This document shows, piece after piece, positions 1 to 64,000 of a DNA stretch of 64,000 nt. Where the stretch lies: contig JAPTYO010000008.1 in assembly GCA_036873135.1 (NCBI GenBank), positions 42,652,819-42,716,818 on the forward strand. Direction: 5' to 3'. Made by a program: the position numbers and the translations under genes. This DNA is from Clarkia xantiana subsp. parviflora (lineage: Eukaryota > Streptophyta > Magnoliopsida > Myrtales > Onagraceae). The notes beneath the pieces are model-generated. The model ran no database searches. It had not been told where the DNA came from and saw only the letters and a list, made by a program, of their open reading frames with translations. The stretch's first letter is position 1; each line of letters opens with the position of its first letter.

Positions 1-423
1 CCACCACGGGAGGAACATTCCTCCTTGCTAATGCCGCCATTTCATGGACGAGCAAGAAGCAAACCTGAGTCGCGCTGTCCACGATGGAATCGAAATTCGT
101 AGCTCTCTCTAAGAATGCACATGAAGCGGTCTGGCTCAAAAGGCTTCTAACTGCGCTACGTTGTGGCGATGTCAAGAATAAACCTGTGAAGGTCTTCTCT
201 TACAGTCAAGCAGCCATTGTGGCAGTTAAGAATCCGAAGTACCGTAGTAAGACCAAACACATTGATGAGAAATAATTTCATGATAAATTTTAATGGTAGT
301 AGACAATATAATCACTATGGAATACTTGTGCACCAATAATATGGCAGCGGACCCATTAACAAAACTACTACGCAGGGACATATTCAAAAAACATGTAAAA
401 CTGCCTGGATTGCGTAGGGTTTA
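1..423 (+). pseudogene. copia-A RNase H, C-terminal remnant
   Basis: This is the end of a Ty1-copia RT-RNase H polyprotein that enters from the left edge. The frame reads the family signature around S-W-T-S-K-K-Q, then M-E-S-K-F-V-A-L-S and the Y-R-S-K-T-K-H-I-D block, and finishes near 421 with the L-R-R-V-stop ending also seen in copia-C at 39606. It is dead. An in-frame TGA at 66-68 replaces the Cys codon found in copia-B and copia-C, and a TAA follows H-I-D-E-K at 273-275; after that the frame is lost for about 30 codons. The RNase H would degrade the RNA strand of the RNA:DNA hybrid during replication of the element. Family assignment is firm from homology to 39160-39606; the rest of the element lies outside the window. 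Confidence 0.9.
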
Positions 424-1542
424 GAAATGGCATGTATCTGTGATAACATTTTGATATTAGAAAGTTACATTTTGTAAGTGAAAGAATTGCAACTTAGTTT
501 ATGATCAATCGACGTCATAATGTTTTGATTACATCAGATTTACGGTCTATAAACTAAGTCGTAGGAGGACGCAATCCTATGCCAAACTATGTCGAATGTG
601 GGCATTACCTAGTCACACAGGTACAGTAGTCTTGCGATGGAGGGAGGCCTCTACCAAGCAAGATTGGCTAAGAGTCAGGGGGATAAACATGATTAAGCAA
701 AACGATTATCTAGTTTTGAAGTAACTCGACATGATCTTCGTTTTGCATATCGCCCTGATGAACTTCGTTCGTCATTAAACCACATTCTGGGCCAGATGAG
801 AATCCGTGATAGCATGATTGACATATCCCTTTCTTGTCAAACCAAAAGTTCATGAATGCTATCAACGCGTGCTTCATACTACGCGTGCCACGTTCGACCA
901 CGGGGTCACAACTTGGTTGTGCTAGGAAGGAATCCTCGTGATTCCGGGGAGCGCAAACTTCTTCACCTCGAGCGTGTGATTGATCCCAGGAGCCTTGTGA
1001 AGAGGCACCTAAAGTATCCTCACGGACTCGGAACTCATATCTAAGGTCAGCAATGCTTGCTTCCCGGCGTACGAGCGTAGTGCTGAACAAAAAGGCCCAG
1101 TGACCACGTCTTTGGAAACTGGTTGGGTCTGACTAAGGATATGAGCAATGGGGATGGTCAAGTTCACATGTAATTCACCGACTCTTGTATTCACTAGATG
1201 GCCACAAACCAGATATTAGTTGAAGGTTGTGAATACTTGTACGGATGCCTTGGAGAAGTGTTCCTATGTGGAAACTAAGCAAAATGAGAATTAACAGTTG
1301 ACCTAGGATACAGTGCGGTACAATATAAATGATGTTTATAACAGACTGCTTAGAGAAAAGGGAATCAATGTTCCGCGGGCGCTACAATACTCCTAACAGA
1401 TGAGTAGCACGATGCCCGTCGTATCCGCCGGTCGCACGACAAACCTCGTATGAACTATTCGGAAGCAAGGACCAGATCGAAGGAGTGAAATATTGATGCA
1501 TATTTGGACGACAATACATTAACATGCACCCTCCCATTCCGG
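424..1542 (+). other. copia-A 3' untranslated region
   Basis: About 1.1 kb of apparently non-coding sequence lies between the pol stop and the polypurine tract. It is closely matched by copia-C (39607-40714) and, for its first 600 bases, by copia-B (16739-17340). Short open frames occur on both strands but carry no recognisable domain, and one of them is broken in copia-B. The length is unusual for a copia element, where the tract normally follows pol closely. I see no promoter or RNA gene in it. Confidence 0.7.
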
Positions 1543-1553
1543 CGAGTGGGAGC
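1543..1553 (+). other. copia-A polypurine tract
   Basis: The purine-rich string CGAGTGGGAGC lies immediately before the TG of the 3' LTR. The same string precedes the LTR of copia-C at 40715-40725. In the family this tract primes plus-strand DNA synthesis. The role is inferred from position and conservation. Confidence 0.7.
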
Positions 1554-2149
1554 TGTAAGCATATGGTGATGGGCGTCGTAATTGGTAGCCCATAATATGT
1601 ATATACCTAAGGAAATTAGGTATATGTCACATTAGGATAATTGGGCCAGACCCAAATCCCAATTGACATGAGAGGCCCAAAATTGGGCCTCCCTATGCAT
1701 AGTGGCCGGCCGAATATTAGGAGTGGGTAAAGTGGACTTTTGTCCACTTTTCTCCTCCTATAAATACATGGTCTTAGGGAATTTTTAGGGTTAATCACTA
1801 TTCCATAATTAGAGTGTTTTAGAGAGAAAAACCCTCCACCCCACACCTAAATTTCGGCCGAACCTATAGTCACCCAAGGTGTGCTAATTTGCTTCTAAGC
1901 AAACACTCCAGAGATCTGTCCCCGTGCCAAGAATCGATCAGAGGCTTTGCTGTGGAGCTTGTACCGCGTAGGGCTTCTCTAACAAGAACCTCTACGGGTC
2001 CCGACCGGAGGATCGTGAACTCCCTCCTGCGAAGATCTTGGGTCTATGGATAACGTTAAAGGTATGTGCGAATCTTCCGTTGCGTAATCCCGATTACTAG
2101 CATGTACCATGATTTAGTATCCGTAGTGATTACTCCCCGTAATCTGACA
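1554..2149 (+). mobile_element. copia-A 3' LTR
   Basis: A 596-bp LTR starting TGTAAGCATATGG and ending CTGACA. Both ends were set by comparison with the copia-C 3' LTR (40726-41326) and the copia-D 5' LTR (42213-42810). It has a CTCCTATAAATA TATA-box region near 1752-1767, followed by the conserved GAGGCTTTGCTGTGGAG segment near 1940. The matching 5' LTR is off the left edge, so no target duplication can be checked. Confidence 0.88.
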
Positions 2150-2249
2150 ATATTATCATTATGACGTCGTAAATATAATAAACTCAAATAGAAATTCTTT
2201 TATTCAATACTTCAAATCCAAAATGTTACTGTCACACATTACAAGCCTT

Positions 2250-2473
2250 CTAAATTTTACGCAAGCCAAGCAGTTTTTCATGCTTTTCGAAAATATCCTT
2301 GCGTAAGGGTTTAGTCAATAGATCCGCAATCATGTTTTCCGAAAGAAAGAATTCGACTGTGATCAACTTTTCTTCTACCACACTCTCCGCATAGTTGTAT
2401 TTTATATCAATGTGTTTTGTCCTACTATGGTACTTCAGATTCTTGACTGCCCCTATCGCAGCTTGACTGCCCC
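2250..2473 (-). pseudogene. Ty1-copia RNase H C-terminal fragment, minus strand
   Basis: On the minus strand the frame contains S-Q-A-A-I-G-A-V-K-N, then Y-H-S-R-T-K-H-I-D-I-K-Y and A-D-L-L-T-K-P-L-R, which is the usual end of copia RNase H, with a stop at 2250. Upstream on the minus strand, similarity stops at about 2473, where GGGGCAGTCAAG is duplicated and unrelated sequence begins. It probably belongs with the integrase scrap at 2934-3290: the order IN then RH is correct on this strand, and RT has been replaced by foreign sequence. Not functional. Confidence 0.85.
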
Positions 2474-2933
2474 TTAGCGAACCAGCCGGTTTTGAGCGGA
2501 CCGGGCGGTCCGTTAAATAAAGAAAAAAAAATATGTCAACACTAAAAAATAAAGAATAAAATCTAAACTCTAAAGGTAGCCGCAACATTACAAAAAATCA
2601 GTAACTTCAGTAAAGGCCAAACGCAGCAGAACAGAACCCCAGAGGCAAGCAGCAGAACAGATTTGCAGCCTCGTCTCAGTCGGCCCACACTTCAGCAGCC
2701 TCACACCGTCGGCCTCACACCGCCTACCCCGCTTCCAATCGTCGAACTCCCACCTCCACGATCCCCACCGCCCACCCCGCTTCCATAGCTTCTCAGCTCC
2801 GCCACGCCTAGCTCTCCTTCCCATACAGAACCTCAGAAGGAGACTTAAAACCCAGCAGTTAAGATGGTAAAAGGTTGATTAGGTATCAAGCTTATATAAT
2901 ACAATAACCCAAGTACTTGATTGGTAGTGAAGC
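2474..2933. other. unassigned sequence inside copia debris
   Basis: About 460 bases without a recognisable gene. The GC- and CT-rich part at 2588-2824 has open frames on the minus strand but low-complexity composition (R, G and W rich) and no domain I recognise. It separates two pieces of one minus-strand copia remnant and may be a later insertion or filler DNA. Confidence 0.4.
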
Positions 2934-3290
2934 TTAAAATCTAATAGCCCGAGCAAAATTTAGTAGATGTCTACGTTGCGATCCACTCTTCCATTTTGTT
3001 GTGGTGTGAACAACTTGTTTGATAAAGAATACCTGATTGTTGAAAGAGATCCTTACACATGGAGTTGAGAAACTCAATGCATTGTCACTTCTAATAATTT
3101 TCACCAACCAACCAAACTGAGTTTTAATCTTATATAAGAAATTCTTGATCTTAAAAGACGTATCACTCTTATTTCTCATGAGAAATACCCAAGTGGTCCT
3201 TGAATAATCATCTACTATGCTCAAGAAATATTGATAATTTTTTATACAAGAAAGTGAGATTCCGACACATGGAGATTTCGTCAGGCACAT
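2934..3290 (-). pseudogene. Ty1-copia integrase core fragment, minus strand
   Basis: The minus-strand frame reads [18 protein letters not shown] and then I-I-R-S-D-N-A. This is the copia integrase (rve) core around the first two acidic positions of the D,D-35-E triad. The catalytic Glu region cannot be read cleanly downstream and the ends are degenerate. The integrase would have joined element DNA to the host chromosome. This is a truncated fossil directly upstream of the VHA-H promoter region. Confidence 0.85.
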
Positions 3291-3639
3291 ATCGATCTAA
3301 CATGGAGAATCAAAATCGGAGAAAGAGAATTGAAGAAGAGAGATTTTGAGATTGAGATTTGAGATTTAAGGTTGAGTTGAATCTGTTCATTATGGGGTGG
3401 GGATCGGGAGAAATGAGATATAATGAAGGGGGAGGGGAAAAGATAGAGACAACAAGAGAGTAAATAAAAGAAGCAGTCGATGCGGTATGAACCAGTTGAA
3501 CCGGGAATCGATACCCTCACCGGTTCGATGTCCGATCCGATTCTGATAAAAATGGCAGAACCCTGACCGGTCCGATTCTGGCTGCAAATAATTAATTGAT
3601 TTTTTTTTTTTTTAATATAATTCATTCATTCAGATCTTC
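3291..3639. other. upstream region of VHA-H
   Basis: About 350 bases between the copia integrase fossil and the presumed transcript start of VHA-H. It contains purine-rich stretches (3301-3470), a GC-richer part with repeated CCGGTTCGAT-like and CCGATTCTG motifs (3500-3590), and a T12-T13 run at 3600-3612. I see no clear TATA box. If VHA-H is expressed, its proximal promoter must lie here, hard against transposon debris. Confidence 0.4.
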
Positions 3640-3714
3640 ATTTTGGTGTCGTATCTTCCTTCAATCAATTGCTACGAGACAAACGAAGGCCACACAGCCG
3701 GAGCAACTGCGAAG

Positions 3715-3881
3715 GTACCCGCTACTTTCCAGTTTCCTCATCTCTTCATCCTCTTCTATTCTCCACTTTTGTCCGGACGTTTCTTCATTCTCAGTTGTGA
3801 AACTGAAGCCCAAACCTGAATTCTGCTTACGATCTATTCTGCTCTAACCTCTTATGCTTATCTGATCTCTCCTCTGCGTAG
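3715..3881 (+). other. probable 5'-UTR intron of VHA-H
   Basis: GCGAAG|GTACCC at 3714/3715 and CTCTGCGTAG|GGCTTCC at 3881/3882 form a plausible donor and acceptor around a pyrimidine-rich segment, 22 bases before the start codon at 3904. Plant V-ATPase and other housekeeping genes often carry leader introns. This is inferred from splice signals alone. Confidence 0.45.
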
Positions 3882-3903
3882 GGCTTCCGATTCCGCCGTT
3901 CCA

Positions 3904-6900
3904 ATGGATCATGCTGAGTTATCCACGGAACAGGTCATTTGTGTTTCCACTTAATTGATTTTGATGTTCTATTCGACCGAAGTCGGATCGCATTGGATTG
4001 AATTATCTGTGCGAATATGTTGCCAGAGAAGTTTCTTCTGATTCTCAATTATCTCTTATTCCCTGCTCATCTGGATTAATCCTATACAAATCGTGGATCT
4101 GTAACGCATCAATGAATTGTTTTTTTCCCATATGATGTCAAAACGATTGATAAAACAGTTTTACCGATCAAATAGTCTCTTTGTCCTCAAGGTTTTAAGG
4201 AGGGACATCCCATGGGAGACATATATGACTAGTAAGCTGATCACTGGGACATGCCTTCAGTTGTTGAGGCGCTACGACAAAAAGCCAGAAAGTTATCGTG
4301 CTCAGCTCCTGGAAGATGTAATTTTTCACTCGTGATTTCATTTTGGGGTCAGTAATTATTCATGTATTGACTCCACTAACTTATGATCACAGGATGGTCC
4401 AGCCTACTTTCGGGTGTTTGTTGCCATTTTGCGGGATATATCCAAGGAAGAAACTGTAGAATATGTCCTGGCTCTGATTGATGAGATGCTTGCAGGTGAA
4501 TTTTGAGTAAGCTAGCATTAGTTATATATTTTACTGCTGTGTATTAGAAGTAACTAACTTATTTGGATGTTACCTTAAACAGTGAACCCAAGAAGGGCCA
4601 GATTGTTTCATGACAGTTCTCTGGCAAGCGAAGATACTTATGAACCCTTCCTAAGTTGAGTTCTTGTGATTGGGAGGCCAAAACTTCCACTTCTTTTCGT
4701 ACTCTATCTATTGGCAGTCATTTGTTTTACCCTATAAGTTGGGATAGAGTCGAGGTGTACAATGGGTCATACTTGAATTTATTAGTACTATGGGATTACA
4801 TGGGAAGTATATTCTTGTTATGAATCATTTATGGCTCTGGAAAGTAGTAAGTGTTTATGAACAAGCAAAGCAGCAGGGATTTGTAATTGGTTCTTTTGTG
4901 GAGTAATTTTCTTTCAAGACAATGGCATAATTGCATTATTATCATGTGTGGATACTCTGTTTTGGAAAACACGAAGTTGACATCATGTTGCTGAATTATT
5001 CAGATTACTGTGGAAAGGAAACTGGTTCATACAGGAGAAGAGTTGTAAGATTCTTGCACTGATAATAAGGTAAGTAAAACTATCCAGCTACTTAGAGAGG
5101 CAAATCGCTTGTACAGTTACTGCTGTTTAAGAAATTGATAGGGCTGTGCATACTTGTACTGATAACTTTTGTATGTTTATTATAGTGCAAGGCCAAAAGT
5201 GCAGAATGGACTTCTTGCAAATGGGGATCACTCGAACTCAAAAAAAACGTTCACTGCCATTGATGATGTGTTTAAGGGTTTGGTTGAGTGGCTGTGTACA
5301 CAGGTTCGTTTCATCTGTTTTTTCTTTATCGCACATAATATGTTGTTTGTTTCAGAATGTGCAAGTTTTGTTTGAGTCCTATTTACTTGTCAACTCATTA
5401 AAGGCTTCCAGTGTTGCCATTGAATTTAGCTACACAGATTAGGCGGTATTGTATGAATCTCTTTTGTTATGGTCTGAATCTCTTTTGTTATTGTGACATT
5501 GTCAGTTAATTGGTTTAGTGATGGTCTTATAGTCTTACTGAACCGTTTCTTTGCAGCTGAAGAAGCCTACACACCCAAGTAGAGGCATTCCGACTGCTGT
5601 TACTTGCCTTTCAACATTGCTCAAGGAACCGTTGGTCAGATCATCCTTTGTCCAAGCGGATGGAATCAAGCTGTTAATTCCTTTAATATCACCAGCATCT
5701 ACACAACAATCAATTCAGGTAAAAGTAGGTTAAATCAATTGAGTTGTACACAGCATATAATATCTATCTAACTTGGGTCCTTAAACTTCTTGCAACAGCT
5801 TCTTTATGAGACCTGTCTTTGTATTTGGCTTCTGTCGTACTATGAACCTGCAACTGAGTACTTGGCGTCGTCTAGGACCCTCCTACGATTGATTGATGTT
5901 GTTAAGAGTACAACAAAAGAAAAGGTAACAAATGGTTTTCTTAGAGAAAAAATTGATCAATTTCATTGCCGTAAGGCATAATGAAGATTTTCATGAATGC
6001 TTACACAAACAGTGGGAGGACTCTTCTTAAGAATATGGAATTACCCTTCTGAAAGTAGCAATTTCTTAGTTGTCATACTTGCTATCAGAATCTTTTCTAT
6101 CTTTACAATTGCTGCAAGTTTGGAGAATTTTAAATTGGATAATGTCGGTGGTGGGGCTAATTCTTTAATCTTTTGCCAGGTTGTTAGGGTGGTTGTCTTG
6201 ACTTTTAAGAACTTTCTTCCGAAAGGAACATTTGGTGCACAAATGGTTGATTTAGGGCTGCCCCAGATTGTTCAGAGCTTAAAATCACAGGCATGGAGCG
6301 ACGAGGTGAGGTGTTCTTGCAAGTCCTTTTTTCTTTTTGAATGAACGAGAGATCTTAGTGTTGAGTGTATCATATTGGGTGTTAGAGATCTTATTGTTTT
6401 TGGAAGTATCATTTCTACTATATGATTTTCCATCAGTATACTTGATTTTCATGAATAATAGTTGAGCGGTAATAACTCAATATTCATCCTTTCCAATATG
6501 GATTCAAAAATTATTTCTGGCACCAGCTAGGCCTTTTTTTTAAGTGCTTAAAAGTATGAAAATTAATTGGAAAGTGCGGTGAGGAGTGAGGACACATGTC
6601 GTGGAATGTATATTTATTTGCTTAATGGGAGGATCCTTATTACGGTCTCAAGTCTATACTATCTCTGACATATCTAGGTTATTTCCAACTTATACGCATG
6701 TAGCTGATTAAGTTATATCGAGAAGAGCCTTAGTCTATCTCTGGATGCATGCTTTGATAAGAAGCCATGGCACTTTATGGGTTTGGTAGATGAGACAATA
6801 CTTGGACTGCTGCAGTCAAGACTAAAACCATATGATTATTCTTCTCTATGCTCTTATTTCTGTCATTTGGTATGATTTTGATGAAATTGTTCTGGTTTAT

Positions 6901-7717
6901 CATTTTTTTTTTCTTGATGAGATTTTGCTACTCTAGGTAGTTTTCACAAAGCATGAGAAGCTTTGAAGTTGACTAGTAATCATAGTTTGGAGTAGCTGCC
7001 ATGACAATTGATACCCTAAAAAAGTAGATTGAGGATGATATATGCCTCTATTTTGTTCTGAATAAATATTTGAACAGTTTCTCAGACTCTGCTGCGGGTT
7101 TAATTGATTAACATAGTAATCATGGATGGATGGTGTTTATAGTGTTTTACGGACACTAAAAGATGTTATGGTAAATTTATGGATGGACAGGACTTAATTG
7201 ATGCTCTGAATCAACTGGAGGAAGCGCTGAGGGATAACATCAGGAAATTGAGTTCGTTTGACAAGTACAAACAAGAAGTTCTGCTTGGTCATCTGGACTG
7301 GTCCCCTATGCACAAGGATCCAACCTTTTGGCGTGAAAATGTGACATGCTTTGAAGAGTCTGATTTTCAGGTATTTTTTTACCTTTTATTGAGAGAGACT
7401 GACTGAGGTTGCTGCCTCCAGTTCCATCACATCTGACATATTTTGCTTCCTTGCTTGGCATTTGGTAGATATTGAGGGTACTTATCACCATACTGGATTC
7501 ATCAAGTGATCCAAGGACTCTAGCTGTTGCATGCTTTGATCTTTCACAGTTCATCCAGACCCATCCAGCTGGGCGAATCATAGTGACAGACCTGAAAGCC
7601 AAGGAGCGGGTGATGAAGCTGTTGAATCATGAAAACGCCGAGGTCACAAAGAACGCCTTGCTCTGCATTCAGAGGCTTTTCTTGGGAGCCAAGTACGCCA
7701 GCTTCTTGCAGGTTTAA
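3904..7717 (+). CDS. VHA-H: V-type proton ATPase subunit H (VHA-H), 11 coding exons
   Basis: Subunit H sits on the cytosolic V1 sector of the vacuolar H+-ATPase. It couples ATP hydrolysis to proton pumping and silences free V1; it is built of HEAT/armadillo-like helices. Exons: 3904-3933, 4192-4317, 4393-4495, 4583-4655, 5004-5069, 5186-5303, 5557-5718, 5799-5924, 6180-6305, 7191-7370 and 7469-7717. They total 1359 nt, giving 452 residues, against 441 in Arabidopsis. Recognisable blocks are [75 protein letters not shown] and the C-terminal G-A-K-Y-A-S-F-L-Q. All exons are in phase with GT-AG borders except the donor of exon 4, which reads AAG|TTGAGT. The start is the first ATG of [10 protein letters not shown] and matches the family N-terminus. 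Identification is very secure; functionality depends on the exon-4 donor. Confidence 0.95.
4654..4659 (+). other. defective splice donor of VHA-H exon 4
   Basis: The coding phase requires exon 4 to end after CTAAG at 4655 so that exon 5 (5004, after TTCAG) completes the Arg codon before L-L-W-K-G-N-W-F. The next bases are TTGAGT, not GTGAGT or GTTGAG. Moving one base left gives GT-CA instead of GT-AG. Restoring one G or changing one T would make a consensus donor. Nearby GT alternatives read into an in-frame TGA. The cause is either a sequencing deletion in a GG pair or a real splice mutation. Confidence 0.8.
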
Positions 7718-8182
7718 ATAATCAATCTGCATCTCGTTTGTTCGTTCGTTCTTTCTGAATTGGGTTGTTGGTTTAGGCAGGTCATGGACTCATGGTGTTT
7801 TTTTTACCCATCTATCTATCTATCGGTATTTGTACCTCTCCGAGTATTATTAATTATATTATTATCATTTTGAGAATAATTTGTTTCTTTTGTGATCGAC
7901 TAGACAAATGTTGTTCGGAACAACTGAGAAGCAAATACAGTATCTATTTATATCTTTTGGAAATAACACCTTCATAAAATTCATCATTGACTTATATTAT
8001 AGGCTATGAAGAACTTATAGCTTCATAGTTTAAGATATGAAGAGTTGGACCAAGTTGAAGAAAGATTTAGAGACCAAGAGCTCAGTTTATGTGTTGATAA
8101 GTTTAGGGCCTAGGGATTTTTAGAAGCTTCTTATTCTAGAAATGTAGAGTTTTATCTAGTCTAGAGGCTATATATAAATAAG
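7718..8182 (+). other. VHA-H 3' flank
   Basis: About 465 bases after the VHA-H stop codon, AT-rich, including a T-rich stretch around 7797-7803 and AT-rich motifs near 7850-7880 consistent with a 3' UTR and polyadenylation region. I see no other gene. It ends at the target duplication of the foldback element (8173-8182). Confidence 0.5.
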
Positions 8183-9078
8183 GGGTTAAGGGTCCTTATG
8201 CTACCACATGTTTGCACAAATTACACTGTTTATACCATTAGTATTTTTTTGTATCGAATTGGTACCATGTTTCCAAACCTTACTGTTTTGGTACTTCCGT
8301 TACCATTCCGTCAAAAACGGCCGTTAAATGGCATGGGCAATGCACGTGAGCAATCCAAAACTTTCAATTTTGTTACAATTTAGTCCATCTAATACATCCC
8401 TAACTTTTATTTTGTTCAATTTAGTCCTAAAATTTCAAAACCAAACAATTTTCCCAAATTGACCTAGCCGGACCTAGCCATGGGCTAGGTCCGACCCTGG
8501 GTCGGGGTCACCAGACCCAGGCGGCCCTGACCCAGGGTCGGACCTAGCCCTAGGCTAGGTTCGGCTAGGTCAATTGGGACCTAGCCCCAATTTAACATAA
8601 TTGGGACCTAGCCCCAATTTAACTCAATTGGGGCTAGGTCCCAATTGACCTACCCGGACCTAGCCTAGGGCTAGGTCCGACCCTGGGTCAGGGCCGCCTG
8701 GGTCTGGTGACCCCGACCCAGGGTCTGGTGACCCCGACCCAGGGTCGGACCTAGCCATGGGCTAGCCATGGGCTAGGTCCGACGTGGTCAATTTGGGAAA
8801 ATGGTTTGGTTTTGAAAATTTAGGACTAAATTGAACAAAATAAAAGTTAAGGATGCATTAGATGGACTAAATTGTAACAAAATTGAAAGTTTTGGGCTGC
8901 TCACGTGCATGGCACATGCTATTTAACGGCCGTTTTTGACGGAATGGTAACAGAAGTACCAAAACAGTAAGGTTTGGAAACATATGGTACCAATTCGGTA
9001 CAAAAAATACTAATAATATGAACAGTGTAATTTTTGCAAACATGTGGTACCAAAATGACCCTTAACCCTATAAATAAG
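8173..9078. mobile_element. foldback Mutator-like MITE with 10-bp target duplication
   Basis: The element at 8183-9068 (886 bp) is nearly one large inverted repeat. Its outer ends are GGGTTAAGGGTC and the reverse complement. The arms of about 420 bp match at roughly 90% by eye and share the segments CAAAAACGGCCGTTAAAT and CAATTTTGTTACAATTTAG. The centre near 8600 is built from repeated GGACCTAGCC-type words. It is flanked by TATAAATAAG at 8173-8182 and again at 9069-9078. A target duplication of 9-11 bp and long terminal inverted repeats are typical of Mutator-like elements. There is no transposase, so it is non-autonomous. Superfamily assignment is inference from target-site length; the boundaries are direct. 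Confidence 0.85.
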
Positions 9079-9594
9079 AGTTGAATGATTTGTATAGATG
9101 TAACAAAGTAACACAACACCAAACTACTTTGCAAAGGGTAAATCTACGAGAGTAAAATAGTTATATATATATATACGAGTTATTCTCTTATTAATGGAGT
9201 ACAATTTTGTGCAAGTGCAAATCTACGCTTTGTGGTCATTGGAACTTTGTGGTCATTGGAGTTTTCCCTCATCGTGTGTAGCAAGCCAACAAACCTGATG
9301 CTGGCGCTACCATGCCCACCTTTCCCTTTCCATCACCTGTAAAGTCATCCCGCGAGGCCCGTCTTCAATGTCGATATATGGTTCAGCTTTCACTATTTCC
9401 TTCAATTCCTCCACCACCGCTTCGGTCCGTGTTTCATTCTAGACATAGGCTGCTTGCTGCGATGACATCAGGGCCAGCCTCTTCGCTAAGGTCGGTTGCT
9501 GTCTCCCACACATCAGCGTTTGGCACTGCCGGTTCAACCTCCGCCGCATTTTATATGTGCGCTTCTTCTGGTTTTGATCACCTTAGGACAGGCA
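9079..9594. other. sequence between foldback element and minus-strand copia PBS
   Basis: The first 200 bases are AT-rich (a TATATATATA run at 9161-9173). From 9312 to 9594 a 103-codon plus-strand frame is open, but it has no domain I recognise. This stretch lies where the leader of the minus-strand copia remnant (PBS at 9598-9610) would be, so it is more likely transposon leader than a gene. Confidence 0.4.
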
Positions 9595-10140
9595 GCTCTG
9601 ATATCAAGTTGATAAGTCCTTAGATTTTAGGAAGCTAAGAACACAAGTAGATATTTGATAGAAAGGAATCAACTCCCCTAATCAGTCATAATCTATATTC
9701 GAGACTAAAATTAATTGTTTCAAGTTTACTTTTATTTCCTTGATTGATTCATATATCTGATTACAAAACTCCTAATCATTCCTAACGATATAAAATAATT
9801 TAACACATTTTATACAACCCCTAAAGAATAACTTATATGCTAGCTCGGTGCCAACAAATGTCCTCACCTGTTACCCCACACACTATTCAATACATGATAA
9901 GTGTCAATGGGACAAAAGTAGGATGTCCCCACTAACACTTGTCATATTCTAATAGATGAGCGGGGCACCTGTTGCCACCGAGCTAAGCAATAATTTATCA
10001 CCCCTAAAGATATTACTACCCCTAATATAGATATGATTAGATAAAACTTCCTAATATAAATATTATTTTCTTAATATATATAGTACAATAGATAATATAA
10101 TATCGCAAGTTCGATACTTATCTTATTATTCTTCGCACTT
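9595..10140 (-). mobile_element. probable minus-strand copia LTR remnant with primer-binding site
   Basis: GCTCTGATATCAA at 9598-9610 is the reverse complement of TTGATATCAGAGC, one base-step from the canonical initiator tRNA-Met site TGGTATCAGAGC. TGATAAGTCC starts at 9613, so on the minus strand an LTR ending in TTATCA would sit two bases before the site, as expected. The minus strand also has TATAAAATG near 9810-9820. The right boundary is unclear. A 150-bp MITE interrupts the region at 9838-9989. No coding part survives. Confidence 0.45.
9838..9989. mobile_element. small MITE with GCTAGCTCGGTG inverted termini
   Basis: Terminal inverted repeats GCTAGCTCGGTG (9839-9850) and CACCGAGCTAAGC (9976-9988) extend inward as GTGCCAACA and TGTTGCCAC. 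The interior has no ORF. Flanks ATAACTTAT and ATAATTTAT could be a 9-bp target duplication with one mismatch. The superfamily is not certain. Confidence 0.6.
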
Positions 10141-10167
10141 AAAGTCTTCTTACTAGTTGTACTATTT

Positions 10168-10711
10168 TGTAGGACGACTCTACACGAATATCATATTAGG
10201 GATTTAAGGCTAGGCCTAAAATCTCAATTGACCTGGAAATCCCAAAATTGGGGCTCCCTAATAGCATGGCCGACCAACTTTACTAGGAGGGGTAAATTGA
10301 ACTTTTGTCCACTTTACTCCTCTTATAAATAAGGAGTCCTAGGAGGGTTTCACTACACTAATGCTATTCCTCTCTTCCTAGTGGGGAGATTAAAAGAAAA
10401 CCCTCCTCCCTATACCTAGCTAGTTCGGCCGAAATACACACCACCAAGGATGTGCCAAATTATGTCGAGCAATTTACTCCAGGAGATCCATCCCGCGAAG
10501 AATCGACTGAGGCTTTGCTGTGAGACATAATCCGCGTAGGGCTTCTCTAACAGGAACCTCTACCGAAACCGTCCGTCGGATCGAGAACTCCCCTCAACGG
10601 TCCCGGGCTACATGAAACAATAAAGGTATGTGCACCTTATTCCGCTGCGTATTAGTTACCATGCACGTACTTAGGGTTTTGTTTCCGTAATATTAATCCC
10701 TAAATCCTTCA
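10168..10711 (+). mobile_element. copia-B 5' LTR (left end uncertain)
   Basis: Homologous to the copia-A, -C and -D LTRs through the conserved order: a segment like CAATTGACCTGG, then AACTTTTGTCCACTTTACTCC, CTTATAAATAAGGAG (TATA region near 10322), TTCGGCCGAA, GAGGCTTTGCTGTGAG and the GCGTAGGGCTTCTCTAACA block. It ends CCTTCA at 10711, just before the primer-binding site. The left end is more diverged than in its relatives; TGTAGGACG at 10168 is my best guess. Confidence 0.7.
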
Positions 10712-10712
10712 G

Positions 10713-10724
10713 TAGTATCAGAGC
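10713..10724 (+). other. copia-B primer-binding site (tRNA-Met, one mismatch)
   Basis: TAGTATCAGAGC lies one base after the LTR. The canonical plant copia site is TGGTATCAGAGC, so the second base has changed. Reverse transcription would begin here from initiator tRNA-Met. Confidence 0.85.
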
Positions 10725-11305
10725 TTGTGTTAGGGAGTTCGTGTTTTTGATAAAATTGGTGTTCTTGGTATTCTTTGATGTTGGCCGAAACTGTTAAGAA
10801 GTATTAAAATTTTGAATTTTCGATTTATGTGGTAAAATCTGACTGGCCATGGTTTTTCATGATGTTCTTAGTAAAGTTTTATGTTCATGATTTTCAAGAA
10901 AAATAAGACTTTTATCAAATTTAAACTTTGGATTATTGACCATGACAAGATTTGATCTTGAAATTTGACATCTTACCCTATTTTTGGTGTTTTCGGCCGA
11001 ACCTCACTTTTGGTGTTCAAGGTGAATTTTTTTAATTTATTAGTCCACAAGTAACCTAAAGTGACCGAAAATATTGAGGAAAATATTTTGTATATTTCGG
11101 CCGAATTTTGAATCTTAGGGATTAGGCCAAAATTAGTGTTAGGTTCACAAGATAATTGTGGATATTAACTATCAATATATCTAGCACAATTTTAGGGATC
11201 TAGATATTATTGATAATATAGTTGCCTAAAAAATTTGAGAAAATATATATTATTGATGAAATATATATCCCTAATATTGAATATTGACAATAATATATTT
11301 TCATA

Positions 11306-11307
<2 letters not shown>

Positions 11308-11381
<74 letters not shown>
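11308..11381. repeat. TA dinucleotide microsatellite
   Basis: About 37 uninterrupted TA units inside the copia-B leader. The corresponding leader position in copia-D is AT-rich but has no such array, so the expansion postdates the split of the copies. Confidence 0.95.
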
Positions 11382-11386
<5 letters not shown>

Positions 11387-11429
11387 ATTGATTATGTATT
11401 TACAAATATAGGATCTCGAAAATAAATAA

Positions 11430-11432
<3 letters not shown>

Positions 11433-11465
<33 letters not shown>
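11433..11465. repeat. second TA microsatellite
   Basis: About 16 TA units following an AAATAAATAAAT stretch, 50 bases right of the larger TA array and also in the copia-B leader. Confidence 0.95.
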
Positions 11466-11468
<3 letters not shown>

Positions 11469-12862
11469 GAAAATTGGAAATTATTTTATAATTAATTGTT
11501 ACTTGGTGGCCAAGTTAAGTTTTTTGGTGGATTTTAAAACTCTACTTGGCCAATAAGTCTTTATTTCGGCCAAACCCATTGGGTAACGGGCCGGTCCAAT
11601 TTAGCACATCCGGGTTGGGCCAACCAACCCGAGTGACCAAGGGAACCCGAACCGGACCGAACCGAGTCAACCGAACCGGGTCGGGTTCCACGGGTCTAAA
11701 CCGGAGCGAGTCAAAAGTCGGGTCTTATCAATCTGTCCGACCCACTCGGGTCGGGTCGGACCGGGGCAACTAATATGGGTCGAAACGACCAGGTTTGAGT
11801 GACAAACCAAACTGAAATCCTATTTTAAACCGAACCGGTCCGGCCGAACCATTTTACCGAACCGGACCGGTCTAAACCGAACCGGAATTAATTAATTCGA
11901 ACCGAATTAATTAAATAAAATAGGATGGTCAAATTTTTTAAATCCAAATGTTTTCGAACTTTAAATTTCCTACACAGTGCTCAAAGGTTTAATACTTTAT
12001 CGATTTATTAAACCTGATGCCTAGTTTGGATTATGGGGATGGATCTCGGAAATGCATGATTTTGGGACTGGATCATTTAGTGGGCTGAATTGCAATTTTT
12101 ATTTAATTGATATTATTGCATGATTAGAACTGTCATCTTGGCTAAATCAAGCTAGCTGGATTATGCATATTGTGGGCATAGCCTTGGTTTTCAATTAATG
12201 AGTTGCGCACTAGGATAGACATGCTGTGATTGTTGAAATTGCCTAGGATACATGTCTAGAAGTACGCATGATTGATTTATAGCATGAATTGCAAGTCAGG
12301 CCCAAATGTTTTAAAAAGCGGAAATCAGTCGCCAAATATGCTTGTTTGAATAGTATGATCACGCATGATGCGTATGCATGAATGTTGATGATGTATTGGC
12401 ATGTGATAATTTACTTGAGGAGTAGAATTATATATGCTAAGTATGAGTTTCTCGGAACATTAGACGCATGACGTGTATGCATGAGTTGTTTTTGTTTCTT
12501 GGATGCGATCTGCGCACGATGATTTACTCGTGTAGTAGAATTATGCGTGCAAACTTGAAATCCTAGAAAACTTAAAAAAAAAAAAAGGCATTGGGAAAGC
12601 CAAGATAGGGTGTTTTAAAACCTCTCGTTCCGGTTATAGCGATTAAACCATTTTAAAAGACTGATCTATTAGAAAGAAGACGACGGTAATGTGAACTCTT
12701 TCACGACCCCCCTTCCCTCGGTTTACTTACGGTCGATTGGATTAGATGTATGAGGAATCATTATTAGTCATCTCCTAACTCATAGATATCCAATGGACGC
12801 AATTCTTTTTCAAAATGTCATTGTATTCCTGTTTATGCATAATTGTCAATGTGTCAAAATAG

Positions 12863-13534
12863 ATGGCGGATAGAGTGCAATTCTATGTTCCTAGTCATCT
12901 AGATGGAATAAGGTATGATGAGTGGAGAGAATATGTGTGGAAAGTCCTCTTTGCGGTAGACCTCGAGGATAGTTTAAATCCAAAAGGAGACAGGATGATT
13001 ACATATGACTACGGTAGTCTGCTCTCCAAAGACGACGAAAGGACACACAAGGACTAGAAAGCAGCATGGTTGATATTTTCAACCTTGACAACATAAATTG
13101 CGGAACAATTCATGAATGTCAGTGCATTACACCTTTGGTGTGCTTTGCATCTTCGCTTCGACGATAGATATGCAGCAACGACTAGGGAACTAATTTTGGA
13201 ATATGACGTTACTCTACGCATTGATGCCGGCATAATGACAAACCATACTCCTGATGACGAAAAGAAGGCATGGGAAAGGATTTATATTATCACAATGAAA
13301 TTTCCTTTATCGTGGTTTGTCGATGAAAATGGTCTCAAGCGTTTGATCAGATCGATCGAGACGATTTTGAGGTTGTTCGATGGATTGAACCCTAAGGAAA
13401 TTCGTGAGTTAGAGGACCCCTTCACTCATATGCGCAAAGCTCTAGAATCGAGCAATAAAAAGCTCAAACGAAAATTCGGTAGGTCAAGATACCGTTTATT
13501 AAAGCGCTTCTCAGATACGCCTCGTTTGCCATGA
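12863..13534 (+). pseudogene. copia-B gag (nonsense-broken)
   Basis: A copia-type gag (UBN2-like) that would form the capsid-like shell. It is aligned to the intact copia-D gag: start M-A-D-R-V-Q-F-Y, then the G-I-R-Y-D-E-W motif at about residue 17, S-A-L-H-L-W-C near residue 86, S-W-F-V-D-E-N-G-L and R-L-I-R-S-I-E-T-I. One reading frame runs throughout but is cut by TAG at 13055-13057 and a TAA near 13094, so it cannot make a full protein. No C-x2-C-x4-H-x4-C zinc knuckle is present, as in copia-D. It is homologous to 44647-45300 over its full length. Confidence 0.85.
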
Positions 13535-14747
13535 TAAAACCGTGAAACGTTTTATACAACACAAATCGTCTGATATGATTCATTTATGAATTGTTTTCAG
13601 GTGTGGTGTTGGACATGGTTTGAAGATTCTAGACGAACAATTTCTCTTGTTATTATTTTTAGAGTTCCTTGTCGATGTCATTTAACTTTCGTTGTCATTT
13701 ACGTTTCGACATATTGAATTTATTGGATCATGGAATAAAATGATTTTTATTGAAGCTAATTCAATTGTGAGTGCAATCTATTTATCCTTCGACCCGAACA
13801 AAGGGTTGATACAAATTCCGATGAATTTGGAGTTGTGCCGAAATGATAATCCAAGACCTCCACACATATTCTGGCTCACCATTACACCACCGATCGCGAA
13901 CTTAGATTAACACTCTTGTTAAATATTTATTTGTTAGTACTCCATTATAAAATTAAAATTGTAATGATGAGCATGTACGAAACCGATTAAAATTAAATTT
14001 TGAAAACGAAACGATTTCACCATGGGTTGAACCCGATGATGCGCCCTCGCGCTCCGCACGTGTTCCTCGAGAGATAGAACACATTGTTTCAAATAACAAA
14101 ATTCAATACAAAGTGTTTACTTGATTTAATGCTTAAGGAAAATTTTCATTTGCATGAACACCCATTAAAGGGTTTTACTCATACAAAATTCTCGTAGATA
14201 ACTTTTACGAGAATTAGGTGAAAACCTAATGCATGATCCATGGTGGATAACACCTTGGGGTATGAATGAACAATGAAAAGGAAAGTCTGTTAAACGACGT
14301 CTCCCACTATTCGCCTTTAACGATGAAAGAATAGCGAAGCATTAAAACGTCACACACTTCATGAATAAGGTCAATACTATGATATCGCAAGTTGAACTTA
14401 TAACCTTCCTTTTTCTTTCCAAAAGAAAGTTGTGGTTAACTGCAAATCATGTGATGAACCTAGCTAATGTATTAATTGGTTACGCGACACCATATGAGCT
14501 ATTGGTAATGAGTGGGATCTTACCAGAATTGCGACATTTTTGTTGCAAATAAAACACACACATAGTAACGATGGAATGCTGAAAAACATCTCCATACATG
14601 TGTGCAATAGCTTGGAAGTTTGGTGACGTGTTCGGACAAGAGACGTTACAATACTTGAGGCAGTATTTCCATAGCTTAAACATCAAATCAAATGAAGGAT
14701 AATCAGGCCCACTCGCTTCGAGTGGGAGATTTGAGGCAGCAACGCCA
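13535..14747 (+). other. copia-B gag-RT interval lacking protease and integrase
   Basis: About 1.2 kb where a copia element should encode protease and integrase (normally over 2 kb). No D-T/S-G-A protease motif, no H-H-C-C zinc finger and no D,D-35-E core can be read on either strand. Parts are homologous to copia-D on both sides of its gypsy-2 insertion (45301-45574 and 56537-56850) and to copia-C (17345-17514 and 37067-37600). The loss is therefore probably ancestral to the family rather than private to this copy. Confidence 0.7.
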
Positions 14748-16738
14748 GTGAACGATATGGTAAATGAAGATGGAGACATTTTCATAATAAATCCAGTGGG
14801 AGGAGTCAATCCAACCACCCAGATCACTGTTGCTGCAGGTGCAAATCAAGTCGGACCTGATAATCATGTTACTGAACTGATGGATGAAAATCCAATTTTA
14901 CCTCAACTACCTACTGTGCCCAGTGGGAGTGGTACGACACTGTGAAATTAATCTCGGAGATGGAAATCCGAGACCGAGAGGTCGTCCTAGAAAAGTTGTT
15001 GGTGAAAGTTCAAGTAGCGCTTTTGCTCCCAGTGGGAGTATTGCCCCGATAACGAGCATTATTCCTAGTGGGAGCGTAGTTCAAACCCAAGATGGGACTA
15101 TCGAGTTTATGCGCAGTCTAAGGCACCGAACTTCTCCTAAGAAGTATCCCATCGAGAGAGCTGAATTGTTCACCCTCACTTCGGTTGATGAACCGGTAAC
15201 GGTTAAACAAGATATGGATGGACCTCAAGCGAAAGAATGGAGGAAATCAATGGAGGATGAGATCGCCTCTATGAAAGCTAATTCAGTATGGTCTTTAGTT
15301 GATTTGCCTGCAAACCGCAGAGCAATAGGTGTGAAGTGGGTTCTGAAATTGAAACTCACTGCTGATGAAGTTGTCGAGCGATACAAAGCTCGACTCGTTG
15401 CGAAAGGATATACCCAACTTGACGGAGTGAACTTTGATGAGACATACTCACGTACTGTGCGTTACACCACAGTACTGGCCATTTTGGCTTTGGTTGCGAG
15501 CCTCGATCTGGAGCTGCACCAAATGGATATTAAGATTGCATTAATCCACGGTAACCTGGAGGAACAGATCTATATGGAGCAGCCGGAGGATTTCATTACT
15601 CTTGGAAACGAACGTAAAGTTTATAAACTCCAAAGATCTATTTACGGTCTTAAACAGTCATCCCGGCAATGGTACGACAGATTCCACGAGGAAATTGTTG
15701 GAAATGAATAAGTGAATCTTCACGAGGATCCATGCGTGTATACGAAGACTTCCGAGTCTAAACACGTCATCTTGACATTATATGTCGATAACATATTAAT
15801 TGTCGCGAATGATGTGAGTTACATGAATAAGTCAAAGTCCTGGCTTTCATTTGTATTTGAGATGAAAGACATGGGAGAAGCCACGTACATCTTGGGCATT
15901 AATATTGCTAGGGATCGGGCTGCTCGTAAACTATGTCTATCTCAAAAATCCTATATCAAAAAGTTGTTGAAAAGGTTTCGACTACATGATGCCAAACCCG
16001 TGGATACGCCGGTTGTGTTCAGGTGCACGCTGTCGAAGCGTGATGGCCTATAGAACCTGGCTAATCGTGAAAAGATGAAAAGTGAAAAATACTTAAGTAT
16101 GGTTGACAGCTTAATGTATGCCATGAAATGCACTCGTCCAGACATCTGTTACGCGGTGGGCCTAGTAGCACGATTCCAATCAGATCCAGACACTCAACAT
16201 CTAAAGGCTGTGAAACGTCGATACCTGAAAGGTACTACTGACTACGCTCTGTGCTATGAGGGTGGAAAACTAGAATTGTTAAGATTCAGTGATGCCGACC
16301 ATGGTGGCGATCCGGATGATCGTAAGTTCACCTCAGGAGGAGTATTTCTCCTTGCTAAAGCCGCCATTTCATGGATGAGCAAGAAGCAATCATGTGTCGC
16401 GCTGTCAACGATGGAATCCGAATTCGTGGCCCTCTCTAAGAAAGCACAAGAATCAGTCTGGCTTAATAGACTCTTAACTGCATTGCTTGGTGTTAAGGAC
16501 AGGAGTAAACCTGTGAAGGTATACTCTGAAAGTCAAGCAGTTAAGAACCCTAAATAACATAGCAGGACGAAAAGCGTAGATATAAAATATAATTATCCTA
16601 AGAATATGGTTGAGGACAAAGTAATCACATTAGAATACTTGTCTACTAAAAGCATGATGGCAGATCCATTAACTAAACATTTACGCTGGGATGTCTTCGA
16701 AAAGCATGTTAAATGCTGGGACTGCGTAGGGTTTAAAG
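14748..16738 (+). pseudogene. copia-B reverse transcriptase-RNase H
   Basis: Starts with the linker M-V-N-E-D-G-D-I-F-I-I-N-P-V-G-G, then PRPRGRPRK near 14971, RT proper from A-K-E-W-R-K-S-M-E-D-E-I (15229), R-Y-K-A-R-L-V-A-K-G-Y-T (15379), L-H-Q-M-D-I-K and Y-G-L-K-Q-S-S-R-Q-W, and RNase H with D-A-D-H-G-G-D-P-D-D (16295). Lesions: a frameshift near 14930-14945, and stops TAA 15709-15711, TAG 16051-16053 and TAA 16555-16557. The RT catalytic box reads Y-V-D-N instead of Y-V-D-D (near 15781), so the polymerase would be inactive even without the stops. The ending has lost the usual G-L-R-R-V. Confidence 0.9.
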
Positions 16739-17344
16739 TAGCTTGTATCGTGATTACAACTTTTGAAGCTTTTCTAAAAGAATTGTAATTTGAGTTAATG
16801 ATTTTTACGACGTCATGATGTTTAAAATTTCATCGGATATTTACGGTTTATAAACTAGTCGTAGGAGGGATAACCTCGAGAATAAAATAATATCGAATGT
16901 GGGCCAAGCCTCGTCACATAGGCTCGGCCGTCTTGACGGAGAGAAGGATCTCCATTATTCAAGACTGGCTAAGAACTATGGTGGGAAACCTGGTTAAGCA
17001 GAACGATCATTTGGTTTACGGAGTAACACGGTATGATCTAAGTTCTGCAAATCTCCGTTACAAACTTCGTTCGTAATAAAACCACATTTAGGGCTAGATG
17101 ACGAATCTGCGATAGCATATGACATTTCCCACTTCCTGACTAAACTCAGGTTAGGCTATCGACGCGTGTTTCATACTACGCGTGCCATGTTCGACCACGG
17201 GGTTAGGCTCGGTTGTGCTAGATAGAATCCACGAGATACGGATGGGCTCAAACTTCTTCACCTTGAGTGTGTGGCTGATCCCAGATGCTATATGAAGAAG
17301 CATCCAGTGTATCCTCACGGACTCAGATGGAACACCTCGTTTCA
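16739..17344 (+). other. copia-B 3' UTR, truncated
   Basis: Homologous to the copia-A and copia-C 3' UTR through the segment around CTACGCGTGCCATGTTCGAC (near 17180) and the CCTCACGGACTCAG words at 17313-17326. After about 17340 the homology stops, and neither the polypurine tract nor a 3' LTR of copia-B follows. Confidence 0.65.
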
Positions 17345-17514
17345 AAAATACGAGTTTAATGATCAAGTTTTTTAACGATTAAGTGCTGAATTTTCGTTTG
17401 CGTCCCTTCGGAAACAACTTATTGATAATGTTTACATCAGTAATAAGTATGCTTCATAAGCTACCACGACCTTGTAAAAGAATCAACTGACGCATAAGGT
17501 GAAATCCCAAAATG
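17345..17514 (+). mobile_element. copia-C fragment, left of the LARD insertion
   Basis: Weak but colinear similarity to copia-B 14110-14235 (for example GATTAAGTGCTGAATTTTCG against the matching GATTTAATGCTT region, and AAGGTGAAATCCCAAAATG against AGGTGAAAACCTAATGCATG). It is continued at 37067 on the other side of the LARD. The left part of copia-C (LTR, leader, gag) is missing, so copia-B and copia-C meet at a non-homologous junction. Confidence 0.5.
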
Positions 17515-17519
17515 CTCAG

Positions 17520-18429
17520 TGTTTGCACACGAGTTTCCTTCGTGGGCTTCTCCTTCCGTTCTCTCCTTCTTTATGGACTTTTCCTTCTAGTATGTCCGCT
17601 CCGTGGGCTTCTTCTTCTCATATGCCCGCCACGTGGGCTTCTTCTTCTCGTATACCTGTAGATGGGTATCATGGAGGGGGTTCCCGGCGAGCCCACTATT
17701 TTCTCACGGTTTCCTGAGTGCCTTCTTGCTTGGGACCTCCGCCCTTCCTTCTCCTCGTGATACATGCAAAAGGGGCAATATCGAGACCCAAGGGGGGGGG
17801 GGGAGGGGGGGTGCTCGGTGTGCCTTCTCCGATGCTTAAATGAGTATAGGCATTTAGAGAGATAAAGTAGAAAGAAGGCAGAGCTTGAGTGAGAGATCAC
17901 AAGATTTCTCAAATGAGGAGAGAAGGCCTTTATTTATAGAGTTCCTATCAGACCGCCCCGGTTCCAGTGGTTTCCTGGTCCGGTTGTGGCAGGTTCGTAA
18001 TATAAGTTGGCCTTGACCGTAAATATGGTGCACTTGACCTCGGTTCGACCGTAGATGAGCATAATGTGTTTACGTGTTTGAAATGGCCTCCAAGGGTGAG
18101 CCCCAGGCGAAATATCACCCGGGGGTGGGGGTCCGGACTAGGGGGGCTCATCCGGACGGATGGGGGTAACGGCCTTGCTCGGGTAACCCAAGCAAGGGTT
18201 ACTCGGGCAACGGCCTTGCTCGGGTAACCCAAGCAAGGGTCCCTTGCTTGGGTTGCCCCCCCGGGTGGACTTTCCACTCGGGGTCTTCCCGGGTGGATTT
18301 CACCACTCGGGGAGTTTTCCGGGTCTACGTGCTGGGCCTCGGGTGTCCATGTTCCAATTTTTGAATTATATTCAGTTATGGCCCAATTATCGGGGTCCAA
18401 TTTATAATAGCTTGGGCGTATATCCAATA
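17520..18429 (-). mobile_element. LARD 3' LTR
   Basis: 910 bp. On the minus strand it runs from TATTGGATATACGCCC (the first T-A replaces T-G) to CGTGTGCAAACA. Contains a G-rich run at 17792-17812, a duplicated 44-bp unit around AACGGCCTTGCTCGGG (18170-18245), and repeated GTGGGCTTCTTCTTCT words at 17604-17650. The TATA box (minus strand) is in the stretch around 17931-17940. Confidence 0.85.
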
Positions 18430-18682
18430 TTTGCCCCCGAGTCAAGCAATGGTTTAACCTTTACTTCACTCTATTTTTGTGGAGTATAGCCCAAGCAAGT
18501 TGCAAAATGTACCTTTGTGGCGTTCCCGGCCTTTATCGAGTGCTCAAGGAACGTCGCGATTTTCCTTGCCCCGTGTTTAAAGGATCTTTAAGACGGTCCC
18601 GACCTTCGTTGTGTGTCCGAGGAACGTCGTGATTTTCCTTTCCCCCTGTTCAAGGAAGCTGGATACACAAAATACTATTGTT
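18430..18682 (-). other. LARD interior, left piece, with polypurine tract
   Basis: The 253 bases between the LARD 3' LTR and the gypsy-1 insertion. On the minus strand the last bases before the LTR are CTCGGGGGCAAA (plus 18430-18441), a typical polypurine tract and nearly identical to that of gypsy-1. The rest contains two GAACGTCG.GATTTTCCTT units (18538-18635) and no gene. Ends at TTGTT (18678-18682), the gypsy-1 target duplication. Confidence 0.75.
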
Positions 18683-19421
18683 TGATGGGTTCCGATGTAA
18701 TCGTTAGCCCCGTTATCAGTCAATGGATGGCGAGTAAGTCCAGTGGGCCTCGTGAAAGGCCTGAGAGGCCCAGAAGCCCAGTATGAAGGGTCCCGACTTT
18801 AGCAGTCCCGATATATGAGCTGAATGCTCCCGACAAGAAGCCTCTGAGTAGGCCCCAATATGCCTTTGAGAAGGCCCCGATGATAAAGCCCCGATGAGGC
18901 TGGACCTGTCTCGTGAGACAAAGGGTCCTGGGTGGTGACCTAGAATGAGATAACTCTGGAGTCCCCGACAGGAGTTGGGACTTGTGATCAGAGGATAAGA
19001 CCGAGAAACCCGCCTACTAGATAGAGTAGTGGGGAGACGGTTAAGATATAGATAAACCTCCCCCGAGATACGCAGGGCGTGCCCGATATACTCGGAGAGT
19101 GGGCAAGATACGCGGAGCGTGGGGCGAGATATACGGAATCCCGAACGAGATATGCGGAATCATGGGTAAAACGGCCAGACACGGTCACAGGTAACTGAGT
19201 AACTTCCCCTCCTATATAAAGGAGGAAGTTACCTCAGAAAACACATTCTCTAATACGAACTTATTTTACTGCTTACCACCCCATTGATCACATACTCATT
19301 TAGGCATCAGAGAGGGATTCTGGGTCACCACCCAGGTCATCCCCTTTTGCAGGATTACGCGGAGCGCAGGAGTTCAAGCTTTCCGTCAAGAACGTAACGG
19401 AGCTTCGACTGTGATCCAACA
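18683..19421 (+). mobile_element. gypsy-1 5' LTR
   Basis: 739 bp, TGATGG...CCAACA. TATA box CCTATATAAAGG at 19211-19222 in the centre of an inverted repeat (19199-19232). Downstream are GGCATCAGAGAGGG (19303-19316) and CCTTTTGCAGG, both shared with the gypsy-2 and LARD LTRs. Transcription is expected to start shortly after the TATA box. Confidence 0.95.
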
Positions 19422-19422
19422 T

Positions 19423-19440
19423 TGGCGCCGTCTGTGGGAA
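19423..19440 (+). other. gypsy-1 primer-binding site
   Basis: TGGCGCCGTCTGTGGGAA starts one base after the LTR. The first ten bases match the complement of the plant tRNA-Asp 3' end; the rest diverges. It marks the plus orientation of gypsy-1. Confidence 0.85.
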
Positions 19441-19475
19441 TCTAACGAAAAGCCAAAATAGTTTCTACCAGATCA

Positions 19476-22184
19476 ATGGCCGGTGGTGGCAAGAAGAAGC
19501 AAGTCCAGGCCGGTAGTTCTCGCCCTGCTGGAACTGTGAATTCCCCGTTGCTGGAATATGCTGCTGAACAAGGTGAGCACCCCGCTGTTTCTCAAACAGG
19601 GGGGCATGGTGATGATGAGGTCTCAGTCCGAGACACGGCAGTGAACAGGCCAGAGATCCCGCGAAGGGAGGTGGATGCTCCCCCAAACCCAGTGGGGTAC
19701 AGAGAAGAAATCCCGCGGAGGGAGGCAGGTTCTTCCTCAAACTCAGAGTTCGCTAAGGCAGTAGCAGATGCTATGCCTATGTTCTTGGCAGCCATGGAGG
19801 CTCTGTTGGACAAGAGAGAAGCTGCCAGGAGGGCAGAGGAGTTGCCTCCACGAGAGGAGTTGCCTCCACCTCCTCCAAGAACGGTTCCAGAAGGACAGGA
19901 GGTTCAGGAGGTTCAGCCTAGGAGTAGGGGTAAGGAACCCGTGCACTCGGAGAAGTTCGTGGTTGATGGTCCCGGACCAGTGCAACATAGGACCATTCCC
20001 CTGAATGGCCCCATCACCCCCGATCAGGTGGTGAAGATTGTCAACATCTGCATGGGTGACCAGAAGCAAATGACATCGGAGCTAAGGGACCGATCCACTC
20101 ACCCTTTCGTTCCACGGCTGCTGGATACTGTCGCCCCGCTAGGGCTAGGTATCCCGACCATCAAGGAGTACGATGGTGAAGGAGACCCGGTTCGCCATGT
20201 TCAGAGGCATGTCCAAGCCTGTATGGGTAGGACCTCGAATGATGACCTTGTGTGTTCACTGTTCCCGATCACCCTGGGAGAAAGGGCCATGACCTGGTTT
20301 TTTAGTCTACCACCGGGAAGGATTACGTGCTGGGCCGACATGCACGATCGCTTCATCAAGCAATATCAAGGGCGTAGGCGTCTCCTGAAGAGCGTGAGGT
20401 CTTTGACCCAGGTGGTGCAGAGATCCGATGAATCGTTGGCATACTACTACCAACGGTTCACTGCTAGTGTTGCGGAGATTGATGAGGAGATATCGGAGGG
20501 AGAGACCATCCGCACTTTCCTTTGGAACCTAACTGCTCCATATGGTTCCAATCTGATGCACAGCGTAGCCGCGAAGGCTGTGTGGAGTATGGAGGCCCTG
20601 CAAGCGAGGGTGAAGCAGCAGATCGACGTGCAGGAGTCGAAGATTGCTGCCGGAGAGCTTGATCCTCCGAAGTCAGGAAGAGGAAAGCCATCGTCCAAGC
20701 TGTTGGATGATCGCAAAGGGAGCGACAAATCGGAGGGAAGTAGGAGTCGTGGTCGCCCCGAGAGAAGGGAGGACAAGCGTCCTCCGAGGAAGGATAACCA
20801 CGAGGGTCGTACTGTTCCCATCAACAGCTCGATGACCTCCGTGCTGGCTGTGATGGATCGGCAGGGTCTCGCCCGATACCCCCCGAGGAAAGAAGGTGAG
20901 TTCCTAGGAGGCCGCTCCGATCGTTACTGTCGGTACCATCGAGCCAATGGTCACGATACGGATAACTGTCGGGAGCTGAAGAAGGAGATAGAGAAGCTGA
21001 TCCAGAAAGGGAAGCTGAAGGAGTTCGTCGGAAGGGGACGGTGCCGATCCCGCTCCAAAAGTCGGTCACGGTCCCGTTCCAAGTCCCGTGATCGATCTCC
21101 AAAGAAGAAGAAGGTTGAGCCGGAAGCCTCCGGTTCTGGTGCCCGTAAGGAGAGGCGGGGGACCATTAATGTCATTCACGGAGGAATGGCGGCGGGAGGT
21201 GACACCTCCGCTTCTCGGGAGAATTATGCCTCTCGCATCTCTGCTGCTGTGGTGCTAGGCAAGAGGTCCCGGTCGTGGACTCTAAAGGAGGAAATGGTGA
21301 TTTCTTTCTCAGCGGAGGATTTGATAGGCGTGGAGAGCCCCCACGATGACGCCTTGGTCGTGACCCTGGACGTGGACGGATTCGAGATGAAACGGATCCT
21401 GATAGACGGAGGGAGCTCCTCCGACATTCTCTTCATGGACGCCCTGGAAGCCATGGGAAAGACGAAGAAGGACCTGACGCAGGTGAACTTCCCGATGGTG
21501 GGATTCTCTGGATCGACTTCCTATCCATTGGGAATGATTACCCTACCGGTGGAGTTTGGTAGTGGCTGGAAGATGGAACAGCGGAACGTGGATTTCGTCG
21601 TGGTAGAATCGGCGGGAATGTATAACGCTATTATCGGGAGGACCACCATCAACCCTCTCATGGCAGTTGCTTCAACCGTCCACCAGAAGATGAAGTTCCC
21701 GACTGACAATGGGGACGGAGAGGTCAAGGGTGACCAGGTGGCGTCGCGAAGGTGCTATGTTAATGCCACCCGAAGGAGAAGAAGGGAAGCCATGGCTGTC
21801 CTGCAGACTGATGCCGATCCTCGAGAGGAGTTTGGGCGTCCTGCCCCCATGGAGGATCTGAAGGAGGTCGAGATTGATGGACCTCGAAGGAAGGTGAAGA
21901 TCGGGTCTGCTTTGTCGGAGGAAAGAGCCCGAGAGTTGATCGAGCTCCTGAAGGAGTTCAAGGAGTTGTTTGCCTGGTCCCCGAGCGATATGCCAGGAAT
22001 CAGCCCCGACGTGATAGTGCACGAGCTGAAGATTGATCCCGCAATAAAGCCTATCGCGCAGAGGAGGCGTCCGATGGGCGCGGATAAAAGGATCGCGATC
22101 CAGCAGGAGGTGGCCAGGTTACTCGACGCTGGATTCATCAAGGAGCTCCGATTCCAGACTTGGGTCGCTAACCAGTCCTGGTGA
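19476..22184 (+). pseudogene. gypsy-1 gag-protease and start of RT
   Basis: A 902-codon frame from ATG 19476, the first ATG after the primer site. N-terminal about 220 residues are low-complexity (E, P and R rich). A retrotransposon gag domain starts around I-K-E-Y-D-G-E-G-D-P (residue about 225) and includes M-T-W-F-F-S-L-P-P-G. The nucleocapsid finger C-R-Y-H-R-A-N-G-H-D-T-D-N-C is at about residue 484, followed by an R-S-R-S-K-S basic tract. The aspartic protease is marked by I-L-I-D-G-G-S-S-S-D-I-L-F at about residue 640. RT begins with E-L-F-A-W-S-P-S-D-M-P-G (about 828). The frame ends prematurely at 22184 because one base is missing in a C run near 22167; the polyprotein continues in the next frame. 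Gag forms the particle, protease cuts the polyprotein. Confidence 0.93.
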
Positions 22185-22753
22185 GGAAGAGTAATGGGAA
22201 GTGGCGGATGTGTGTCGATTTCCGCGACTTGAACAAAGCCTGCCCGAAGGATTGTTATCCGCTCCCGAGGATTGACCAGTTGGTGGATGCCACATCGGGA
22301 CACGAGCTGTTGAGCTTCATGGATGCTTATTCCGGATACAACCAGATCAAGATGGCGAAGGAGGATGCCCCCCATACAGCCTTCTATGCTGATAGTGACG
22401 TCTATCACTACGACGTTATGCCCTTCGGACTGATCAATGCTGGAGCAACTTACCAGAGGATGGTGAACAAGTTGTTCGGGGACATGCTGGGAAAGACCAT
22501 GGAGGCTTATGTGGATGACATGCTGGTGAAGTCCCGACAGGCAGGAGACCATGTCCAAAACCTGGCGGCGGCGTTTGAGCGGATGAAGTTTCATCAGGTT
22601 CATTTGAATCCAGACAAGTGCGCTTTCGGGGTGAACTCGGGGAAATTCCTAGGGTTCATGGTGAGCCAGAGAGGAATCGAGGTGAATCCCGAGAAGCTGC
22701 GGGCAATCAGGAGATGCAGTCTCCGAAGACTCATCGGGAGGTTCAAGTGTTGA
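22181..22753 (+). pseudogene. gypsy-1 reverse transcriptase core
   Basis: Continuation of the polyprotein in another frame. Blocks: W-R-M-C-V-D-F-R-D-L-N-K-A-C-P-K-D, Y-P-L-P-R-I-D, F-M-D-A-Y-S-G-Y-N-Q-I, M-P-F-G-L-I-N-A-G-A-T-Y-Q, and the catalytic Y-V-D-D at about 22509. All the RT catalytic aspartates are present. The frame is lost after L-R-A-I at about 22708 because one G is missing, and the thumb and connection resume in the frame of the next entry. The two breaks around this segment are single-base deletions. Confidence 0.93.
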
Positions 22754-24126
22754 ATGGCCGGTTGGCCGCGATGAATCGATTCATATCCAAGGCGAGTGAC
22801 AGAGCCATGCCATTTTTTGATGTGCTACGGGCCCACAAGAAGTTTGAATGGTCCGACAAGTGCGAGGAGGCATTCCAAGCACTCAAGCAGCACCTCCGTA
22901 CCCTCCCGCCGTTGGCGAAACCGGTTCCAGGCGAGCCGCTTTATCTCTATTTGGCTGTTTCCGATGTTGCTGTTAGCTCTGTTTTAATAAAGATTGTCAA
23001 GGGCAACCAAGTGCCTGTCTATTATGTAAGCAAGGCGTTTGCCAAATCTGAAATGAATTATCCCGCTATTGAGAAGTATCTCTTTGCGTTGATTGTTGCT
23101 GCTCGAAAGCTACGGCCTTACTTCCATGCCCACGAGGTTACGGTGTTAACTAACCAGCCCTTGAAACACTTTTTGAACCGACCGGAGGCGTCGGGGAGAT
23201 TGGTGAAATGGGCCATCGAGCTTACGGAGTTCCGTATTCATTTTGCTCCGAGAACTGCTATTAAGGGCCAGGCATTGGCGGATTTTATAGCTGAGTCTAC
23301 AACACCCGATCTAGAAGAAGCGGGTCTTGTAGAGGGGGCAACCATGAAGGTCTCGATAGCAGAACAGCCAGAACAGCCAAAAGAGGAGAACACTTGGGAG
23401 ATGTACACTGATGGATCATCGAGTGTAGAAGGATCGGTGGCAGGATTTGTATTGATACCGCCCGGTGGAGGCGAGCCCTTGCGATATGCCTTGGCCTTGA
23501 CGTTTAGGGCTACCAACAATGAAGCTGAGTACGAGGCCCTCATCACGGGCCTTAAAATTGCCAAGGGTACGGGAGTCTATCATTTAAAAGTGATGTGTGA
23601 TGCCAGCTTGATCGTGAATCAAGTCCAGGGGAACTATGAAGCCAAGAGCCCGACAATGAGGAAGTATTTGCACGAGGTGCAGACTTTGAAGAGGAGCTTC
23701 AAAAGCTTTGATATTGAGGCAATCCCGAGGGAAGAAAATGCGGAGGCAGACGCCTTAAGCAAGTTTGCTCTGGGAGTGGCCCCCGAGGAGAGTCGGAAGG
23801 TGCACTTTCTGGAAAGAGTGATTATCTCAACCATCGATCCGTCAGAGGTTTGCGCTATTGAAGCAGGATCGGAGGAAGAAGAGAAACCCACCTGGATGAC
23901 CCCGATGGTCACATACCTGACTACGGGGGCACTCCCAGATGATGAAGTGACAGCTGTTAGGTTGCGCCGAATCGCGAGCAACTACGTGATGGTGGACAAC
24001 CAGTTATACAAGAGGGGGCATGTAAAGCCTTTTCTGAAATGTGTGGCGGAGCCTGATACGAATCGGATCCTGAGAGAGCTACACGAGGGAGTCGCGGCCT
24101 GTCATGAAAGGGCCCGATCATCGTGA
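22710..24126 (+). pseudogene. gypsy-1 RNase H and second (archaeal-type) RNase H, integrase zinc finger
   Basis: First the RT thumb (L-N-G-R-L-A-A-M-N-R-F), then the original gypsy RNase H (L-Y-L-Y-L-A-V-S-D; Y-Y-V-S-K-A-F; V-L-T-N-Q-P-L, where other elements have T-D-Q). Next is the second RNase H: M-Y-T-D-G-S-S-S at about 23401 with its first catalytic Asp, N-N-E-A-E-Y-E-A-L, V-M-C-D-A-S and A-D-A-L-S-K, i.e. D, E, D, D all present. This second domain defines the Tat clade. The frame ends at 24126 after C-H-E-R-A-R-S-S, where one base is missing, inside the integrase H-H-C-C finger. Confidence 0.93.
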
Positions 24127-25124
24127 GGAAGGCGTTGAATCTAGGCTACTATTGGCCTTCGATGAACAAGGAAGCGACAGCGATGGTCCAATCCTGTGAT
24201 GCATGCCAGAGGTACGCTCCGAATATCGTGGCTCCCGCCGCGGACTTGATGGCCATCAGAAGTGCTTGGCCCTTCGCGCAGTGGGGCATTGACTTGGTGG
24301 GACCTCTTCCACAAGCGAAAGGTCAGTGCAAGTATTTACTCGTGGCCATCGATTACTTCTCAAAGTGGATAGAGGCTAAGGCGTTGGCCAAGATAACGGG
24401 ACAGCAGATCCTCAAGTTCCTTCAAACTCAGATCGTATCCCGGTATGGGGTTCCTCGAGTGTTGATCAGCGATAATGGCCCTCCGTTCAATGGGGCTCAG
24501 TTGAAGGAGTACCTGGAAGAATTGAACATTGAGCATCGGACAGCTTCCGTCCACCATGCTCAGACCAATGGCCAGGTGGAATCAGCCAACAAGATTGTGA
24601 TGGATGGCTTGAAGAAGAGAGTCTACGCCTTGCAAGGTCATTGGCTGGATGAACTTGAAAACATGCTGTGGGCTGTTAGAACAACACCCAAGCAGTCGAC
24701 AGGGGAGACTCCGTTTGGCCTTGTCTATGGCACGGAAGTAGTTGCCCCCGTGGAGATAGCGGTGGCGTCCCATCGCAGGAGGTATTATGAGCCTCTAACG
24801 AACGAGGAAATGAGACGTCTAGACTTAGACTTGCTCGAGGAGAAAAGGTGGAAGGCTGATGAAGTTCAGGCACGGATGCGTCTGGCAACAGCCCGATTTT
24901 ATAATCGGCGTGTCAAGTCCCGACAATTCTTCGTTGGAGAACTTGTCTGGCGGAGGAACGAGTTCGTTCATCAAGATCGGATAAACAAGCTATCGCCGAA
25001 ATGGGAGGGACCTTACAAGATCGTAGGGATGCCGGCCCCGAATGCGTACAAGCTAGAGGACCTTGATGGCAAGACGTTGAAACATTCCTTCAGTGGCGCA
25101 CACTTGAAGATGTATCATGTTTGA
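24123..25124 (+). pseudogene. gypsy-1 integrase
   Basis: Contains the second half of the zinc finger (C-D-A-C-Q-R-Y near residue 26), then the catalytic core: W-G-I-D-L-V-G-P-L-P (first Asp), L-I-S-D-N-G-P-P-F (second Asp) and Q-T-N-G-Q-V-E-S-A-N (Glu), giving a complete D,D,E triad. The C-terminal part has L-V-W-R-R-N-E-F, P-K-W-E-G-P-Y-K and a final H-L-K-M-Y-H-V; I see no chromodomain, as expected for Tat. The frame is intact for 333 codons, but its start is only the point where the frame changes. Confidence 0.92.
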
Positions 25125-25244
25125 TATTAAGTCGCCGCGAATGGCGCAAATTATCTATCGATAAAGACCCGATGTAAGCCAGCTTTGAGTTGTTAATGAA
25201 TAAAAGAAGTTTCCTTCGATCCTATTACTTTTAGATTGATTCTA

Positions 25245-25900
25245 ACTGTTAGTAAGACGTCCTGAAGGACGCGATAAAAGCCTTTCGAGGTACGATAAAA
25301 GCCTTACGAGGTACAAGTAAGTCGCCTTTATGGCGCGACAAAAAGCCTTTCGAGGTACGGACAAAAGCCCTACGAGGTACAAGTAAGTCGCCTTTATGGC
25401 GCGACAAAAAGACTTTCGAGGTACGGACAAAAGCCCTACGGGGTATGAGTAAGTCGTCTTTATGATGCAACCAAAAGCCTAGGTACGAAAAAGCCCTAAT
25501 GGGTCCGCGTAAGTCGTCTATATGATGCGGCAAAAAGCCTTAAAGGGTACGAAAAAGCCCTAACGGGTCCGCGTAAGTCGTCTATATGATGCGGCAAAAA
25601 GCCTTAAAGGGTACGAAAAAGCCCTTAAGGGGTACGATTAAGTCGTCTGGAATGACGCGATAAAAGCCCTTAAGGGGTACGATTAAGTCGTCTGAATTGG
25701 CGTGGTAAAAGCCTTAAGGGGTGCGAAAAATCATCTTAAGTGATGTATAAAATTGCCTTGAAAGGCATGGATGAGGAACCTTAAGTGGTAAAGTCCCGAG
25801 GAAAATGTCGCGAAAGACATACAAAATTACATTAAGTAACGTGGATGAGAAACCTTAAGTGGTAAAGTCCCGAGTAAAGCATCGGAAGGATGTACGAAGT
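25245..25900 (+). repeat. gypsy-1 tandem repeats after pol
   Basis: About ten degenerate units of roughly 60-65 bp built from GTAAGTCG..TTTATGGCG, CAAAAAGCC and GGTACGAAAAAGCCCT words. The units drift along the array: the left half has CGAGGTAC, the right half AAGGGGTACG. No protein is expected; minus-strand open frames are by-products of the period. Plant Tat elements are known for variable tandem repeats between pol and the 3' LTR. Confidence 0.85.
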
Positions 25901-26086
25901 CATCTTAAGTGGTGCATCGAAACGTTTTAAGTAAAGAATCTAAAGTTGCTTTAAATGGTGTAATGATTATCGAGACCAAAATAGATGGAAGAAATTTCTT
26001 ATAAGGGCTCAAAGGCCTAAAGGTTCCGATACAAAAGATAAGGAGGATACAAGGAGGAAAATTACAAGGACTTAAAGAATAGAGCA

Positions 26087-28707
26087 TTAAGCTTGGTCCT
26101 TGTTGGAAGTTGGGTCCTCAGCAGCTTCGGAGGGAGTAGGATTCGGAGGGGCCTGGGCAGAAGGCTCCGCAGTCCGCGGCATCAGTCTCTTCACTCTCCG
26201 CGGGGAGGTTGAAGTATTTCTCTGCAAAGGGGGCGAGGGTCTCGGACTTCTTAAAGTCGATGGAATCCTCGTATGCCGTGTAAAGTTCCTCGACGACATT
26301 GAATAGAACGTTCTCCACCTCGGTTTTGCAGAACCCCACGGCATCCGCCTTGAAATCATCGGAATTCCGATATTCCTCGCGACCCTGAGCCTTTGCCTCG
26401 CCTTGGCCTCCGCGAGAGCTTCCGCGAGAACGCCCTTCTCGTGGATGAACTGCCTCTTCTCCGCCTCGTTCCGCCGCTGATCCTCCTGGACCATCCTCCG
26501 CTCCCGACACAAGACGGCCTCGTGATCTTGAACCTGCTTGTGCAGGCCCTTAGCCATCTCGTTGAGGAGGGTCCGTTCCTTGGCTATCTTGTCCCTGGCC
26601 GCTACAGCCTCGTCGAGGTCCGCTTGGAGCTTGGCCAAAGCGTCGGGGTCCGACTTGGCTTGTGCCTCCTCCAAAGCACCCTTCAGAGCCAGGATGAAGC
26701 CGAAGCAGCGCTGCTGGTCCGCGGTTTCCTAAGACAAAAGGGAAAAATGATTAAAATTCGATAATCGGAGGCAAGAACAAGGAAGGAAAGAATAAAGTAA
26801 AGGTAAAGTTTTACCTCCATCCGACGGATAGCCATATTGCGGAGCTCCTCCTCGATGTCCTCCTGCGCCAAGGAGATTGGCCGCTTCAAGGCTGGAGGAA
26901 TTGACCCTGCCAGCAGATGCAGGGCCAATTCAGGCTGAAGGTCCCCCTGTTGGAGTGAGACCCCTTGGAGAGACTCGATCGGGTTCCAGGGAACCGTCTC
27001 CTGGTCGGGGGTGAAAACCTTGTAAAGATTCTCATCCACGGGGAGAGGAGGGATGACCCTGGAGGCCTCAGCCGGAGGAGCCACCTCGGTCGGAGGCTCG
27101 GGGGTCGGAGTGCGGAGCTCTGGAGGAGGACTCCGAGACACGTCCTCCACGGTGGGCCTCAGGGTGCTTCGACCTGGCCTTCGGCGGTGAAGCAGGCCAC
27201 CTTCATTTGGCTCCTCGGAGGAAGGGGAAGACTCCAAGTCGGTCACCTGACGGAACTGAGCTTCTGTCGGGGTATCCTCCATCATCGACGCCTGTGGAGT
27301 CGCGGCCCGTGCTGGAGTAGCAGCCTTCCTCGGAGTGAGGGCCTCCGATGGACCTGCGGTTGCGGGACGAATAAAATCAGGAAGAGTATCATGGGGGCAC
27401 CAGATGATTTGGCGCTCTAGATGTTGGTCCTTTCCAAAGAAGTTGTAGTATCCCGCCTTGAGAACGCGGGGGGTTTCTCCTCGAAGGATGTATTTGATTT
27501 CTCGAACCCGCGATTCCCGATCAGCGGGGATAAACTCCTCGGGGACCAGCTTCCTATATTTCTTAATAGCACGACGAACACGCTTACCTTCCTCGGCGGT
27601 AGTGACCCCGAAGGCTTGGTCTATCTCCTCCCTTCTGGCCCGCTTGGCCTCGGTCCGCTCTTCAGTCGGGGGAGCAGCAGAAGAAGAAGTTCCCTTCTTC
27701 AGCGACTTCCGCTTCCGCCTGGAGCCACCCTGGACGGCATCGGTCTCCCCCTGCTTCAACATGAGATGTGTCAACAGAGATGCTTTCTTGGCTGCAAAAA
27801 TGAAAAGACAAAGTGGTTAGAAGTGTTACCCAGATGACCAAATCCTTGGAAACGGAATCGAGGAGCCGGACTCCGATATGAATCAAGTCTTTCTCCACGA
27901 GCTTGTTGGCGTCGAGGGGAATGAAGGATTCCCCCCAATGGTAAAGCTGGACCAGCTGGAGAGTGTTGAGGTCATCCTCGGTGTAGACTTCGAGCTTGGG
28001 GGCAGGGTCCGCCACAACCTCCCATCGGGGCCATGGGACATAGCTGTTTTGGACGAAGAAGTAATACTTCTTCCATCCGCTATTGTCGGACCCTGAATCA
28101 CGAATAAGCACCCGATCCTTATGGAACTTCCAGGTCTCGCTATCCCAGCCGAAACGTGAAAGTTGCTCCTTTGTCCACTTGGGGAGTCGGGGAGAGAAGG
28201 AGCAAACACCAGCCTTATTACACTTCATTCCGTAGAAGGTGCGGAAGAGTAGCAAACTGTACGTCCACCGCTGGCGGAGGCACATAACCTGAAAAGCGTT
28301 CCACACGCGGATGGCATGTGGAGAGAAGGTGCAGGGGTGTGTCTGGTAGAAGTTTCAAATCTCCACCAGGTTCCCGCAAAAAGGGAATCGAATCCCAGCG
28401 TTTATCTGCCCGGTGGAGACGAACACTTCTCCCTCTCGAGGACGCGTGACGATATGCTTCCTCCTGGTGGTTGGCTGAGACTCGTAGGGGAAGTGGGGTT
28501 CCCAGTCCGAGGTAATGCACCCTTCTCGGAGAGCAACCTCGTACGAGGTCTCAGAAATCTCGTTAACAGCAAGCTCAAAGGTAAAAGGGATCCTTGCCCA
28601 AGAACTAGCTTCGTCTAAAAACGGTTACAAACAAGAAAACTTGAGAAAAGAGGAGAAGGTAACATCAGCAAATCATGAAAACAGAGAAGGAAATCCTTAC
28701 CAGACAT
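26087..28707 (-). pseudogene. antisense spliced gene of gypsy-1 (putative plant gypsy-type transposon protein, PF04195-like)
   Basis: A gene on the strand opposite pol. Exon 1 is only 28701-28707 (ATGTCTG|GTAAG). Exon 2 is 28614-27830, after TTTTTAG. Exon 3 is 27791-26815. Exon 4 is 26728-26087. Exon 2 has the Transposase_28-like core: R-Q-R-W-T-Y-S-L-L-L-F-R-T-F-Y-G-M, F-S-P-R, and G-W-K-K-Y-Y-F-F-V followed by P-W-P-R-W. Exon 3 is Pro/Thr/Ser-rich with K/R clusters. Exon 4 is a long coiled coil (L-A-K-L-Q-A-D-L-D-E-A-V-A-A-R-D). Lesions: TGA at 28355-28357, frame changes near 26395 and 26150, and the exon 2-3 junction is one base out of phase. Such antisense ORFs are known in Tat-clade elements; their function is unknown. 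Confidence 0.8.
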
Positions 28708-28872
28708 TGTTAGTGGTTGCTTGGAGAAGATGAAAAAGGATCGGGAGGGTTGAAGGCCTTGGATCACTAGAAGAGCAAAAGAAACTTGGGGAAGAAGCTT
28801 TGGGTTCGAAAATTGCAAAACTTCCAGAAATTGAAACGGTGAAGAAGAAGTGAATAGTGCCAGGGTTTTAGC

Positions 28873-28880
28873 TTTTATAA
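28873..28880 (-). promoter_or_regulatory. TATA box of the antisense gene
   Basis: On the minus strand GCTTATAAAAGC lies about 165 bases upstream of the antisense ATG (28707). It is inside the element, well away from either LTR, so the antisense gene seems to carry its own promoter. Inferred from sequence and spacing only. Confidence 0.55.
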
Positions 28881-29308
28881 GCAAAAGGACAACTGGACGG
28901 ATTCAATATGGACCGTTGAAGACGAAACGATTCAATCTTGATCGTCGAGATTATGGGGACGGTACGGAAGAGACGTTGGTGACGTAATGAGTGCTTTTTC
29001 AGAAAGCAGCAGTCACGCCGGTTTGGGCGTCGTTTCATAATCCCCAGCATTTAATGCTGCAGTAACCGAGGATTCTCCTCGGATTTGGCAATTGCCCTTA
29101 GAGTCTAGTGGGCCCAAGGCAATCATAAGAGAGAAGCTAAGTTATTCAAGGATCATGCTCAAGGCAAAAGCCTCCGATGGCAATATCAAGAGGTATGAAG
29201 ATAAAAGCCTCCGATGGCAGTATCGGGAGGTATGGAAACAAAAGCCTCCGACGATGAGGTCAGGAGGTCTGGAACTGGAAGACACGACGGACTGAAAGTC
29301 CCCCATGT

Positions 29309-29320
29309 CTTGGGGGCAAA
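29309..29320 (+). other. gypsy-1 polypurine tract
   Basis: CTTGGGGGCAAA ends directly at the TG of the 3' LTR. The LARD has CTCGGGGGCAAA at the same place, and gypsy-2 has CTCGGGGGCAAG. Confidence 0.85.
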
Positions 29321-30059
29321 TGATGGGTTCCGATGTAATCGTTAGCCCCGTTAACAGTCAATGGACGACGAGTAAGTCCAGTGGGCCTCGTGAAAGGCCT
29401 GAGAGGCCCAGAAGCCCAGTATGAAGGGTCCCGACTTTAGCAGTCCCGATATATGAGCTGAATGCTCCCGACAAGAAGCCTCTGAGTAGGCCCCGATATG
29501 CCTTTGAGAAGGCCCCGATGATAAAGCCCCGATGAGGCTGGACCTGTCTCGTGAGACAAAGGGTCATGGGTGGTGACCTAGAATGAGATAACTCTGGAGT
29601 CCCCGACAGGAGTTGGGACTTGTGATCAGAGGATAAGACCGAGAAACCCGCCTACTAGATATAGTAGTGGGGAGACGGTTAAGATATAGATAAACCTCCC
29701 CCGAGATACACAGGGCGTGCCCGAGATACTCGGAGAGTGGGCAAGATGCGCGGAGCGTGGGGCGAGATATACGGAATCCCGAACGAGATATGCAGAATCA
29801 TGGGTAAAACGGCCAGGCACGGTCACAGGTAACTGAGTAACTTCCCCTCCTATATAAAGGAGGAAGTTACCTCAGAAAACACATTCTCTAATACGAACTT
29901 AGATTACTGCTTACCACCCCATTGATCACATACTCATTTAGGCATCGGAGAGGGATTCTGGGTCACCACCCAGGTCATCCCCTTTTGCAGGATTACGCGG
30001 AGCCCATGAGTTCAAGCTTTCCGTCAAGAACGTAACGGAGCTTCGACCGTGATCCAACA
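29321..30059 (+). mobile_element. gypsy-1 3' LTR
   Basis: 739 bp, the same length as the 5' copy, with about 17 substitutions and no indels by eye. It keeps the TATA box in the inverted repeat (29837-29870). Followed by the target duplication TTGTT. Confidence 0.95.
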
Positions 30060-30747
30060 TTGTTGATTTAAGTAAATTTATGCTATGTACAAATATTGGA
30101 TAAGGGTAAAAGTGGCACGGGCGTTGGTCTCGTTTTACTTAGCCTTAGGATTATTCCTTTTGGAGGAACCTCCTTTTTAGGCTCTTAGAGCCGGTAGAGC
30201 GCTTTGGAAGCGGTGTTGCGCTCCGTTTGCGAGAGTGCGAGTATGATATTCTAGCTTTGGCCTTCAATGGACATGGCATTTTTCTCCCGTTTGTCGGAGT
30301 GTGGGCATGGTCCTTTAGCCATATCCATGCAATTCACTCTATATAGATGGAGGTGAGAGTGGTTAAAATTCTTCATCTTACCCTTCGTATAAAAGAGTTT
30401 TTATAAATATATTTAGAAGGTTGTTCCCTTCATATATGTTAGAGCGTTACTCCCTTTGTAGGTTAAGGGGTTTCCTGGACAGTGATTTTGTCTTCATGGC
30501 TCAATGCTGAAGCTACCTCCGCGGTATGCACACCTGGCACCTCCACAAGTGGGGTCTCGGCCCTTGTGTTACTCATGCTCTGTGACTCGAGCATATAGAG
30601 TTGTATGTATATGGTTGCCAGCGTAATAGGCATGCTTCACACGCTGGGTGGTTAGCCCTTGCGTTAATTGCGAAACCTGCATGTATGAGATTGTATAAAA
30701 AAAGTTGTCCCTTACAGTGGATGTGTTTGGCGTTTTGGACGCGCGCG

Positions 30748-30748
<1 letters not shown>

Positions 30749-30783
<35 letters not shown>
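30749..30783. repeat. 35-base poly-G run
   Basis: An uninterrupted run of 35 G preceded by four GC dinucleotides. It lies in the LARD interior next to the 75-bp repeat block. It could fold as G-quadruplexes; its exact length is unreliable in any sequencing technology. Confidence 0.9.
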
Positions 30784-30787
<4 letters not shown>

Positions 30788-30809
30788 CCCTTGAGGTGAC
30801 TACCTTGGT

Positions 30810-31090
30810 AGCCCATGCATGCGTGCCCCCGTAGTAGACACGTTGGTGTACGTAGAGGGATACTCCTCGTATTGGCTACGCTTGGTAGCTCATATATGCG
30901 TGCCCCCGTAGTGGAAACGTTGTGTATGTAGAGGGATACTCCTCTCGTAATGGCTACTCTTGGTAGGTCATATATGCGCGCCCCCGTAGTGGACACATTG
31001 TTGTACGTAGAGGGATATTCCTCGTAATGGCTACGCTTGGTAGCTCATATATGCGTGCCCCCGTGGTGGACACGTTATTGTATGTAGATG
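30810..31090. repeat. about 75-bp tandem repeat, four copies
   Basis: Each unit carries a GCGTGCCCCCGTAGT word, a GTACGTAGAGGGATA word and GGCTACGCTTGGTAGCTCAT. Four diverged copies in a row inside the LARD. Confidence 0.85.
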
Positions 31091-31377
31091 TTGTTTGGGT
31101 TCCTTAGTGCCATGCCTAGGTCCCTTTGTTTGTATAGATGATATATGCTCTCATGGAGGATATTTGGTTCCAACTTTCATTACCTTAGGTAGTGTTGAGA
31201 TGATTTTATTTGTCCTTCCTTGTAGGAGTATTTTCCATGCTTTATCCATTATAGTCCCCCCTTTGACAAGTAATATCGTCCATGCACGTGTCTTTTGCCC
31301 CCGTAGTAAGCATTTGATCTTTATGCACTTTGGGATGTATCCTTGGGTAGGTTGGTCTTTATGGATTTATATGGTGT

Positions 31378-31736
31378 CATGACGGACCGCTGTTTTTTCT
31401 TGACGGACCGCTGTTTTTTCTTGACGGACCGCTGTTATTTCCTGACGGGCAACTGCTTTTTCCTAACGGGCCGCTGCTTTTTCCTGATGGGCCGCTGTTT
31501 TTTCCTGACAGACCGCTGTTTTTTCCTGACGGTCCGCTGTTTTTTCCTGACGGGCCGTAGTTTTTTCCTGAAGGACCGCTGTTTTTCCTGACGGACAGCT
31601 GTTTTTTTCCTGAAGGACCGCTGTTTTTTCCTGACGGACCGCTTGTTTTTTTCCTGACGGACCGCTGTTTTGTCCTGACGGGCCGCTATTTTTTCCTGAC
31701 GGGTCGCAGTTTTTTCCTGACGGACCGCTGTTTGAT
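31378..31736. repeat. 21-bp minisatellite, about 17 copies
   Basis: Head-to-tail copies of TTTTTCCTGACGGACCGCTG with small changes (GGGCCGCTG, GGTCCGCTG). It is flanked by the two copies of a roughly 240-bp direct duplication. Translation gives K/R/Q-rich or C/F-rich periodic peptides, which I take as by-products. Confidence 0.92.
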
Positions 31737-32167
31737 ACATAGTTGCCTGTTGTAGGTGTTTGGTCCCTCCCCCGACTACCTTGGGTAGTGTTGGGATGGT
31801 TTTTCTTATATCTCCTTTAGAGGTCCTTGTGGTGTTTGTTTATCCACCATAGTTCTTCCTTTAGCAAGTAGTATCATCCATGCACATGTCTTTGCCCCCG
31901 TAGTAAGCATTAGGTCTTTGTGCACTTTAGGACGTACTCCTGGGTAGGTTGGCGTTGATGGCTTAGCATAGTGCGTCGTGGCAGGGTTAATTGTACCTGA
32001 CGTGTTATTGCTCCTCCTCCTGGAGTACTTTTGCTATGTCCTTCGCCCCCCTGGTTTTCCATGGTGGACGGTCTCCTTGTGTTTGATTGCTACTTCATTG
32101 AAGTTTCTTTATTTTCTTTTGAGGTGGGCTGAAGGATGTCCGTTGCTTAATTGGGTGTGTATCCCGC

Positions 32168-32215
32168 TTTGCCCCCCCGAGTTAAGCAATGGCAATAACC
32201 TTTGCTTGACTCTAT
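32168..32215. repeat. internal copy of the LARD polypurine-tract end
   Basis: TTTGCCCCCCCGAGTTAAGC and the bases after it, to CTTGACTCTAT, match 18430-18474, the sequence next to the LARD 3' LTR. The 20 bases before it (TTGGGTGTGTATCCC) resemble the LTR end TTGGGCGTATATCC. It looks like a relic of an older LTR/polypurine junction inside the element. Confidence 0.55.
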
Positions 32216-32439
32216 GATGGTCGGATAGGCGTCCGATTAGGATTTTGATAGTTGTTTGAAAGGTTGGTGGAGGCTATCTCCTTAGTTTGTCCCTTCGACC
32301 ACTGAACTTGCGGTTGTTGGACTTGGAATAAGGAGGATGCCTTCATGTTGTTGGAGTCGCATGCTTGGCTAACCGAGTATTGTTGGATCTAGGGTACGAG
32401 CTTTTGATGACCATTTATAATGTACTGGTTTTCTATATA

Positions 32440-32870
32440 TGTTGAACCTTCTTCCGTGGACATGATAGCTACCTTTGTGATATAGGGGTATGGTTTCCTC
32501 CTTTGAGACATTTGGGCATGATAGCCGTTGTTGAGGTATAGGGGGATGGTATCCTCCTTTGATATATGGACATGATAGCCATTTTTGATGTATAGGGGGG
32601 ATGGTGCCTTCCTTTGATATATGGACGTTATAGCCATTTGATGATGTATAGAGGGGATGGTACCCTCCTTTGACATATATGGACATGTTTGCCATTTAAT
32701 GATGTATAGGGGGAATGGTACCCTCCTTTCATATATATGGACATGATAGCCATTTGATGAAATATGGGTGGATGGTGCCCTCATTTGATATATGGGCATG
32801 ATAGCCCTTTGATGATGTATAGGGGGTGATACCCTCCTTTGATATATATGGGCATGATAGCCACCTGTTG
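32440..32870. repeat. about 58-bp tandem repeat, seven to eight copies
   Basis: Units built from GGACATGATAGCCATTTGAT, GATGTATAGGGGG and TGGTACCCTCCTTTGATATA. Length varies by several bases between copies. Non-coding. Confidence 0.88.
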
Positions 32871-32934
32871 AAGTGCTTACATACTATATCTTGTTTGATG
32901 AGTTGCCCTTTGATTGGGGGATTTATTTCTATAT

Positions 32935-33722
32935 CATGTTGGAAGGGTGGCCCTGTGGGTCTTATGTCCCTTCTCTGTTGGAAGGGTGGCCCTATGGGTC
33001 TTATGTCCCTTTTCTGTTGGAAGAGTGGCCATATGGGTCTTATGTCCCTTTTCGGTTGTAAGGGTTGTCCTTATAGATCTTCCTCTTTCCATATGTAAGG
33101 GTTGTTGATCGCCTTATCATATTTCAGAGTTGTCTTTTTGGATCTTCCCTTTTTCGGTTGGAAGGGTGGCCTTATGGGTCTCATGTCCCTTTTCGGTTGT
33201 AAGGGTTGCCTTTATAGATCTTCCTCTTTCTATATGTAAGGGTTGTCGATCGCCTTATCATATTTCAGAGTTGTCTTTTTGGATCTTCCCCTTTTCGGTT
33301 GGAAGGGTGGCCCTATGGGTCTTATGTCCATTTTCGGTTGTAAGGGTTGTCCTTATAGATCTTCCTCTTTCCATATGTAAGGGTTGTCGATCGCCTTATC
33401 ATATTTTAGAGTTGTCTTTTTGGATCTTCCCCTTTTCGGTTGGATGGGTGGCCCTATGGGTCTTATGTCCCTTTTCGGTTGTAAGGGCTGTCCTTATAGA
33501 TCTTCCTCTTTCCATATGTAAGGGTTGTCGATCGCCTTATCATATTTCAGAGTTGTATTTTTGGATCTTCCCCTTTTCGGTTGGAAGGGTGGCCCTATGG
33601 GTCTTATGCCCCATTTGGTTGTAAGGGTTGTCCTTATAGATATTCCTCTTTCCATATGTAAGGGTTGTCGATCTCCTTATCATATTTCAGAGTTGTCTTT
33701 TTGGATCTTCCCCTTTTCGGCT
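32935..33722. repeat. higher-order tandem repeat: 44-bp units grading into about 143-bp units
   Basis: Begins with three to four 44-bp units (TTGGAAGGGTGGCC, TATGGGTCTTATGTCCCTTT). It then switches to about five units of roughly 143 bp in which that 44-mer is joined to TTGTAAGGGTTGTCCTTATA, CTTCCTCTTTCCATATGTAA and CGCCTTATCATATTTCAGAG. The units are very alike, so the array is young compared with its LARD. Confidence 0.9.
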
Positions 33723-33749
33723 GGAGGATGTCCGTCCACTAGTCGATGC

Positions 33750-34345
33750 CTCGACATAGTGTTGTTGGCAAGACGCTACTTGCGTTGTGTTGACACGTTT
33801 TGTGACCGCATATCCGATGCCTCGGGATAGCGTTGTGAACTAGACGTTACTTGTTAGTTTGACGTGTTTTAACCACTTACCTAATGCCTCGTTGTAGTGT
33901 TAAGGCAAGATGTTACTTGCATGATTTGATACGTTTTATTCCGCTTACTCAATGCCTTGAGATAGCGTTGGGGCGAGACGCAACTTGCGATATGCACTTT
34001 ACCGCCTACTTGATGACTCAAGGTGGCGTTTGAAGCAAGACATTACTTGCTTAATTTGGTACGTTTTATTTCGCTTACCCAATGCCTTGAGGTAGCGTTG
34101 TGGCGAGACGCGACTCACAATCCTAATTACTAAAGTTAACGCGTTTTCCATCGCTTGGAGTTCTAAGATGTGACGTTATGGAAAGACGTTACTTGCTTGG
34201 TTTGGTACGTTTTATTCCGCTTACTCAATGTCTTGAGATAGTGTTTTGGCAAGGTGCTACTTGTAAATGCGTTTTTCCGCCGCTTGGAGTTCCAAGATTT
34301 GGCGTTGGTGCAAGACGCTACTTGCAAATTTTGAATGCGTTATAG
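33750..34345. repeat. degenerate tandem repeat of about 70-100 bp
   Basis: Recurring words are GACGTTACTTGC, TTTGGTACGTTTTATTCCGC, TTACTCAATGCCTTGAGATA and GCGTTGTGG. About eight diverged copies. Oldest-looking of the LARD arrays. Confidence 0.7.
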
Positions 34346-36163
34346 ATGACGCCTCCTCTTTTGTGACTGATGGGGTCTTTCTTCTTTCCCTTGTGTCCTG
34401 AAAAGCATTTGACTCATTTAGTGCTATTGTCATTTCTTACAGAATGGAAAGTTTAAGTGGAGTCCGTAGATCTCCTTTTGGTAATAACAAATTATGTAAT
34501 GGAAGTGGATATTCCCTTCGGGTGTAGAACTTCTTCAAATGTTCTCCACTGAAAGTGTTAGTTGATATCTGCCCTTTTGCATCCTCTAGTCGGTATAAGT
34601 TGTAGATGTAGCCTTATGAGGGCCGTCACTGTTGCCTCCCACACAGGAACTAGTCCTTGTTGTGAGTTTATGCTGTATCATTTATTTGTGGTTTCCATTG
34701 GAAAGAGTGATGCCCGTATTCGTGTGGCCTTCTATTTCGGGGTCTGGGTGGACTATCAAGCACTAGCTCTCATGGTGCCCCCTAGTTGCTTGGTAGCTGT
34801 ACCGTTTGTTCTTGTTTAGCCTGTTAAGGCTTATCCTCCTGTTTCTCGGTTGGGTGCCGAGCACTTGTTCGTTTGGTGCCCCCCAAGTTGCTCGGTCTCC
34901 TTACTCTTTTGTTCTCTTTGAGCATGCCTTTCTTGTATGCACCTTCCAGAATTGGCGAGGTGAGTGGGGGTGGAGGGAGGATTCAATTTTGATCTTCTTT
35001 ACTGTTTCTTCCCTTTACTCTTTGTAGGCGTTGGTTTGGCATGGTGCCCCCAACCCTGTTTTGTTAGCACCCTTGGGTGTAGAATGTTTTGCAAATCCAA
35101 TATCCTTTTAACGTTAGAGTTATTGTTGATCCTTGCGATGAGCATAGGTTTGGTGCTGCCCCCTCATTTAGTGCTACCCCTCCTTGGATGTAGAAGCGGC
35201 TTTTGTCTCAAAAATGAATATTGTGCTGGGAAATGGGAGAGGGATGTGTTTTCCTTGCAGGCTGGGTTTAAGTGGTATTCCCTGCTTTTGCAGCGTGTTG
35301 TCCCGTCCCTTGGGCGGGTGGTCGTCTGGTGAGTGTAACTGTTGTACATAGGTATATTGCATGATGAGATTCTATATGATGGCATTCCATTTGGTTTCCA
35401 TGGAAAGGCATATCGTATTAGAACCCCTTGGATGGTATTCTCTCAAAGTAGGCGCGACAGGCCCTGCTGGTTGTAGTGGCCCTCCCTGTAAGGTTATCAT
35501 TTTGCTCATAGTAGGGGGTGTATGCATGTACCCTCCCCGCTATCATTGGCGATGCTTGCCCCCCTAGTGTGTGTGGTTGCTCTTACTAATGCCATATTCT
35601 TCTGGGGATGGAGTTATTGTTCATATCTCCCTCCTTAGTGTTGCCATATCCTTCAAAGAGTGGTTGTTGTTCAGTGGTCACTTACAGTTGCCTCCTATGG
35701 ATGTGCTCTAGAAGAGCTACTCTAGGTGCATTCGTGAAGGGATGTGAGGATGGTTTTCATCCTTGTGGAGAGGTTATTGTTCTGCTCCCTCCTCATCTTG
35801 CCCCCTATTGGTATATTCTAAAAGAGCTGCCATGGGTGCATTTTTGTTGTAGCCACTTATTTGGCATTTTGGCCTGTTCTTGGGTATTTAATTGTTGCCC
35901 CCACCAGGGGCTTGTCCTTTATTAGGGGTGAGGGAGGTAGTTGTTGATTGACTACCGAGCGTGTTGTCTTGGAGCTTGATGAAGTGTTATCCAAAGAGTG
36001 TTGTTCTCCATTGGACGACGGTTGCTTAGGATCCTTTGGTTGTTGCCCCCGGATGCTAGGCTCCTGGAGACCCACGATAGGTACCTTACTTTTCCGCCAC
36101 CTTGTTCTCTTGGACCCCCTTATTAATTTCCGTCGAGCACAAGTAGTAGGCTACGTTCTTTTT

Positions 36164-36186
36164 GCTCGAATCCGCAGAAGGCGCCA
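36164..36186 (-). other. LARD primer-binding site (minus strand)
   Basis: On the minus strand TGGCGCCTTCTGCGG and then ATTCGAGC follow the LTR after one base. The first seven bases are identical to the gypsy-1 site, and the remainder resembles a tRNA T-arm complement. This fixes the orientation of the LARD and ties it to Tat-type priming. Confidence 0.85.
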
Positions 36187-36187
36187 G

Positions 36188-37061
36188 TGTTTGCACACGA
36201 GTTTCCTTCGTGGGCTTCTCCTTCCGCTTTCCCCTTCTTTATGGGCTTCTCCTTCTAGTATTCCCGCTCCGTGGGCTTCTTCTTCTCTTAAGCCCGCCCC
36301 GTGGGCTTCTTCTTCTAGTATACCTGTAGATGGGCACCGGGGAGGGGGTTCCCAGTGAGCCCACTATTTGCTCACGGTGTCCTGAGTGCCTTCTTGCTTG
36401 GTACCTCCTCCCTTCCTTCTCCTCGTGATACCTGCAAAAAGGGAAATACCGAGACCCAAGGGGGGGGGGTGGTGGTGCTCGATATGCCCTCTCCGATGCT
36501 TAAATGAGTATATGAATTTAGAGAGATAAAGTAGAGAGAAGGCAGAGCTTGAGTGAGATCACAAGATTTCTCAAATGAGGAGAGGAGGCCTCTATTTATA
36601 GAGTTCCTACAGGATCGCCCCGGTCCAGTGGTTCCTGGTCCGGTTGTGGCAGGTTTGTAATATAAGTTGGCCTTAACCGTATGGTGCACTTGAGCTCAGT
36701 TCGATCGTAGATGAGCATAATGTGTTTAAGTGTGTGGGAATGGCCTCCAAGGGCGAGCCCCGGGCGAAATATCGCCTGGGGGTGGGGGTCCGGACGAAGG
36801 GGGCTCGACCGGACGGATAGGGGTACCGGAGGGGTACCCCCAAGGTCTTACTCGGGTTACCCGATCAAGTGGGACCTTGCTCGGGTTGCCCCCCGGGTGG
36901 TCTTTCCACTCAGAGTCTTCCCGGGTGGATTTCGCCACTCGGGGTGTTTTCTGGGCCTGCGTGCTAGGCCTCGGGTGTCCATGTTCCAAATTTCGAATTA
37001 TATTCGGTTATGGCCCAATTATCGGGGTCCAATTTATAATAGCTTGGGCGTATATCCAACA
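36188..37061 (-). mobile_element. LARD 5' LTR
   Basis: 874 bp; minus strand from TGTTGGATATACGCCC to GTGTGCAAACA. The TATA box lies in the palindrome CTCTATTTATAGAG (36590-36603). Further along the minus strand are AAGCATCGGAGAGGGC and CCCTTTTTGCAGG, matching the U5 motifs of gypsy-1 and gypsy-2. Followed by TSD CTCAG at 37062-37066. Confidence 0.88.
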
Positions 37062-37066
37062 CTCAG

Positions 37067-38839
37067 TTCAGAGATGGAATAAAATCTCTGAGATAAGTTT
37101 TTAAACGAAGAAGGATGAAGTCGGTTAAACGATTTTCCTTCAATACATCTTGAACGAAAAGTCAGGCTAGGCATTCAAATCGAATGACACACTTCAAGAA
37201 GCACAGTTCATAAACATAATGTTAGATTCAATATATTAGACGTTCCCTATGGGATGAAGATAGATGATTCACATATATGTAAAACTGTGTTCCAATGAAA
37301 TCGGTAAGACACGTCGCCATAAAAGCTAAAGAATGATAATGAATTAAATCATATCATCATGCGACATTAATTTGCGCATTAAACACGTATTTGGACCAAG
37401 AGTACGTTAACTGCTCTTAGAAAATACCTGGTTACAGCTTGGGAAAATGGTGTCGTGGTTGAACATGAGACATTACATCACTTGAGGTCGAATTTCCAAT
37501 GCATGGTCAGTTTCAAACTGATATAGTCTTGATAGAAACGGAGCAGGATTACACTGACAATCAGGTCCCACTTACTTCGAGTGGGAGATTTGAACCAACA
37601 ACACAAGTGAATGACATGGTAAATGATAATGGAAACATTTTCATAGTAAATCCAGTGGGAGGAATAAACCCTACTACATAAAATCACTATTTCCGCAGAG
37701 ACGAATCAAGTAGAACCTGATAGTCATATTGTTGAACCAGTAATGTCACAACTACCTTTACTACCCATTGTTCCCAGTGGGAGTGAACCGACCAACTTGG
37801 TTCCAGGTCCAAGTGATCAAGGAATTCATCTCAGAAGTAAAACCCCGAGACCGAGAGGTCGTCCGAGGAAAGTTGTAGGTAAAGGTTAAAACACGGATCT
37901 TATTTCCAGTGGGAGTGATGCTCCGATAAGAGGCATTATTCCGAGTGGGAGAAACGTTCAGACTCAAGATAGGATTAACAAGCCTAGACGAAAGTCAAAG
38001 GCATCAAACTTCTCCCAAGAAGTATCCCATCGAGAAGGTTGAAAAACTCACTCTAACAATTGTTGATGAGCATCGGAAATGCCTCAAGTGGAGAAATAGA
38101 GGAAAACAATAAAAGAGATTGATCGCCTAAATGAAAGCCATTATAGTCTGTAGTTGATTTACCTGCTAACCACAGGGGCACAAGGATACGGTGAGTCCTG
38201 AAAAAAGGCTCACCACTGATGGAACAGGTCGGGCGATACAAAGCCCGACTTATTGCGAAAGGATATACCCAACTTCACGGAGTGGACTTTGACGAAATGA
38301 ACTCATCGACTGTGCGTAAAACCAAGGTTAGGGCCATTTATGGTTCTGGTCGCAGGTCTCAGTTTCGAGCTGCACCGAATGAATGTTAAAGACCACATTC
38401 CTCCACGAAAACCTGGAGGAAGAGATCTATATGGAGCAACCAGAGGGTTTCATTACTCCTGGTAATGAACGTAAAGTTTGTAAACTCCAAAGGTCCATTA
38501 CGGTCTTAAACAATCGTCTCGGCAATGGTACCGCAGATTCAACGAGGAAATCGTAGGAAACGGATTCGTGAATCTTCACGAGGATCAATGTGTGTATTAT
38601 AAGACCTCCGGGTCTAAGTATGTCATCTTAACCTTATACGTGGACGACATACACATTGCCGCAAACGATGTGAGTTTTATGAACAAGTCATCCTGGCTGG
38701 CATCTGTGTTCGAGATGAAAGACAGGGGAGAAGCCACGTACATCTTAGGCACTAAAATTGCTAGAGATCGGGCTACCCGGAAATTATGTCTATCTCGAGA
38801 AGCTTATATCAACAAATTGTTGAAAATATTCAGATTATA
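37067..38839 (+). pseudogene. copia-C RT region, heavily decayed
   Basis: 37067-37600 continues the gag-RT interval interrupted by the LARD. From 37606 the M-V-N-D-N-G-N-I-F-I-V-N-P-V-G-G linker and P-R-P-R-G-R-P-R-K (near 37845) can be read, followed by a scrambled RT with stops and shifts. A clean frame returns at 38568-38840: N-L-H-E-D-Q-C-V-Y, L-T-L-Y-V-D-D (the catalytic aspartates are intact here, unlike copia-B) and E-A-T-Y-I-L-G. It stops at TAA 38838-38840 in R-L-stop-D-A-K-P. Confidence 0.85.
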
Positions 38840-38840
38840 A

Positions 38841-39606
38841 GATGCCAAACCCGTGGATACGCCGGTGGTGTTTGGGTGCGCACAGTCGAAACGTGACGAC
38901 CCAAGAAACTGGCAGAGAGAGAACAGATGAAGGGTGCAGAGTATTTAAGCATGGTCGGTAGTCTCATGTACGCCATGCAATGCACCCGTCCGGACATCTG
39001 TTACGCCGTGGGCCTAGTAGCACGATTCCAATCAGATCCTGGCTATCAAAATTTAAGGCTTTAAAACGAATTATTCGTTATCCGAAAGGTACTGCCGATT
39101 ACGCACTGTGCTATGAGGGCAAGACGTTAGAATTGACCGGTTACAGTGACGCCGACCATGGTGGCGATCCGGATGATCATAAGTCTACCACGGGAGGGGT
39201 CTTTCTCCTTGCTAATGCCGTCATTTCATGGACAAGCAAGAAGCAAACCTGTGTCGCGCAGTCTACGATGGAATCAAAATTCGTTGCTCTCTCCAAAAAC
39301 GCACAGGAAGCTGTCTGGCTGATAAGGCTTCTTACTGCACTGCCTGGTGACAAAGACGTGATTAAACCTGTCGTGGTATACTCTGAGAGTCAGGCAGTTA
39401 TTGCGGCAGTTAAGAATCCAAAGTACCATAGTAGGACTAAATACATTGATGTGAAATACTTTTATGCTAAATTTATGGTAGAAGACAATACAATCACTTT
39501 GAAATACTTTTCCACTGATAACATGGTTGCGGACCCATTAAATAAACCACTACGTAGGGAGATATTCAAAAAGCATGTAAAAATACTTGGATTGCGTAGG
39601 GTTTAA
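38841..39606 (+). pseudogene. copia-C RNase H
   Basis: Connection domain P-D-I-C-Y-A-V-G-L-V-A-R-F (38992-39030), then a frame change near 39050, then an intact run from R-I-I-R-Y-P-K-G through D-A-D-H-G-G-D-P-D-D, S-T-M-E-S-K-F-V-A-L-S, D-V-K-Y-F-Y-A-K and A-D-P-L-N-K-P-L to the natural end G-L-R-R-V at 39606. This is the best-preserved RNase H of the family in the window and was used to judge copia-A and copia-B. Confidence 0.9.
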
Positions 39607-40714
39607 AAGTGGAATGTATATGTGATAACGTTTTGATAATTTAAAGTTACGTTTTTAATAAAATAGAGAATTGCAATCGAGTTTATGATCCATCGACGTC
39701 ATAATGTTTGATTACATCAGATTTACGGTCTATAAGCTAAGTCGTAGGAGGATGCAATCCACTGCCAAACTATTTCGAATGTGGGTCTTACCTAGTCACA
39801 CAGGTACGGTCGTATTGCGGTTGAGGGAGGCCTCTACCAAGCAAGGCTGGCTAAGAATCAGGGGGATAAACCTGATTACGCAAGACGATTATCTAGTTTC
39901 AAAGTAACTCGGCACGATCTACGTTTTGCAAATTGCCGAACTCCGTTCATCATTAAACCACATTCTGTGCCATATGAGAATCTGCGATAGCATGATTGAC
40001 ATATCCCATTCCTGTCAACTTAAAAGTTCAGGTATGCTATCGACGCGTGCTTCATACTACGCGTGCCATGTTCGACCACGGGGTCACAACTCGGTTGTGC
40101 TAGATAAGAATCCTCGTGATTCTAACGGGCGCAAACTTCTTCACCTCGAGCGTGTGATTGATCCTGGGCGCCTTATGAAGAGGCACCCAAAGTATCCTCA
40201 CGGATTCAGAAATCATATCCAAGGTCAGGCTCAAAGTTCGCTTCCCGGCGTACGAGCGTAGTGCTGAAAAAAAGGCCCAGTGACTACGTCTTTGGAAACC
40301 GGTTGGGTTTGACTAAGGATATGAGGGATGGGGATGGTCAAGTTCACCTATGATTCACCGAATCTTGTATTCACTAGGTGGCCACCAACCGGATATTAGT
40401 TGAAGGTTGTGAATACTTGTACGGATGCCTTGGAAAAGTGTTCCTATGTGGAAACTAGGCAAATAGAGAATTATCAGTTGACCTAGGATACAGCGCGACA
40501 CTATATTGTTTATGACAGGTTGATTGGAGAAAGGGAATCAATGTTCCGCGGGGCTACAACACTCCTAACAGATGAGTAGCATGATGCCTGTTGTGTTCGC
40601 CTATCGCACGGCAAATCTCGTATGAACTATTCGGAAGCAAGGGCGAGATCGAAGGAGTGAAATGTTGATGCAGATTTGGACGACAATACATTAACATGCA
40701 CCCTTCCATTCCGA
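39607..40714 (+). other. copia-C 3' UTR
   Basis: About 1.1 kb, aligned end to end with copia-A 424-1542. Short plus-strand frames occur in both copies (856-1044 and 39926-40261) with similar peptides, but many of their differences change amino acids and copia-B has a stop in it, so I do not call a gene. Confidence 0.7.
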
Positions 40715-40725
40715 CGAGTGGGAGC
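40715..40725 (+). other. copia-C polypurine tract
   Basis: CGAGTGGGAGC directly before the LTR start TGTAAGC, identical to copia-A. Confidence 0.75.
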
Positions 40726-41326
40726 TGTAAGCATATGGTGATGGGCGTCGTAAATGGAATCCCATTATATGTGTATGTTACCTAAGACAATTGGGTAAAT
40801 GTCACATTAGGACATTGGGCCAGACCCGAATCCCAATTGACATGAGATGCCAAAAAATTGGGCCTCCCTATGCATAGTGGCCGACCGAATTTCATAGATG
40901 GATAAAGTGGACTTTTGTCCACATTACTCCTCCTATATATATGTGGTGATAGGGGTTTTATTAGGGTTAATCATAATTCCTCTCTAGTGGTAATTTGAGA
41001 GAAAACCCTTCCCCCATAACCACCACAGTTCGGCAGAGATGCTACCACCACCAAGGGTGTGCCAATTTTCCTTCGAGCAAACACTCCGGAGATCCGTTCC
41101 TTGTCATGAATCGATCTGAGGCTTTGCTGTGGAGAATATACCGCGTAGGGCTTCCTTAACAAGAACCTCTACAGGTGCCGACCAGAGGACCGTGAACTCC
41201 CTGCTGCAAGATTTTGGGACTACGGACTACGTTTGAGGTATGCGCGAATCTTCCGCTGCATAATATCGATTACTAGCATATACCATGTTTATAGTATCCT
41301 TAATGATTACTCCCCGTAATCTAACA
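40726..41326 (+). mobile_element. copia-C 3' LTR
   Basis: 601 bp, TGTAAGCATATGG to TAATCTAACA, with CTCCTATATATATG as TATA region near 40926. Close to copia-A over the full length. The partner 5' LTR is missing. Confidence 0.9.
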
Positions 41327-42212
41327 TAAAATTCACCGACAACAACACATGGGAAAATGATTTATGAATACTAACCAGGTAAATCAACGTAGAAGACTGA
41401 AGACGATGTGGAGAGAAGTCATAACATTTTAGGGAGAGTACTGAGAACCTTTTGGAGTGAATGTAGAATGAAACCAACTGCTCCTTTTTATAGACGGGAC
41501 GTGGAAACGTTTAAAATATCGGGACTATTGATTTCAAGGGCAATAACGGTATTTTTTAAACCATTCTATTGAAACAACCACGCAGTATTTAATCCCCACC
41601 CGCTTAGTATTTACTGATCCTTACCATTAATTCAGACGATGCGATCTCCAAAGAAAGTAAATGCCACCAAAACCCTACCATTTGGCCGTCACACCCCCTC
41701 TGAGTCTCCTTCAGTAATGTCGACTTGAGAAAAAGTTCAACAATTATCTGACAGTTTGGTGCTTTTGATGGTAAATCTTATCGATGCTTCTGTTCATATA
41801 TATTTTCATTTTCCTAGTAATTCTTATCCTTGTAAATATCAAGTCGTCTCCATTATGATGATAAATAATGTATTCGGGTATAAATTTGTATGTTAAACAT
41901 TACAAAAAAAAGTACAAATTGGTATGTCGACACACCTCAACAATTTAGACATTGTCCAGTTTTGTGTATAAATAACACGTCTCCCAAAGGTGAACTAAAC
42001 GATGAAAACGATGTTAACGTAGAAATTACATTCCTTTTAAGGTTATGTCGACAAACCTTCCGACTTATACAGACAATGGAAATAAAAATATTTTTAATAC
42101 TGCAATTGTAAACCATCCAGACAATTCAATTACTCTATCAAGTACACAATGAATATATTAGCAATGGACAGTATAACTTTTTTTTTAAAGTATTGCTTGC
42201 TGAGTAACCGTT
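41327..42212. other. spacer between copia-C and copia-D
   Basis: 886 bases without a recognisable gene. On the minus strand TATAAAAAGGAGCAG (41487-41501) looks like a TATA box, followed by possible leader sequence cut off by the copia-C LTR. This may be a decapitated host promoter or a piece of another element. The part after 41750 is AT-rich. Confidence 0.4.
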
Positions 42213-42810
42213 TGTTAACATATGGAGATTGGGCGCCATAATTAGGAGCCCATTATATGTATACGTTACCTAAGAAATTTGGTAAATGTCCCATTAGGAA
42301 AAATGGGCTTGACCCAAATCCAAATTGACATGAGAGGCCCAAATATTGGGTCTCCCTTATACATGGCTGGCCGAAACTATTAGTGTAGGGGCAAAGTGGA
42401 CTTTTGTCCACTTTGCTCCTCCTATAAATAAGGAGTGTTAGGGTTTTCTTAAGGGTAATTCGCAATTCCTCCTAAGTGGTGATTTGAGAGAAAAACCCTC
42501 CTCCCTAATACTAGTTTCGGCCGAACCATATTCTTACACCAAGGGTGTGCCAATTTGCTTAGAGCAAAACACTCCGGAGATTCGTCCCTGCCAAGAATCG
42601 ATCAGAGGCTTTGCTGTGGAGACTATACCGCGTAGGACTTCCTTAACAAGAACTTCTATAGGTTCTGTCCGGTGGGTCGTGAACTCCCTCAGCAGGATCC
42701 TTGGGGACTACGAAAATTGATTAAGGTATGTGCACATCTTCCTCTGCGTAATTCTGATTACTGGCATTTACCTGTGTTTAAGCTTCCGTAGTAATCTGCC
42801 CCATAATCCA
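42213..42810 (+). mobile_element. copia-D 5' LTR
   Basis: 598 bp, TGTTAACATATGG to CCATAATCCA. TATA region CTCCTATAAATAAGGAG near 42418. Shares the GAGGCTTTGCTGTGGAG and CCGCGTAGGACTTCC blocks with its relatives. Followed after four bases by a perfect tRNA-Met site. No 3' LTR is found. Confidence 0.88.
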
Positions 42811-42814
42811 AAAG

Positions 42815-42826
42815 TGGTATCAGAGC
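42815..42826 (+). other. copia-D primer-binding site
   Basis: TGGTATCAGAGC, the exact complement of the initiator tRNA-Met 3' end, four bases after the LTR. Confidence 0.93.
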
Positions 42827-44646
42827 CTGTTTTAGAAGTTCTTGATTTTGATAAATTGGTGTTCTTGATTTTTAAAGGTGATGGCTGAAATTTTAAAGAA
42901 CGGAAATTTAAAATTTCCGATTTTTAAAATTGTTAGGGCCGAAATTTCATGATATTCTTAGTAAAAATTTGATGTTCATGATCTTCAAGAATAAGTGGAT
43001 TTTTATCAAAATCAAACATTGGATTATAGATCTTATTAAAATTTTATCTTGAAATTTGACCACTTGTTTCCAATTTGGTGTTTTTCGGTCGAACCCTAAT
43101 AGGATTTACAAGGTAAATTTTTTGATTTCTTAGGCACCAAGATAAAAGTTTCGGCCGAAATTTTTTAAGGTTATTGTTTATCATATTTTAATTTTTATTA
43201 AAGGTAACAATATATCTATAATTGGAAACATAAGGATATGTTCACATTAAATATATATAAATATATAACCATCAATATATCTAGCTAAAATATAGGGATT
43301 AAAGATATTATTAATATATTTAGTTACCTAAAAGATTAAGAAAATATATTGTCAGTATATTTGTTTCCCTATTAAAGATATTAACCATATATTTCTGGCC
43401 CAACCCTCTCGTGATTAATGGGCCGGTCCAATTTGCTAAACTGGATAGGAATAAAACCAAACCAGATTTTCTTAATTAGTTCGACCTAGCCGGGTTGGGT
43501 CGAACCGGGGTAACTAAGTGAACCTAACCGAACCGGTTTTGAGCGATTGAACCGAACCCTATTTTATTGGACCGGTTCGGACCGAACCTGATTTTGAAAA
43601 TAAAACCGGCCCGAACCGAACCGGATTTTTTGGATCGAACTGAACCGTACCGTATTTTTCAAAAACAAATTCAAGTCAATTAATAAAATAGGATTGTCAA
43701 GTTTTAAATTCCAAATATTTTTGAACTTTAATTAGTCTACACAGTGATCGAAGGTTTAAAACTTTTAAGTTTTTTTTTATTAAACCTTAATGCCTAGTTT
43801 TGATTATGGGGATGGATCTCGAAAATCCATGATTTAGGGACTGGATCAATTAGAGGGCTGAATTGAAATTGTTTACTTTTTGTCACATATATTTATTAGA
43901 ACTGTTGCCTTGAAGACGTCAAGCTAGCTAGATATTGGGGGCGGAGCCCTGGTTAAATATATGGTTTGCGTATTAGGACAGACATGCTGTGATGATTGTG
44001 ATTGCCTAGGATTCATGTCTAGAAACACGCATGATTAATTGTAAGCATGAATTGCAAGTCAGCCCCTAATATTTTAAATGTTTTAAAAACAAAAGTCAGT
44101 CGCCAAATATGCATGATTGATGTGGAAGTGTTCATGTATTACACATATGCCTAAATGTTGAGGATGTAGCTGCATGTGATAGTTTACTTGGAAGGTAGAA
44201 TTATATATGCTAGCATGAGTTCCTCTGAACATTAAACGCATGACGCGTATGCATGATGTATGGTTTGATTGATGAATTTTTGGCTTGCTTTGATAATTTA
44301 CTAGTGAAGTAGAATTATATAGGCATGCGTAAGTTCATCGGAACATTTTTAAATACAAAAGGGCCTTGGGAAAGCCAAGATCAGGTATGCTTATCTCAAA
44401 GTTCCTGTTCCGATAATTTGCGAATAAAACCGTTTTTAAGAGATTGATCTATTGGATTGAAAACGACGGTAATGTGAACTCTTTGACGAACCCCCTTCTC
44501 TCGGTTTACTGACGGTCAGATGGTTTAGATGGCTGAGGAATCATTATTTGTCGTATTAAATCTTAATAGATATCCGATGTATACAATTCTTTCTCAAAAT
44601 GTTATTATCTCCCTGATTATGCATGATTATCAATGTGTTAGTTTTC
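42827..44646 (+). other. copia-D long leader
   Basis: 1.8 kb without a convincing coding frame between primer site and gag. Homologous to the copia-B leader, including the AACCGAACC-rich section (43480-43650) and the GGACTGGATCAATTAG segment (43840). Confidence 0.7.
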
Positions 44647-45300
44647 ATGGCTGGGTCAGTACGTTTCTATGATCCTCGCAATATGGATGGTATGAATTAT
44701 GATGAATGGAAAGATAGTGTTGAGGAACTTCTTATTGCTGCGAATGTTGATGATCGAATCAATCCAAAATCAAATAGGATCGAAACGGACGAATGTGGAA
44801 TTTCATACCTCTACAACATCAAGAAATGGTTGAGGAATGATCGGACAGCACGAGAATTAATTTACTCGAAACTCTCAGATGAAGCAAATGAGGAGTTTAT
44901 TGAGTGCAGCGCATTGCATCTTTGGTGTTCCGTTTGCCTCCGCTACGAGGGAGGAAAGGCCGCTGAAGCAAAAAACCTTATGGCAGAATACTATAGTATT
45001 CTATACAGTGATGACGGTGTTATGGCCGCTCATGATCCCGCTGACGAAGAAGACGTATGGACAAGAGCTCGAAAAGTAATGAAGATGTTTCATATATCAT
45101 GGTTTGCTGACGATAATGGACTTACACGTCTGATCACATCGATTAAGACAATCGTAGATCTATACGAAGTCAACCATGAGAAAGGAACCACCTTCAAAGA
45201 ATCCGAGACAACCGATGACAGATTCGACGGTCTTCTGAAATGCTTGGCTAAACCCAGCAATAAAAAGTCTAAACGATGGTCCGGTGCAAACCACTGTTGA
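44647..45300 (+). CDS. copia-D gag (intact reading frame)
   Basis: 217 residues from ATG 44647, chosen because M-A-G-S-V-R-F-Y-D-P aligns with the copia-B start; the frame is open 24 bases further upstream but without homology. A UBN2-type copia gag: N-M-D-G-M-N-Y-D-E-W-K near residue 15, C-S-A-L-H-L-W-C near 93, E-E-D-V-W-T-R-A-R-K, and S-W-F-A-D-D-N-G-L-T-R-L-I-T-S. It ends in a basic tail (S-N-K-K-S-K-R-W). There is no CCHC knuckle, and the stop is followed by non-coding DNA rather than protease. It could make a capsid protein if transcribed. The intact frame contrasts with the decayed copia-B gag. Confidence 0.85.
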   Translation: MAGSVRFYDPRNMDGMNYDEWKDSVEELLIAANVDDRINPKSNRIETDECGISYLYNIKKWLRNDRTARELIYSKLSDEANEEFIECSALHLWCSVCLRYEGGKAAEAKNLMAEYYSILYSDDGVMAAHDPADEEDVWTRARKVMKMFHISWFADDNGLTRLITSIKTIVDLYEVNHEKGTTFKESETTDDRFDGLLKCLAKPSNKKSKRWSGANHC

Positions 45301-45574
45301 TTCGCGTGCCTTAACAGGTACGCCTCGTTTACCACACATATAGAACTGAATGACGTTTTATTTGATTAAGACATCTGATCAAATTCACTTGTGAATTCTT
45401 TTCAGGTAGACGCTGAACTTGGTCGTGACTGCTTGTCTATTTTACCTTCATCGAGACTTCATTCTATGATCAAAAACCTTATAATTGTTGTTGATATATT
45501 CCTATTTGTTCGTTTAAATGTTTTAATTTTGTTTCGTTAAGATTCTGAATTATTGAATAAAGTAGTTTCCATTC
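45301..45574 (+). other. copia-D interior left of gypsy-2
   Basis: Non-coding segment after gag, homologous to copia-B 13535-13740. It ends with CATTC (45570-45574), the left target duplication of gypsy-2. Confidence 0.7.
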
Positions 45575-46470
45575 TGATGGATATGTGTCCAATTCAGGTT
45601 CGTATTTATGTTTCGGGCCGCGTAAACACGTCAAAAACACATCACGGTTCGAAAAACGTCTCCCGAGGGCCAAAACGGTCTGGAAGCGCGTTACGCGTCT
45701 CCGGACCGGACCTCAGGATTACATTGCAACCCGGGCGTCTGGATTGCAGCAATCCAGAGGTCCGGGTTGCGCGGCAAGCCGGACCTCGCCGAATTACCCA
45801 AATTCGACGAGATCCGGATTGCACTACGGGTATTGCGCGATTACCGTTACGTGTAGAGAAGTCGAGTTCGCACATTGCCAATATTGATGACGGTTACTGC
45901 TTGTTTTTGAACCGTCATCAAACCGCTTTAAAACCGGGTCCGGTCCCAAGGAAGCCTATAAATAGGAGGCCTTGGCCACCCATTTTGACACATCCTCTCA
46001 TTTTCCCAACTTTGGCACCTTGAGCTCTGACTTCTCTCTATAAATATTTTCTCTCTCTAAAATTACCTTTTAGCCCCAATCGTGACTTAGGCATCAGAGA
46101 GGGCTCCACTAGCACCACCCCCCTCTCCGTGCTAGTACTAGCCCTTTGTGCAGGAAACGAGCCTCCAAGCTAAGGCGAGGAAGAGAAATAGGAGTAAGAT
46201 GTGCCCAGATGCTCAGAATTGTGCCCAAACCGCCATTTCCTGAGACACAACCGTTTCCCGAGACACAGACTCCTCCTGAGACACAACCGTTTTCCGAGAC
46301 ACAGACTCCTCCTGAGACACCACCGTTTTCCGAGACACAGCGTTAAAACCGAACACTCGTCATCGGCATTAGGCGAATACCTCTTCCAGACGAAGGGTGT
46401 CAACCCGAAAACCCGGACAACCTAATCAGACAGACGCGTCCATCCGACCCAGTTCAACCAGGACGCAACA
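45575..46470 (+). mobile_element. gypsy-2 5' LTR
   Basis: 896 bp. The TATA box CCTATAAATAGG lies within the inverted repeat CCAAGG..GCCTAT / ATAGG..GCCTTGG (45950-45980). GGCATCAGAGAGGG at 46090-46103 and CCTTTGTGCAGG are shared Tat motifs. An 18-bp minisatellite of six units is at 46232-46339. Confidence 0.93.
46232..46339 (+). repeat. 18-bp minisatellite in the gypsy-2 5' LTR
   Basis: Six units alternate between CCGTTTTCCGAGACACAG and CTCCTCCTGAGACACAA types, i.e. a 36-bp higher-order period. It is repeated in the 3' LTR at 56293-56400 with the same unit count. It lies downstream of the TATA box and is therefore in the transcript. Confidence 0.93.
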
Positions 46471-46471
46471 T

Positions 46472-46495
46472 TGGCACCGTATCCGGGATTCGAAC
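46472..46495 (+). other. gypsy-2 primer-binding site
   Basis: TGGCACCGTATCCGGGATTC and four more bases, one base after the LTR. It resembles the complement of the plant tRNA-Asp T-arm and acceptor, with several differences. Confidence 0.8.
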
Positions 46496-46518
46496 AAAAG
46501 CTACCGTACCGCAGAGTC

Positions 46519-47790
46519 ATGACGAGTGATCACAACGCTCTCAATAATGCCAATCCGTCAGAAACCAGGAAGTGCCTTGGACGGCGTAAAAAGTCTATGA
46601 CGTATCCCGTGCCATCAAGCAGCGTGCCATCCGCACAGCACGACCCAAAATTTCCAGGCATCCACGTGATACATGGAGGCTTTGGCGCAGGAGGCGAAAC
46701 GTCATATGAAAGAGAAATATACGCTTCCCTGATGATCCATGAGTCTGAAGGCAGTCAGCAAGGAGACGTTGGCATAGAAGATGCCATTGGCTTTTCTTCA
46801 GAAGACAAGACGCACATAACATTTCCGCATAATGACTCCTTAGTCATAACCATGACAATCGACGGCATGGACATCAAGCGTATCTTGGTCGACGGAGGAA
46901 GTTCGCCCAACATCATCACAAAAGACGTCATCCTAGCTCTGGGGAGAAAGAAGAATGTCAACAGGATGAATTCACCCTTAGTGGGATTCATGGGAGATGC
47001 AAGTTACCCATTGGGATCCATAACACTGCCAGTTATACTGGGAGAAGGCAACTCGCGTCTCCAAATAGAAGTACCATTTGTGGTACTGCAAAAGCTTGAC
47101 GCATACAATGGTATCTTAGGATACACAACCATGAATGCGTGGGGAATGGTACCATCAACGGCACACCAGAAGATCAAATTCCCAACTGCAGCCGGAATTG
47201 GTGAAGTCAAAGGAGACCAACTGTTATCAAAGGATTGTTACAATGTGGCAATCCAAAATAACATCAAGCCAAACAAGGATGACATGCCCATCATCGATGA
47301 TGATCCAAGAGAAGGCCGTGCCCGACCGGCCCCAGTAGAAGAGTTAAAGCAAATAAAGATCGAAGAGCCAGACAGAATGGTCCAAACTGGAGCATCCTTG
47401 TCAGAAGATGAAGTGATAGAAATCACAGCACTTCTCAAAGAATACAAAGAGTTATTCGCATGGTCACCAAGCGACATGCCCGGAATAAGCGCAGACGTCA
47501 TTTCCCATAAGCTCAACATCAAGCCAGGAGCTCGAGCAGTAGCCCAGAAACTTCGACCCCTCGGGGGCAATAAGAAACTGGCAATCAGAGAAGAAGTGGG
47601 AAGACTGCTTGACGCAGGATTCATTGAAGAATCAATATACCAAACATGGGTGGCAAACCCGGTATTGGTACCTAAATCAAGTGGCAAATTAAGAATGTGC
47701 ATCGATTACAGAGATCAACAACGCATGCCCCAAGGATTCATATCCTCTCCCAAGAATCGACCAACTAGTCGATGCCACCGCCGGCCATGA
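46519..47790 (+). pseudogene. gypsy-2 gag stub fused to protease, start of RT
   Basis: From ATG 46519 about 20 residues of presumed gag N-terminus run straight into the region before protease: V-I-H-G-G-F-G-A-G-G is the counterpart of V-I-H-G-G-M-A-A-G-G in gypsy-1. Roughly 540 residues, including the capsid domain and zinc finger, are missing. Protease is intact at I-L-V-D-G-G-S-S-P-N-I-I (about residue 121). RT begins E-L-F-A-W-S-P-S-D-M-P-G and reaches M-C-I-D-Y-R-D at 47712, where two bases are missing; the frame then runs out at 47790. Without gag the element cannot form its own particle. Confidence 0.9.
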
Positions 47791-48397
47791 ATTAATGTCC
47801 GTAATGGATGCATACTCAGGATACAACCAGATCCCGATGTTCAAAGATGATGCACCGCACAATGCATTCTATGCAGATAGCGAAATATACAACTACACGG
47901 TGATGCCATTCGGCTTGATCAATGCGGGAGCAACATACCAGCGAATGGTCAATACCATCTTCGGCGATTTAATCGGAACGAAAATGGAGGCATACGTGGA
48001 TGACATGGTCGTGAAGTCAACCAAAAGGCGCAACCATGTTGACGACTACGAGCAATCTTCAAAAGAATGCGTGAATATCAAGTCCGCCTGAATCCAACAA
48101 AGTGTGCTTTTGGCGTACAATCAGGAAAAATCCTGGGATTCATGGTGAGCCAGAGAGGGATAGAAGCTAACCCAGAGAAGGTGCGGGCAATTGAAGAAAT
48201 GGAATCCCCAAAGAAACATAAGGAAGTCCAACAACTAAATGGCCGCCTAGCAGCTTTAAACAGATTCCTTGCCAGGATAGGTGACAAGGCACTCCCCTTC
48301 TTTGAATTCTTGCGTGCAAACAAGAAGTTTGAATGGACACCAGTGTGTGAAGAGGCCTTCCAACAATTAAAGCAACACTTGCGCACATTGCCAGCAT
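47714..48397 (+). pseudogene. gypsy-2 reverse transcriptase
   Basis: In the shifted frame: Y-P-L-P-R-I-D-Q-L-V-D-A-T-A-G-H-E, V-M-D-A-Y-S-G-Y-N-Q-I, M-P-F-G-L-I-N-A-G-A-T-Y-Q and Y-V-D-D-M-V-V-K-S (the Y-V-D-D catalytic box at about 47995). A single C is missing near 48043, after N-H-V-D-D. The thumb then continues from M-R-E-Y-Q-V-R-L-N-P (48067) through L-N-G-R-L-A-A-L-N-R-F. All catalytic residues are present. Confidence 0.9.
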
Positions 48398-50545
48398 TTG
48401 CAAAACCGATACAAGGCGAGCCCCCTTTTCCTGTACATATCGGTGAGCAACACGGCAGTCAGCTCAGTCCTTGTCAAACAAAAAGGGACTACCCAGCTCC
48501 CAGTATACTACGTAAGCAAGATACTCGCAAAGTACGAGATAAACTACATGCCAATCGAGAAATACCTGTACGCGCTTATAATAGCAGCAAGGAAACTGAG
48601 GCCATACTTCCACGCACACGAAGTAACAGTCTTAACAGACCAACCCCTGAAGCACATCCTGTCAAAGCCAAACATGTCAGGAAAGTTAACAAAGTGGTCG
48701 GTGGAGTTAAGTGAATTCCGCATTCATTTCGCTCCTCGAACGGCAATCAAGGGGCAAGCATTGGCAGACTTCATTGCAGAGTTCACCGGGATAACACCCG
48801 AAACAGAGGACCAAGACGGACCTCAACGAATTGAAGAACATATCGAAGTATGGCAAATGTACACTGCCGGATCTTCAAATGTAGGAGGATCAGGTGCCGG
48901 ATTCCTCCTAATACCACCCGACGGATCCAATCCATTGAAGTATGCTCTAAACTTAACATTTAGAGAAACAAACAACGAGGCAGAGTACGAGGCATTGATA
49001 ACTGGCTTAAGAATTGCAAAAGGTGTTGGAGTTAAGCACCTAAGAGTGAAGTGCGATTCGCAGTTAGTCGTCAATCAAGTTAAAGGCGAATACGCGGCAA
49101 AGTCAGAAAATATGCAAAAATACCTGGGGCAAGCAAAAGACCTCATCACAAGCTTTGATACCTTCGACATCATCGCGGTGCCTAGAGAAGAAAATCAAGT
49201 AGCCGATGCTTTGAGCAAGTTTGCACAAGGCAATGAACAGGGCGAAGAAACACATTTCGTGGAAAACAAAATCTTGTCAGTAATTGACAAATTCGAAGTC
49301 TTGTGCATCAATCAAGATCCGGATTGGATGACCCCAATATTGGCATATCTCAAAGACCACAAGCTCCCCGAAGACAAAGTTCAAGCCCAAAAAATCCAGA
49401 GACAAGCTGTCAATTACGCGTTGATAGATGACGAGCTATACAAGAGAGGATTTTCAATCCCATACCTAAAGTGCATCACCTTCCGAGAAGGCCAGAAAAT
49501 GTTAGAAGATCTGCATAAAGGCCAAGCAGCCTCCCATGAAGGTGCGAGATCTCTAATACGCAAGACATTGAGCTTAGGATACTATTGGCCAACCATGAAG
49601 AACCAAGCTACGCACTTGGTCACAGAATGCGAATCCTGCCAACTTTATTCAAGAAGTATCACGGCACCAGCCGCGGAGCTAAGCCCAATTGCAAGTTCCT
49701 GGCCATTCGCACAATGGGGGATCGACTTGGTGGGCCCACTTCCAAAATCAAAAGGCCAAACCAAGTATATTGTCGTCGCAATCGACTACTTTTCAAAGTG
49801 GATCGAGGCAAAGGCATTGGCACGAACAACCGATGCACAAATAATGGATTTCATCCGAAATCACATCATCTCACGATACGGAGTTCCAAATGTGCTAATC
49901 AGCGACAATGGACCACAATTCAAGAGTTCAAGGCTTCAAACATTTTGCGAAAGGCTCAACATTAATCACCGTTTCGCATCAGTCCGCCATGCTCAAACCA
50001 ACGGACAAGTCGAAGCCGCCAACAAGACCGTCCTAGACGGTCTCAAGAAGAGAGTGCATGCACTAAAAGGAGGGTGGGCAGAAGAACTTAGCAGTGTGCT
50101 GTGGGCACTACGAACAACTCCAAAGGAGTCAACCGGAGAAACACCATTCAGTCTGGTGTATGGAACGGAAGCAGTCGCTCCCATCGAAATTGCTGTCTCA
50201 TCCTACCGCACAACCCATTTCGACGCCCAAGCCAACGAAGTAGACATGCGTCTAGACCTAGACCTGGCTGAAGAAAAAAGACGTAACTCCGAACATAATC
50301 AGGCACGCATGCGTTTGATAACTGCAAGATATTACAACAGGAAGGTGAAAGAAAGACAAGAAATGGTGTGGAGAAAGAATGAGTTCTCACACCTCGATCA
50401 AATCAACAAAATGTCTCCAAAATGGGAAGGCCCTTACAAGGTCATATCCATCCCGTATATCAACGCATATCGCCTTGAAGATGCAAATGGCAATGCCTCT
50501 ACAAACACGCTTAGTGGAGGACACTTGAAGAAATTCCATGGATGA
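48398..50545 (+). pseudogene. gypsy-2 RNase H, second RNase H and integrase
   Basis: One long frame of 715 codons, entered after a one-base gain in a C run near 48421. Order: RNase H (L-Y-I-S-V-S-N-T-A-V, V-L-T-D-Q-P-L), the second archaeal-type RNase H at about 48855 onwards, the integrase zinc finger (H-E-G-A-R-S ... C-E-S-C), and the core W-G-I-D-L-V-G-P-L, L-I-S-D-N-G-P-Q-F, Q-T-N-G-Q-V-E-A-A-N with the full D,D,E triad. In the second RNase H the first catalytic Asp is Ala (M-Y-T-A-G-S-S against M-Y-T-D-G-S-S in gypsy-1), while the E, D and D that follow are kept. That domain is predicted inactive. Confidence 0.93.
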
Positions 50546-51165
50546 AAGGATAATCTTCTGTTATAAAAGGAGCTGTCGTATCAAGCCCTTTTGCTCTTAT
50601 TTTCATAATGCATCTACTTGTTGAAAAGTCCACACTCTCAAATAAAGTGGCATCTTTGTAATAATCGCATGAACCTAATGAAGTTGTTCTATCTTCGTAG
50701 GAACATCACTATTCTATATATGTTACTTGGAAGCAAAGCAAAGTAACTACAACAACTATTATCTACACCAACAAGGAGTTTATCTCTCCATTCATAACAT
50801 TGGCGTTTATCTCAAGAAGGTGCCGACAACACAAAGCCATTGCGCTATGTACACAGTCAACTTATATGACGCAATGACAACTTGCGGATCAAAAAGGGAC
50901 TTATAAAAATTCTCTACTCAAAATGACGACTATTCCAGAGGCGTATACTACAAGCAATATCTTGGATAAACACAAAGATTTACTATCAAAAGTAGCATGT
51001 TGAGGTATCCTCTTTGAAAAGACAAACCTCAAGTTTACTTATAAAAAATAACATGCTGTGACATCTCTTTTTAGAGGCAAATCCTCATGTTCATCGCCAT
51101 TCCCTGGATTCAGAACAGGACGGGCAAATGCAATACGGGACTGATCACCCCATAAGTGGCGGAAG
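50546..51165 (+). other. gypsy-2 post-pol spacer
   Basis: About 620 bases of AT-rich non-coding sequence between integrase and the 66-bp array. No gene or strong repeat seen. Confidence 0.5.
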
Positions 51166-51800
51166 TTCTCTTGTTAGACAACGACCCCACGCTACAACAA
51201 GTATGAATTCCTGTTTAGGGTTCACTCTTTATGGCGAATGTCCTCTTGTTAGACGAAAATCCCATACTATGAATTCCTGTTGAGGGTTCACTCTTTATGG
51301 CGAATGTCCTCTTGTTAGACGACAATCCCATACTATGAATTCCTGTTTAGGGTTCACTCTTTATGGCGAATGTCCTCTTGTTAGACGACAACCCATACTA
51401 TGAATTCCTCTTTAGGGTTCACTCTTTATGGCGAATGTCCTCTTGTTAGACGACAATCCCATACTATGAATTCCTGTTTAGGGTTCACTCTTTATGGCGA
51501 ATGTCCTCTTGTTAGACGACAATCCCATACTATGAATTCCTGTTTAGGGTTCACTCTTTATGGAGAATGTCCTCTTGTTAGACGACAATCTCATACTATG
51601 AATTCCTGTTTAGGGTTCACTCTTTATGGCGAATGTCCTCTTGTTAGACGACAATCCCATACTATGAATTCCTGTTTAGGGTTCACTCTATACGGCGAAC
51701 GTCCTCTTGTTAGATGACAATCCCGTACTATGAATTCCTGTTCAAGGGTTCACACTTTACGGCAAAAGTCCTCTTGTTAGATGACAATTCCGTACTACAG
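51166..51800 (+). repeat. 66-bp tandem array, nine to ten units
   Basis: Units such as CCTCTTGTTAGACGACAATC + CCATACTATGAATTCCTGTT + TAGGGTTCACTC + TTTATGGCGAAT, mostly 66 bp (one is 65). Because 66 is a multiple of 3, five units stay open as a 22-residue periodic peptide (51400-51717). Outer units are more diverged than inner ones. It corresponds in position to the post-pol array of gypsy-1 but not in sequence. Confidence 0.93.
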
Positions 51801-52508
51801 ACTTTCAAACCGTGTTGCATGATTCCTGGACGCAGAAATCATGCATCACAATACATATTTTCAAAAGTGTCACGTGGTCACTGGACGCAGAAATCACGTA
51901 TCACAAATATTTTTTCAAAAACCAAAATTTTTTTACGTATGCTTCCCCAACGCGGGTTGATACACGCTGGCAGGTGCGCACCCTGTTTAAAACTCATAAA
52001 ATTTACAAGTCGAGTCTTGTACAACGTCGCCTTAGAGTGGAACTAAGAGACGGTATAAACTAGTATCTTGCTTAGCAAAGATAACACCTTTCAAATATAC
52101 TACTTGTTAAGAAAAGTCGCTATACGCGAAATACTTGACAGGTTACAACATATATAGCGGCAAGCTATTCAGGAAAGAAGGACAACATGCGTAATGCATC
52201 ATGCAAGCAATCTTGAGTACATCTCAAGTCATCAATCAAGAAGTGGCTATCAGTCACGGCTACGGGGACTATGTTTACGTTACTAGTCATCCACATTCAA
52301 CAAAAACAATAAGTGATAACGGTATGAAATATTACTAACAAGTTATCATGCAAACTGCTATGCATAAAGCAGGTTCAAACGATGTAGTTCAAAGCGAACA
52401 AGTCACAAGCAACAATCAAGGAACAACTCCAACAAAGTTCCAAACACAAAAGCCAGAAGCAAAGTGGAAAAGAGCCCAACATGCTCAAGATAAACATCAA
52501 CGTGCAGC
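51801..52508 (+). other. gypsy-2 spacer before antisense gene
   Basis: About 700 bases, non-coding. A short duplication around GACGCAGAAATCA..CATCACA occurs at 51829-51905. Nothing else recognised. Confidence 0.5.
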
Positions 52509-53880
52509 TCAAATAGCGGCACCACCTGGAGAAGGCTCGGGGGCAACCTCCATAAACTCAGGAGAAGTAACAACGACGTTTACACCTCCGCTATCATCAA
52601 CCAACATCTCATAGTTGGGAAGTCCACGCTTCAAAAGGCTTAACGCCGCAATATGAGAAAGGGCATAACTCGCATAAGGCCCTAACTCGCCAAAGGGGAA
52701 CTCAGGGTCAAGATCCATCACCCGAGTGAAGTAATCTTCGGAACGCTCACTCATCAACTGGTTCACCTTCTCCTCAACAGCAGCTTCGAATTCAGAAGTA
52801 CCCATGTACTTGGTAAAACCCACTTGTACACCTTTCTCCCAACTCTCCTTACCGAGAGCAAGTAATTCCGCTCCCTGCGCATGAAGATCGTCTGTGACCT
52901 TCTTCTCAAGAGCAATCATATAAGATTCAAGCTTTGATAAGCGAATATGACGCGCCTTATAACGGCCCTCAAAAGCAGTGACCTTCGAACTCATCAAACG
53001 AGCCTCCTCCTTGGTTCGTGACAACTCTTGACAAAGAGCATCACACTTGTCCATAGCAGCCTGCTTCGCGCTTACCAGCTCCATAACATAAGACGACATG
53101 TTCACCATGTCGGCAACAACCTTCACACATCAATGCGATAAGCCAAACATAAATCGCTAAAACAGCAAACTTGGCAAAAAGAAACAAGACACTTACGGGA
53201 GAAAACCGGGACAAGGCGCTTTACGCATAAGCCTCGGTCTCCTCATCAGTCGATGGACAAGAATGCCTATCACCCGGGGGAACACATCTGCGCAATACGC
53301 GAACTCCAACCTCTGGAGTACGAAGAGAAGACTCCTTGGGAAAATAGACTCCACCTTTACCAAAAGGTGCCCAAGTGTCCCCAGTAATATCCAATCCAAC
53401 TGGGCAGACCAGATGGTCACGCCTAAGATGAGGAACCGCTACAACAAAGAAGGAAAGCGGTTAACAACAAATAACAAAACCACGACATATACTCATCAAA
53501 AGTATACTAACAGAGTCCGCGGACTTCCACAAGTCGGTTTCCCGACTGGGGGGCAGATGGAGCTACATTGCGACTCGCAACTTCCTTGCCTTTATTACAA
53601 TAAGTTGAAGTAGCCGCATTTGGCTTCAAGCGCTTGGGATCAGTCGGGCCACGCGCCACTGTGTCAGTCCGCTTGGAAGAAACGCGAGAGTCAGACACTG
53701 GGGGAGTATCCCCGGTCACATGAGTAGAAGACCCTTTGCCAGGACCACGCCCCGAATTGGCAGGAGTGATGGGGGCAGGGGCCGCCAAAGCCTGATCGGC
53801 GCGGGAAGCAACACGCGAAGCCGATGCGTGAAGAGACGAACTCTTTCCAGCGAACCAACCTGCAATATGAGTTCCATGAA
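52509..53880 (-). pseudogene. antisense gene of gypsy-2, N-terminally deleted
   Basis: Minus-strand exons in the same place as the antisense gene of gypsy-1. After an acceptor-like TATTGCAG (about 53860) an exon encodes A-G-K-S-S-S-L-H-A-S and a Pro/Ser/Thr-rich part with D-P-K-R-L-K-P (to about 53507). A second exon around 53430-53220 reads C-P-V-G-L-D-I-T-G-D-T-W-A-P-F. The last, 53126-52509, is a 205-residue coiled coil (L-C-Q-E-L-S-R-T-K-E-E-A-R-L) ending E-P-S-P-G-G-A-A-I. The PF04195-like head seen in gypsy-1 is absent. Exon borders are approximate. Confidence 0.65.
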
Positions 53881-55623
53881 AGACATAGAGCCGATTAATA
53901 GGCTATCCATCATGAGTACCAAGATGCTCAAAAATTTGCAAAGTAAGTATGAAGGACTTACTCATAGCGGCAATCCGATCAAAAAGAAAAGGAGTTCCAC
54001 AAGAGGTTACTACGACTCCACAATCTGCAAGAACCAAACAAGAAGTCTACACGTCAAAGTCATGCGATCATAAAAACGCCAATGCACATAACGACATACG
54101 CGCATAGCAAAAGTCAACGCGCATAGCAAAAGTCAACGCGCATAGCAAAAGTCAACTCGCATAGCAAAAGTCAACGCGCATAGCCAAGTCAACGCACATA
54201 GAAAAGTTGATACGTGTAACAAAAGTGGCCAACATCCTAAGAAGCTATCATGCAAGCGGTGCGACTAACGTGACGAACCGCGAGGAGCAAACACGACAAT
54301 ACTTAGGAAAAATATTTTTCTAAGGCATCAAGACAACAAACGACTACTCCCAAAGACGTTTGGCAATTTCCGACAACCAACAAACCCGTCAAGGGAAAAA
54401 ACTACACGTACCGACCAAAAGGCCTCTACGCGAAGGCATGGGGGCAATACGTCCAATAGGGGAATTTTACCACAACTATCCACGGAGGTAAAAAATCGTC
54501 TAAGGTATGAACTAACGGCGATAGCAACGACAACCAACCAGCAACTATTAAACATACAAACACCAATGAGCAACTCTATGCAACAACCACGACAAATAGT
54601 TCAAAGGAACAACAATACGGCAACATCTAAAAATCAAGACAAAGCTGTCCTGTAAAATCGAGTTTTCAGACTACCTCAAAATGTGACAAAAATTATCACA
54701 ATGGACTCCACTAGTCGAGACGATTTCAGAAAGGTAAGGACCGCGGCGAACGGAGCACGGGAAGGCGGCGCGTGGGTTACACGCGCCGACAAGGCAATAC
54801 TCACGCGACGACGCGTGAGGGCGCGTCCGGCGCCTTCTGGCAATTCCGAAGGCGGCGCTGGAATCCTCGCGATGATCTGAGTCGATTGGTGGTGTCAATT
54901 TCTGAAAACAAGTCAAGAATCAAACACGTAACTTTCAGGATGCACCTAAAGTTTACGACGGTGAAGAAACTATGAACAAGCAAATAGTTTCTAGAAATGG
55001 TAGAGCAATTACCTGCAAAGAAGAAGGAAGAATGAATTCCCAAAGAGCTGGAAGAATGATTGGGGATTAGTGCAATCACATGTCCCAAAAGATTCCTTGA
55101 TGATAAAGATTAAAGGAGTAATTCATCTACACCCACACCTAAGTGCTTACGGTATACTCCACCCTCTTCTAAGTATTTACTTCTACGTACATGATTGTTT
55201 TGGTATTACGCGTATCAAATTCATCATTTTACATGCATGTTTTCATATCGCATGATTCATGATTTAATAATCGCTTAGTCGTTTTAGAGTATACAGATTA
55301 TATTTCTAACATCACGTAATTACGTTCTTGCCACGACTGTTACTTGTGCATGCACGTTGATAAAAGCATGTCCGCATGACATATTACTATTTGCTTATAT
55401 CCCTAGCGGTAATCATGTTTGCACTTACATGTGCGCATTCTCTATTGCACTAACCGTGATGACAGGAAATAAAGTCACTCGGTCGGAAAATCAAAGGACG
55501 GACGAAACAAGACTTCTACGTCCAACCAACAATCAAAGCCGGAAGGTTAGCGTCAAGCTCAAATTGGACGCGTATCCTAACTTAAAATAGAGTAAAGAAA
55601 GGTTTTTAAACCGTTACTTTACT
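53881..55623 (+). other. gypsy-2 3' region
   Basis: About 1.7 kb of mostly non-coding sequence between the antisense remnant and the polypurine tract, with a 19-bp repeat near 54096. In gypsy-1 this place holds the head of the antisense gene. Short frames at 54671-55088 show no domain. Confidence 0.5.
54096..54215. repeat. 19-bp tandem repeat, about six units
   Basis: CGCGCATAGCAAAAGTCAA repeated, with the last two units shortened or diverged (CATAGCCAAGTCAA, CATAGAAAAGTTGA). Confidence 0.92.
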
Positions 55624-55633
55624 CGGGGGCAAG
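55623..55633 (+). other. gypsy-2 polypurine tract
   Basis: TCGGGGGCAAG directly before the LTR start TGATGG at 55634; like the gypsy-1 and LARD tracts. Confidence 0.85.
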
Positions 55634-56531
55634 TGATGGATATGTGTCCAATTCGGGATCGTATTTATGTTTCGGGCCTCGTAAACACGTCAAAAAAACA
55701 TCACGGTTCGAAAAACGTCTCCTGAGGGTCAAAACGGTCCGGAAGCGCGTTACGCGCGTCCGGACCGGACCTCCGGATTGCATAAAGCAATCCGGAGTTA
55801 TGGGTTGCAAACAATCCGGACCTCGCCGAATTACCCAAATTCGATGAGGTCCGGATTGCACTACGGGTATTGCGCAGCTACCGTTTACGCGATTACCGTT
55901 ACGTATAGAGAAGTCGAGTTCGCACATTGCCAATATTTGATGACGGTTACCGCTTGCTTTTGAACCGTCATCAAACCGCTTTAAAACCGGGTCCGGTCCC
56001 AAGGAAGCCTATAAATAGGAGGCCTTGGCCACCCATTTTGACACATCCTCTCATTTGCCCAACTTTGGCACCTTGAGCTCTGACTTCTCTCTAGAAATAT
56101 TTTCTCTCTCTAAAATGACCTTTTTAGCCCCAATCGTGACTTAGGCATCGGAGAGGGCTCCACTAGCACCACCCCCCCCCCCCCTCTCCGTGCTAGTACT
56201 GGCCCTTTGTGCAGGAAAAGAGCCTCCAAGCTAAGGCGAGGAAGAGAAATCGAAGTAAGATGTGCCCAGACGCTCAGACTTGTGCCCAAACCGCCATTTC
56301 CTGAGACACAACCGTTTCCCGAGACATAGACTCCTCCTGAGACACAACCGTTTCCCGAGACACAGACTCCTCCTGAGACACCACCATTTTCCGAGACACA
56401 GCGTTAAAACCGAACACTCGTCATCGGCATTAGGCGAATACCTCTTCCAGACGAAGGGTGTCAGCCCGAAAACCCGCACAACCTAATCAGACAGACGCGT
56501 CCATCCGACCCAGTTCAACCAGGACGCAACA
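55634..56531 (+). mobile_element. gypsy-2 3' LTR
   Basis: 898 bp. Compared with the 5' LTR it has a shorter segment near 55790, an added stretch near 55880, and a C run of about 14 at 56167-56181 where the 5' copy has six. It keeps the TATA box in its inverted repeat and the six 18-bp units (56293-56400). Confidence 0.93.
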
Positions 56532-56536
56532 CATTC

Positions 56537-56850
56537 GATTAGAAATTAGATCTACTTATCAAATTTAATCGACCCTATAAAACGGGATCGATCCGAAACG
56601 AAGTTAAAACCGAAATATCCACCAAGATGGTCGGATCAGACATGAATACTCACCCTCATTCATCTAAATATCGCGGAACATCGAAATACCATTAACATCC
56701 ATTGATTGTGTAGTTCTAAGGGCGGACCGATAATGACTGAGGTCTGCACATCTCTTTAATGCCAACGGCTGGGTTTCCCGGAAGGGTAATATCGTCACAC
56801 AATGCGACCATTGGGCTGTTACTGTTCCCGTAGAAAGCTACAGTAAAATC
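56537..56850 (+). mobile_element. copia-D interior right of gypsy-2
   Basis: Colinear weak homology to copia-B 13755-13920: for example CGAAATATCCACCAAGATGG against the CGAAATGATAATCCAAGACC site, and ATCGCGGAAC against GATCGCGAAC. This confirms that gypsy-2 split copia-D. Homology fades after about 56850; the RT-RNase H and 3' LTR of copia-D are missing. Confidence 0.6.
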
Positions 56851-58740
56851 GAAATATATCAATTTAAAAATGAAATAAATTTATGAACGCGCATGGCTCA
56901 ATGAAACCGTTGAAACCATTAAAATTTATTATTTTATTAAACACTCTTAGGCCATTCAACATATTAATTTCATGTATATATGTATTCATTTTGAATAGTT
57001 GGACCTTCCGAGGCTGACATAGATTTGAAGTTATGTCAGCATGAACATAGTTATAAGCTGATATAGTTTTGAATTATTGTCCCCAAGACGGTACATATTC
57101 GACTTAAACTGCGTAATTTTTTATTATAAAATCTTGTCCATTTCTTGGTAAATGTTGTCCTTATACAGATAAAGTAGTCTCATTTATGTTAATAAATAAT
57201 TGCATTGTCGTTGGAACATTTATCCTTGTAATGGTAAAGTCGTCTCATTTTCAAGCTAAAGCATCTACTTATCATCCCACAGTGCCAACATGTAGTGAGA
57301 ATAACTAATAGTTATGTCGACAGAGGTGTTTGGTTATCGACAAATAGTTTGTGCCAAATCATATGTTTCGATCTGTTGCATCTAATTTTGTTTTCATACA
57401 TATATATTTAACAGTGATACATCATTTCTAATTACCGTTTACCGTGTTAGACATTCTTTTATGTTTTCCCTTATTTATATACTGACTACTATGTATTAGC
57501 TTTTAAATGAGACTAATAACGTAAATGAAAGTAGGTCATTAATTCGAATATTTAGTTATTTCCAAAATACAATAATATGTGACATACATAATGTTAGTAT
57601 TTTATGTAGAAATAAATTTGAATAAAACTTTAATGATAGACAGTCTGACCTTTTATCATCACAAATTCCGAAAGCAGATACAATGACACTATATGTAATT
57701 ATTTGCAACTTTATAACCGATTTTATTGCACACTCGGATCCAGTCAGTCGGACTTTGAAATTCGTACTTTTAATAATATCTCCAATTAAAAGGATGGAGT
57801 TAAGTAGTGTGACGAAATGGGGGGGGGGGGGGGGGGGTTCGAATTCATTTGTTATAGCTTTTTGAAATTTCAAAATTTTGTCCTACCTTTTCTCGGATAT
57901 ATTAAAGTACTTTGGACATAGAGTCCGTGTTTGTCCATTTCTCATTGCAGCCACAATCTCCTCTTCCATTCACCGTGCTTTCCATGTCTAGCGGTCGACT
58001 GGCCACATCAACAGTGAAGTGATACCCTAAATTTAGGTGAAATCGTAAGCTGCTTCGTCTCCCATCCTGTTTTTCCGCCTAATACGATGTTGATTATGTT
58101 TATTCATGTTTTGTCCGATTTGTTAATTTTACCAGGTTTAAACAGCTTAGTTTGGCGCCTTAAGGCCCGCTCAACTGCAAGATTAACTTATACATGTTAT
58201 GTACATCTACCTGAGAGCATCTACAAGGGAAGACCTTCCTGGAGATACTGTTGAATGTTATTAGCGTTCATGTTCTGAACAGTTCTGGTAGCTAATTTTT
58301 CAGTAAACAACGTATTCCAATGCAAGGCGAATTATTTTGGTACTTATGGTTGTCTCGTCATTTTTTTTAATTGTATTGTAGTGGCGCCAACGAACCGAAT
58401 ATAACCTGTCCAACCAATATGGCTGCCACAAGGTATATCTGTCAAAGTATGGACAACTGTTATATCAACATACTTTTAACTTCAAAGTTGTTATTCAGTG
58501 TTAAAAACTTAAAAACAATTTGTAAAATACGTTATGAATGTATGAATACATATTTTTTGTACATCAAATGTTGTGCAACGCTAAACATATGATACACGGA
58601 ATATAAGTAGAAAAAAAGGAAGAGTTGTGGAAACTCACAATTTAAGTAGAATATTAAGTAGAATTAACGGGAGAGGCGTGGAAACTCAATTCTGCAACAC
58701 TACAAGTAGAATGTATTGTTGGGGAATTGGAAGTGTACAT
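56851..58740. other. intergenic, no gene recognised
   Basis: About 1.9 kb of AT-rich DNA with no convincing coding frame on either strand. It includes a 19-base G run (57819-57837). Text around 57120-57250 shares TAAATAAT and TCGTCTC words with 41800-41880, perhaps from an old repeat. The part next to 58740 would be the 3' flank of the GST gene. Confidence 0.5.
57819..57837. repeat. 19-base poly-G run
   Basis: An uninterrupted G19 after GACGAAAT in otherwise AT-rich DNA. Its true length is uncertain. Confidence 0.85.
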
Positions 58741-58830
58741 TTGGATTTTTATTGAGAAAACAAGGGAAACAAGTTAAGAAGATGGTAAAGAACACAGGAG
58801 GAGGCAGATGAGGGAGAGTTTGGAGTGTAG

Positions 58831-59575
58831 TCAGTCAACAATTCCAAGCATCTTCCTGAACATGCCCACAAAGTGACACACCTTATCAGGTTGTGGAATA
58901 ACTTGGGCGACGGTTGGTCTGTGGAGGCACCTGTTAATCCAAGCAGAGAGTTTGGGGCAGTGATCCACAATCTCAAACTTCCCAACTTTCTCATAAGCAG
59001 GGAACCAAGATGCAAGACCCATTGCATTAATATCTAGGAATCCAAAGTAGTCATTCTCTCCAAGACCACCACCCTCTTCTACTTGCTTTAAAATCTCAAT
59101 AAACTCCTTCTTAGCCACCTCCCGTTCCTCTCCCTTGCTTGTCCATATCGCTTTTCCAGCCTCGAATACCTGAATCATTCATTCCATTTTCATTAGTATA
59201 AATATTTAAGTGGATGATATTTAATTAAAGAAGCGGCAGGCACATTTTTTCAAGGAAATCAGTCCAGAAGCGAGCTTGGGCGCGTTCATATGCACAAGAG
59301 GGAAGCAATGGGGAGGAGGAAGATGGGAAAGCCTCATCAATGTAAGATACAATAATTGCAGACTCGCATATTGGCCGGCTTCCCATTGTGAATAAGGACA
59401 GGCACCTTCTTGTGGATTGGGTTGGGTTGGAGGCCAACAACAACTCGCTCTTTCCCCCCATCACATTCTTCTCTTCACGTTTCTCATAAAGGACCCCTTT
59501 CTCGTTCAGACCAATCTTTACCCGCATGCAAAACGGGCTAACCCAGCAGTCTATAACTACCACCTCATCTCCCAT
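58831..59575 (-). pseudogene. tau-class glutathione S-transferase, damaged
   Basis: Tau GSTs conjugate glutathione to xenobiotics and stress products in the cytosol. Exon 1 (59575 to about 59243) starts M-G-D-E-V-V-V-I-D-C-W-V-S-P-F with the catalytic Ser at residue 13, and has P-I-C-E-S-A-I-I-V-S-Y-I-D-E (G-site Glu-Ser) and A-R-F-W-T-D-F-L. Exon 2 (59169-58831) reads V-F-E-A-G-K-A, Y-F-G-F-L-D-I-N-A-M-G-L, P-K-L-S-A-W-I-N-R-C and ends with TGA. One phase-0 intron is typical of the class. Damage: a 5-bp tandem duplication (AACCC) and, 40 bases on, an extra 4 bp shift the frame for about 14 residues, removing the K-V-P-V-L loop with its cis-Pro. The donor of exon 1 is also out of phase (one A short in an A run). 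Probably non-functional, or affected by sequence errors. Confidence 0.85.
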
Positions 59576-59644
59576 TATATTATTATGCCTCTTAATTAAT
59601 TAATTAACCACGAGAATTAGCTACTTATATATATATATATATCC

Positions 59645-59978
59645 TGTTGAAGTCTGGGCCTTCAAGTTCTGTCCGGTTCGGCCCATCTTGGCAATCTGGA
59701 CCTTTTATCTTTGTTTGATCTGGGCTTTGTACTATTGTTTTTTTTAGTTGGACTTAGTTGTCTCTTATTTCTTAGTTGTGGTCAAAGTTCCTTCTTTGTA
59801 AAGATTGTGGGGTAAAACCTGAATTAATTTTCGGGTTTCTCTTAGTGTTATAAGGTGAAGCATGTCCACTTGAAGGAACACATGCTAGTGATCCGCAATT
59901 GCTCTGTGTTGATTCTTCATCTTCTTTCCCTTCGTGAAATTAGGGTTAGCTCCGATATTAGGGTTTCCAAAATTAACA
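59645..59978 (+). mobile_element. copia-E 5' LTR
   Basis: 334 bp from TGTTGAAGTCTGG to AAAATTAACA, right after a TATATATA run (59627-59642) and directly before a perfect primer site. Unrelated to the copia-A to -D LTRs. The 3' LTR is beyond the window. Confidence 0.9.
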
Positions 59979-59992
59979 TGGTATCAGAGCGG
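59979..59992 (+). other. copia-E primer-binding site
   Basis: TGGTATCAGAGCGG abuts the LTR; exact complement of the initiator tRNA-Met 3' end. Confidence 0.95.
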
Positions 59993-60203
59993 CAAATGTT
60001 GTTTGCTGTTCGATCCTGGCGCTGATTCCTCCCTGTTCGCTCCTTTCTCCTTCCATGGCTCCACAAGCGTGGTGACGAATCATCTCCACTGGTCTTCTTT
60101 TCGAGCGAAACGGCTGTTCGTTTCATCTTCTGTTTCTTTGAGGTCTGATACGGCGTCTTCCACGATCTCTTCGGCTTCCTTGTATCACTAAGGGCTTCTT
60201 GCG

Positions 60204-63200
60204 ATGGCGGAGAAGACGGAACGATTGGATGGCAAGGAACCCTTGGGAACTTCTGCAACCATCGAGGATGACGCAAATCACGACTTCTCGAAGGAGGTTC
60301 ACACTTTTCACCCTTTGTATCTACATGCCTCTGACAATCCCGGCCAGAGTTTGATTTCTTTGAAGCTCTCTGGGCCGGAGAACTATAGGAATGGAGCCGC
60401 GGTATGCAAATCGTTCTGATAGGAAAAAACAAATTAGGCTTCATAACTGGCTCATGTAGGCGAGATTCTTTTGATGTGAAATTGCATTTGTTGTGGGATC
60501 GCTGTGATGCTGTTGTTAGGGGGTGGATCATTAACTCTGTTTCGGATAATATTGCTGATGGAATTATGTACATGGAGAATGCCTTCATGGTTTGGAGAGA
60601 TTTACATGAGAGATTCAACAAGATGAATGGATCAAGAATCTATCAATTACATCGTGAGATCACCACCACTCGTCAAGGTGTGGACACTGTTTCTGTATTC
60701 TATACCAAGATGAAGAATCTTTGGTCAGAATATGATGCTGCCTGCTCTCTTCCTCATATTGAGGGGGAAGTTTTCAAGAGACATTTGGACCATAAGGAGA
60801 ATGAACGACTGTTTCAGTTTTTGATGGGATTGAGTGACAGTTTTTCGAATGTTAGAAGCAATTTGCTTCTATGGACTCCTCTGCCCAGCCTGAATCAAGC
60901 TTATGGGATGCTTTTGCAAGAAGAGAGCCAACGTGATGTCTCTGCTTCCTTTCCTGCTTCTGATGGAGTCTCTCTTACTGTTAAGTCCTCAGCACCAAAT
61001 GATGGAAAAGGAAAGAGACCCCCCAACATGAACCTTGAGTGCGATTTCTGCAAAAAGAAAGGGCACACATCTGATCGTTGCTTTACAAAAGGCTGTGACT
61101 TTTGTCAAAAAAAGGGGCACTATCGTGATATCTGTTTTAAACTGAGAGATTTGACCAAGGCTAAGGCTGTACTGGCTAAGGCTTCTTCTGTGAGTTCTGA
61201 GGCAAATGATGGAGACAGTGTACCTTCTGAAGCATCAGTCAAGAGTGGGATCACTCTTTCAAGCGAACAGTTTGACACACTACTTCAGAGGGCAGGAGGT
61301 GGTGGCACACATCCAAGTGTGGCTACTGCAATCACCTCTGGGGAAGGAAGCTCACTGGGTGCTGGTATGATCTCTTTAAACTCTGCTGATGCCTGTACAG
61401 ATAGTTGGATACTGGACACTGGTGCCAGTAATCATATGACCAAAAATATCGCTTGGCTTGAGAATTTTAAACCTCTTTCTTCAGCCAAAGTTCAATTACC
61501 TAATGGAGATTTTTCTTGGGCTGTTGGGACTGGTGATTTCCAAATTGAAAAGGGAAAAAAACTGAGAAACATTCTCTACATACCTGATTTTAAATACAAT
61601 CTCATTTTTGTTTCTCAGTTAACCCATGATCTTAATTGTGCTGCCATATTTCTTCCCAACATTGCTATATTGCAGGACCTCTCAAATGGGAGGGCCTTGG
61701 CAAATGGTGAGCAACAATCTGGATTATATTTGTTCAGACCCAACAACAATGTTTCTTCTTCTGTGGCTTTGAGTTCCTTGAACAAAACTGATGCTGGTTT
61801 GTGGCATATGAGACTTGGTCATGCTTCTGAAAATGTTTTGATTGATAGTCATGTTTTAGAAAAACAGCAGAATAAAAATCTTGGAGTTAATGATTGTAAA
61901 ATTTGTCCTCTGGCAAAATTTAGTAGGTTTCCCTTCCATAACTCTGATTCAAGAGCTGATTCTCTTTTTGATCTTGTTCACAGTGACGTTTGGGGCCCTT
62001 ATAAGACCTCAACCTATGATAATAAAAGATTCTTTCTTACTCTGGTTGATGATTTTTCGAGAATTACTTGGGTTTTCCTAATGCAGTACAAACATGAGGT
62101 ATCTGAATTGCTCAAACATTTTGTTGAGATGGTTAAAACCCAGTATGGAAAGGTCATTAAAGTTTTTCGAACAGATAATGGTGGAGAATTCCTCAGTGAT
62201 CATTTAACTGACTTTTTTAAACAAAAAGGAATCCTCCATCAAACATCTTGTTCATACACACCTCAACAAAATGGGAGAGTAGAAAGGAAACATCGTCACC
62301 TTTTAGAAGTTGCAAGAGCCTTGAAACTCCAAGGTTTTATTCCTGACTGTTTTTGGGGAAACTGTATTCTTACTGCTTGCTATCTCATAAACCATATGCC
62401 CAGTTCTGTTTTAAAATCCAAATCTCCTTTGGAAGTTCTTCTTGGACACAAACCTGTTTTACATCACTTGAGGGTGTTTGGGTGTTTATCATATGCTAAA
62501 AATATGTTGGCTTCGGATAAGTTTGCTTCCAGGGCTATTCAGTCTGTCTTTATGGGTTACTCAGATGTTCAAAAGGGTTACATTCTCTACAATCTAGAAA
62601 ACAAGAAATTTTTTGTTAGTAGGGATGTTAAGTTTCATGAAAAAGAGTTTCCCTTTCAGAAAACAAATTCAAATCCTTTGCCCTTTTTTAGTGATGATGT
62701 TATGCCAACACCTGTCAGTGATGATGTTGCTCATTCTGAGGAGACATTGGAGACATCTGTTATTCCTAATAGAATTGTGGATGACAGTCTGATGGATCAT
62801 ACATTAGATGATGACCAATACATTGTGTCTGATAATACTGAAGATAGAGCAGATGATGACACTAATGCTATTCCTGTGTCTGATGCCATTGACACTCAAG
62901 TTTGGAGATCCACAAGAATCAGAAAACCCCCTGTTAAGTTGAATGATTATGTGGTGTCAGCAACCACTCTTTATCCTATCTCAGATTGCATTAGTTACAC
63001 TAACATTTCTCATGATTACAAATGTTACCTTTCTGCTATTGATAAATTGATTGAGCCTTCTAGCTTTGAGGAAGCTGCTCAGGACACAGGTTGGACACAG
63101 GCAATGCAAGATGAGATTGGGGCTCTTGAAGCCAATGGTACATGGGATTTGGTTCAACTTCCCCCTGGTAAGAAAGCTATTGATTCAAAGTGGGTTTACA

Positions 63201-64000
63201 AATTGAAATTTAATTCGGATGGTTCCCTTGAACGCTACAAGGCTAGATTAGTAGCTAAGGGTTACAAACAAAAGCAAGGAATAGACTATTTTGAAACATT
63301 TTCTCCAGTTGTCAAAATGAAAACTGTTAGGACTATCTTATCCTTAGCTGCTATTCAGAAATGGCCCCTTTTTCAAATGGATGTCTTTAATGCGTTTCTT
63401 CAAGGGGATCTATCAGAAGAGGTTTATATGAATTTACCTCAAGGTTTTCGTAATCTGGGGGAGTTGCAAGGTAATGTGGTTTGTAGATTACGAAAATCTT
63501 TGTACGGGTTAAAGCAGGCCTCTAGGCAGTGGAACTTGAAATTAACTGATGCTTTATCCCGTGCTGGTTATGTTCAGTCCTTCTATGATTATTCCTTGTT
63601 TTCTAAGAGGGAAGGAAATGATATTGTTGTTTTACTAGTTTATGTTGATGATTTGCTTGTGACTGGAAACAGTGACAGGCTAATCACCCAACTGAAATCT
63701 GTTTTACAATCCAACTTTAAAATGAAGGACTTGGGAGAACTGCAATACTTCCTTGGCATTGAGGTAGCTAGATCCTCCAAGGGAATAGTGCTCTGCCAAA
63801 GGAAATATGCCCTTGAGTTAATCTCAGAAATGGGTATGACAGCTTGCAAACCTGCTGAGACTCCTATGGAGACCAATTTAAAACTTACTTCAAAGAAATA
63901 TGATGACTCTATAAAACAAACTATGGATGACCCTCTCATTCATGATGAATCCTGCTTTAGGAGACTGATTGGCAAGCTGTTATACCTAACCCTTACTAGG
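60204..64000 (+). CDS. copia-E gag-pol, partial, with one frameshift
   Basis: ATG 60204 opens gag (M-A-E-K-T-E-R-L-D-G), which runs to L-S-G-P-E-N-Y near 60390. One T is missing there; the frame moves by one and stays open from 60404 to the last base, about 1199 codons with no stop. Numbering from 60404: two zinc knuckles C-D-F-C-K-K-K-G-H-T-S-D-R-C (213) and C-D-F-C-Q-K-K-G-H-Y-R-D-I-C (231); protease D-T-G-A-S-N-H (338); integrase finger H468 to C-K-I-C (498) and the triad D528, D591, E627 (exact D-35-E spacing); RT with R-Y-K-A-R-L-V-A-K-G-Y (about 942) and Y-V-D-D (1080). RNase H lies beyond the edge. Domain order PR-IN-RT is that of Ty1-copia. Potentially autonomous if the single gap is a sequencing error. 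Confidence 0.95.

Follow-up and report, generated by a model that had tools for sequence, protein, structure and literature searches.

Introduction

Antisense open reading frames (ORFs) are a regular feature of the Retand elements among plant retrotransposons. In recently active Retand clusters they are reported from all, and TRP28 (PF04195) from 97% (Vicient 2025, PMC11963269); the same survey counts 104 antisense ORFs in 63 Retand clusters, 57 with TRP28, and describes this domain as predicted to bind DNA, proposing a regulatory role. A previous classification gave Transposase_28 for 23% of Retand elements, described the extra ORFs as highly divergent and questioned their functionality (Neumann 2019, PMC6317226). 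In maize Grande, gene23 is described as having an upstream promoter that drives its transcription, and a nuclear product; the review that summarizes this urges examination of antisense and spliced transcripts (Vicient and Casacuberta 2020, PMC7264820). The role of the antisense PF04195 proteins, which belong to an abundant plant retrotransposon group, stands in these sources as an open question (PMC11963269; PMC7264820).

Two more distant systems are of interest. The antisense HBZ gene of HTLV-1 is spliced, its first coding part is very short, and its product is a nuclear regulator (PMC1459196; PMC10186651). VANC of the Arabidopsis VANDAL elements is anti-silencing and acts on the element's own noncoding tandem repeats (PMC10398659).

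Among the titles and abstract openings searched, none described introns in antisense genes of the Retand and Grande kind. In the available text of PMC11963269 the words 'intron' and 'coiled' are absent, with 'splic' and 'exon' in the references only, and 'intron' is absent from the available text of PMC7264820. The gene class and its puzzle are thus already published, and intron structure is a possible addition. Here we describe a gene of this kind in a window of 64,000 nucleotides from Clarkia xantiana subsp. parviflora. Judged from its sequence, it is a real but decayed antisense accessory gene, probably spliced.

The host element

The gene lies within E1, a Ty3/gypsy element with the following features.

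18683..30059, plus strand, E1, holding the antisense gene; placed by LTR pair, element ends and target site duplication (TSD)
18683-19421 and 29321-30059, E1 LTRs, starting TGAT and ending AACA
18678-18682 and 30060-30064, 5-bp target duplication TTGTT
19446..25124, plus strand, gag-pol, in ORFs 19446-22184, 22172-22753, 22579-24126 and 24108-25124
25268..25726, tandem array of repeats of about 66 bp, separating pol from the 3′ end of the antisense gene

The E1 insertion is complete and has a PBS-like start of the internal region and a G-rich tract preceding the 3′ LTR. Its LTRs agree at 725 of 742 aligned columns, the 17 differences comprising 9 transitions and 8 transversions; the alignment (18683-19424 with 29321-30062) takes in three bases past each LTR end. 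The figure of 0.9 My that follows from the LTR comparison rests on a rate of 1.3e-8. The gag-pol open frame has three changes, the integrase frame ending at 25124, and these changes mark E1 as decayed, unless one of them is natural.

Pfam domains above cut-off are found on the plus strand in gypsy order (gag, RT, RNase H, integrase), with a second RNase H domain (RVT_3, Pfam) between RNase H and integrase; Ogre has the same layout. A second, archaeal-type RNase H in this place is given as a Retand trait (Neumann 2019, PMC6317226). The sizes of E1 (LTR 739 bp, internal region 9,899 bp, pol to 3′ LTR about 4.2 kb) all fall within the ranges given for Retand, which are 315-1,194 bp, 7,380-12,869 bp and 2,933-6,566 bp respectively (PMC11963269). 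By domain order and sizes, then, E1 appears Retand-like (Tat clade).

A 37-bp array at 29165-29274 lies between the 3′ LTR and the antisense TATA box described below; it is not significantly similar to the 66-bp array of E1 (31 to 175 of 1000 shuffles were as similar, over nine pairings). Just past E1, several tandem arrays are clustered at 30800-33725, their units being 77, 21, 56 and 141 bp long. Elsewhere in the window, 3-2149, 14698-17327 and 37556-41326 are mutual repeats of 73-85% identity, whose translations look copia-like by eye.

Position and ends of the antisense gene

A minus-strand gene occupies about 26.09-28.85 kb, in the part of E1 that follows pol and precedes the 3′ LTR. It had been placed opposite pol by the initial annotation; it lies past the end of the integrase frame (25124) and so is not opposite pol. 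The parts of the gene model are these.

28872..28879, minus strand, TATAAAAG, putative promoter element
28701..28851, minus strand, exon 1, inferred leader plus 7 coding bases (28707-28701)
28615..28700, minus strand, intron 1, 86 nt, phase 1
27830..28614, minus strand, exon 2, PF04195-like core
27792..27829, minus strand, intron 2, proposed and doubtful, 38 nt
26815..27791, minus strand, exon 3, linker of low complexity that holds several basic clusters
26729..26814, minus strand, intron 3, 86 nt, phase 0
26087..26728, minus strand, exon 4, predicted to start as a long helix, with two frame changes after it

The TATA box and start codon claimed at the outset both hold. TATAAAAG, read from 28879, is the sole minus-strand TATA[AT]A in 28708-29320, which spans the interval from the ATG to the 3′ LTR. 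Downstream of this box, the first ATG is that at 28707 (context AACAATGTC). This position puts the putative promoter within E1 yet outside the LTR. From it we guess a transcription start near 28851, in which case what was called a 7-base first exon would be about 150 nt in all, of which 7 bases are coding. Plant polyadenylation signals are loose; AATAAA is absent downstream of the antisense stop (25740-26086), where only TTGTAT/TTTGTA motifs occur, weak evidence either way.

Coding signal

The longest minus-strand open stretches are of 377, 230 and 213 codons. None of 1000 dinucleotide shuffles attained 377 (the longest was 350) and none of 500 contained any T-rich intron, zeros that overstate significance, as these shuffles flatten regional composition. 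For that reason we give more weight to a codon score, computed in 150-base windows from a table of 1901 codons of E1's own gag-pol. By this score the best minus-strand frame is 1 all through exon 2 and 0 all through exon 3. In exon 4 it is frame 1 to about 26400, frame 2 in two windows (26190-26414), and then frame 1 by a small margin; the translation agrees, a protein-like stretch resuming in a different frame. The scores of exon 2 are modest, at -8.8 to +5.9 in windows fully within it, and every frame of the 3′ flank (25740-26114) scores -19.9 to -39.2.

Introns

Introns 1 and 3 are each 86 nt and 51% T, with GC of 0.35 and 0.31, GTAA starts and T-rich ends; exons 2-4 have GC of 0.53-0.59. 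Both would join exons in matching phases (1 and 0). Splice sites were ranked with approximate plant weights. Among the 127 GTs of the region, the donors of intron 1 (28700) and intron 3 (26814) rank 3rd and 2nd, and among the 210 AGs, given by the position of the A, the acceptors 27793, 26730 and 28616 rank 1st, 2nd and 4th. When the minus strand of 25740-28851 was screened for introns (GTAA..AG, 60-160 nt, T at least 0.45, GC at most 0.37), introns 1 and 3 were recovered, along with two extended forms of intron 1 that use other acceptors; the same screen of the plus strand of 25740-28851 gave none.

For intron 2 the acceptor is the region's best, but the donor is weak, ranking 17th of 127, and the length is 38 nt; plant introns are rarely this short, the minimum being about 70 nt. 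Its phases clash, a phase-0 donor facing an acceptor that needs phase 1. Judged by these properties, intron 2 would be either damaged in the E1 copy or misplaced. The consensus splice sites of the initial annotation are accordingly retained for introns 1 and 3, with their high ranks and matching phases, and given up for intron 2. The best donor-like site of the whole region, at 27587 (GAAG/GTAAGCGT), lies unused within exon 3, which calls for caution over the weight given to splice ranks; this site possibly reflects alternative splicing or is a decoy. Of the spliced antisense gene with its own TATA box, the sequence thus supports the coding regions, introns 1 and 3 and the TATA box, and intron 2 falls away.

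Retention of introns in such a gene had been thought puzzling. New LTR-retrotransposon copies derive from sense genomic RNA by reverse transcription. The spliceosome reads one strand only, and sense genomic RNA bears the antisense introns as unspliceable reverse complements, so that reverse transcription copies them without alteration. Given this life cycle, retention of antisense introns is to be expected, and it is sense-strand introns that are of the kind liable to loss. The antisense transcript is also a possible double-stranded RNA hazard, an idea already published (PMC7264820).

Decay of the E1 copy

Exon 2 contains an in-frame TGA at 28357-28355, and exon 4 changes frame near 26390 and again near 26180. 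The initial annotation overlooked this TGA and the two frame changes. Together with the failing intron 2 they imply that the E1 copy makes no full product. The antisense gene of E1 thus appears to be a relic, with nothing kept in working order in this copy.

Predicted protein

With X at the stop, exon 2 matched the PF04195 profile at 19.7 bits (E 0.001). An 85-aa piece, read likewise, scored 23.0 bits (E 9.2e-5), and here the match covers profile positions 4-67 of 69, that is 64 of the 69 and nearly the whole profile, across the in-frame stop. Neither exon 2 nor the 85-aa piece reaches the curated cut-off of PF04195 (Transposase_28), 26.2 bits, and we therefore term the domain PF04195-like only. 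No Pfam family matched any of nine shuffled versions of the 85-aa piece, and none matched the two pieces of exon 2 flanking the stop, given apart, up to E 1. The profile search that had been suggested for the PF04195-like core gave a match only beneath Pfam's cut-off. A predicted structure of exon 2 had pLDDT 37 and was discarded.

Exon 3 encodes five separate basic clusters, which could direct the protein to the nucleus. In the first 112 residues of exon 4, helices are predicted at 3-24 and 28-111 (84 residues), with pLDDT 95. A heptad test of this exon was not significant, 53 and 160 of 500 shuffles being as good when LIVMFY were counted and 100 and 230 of 500 with LIVMAF. The coiled-coil tail first described is likely, with the long helix predicted with confidence and the heptad pattern equalled by 53 of 500 shuffles.

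No homologues of the antisense protein were found among 170 candidates at E up to 0.01 or among 47 candidates at E up to 10. A control search with the integrase gave 385 matches, with many plant names among the best 120 of the 385, which indicates that the protein database includes plant elements; the failure with the antisense protein may be due to divergence or to a short-word filter. No relatives turned up in viral contigs, for which exon 2, integrase and RT served as queries. A PDB sequence search returned NKG2-D in eight rows, the best at E 2.2e-4 and the other seven at E 0.28-0.39, no single stretch passing, and we judged this a chance match.

A second element

Another element of the window, E2, has a minus-strand coding exon in the equivalent place, the stretch from pol to the 3′ LTR.

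45575-56531, E2, TSD CATTC
52510-53965, minus strand, candidate antisense gene of E2, with ATGA (53965-53962) as 4-base coding first exon; last exon 53120-52510

The introns of the E2 model are of 102, 73 and 76 nt, in phases 1, 1 and 0. By splice-site rank, all three of its donors fall outside the top 14 of 252, and two of the three acceptors fall within the top 16 of 159. Support from the codon score is confined to the last exon and a portion of exon 3; exon 3 has an in-frame TAA. TATA[AT]A is absent from the minus strand of 53966-55633, and no Pfam family above cut-off was found in the product. No similarity was found between the E1 and E2 proteins where exons 2 and 3 were compared, with a best E of 1.1 for exon 2 and 0.43 for exon 3; in shuffle tests of the two proteins, 37, 111 and 393 of 500 shuffles attained the score. 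Heptads are in excess over the first 110 residues of the E2 last exon: with LIVMFY counted, 0 and 18 of 500 shuffles were as good, and with LIVMAF 16 and 111 of 500. The E2 antisense gene is a possible one, its model having weaker support than that of E1. The phases of E1 (1, 1 on the acceptor side, 0) match those of E2, with a chance of about 1/27; the match is no more than suggestive, the E2 model having been sought with E1 in mind.

A tandem array is found in E2 as well (51202-51797, unit about 66 bp), between the end of pol and the antisense 3′ end. The units of the E1 (25268-25726) and E2 (51202-51797) arrays look different.

Interpretation and alternatives

We interpret the locus, with a probability of about 0.6 for the account as a whole, as the relic of a Retand-like antisense accessory gene whose product would have regulated the element from the nucleus. 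Its parts differ in strength. That this is the relic of an antisense accessory gene of a Retand-like (Tat clade) element is highly probable, from the codon score, open stretches, splice sites, TATA box with ATG, PF04195 match, basic clusters and helix, and from the agreement of place, orientation and domain with the Retand and Grande genes as published (PMC11963269; PMC7264820). A regulatory role for the protein is tentative, somewhat short of an even chance, and an anti-silencing role in particular is doubtful. Counting against the account are the sub-threshold PF04195 score, the lack of any Pfam match for the two pieces of exon 2 given apart, the lack of homologues found, the failure of intron 2, the unused donor at 27587, the missing AATAAA and the doubt over the functionality of such divergent ORFs (PMC6317226).

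An intact element would have transcribed the gene toward pol, starting at the gene's own promoter immediately internal to the 3′ LTR. The introns would be removed from this antisense transcript only; they would persist because new copies are templated by sense genomic RNA, in which they run backwards. The intact protein would combine a PF04195-like core, basic clusters for possible nuclear targeting and a long helical tail, and may have been a nuclear DNA-binding regulator of the element's own expression, acting most likely against host silencing.

The coding region could be real and less spliced than modeled, the T-rich gaps merely parting independent antisense ORFs. Surveys do list separate antisense ORFs in this place (the 104 in 63 clusters cited above, 57 with TRP28; PMC11963269), and intron 2 fails; the high-ranking sites and matching frames of introns 1 and 3, and an exon 1 that provides the first ATG past the TATA box, make this reading unlikely. 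Slightly less likely still is that the antisense RNA is the real product, pairing with the 3′ part of the genomic RNA and feeding or tuning silencing, with the protein incidental. Any minus-strand transcript here would be complementary to genomic RNA, such a role has been proposed for genes of this type (PMC7264820), and antisense RNAs that restrain Ty1 are cited elsewhere (PMC12786077). However, the exons bear the element's codon signal and their frames switch at the introns, neither of which an RNA function needs. An RNA role and a protein role may also go together.

Most improbable is the capture in reverse of a host gene or other mobile element with its promoter and introns, as private cargo of E1. 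A promoter-like start and introns are what captured genomic DNA would be expected to have, and the protein searches found no relatives; yet the domain marks Retand antisense genes at the equivalent place (PMC11963269), codon use resembles that of E1 gag-pol, and among seven weak inverted pairs none frames the gene. A nested transposon was sought by the same inverted repeat pairs and rejected, none of the seven flanking the antisense gene.

Returning to the relic of an accessory gene, a wider proposal is speculative: Tat-clade antisense genes may generally be multi-exon with a very short coding exon 1, the ORFs of surveys (TRP28, SMC-like) may be exons of one gene, and the product may be a nuclear factor, HBZ- or VANC-like, that recognizes its own element, perhaps by the tandem repeats. 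If this general reading is true, the introns record that the antisense message does not seed new copies. If the genes are spliced, ORF-based surveys split one protein, masking its homology and function. Antisense introns would also offer a built-in test of which RNA species seeds new copies.

Comparison with known systems

The closest described genes are the TRP28 ORFs of Retand, which the E1 gene resembles in place between pol and 3′ LTR, in orientation, in domain and in the tandem arrays of that stretch; these are described as ORFs, whereas the E1 gene has apparent introns, a broken copy and a domain below cut-off (PMC11963269). Grande gene23 is likewise antisense between pol and 3′ LTR, with a promoter upstream of the gene inside the element. 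For gene23, transcription and a nuclear product are reported, in contrast to the TATA box and basic clusters by which the E1 gene is known, and the summary in PMC7264820 makes no mention of introns, which are apparent in the E1 gene. Spliced introns are described in the plant LTR retrotransposons Ogre and EVADE, in the sense transcript, while those of E1 are in an antisense gene (PMC6317226; PMC12786077). HBZ resembles the E1 gene in that a short first coding part supplies the start (four residues in SP1), but belongs to an animal retrovirus, encodes an unrelated protein and uses a 3′ LTR promoter, so that the analogy is one of layout only (PMC1459196; PMC10186651). VANDALs are DNA transposons, unlike E1, and the analogy to VANC is one of role; like them, E1 has a tandem array, adjoining the antisense gene, whose product may hypothetically have bound these repeats (PMC10398659).
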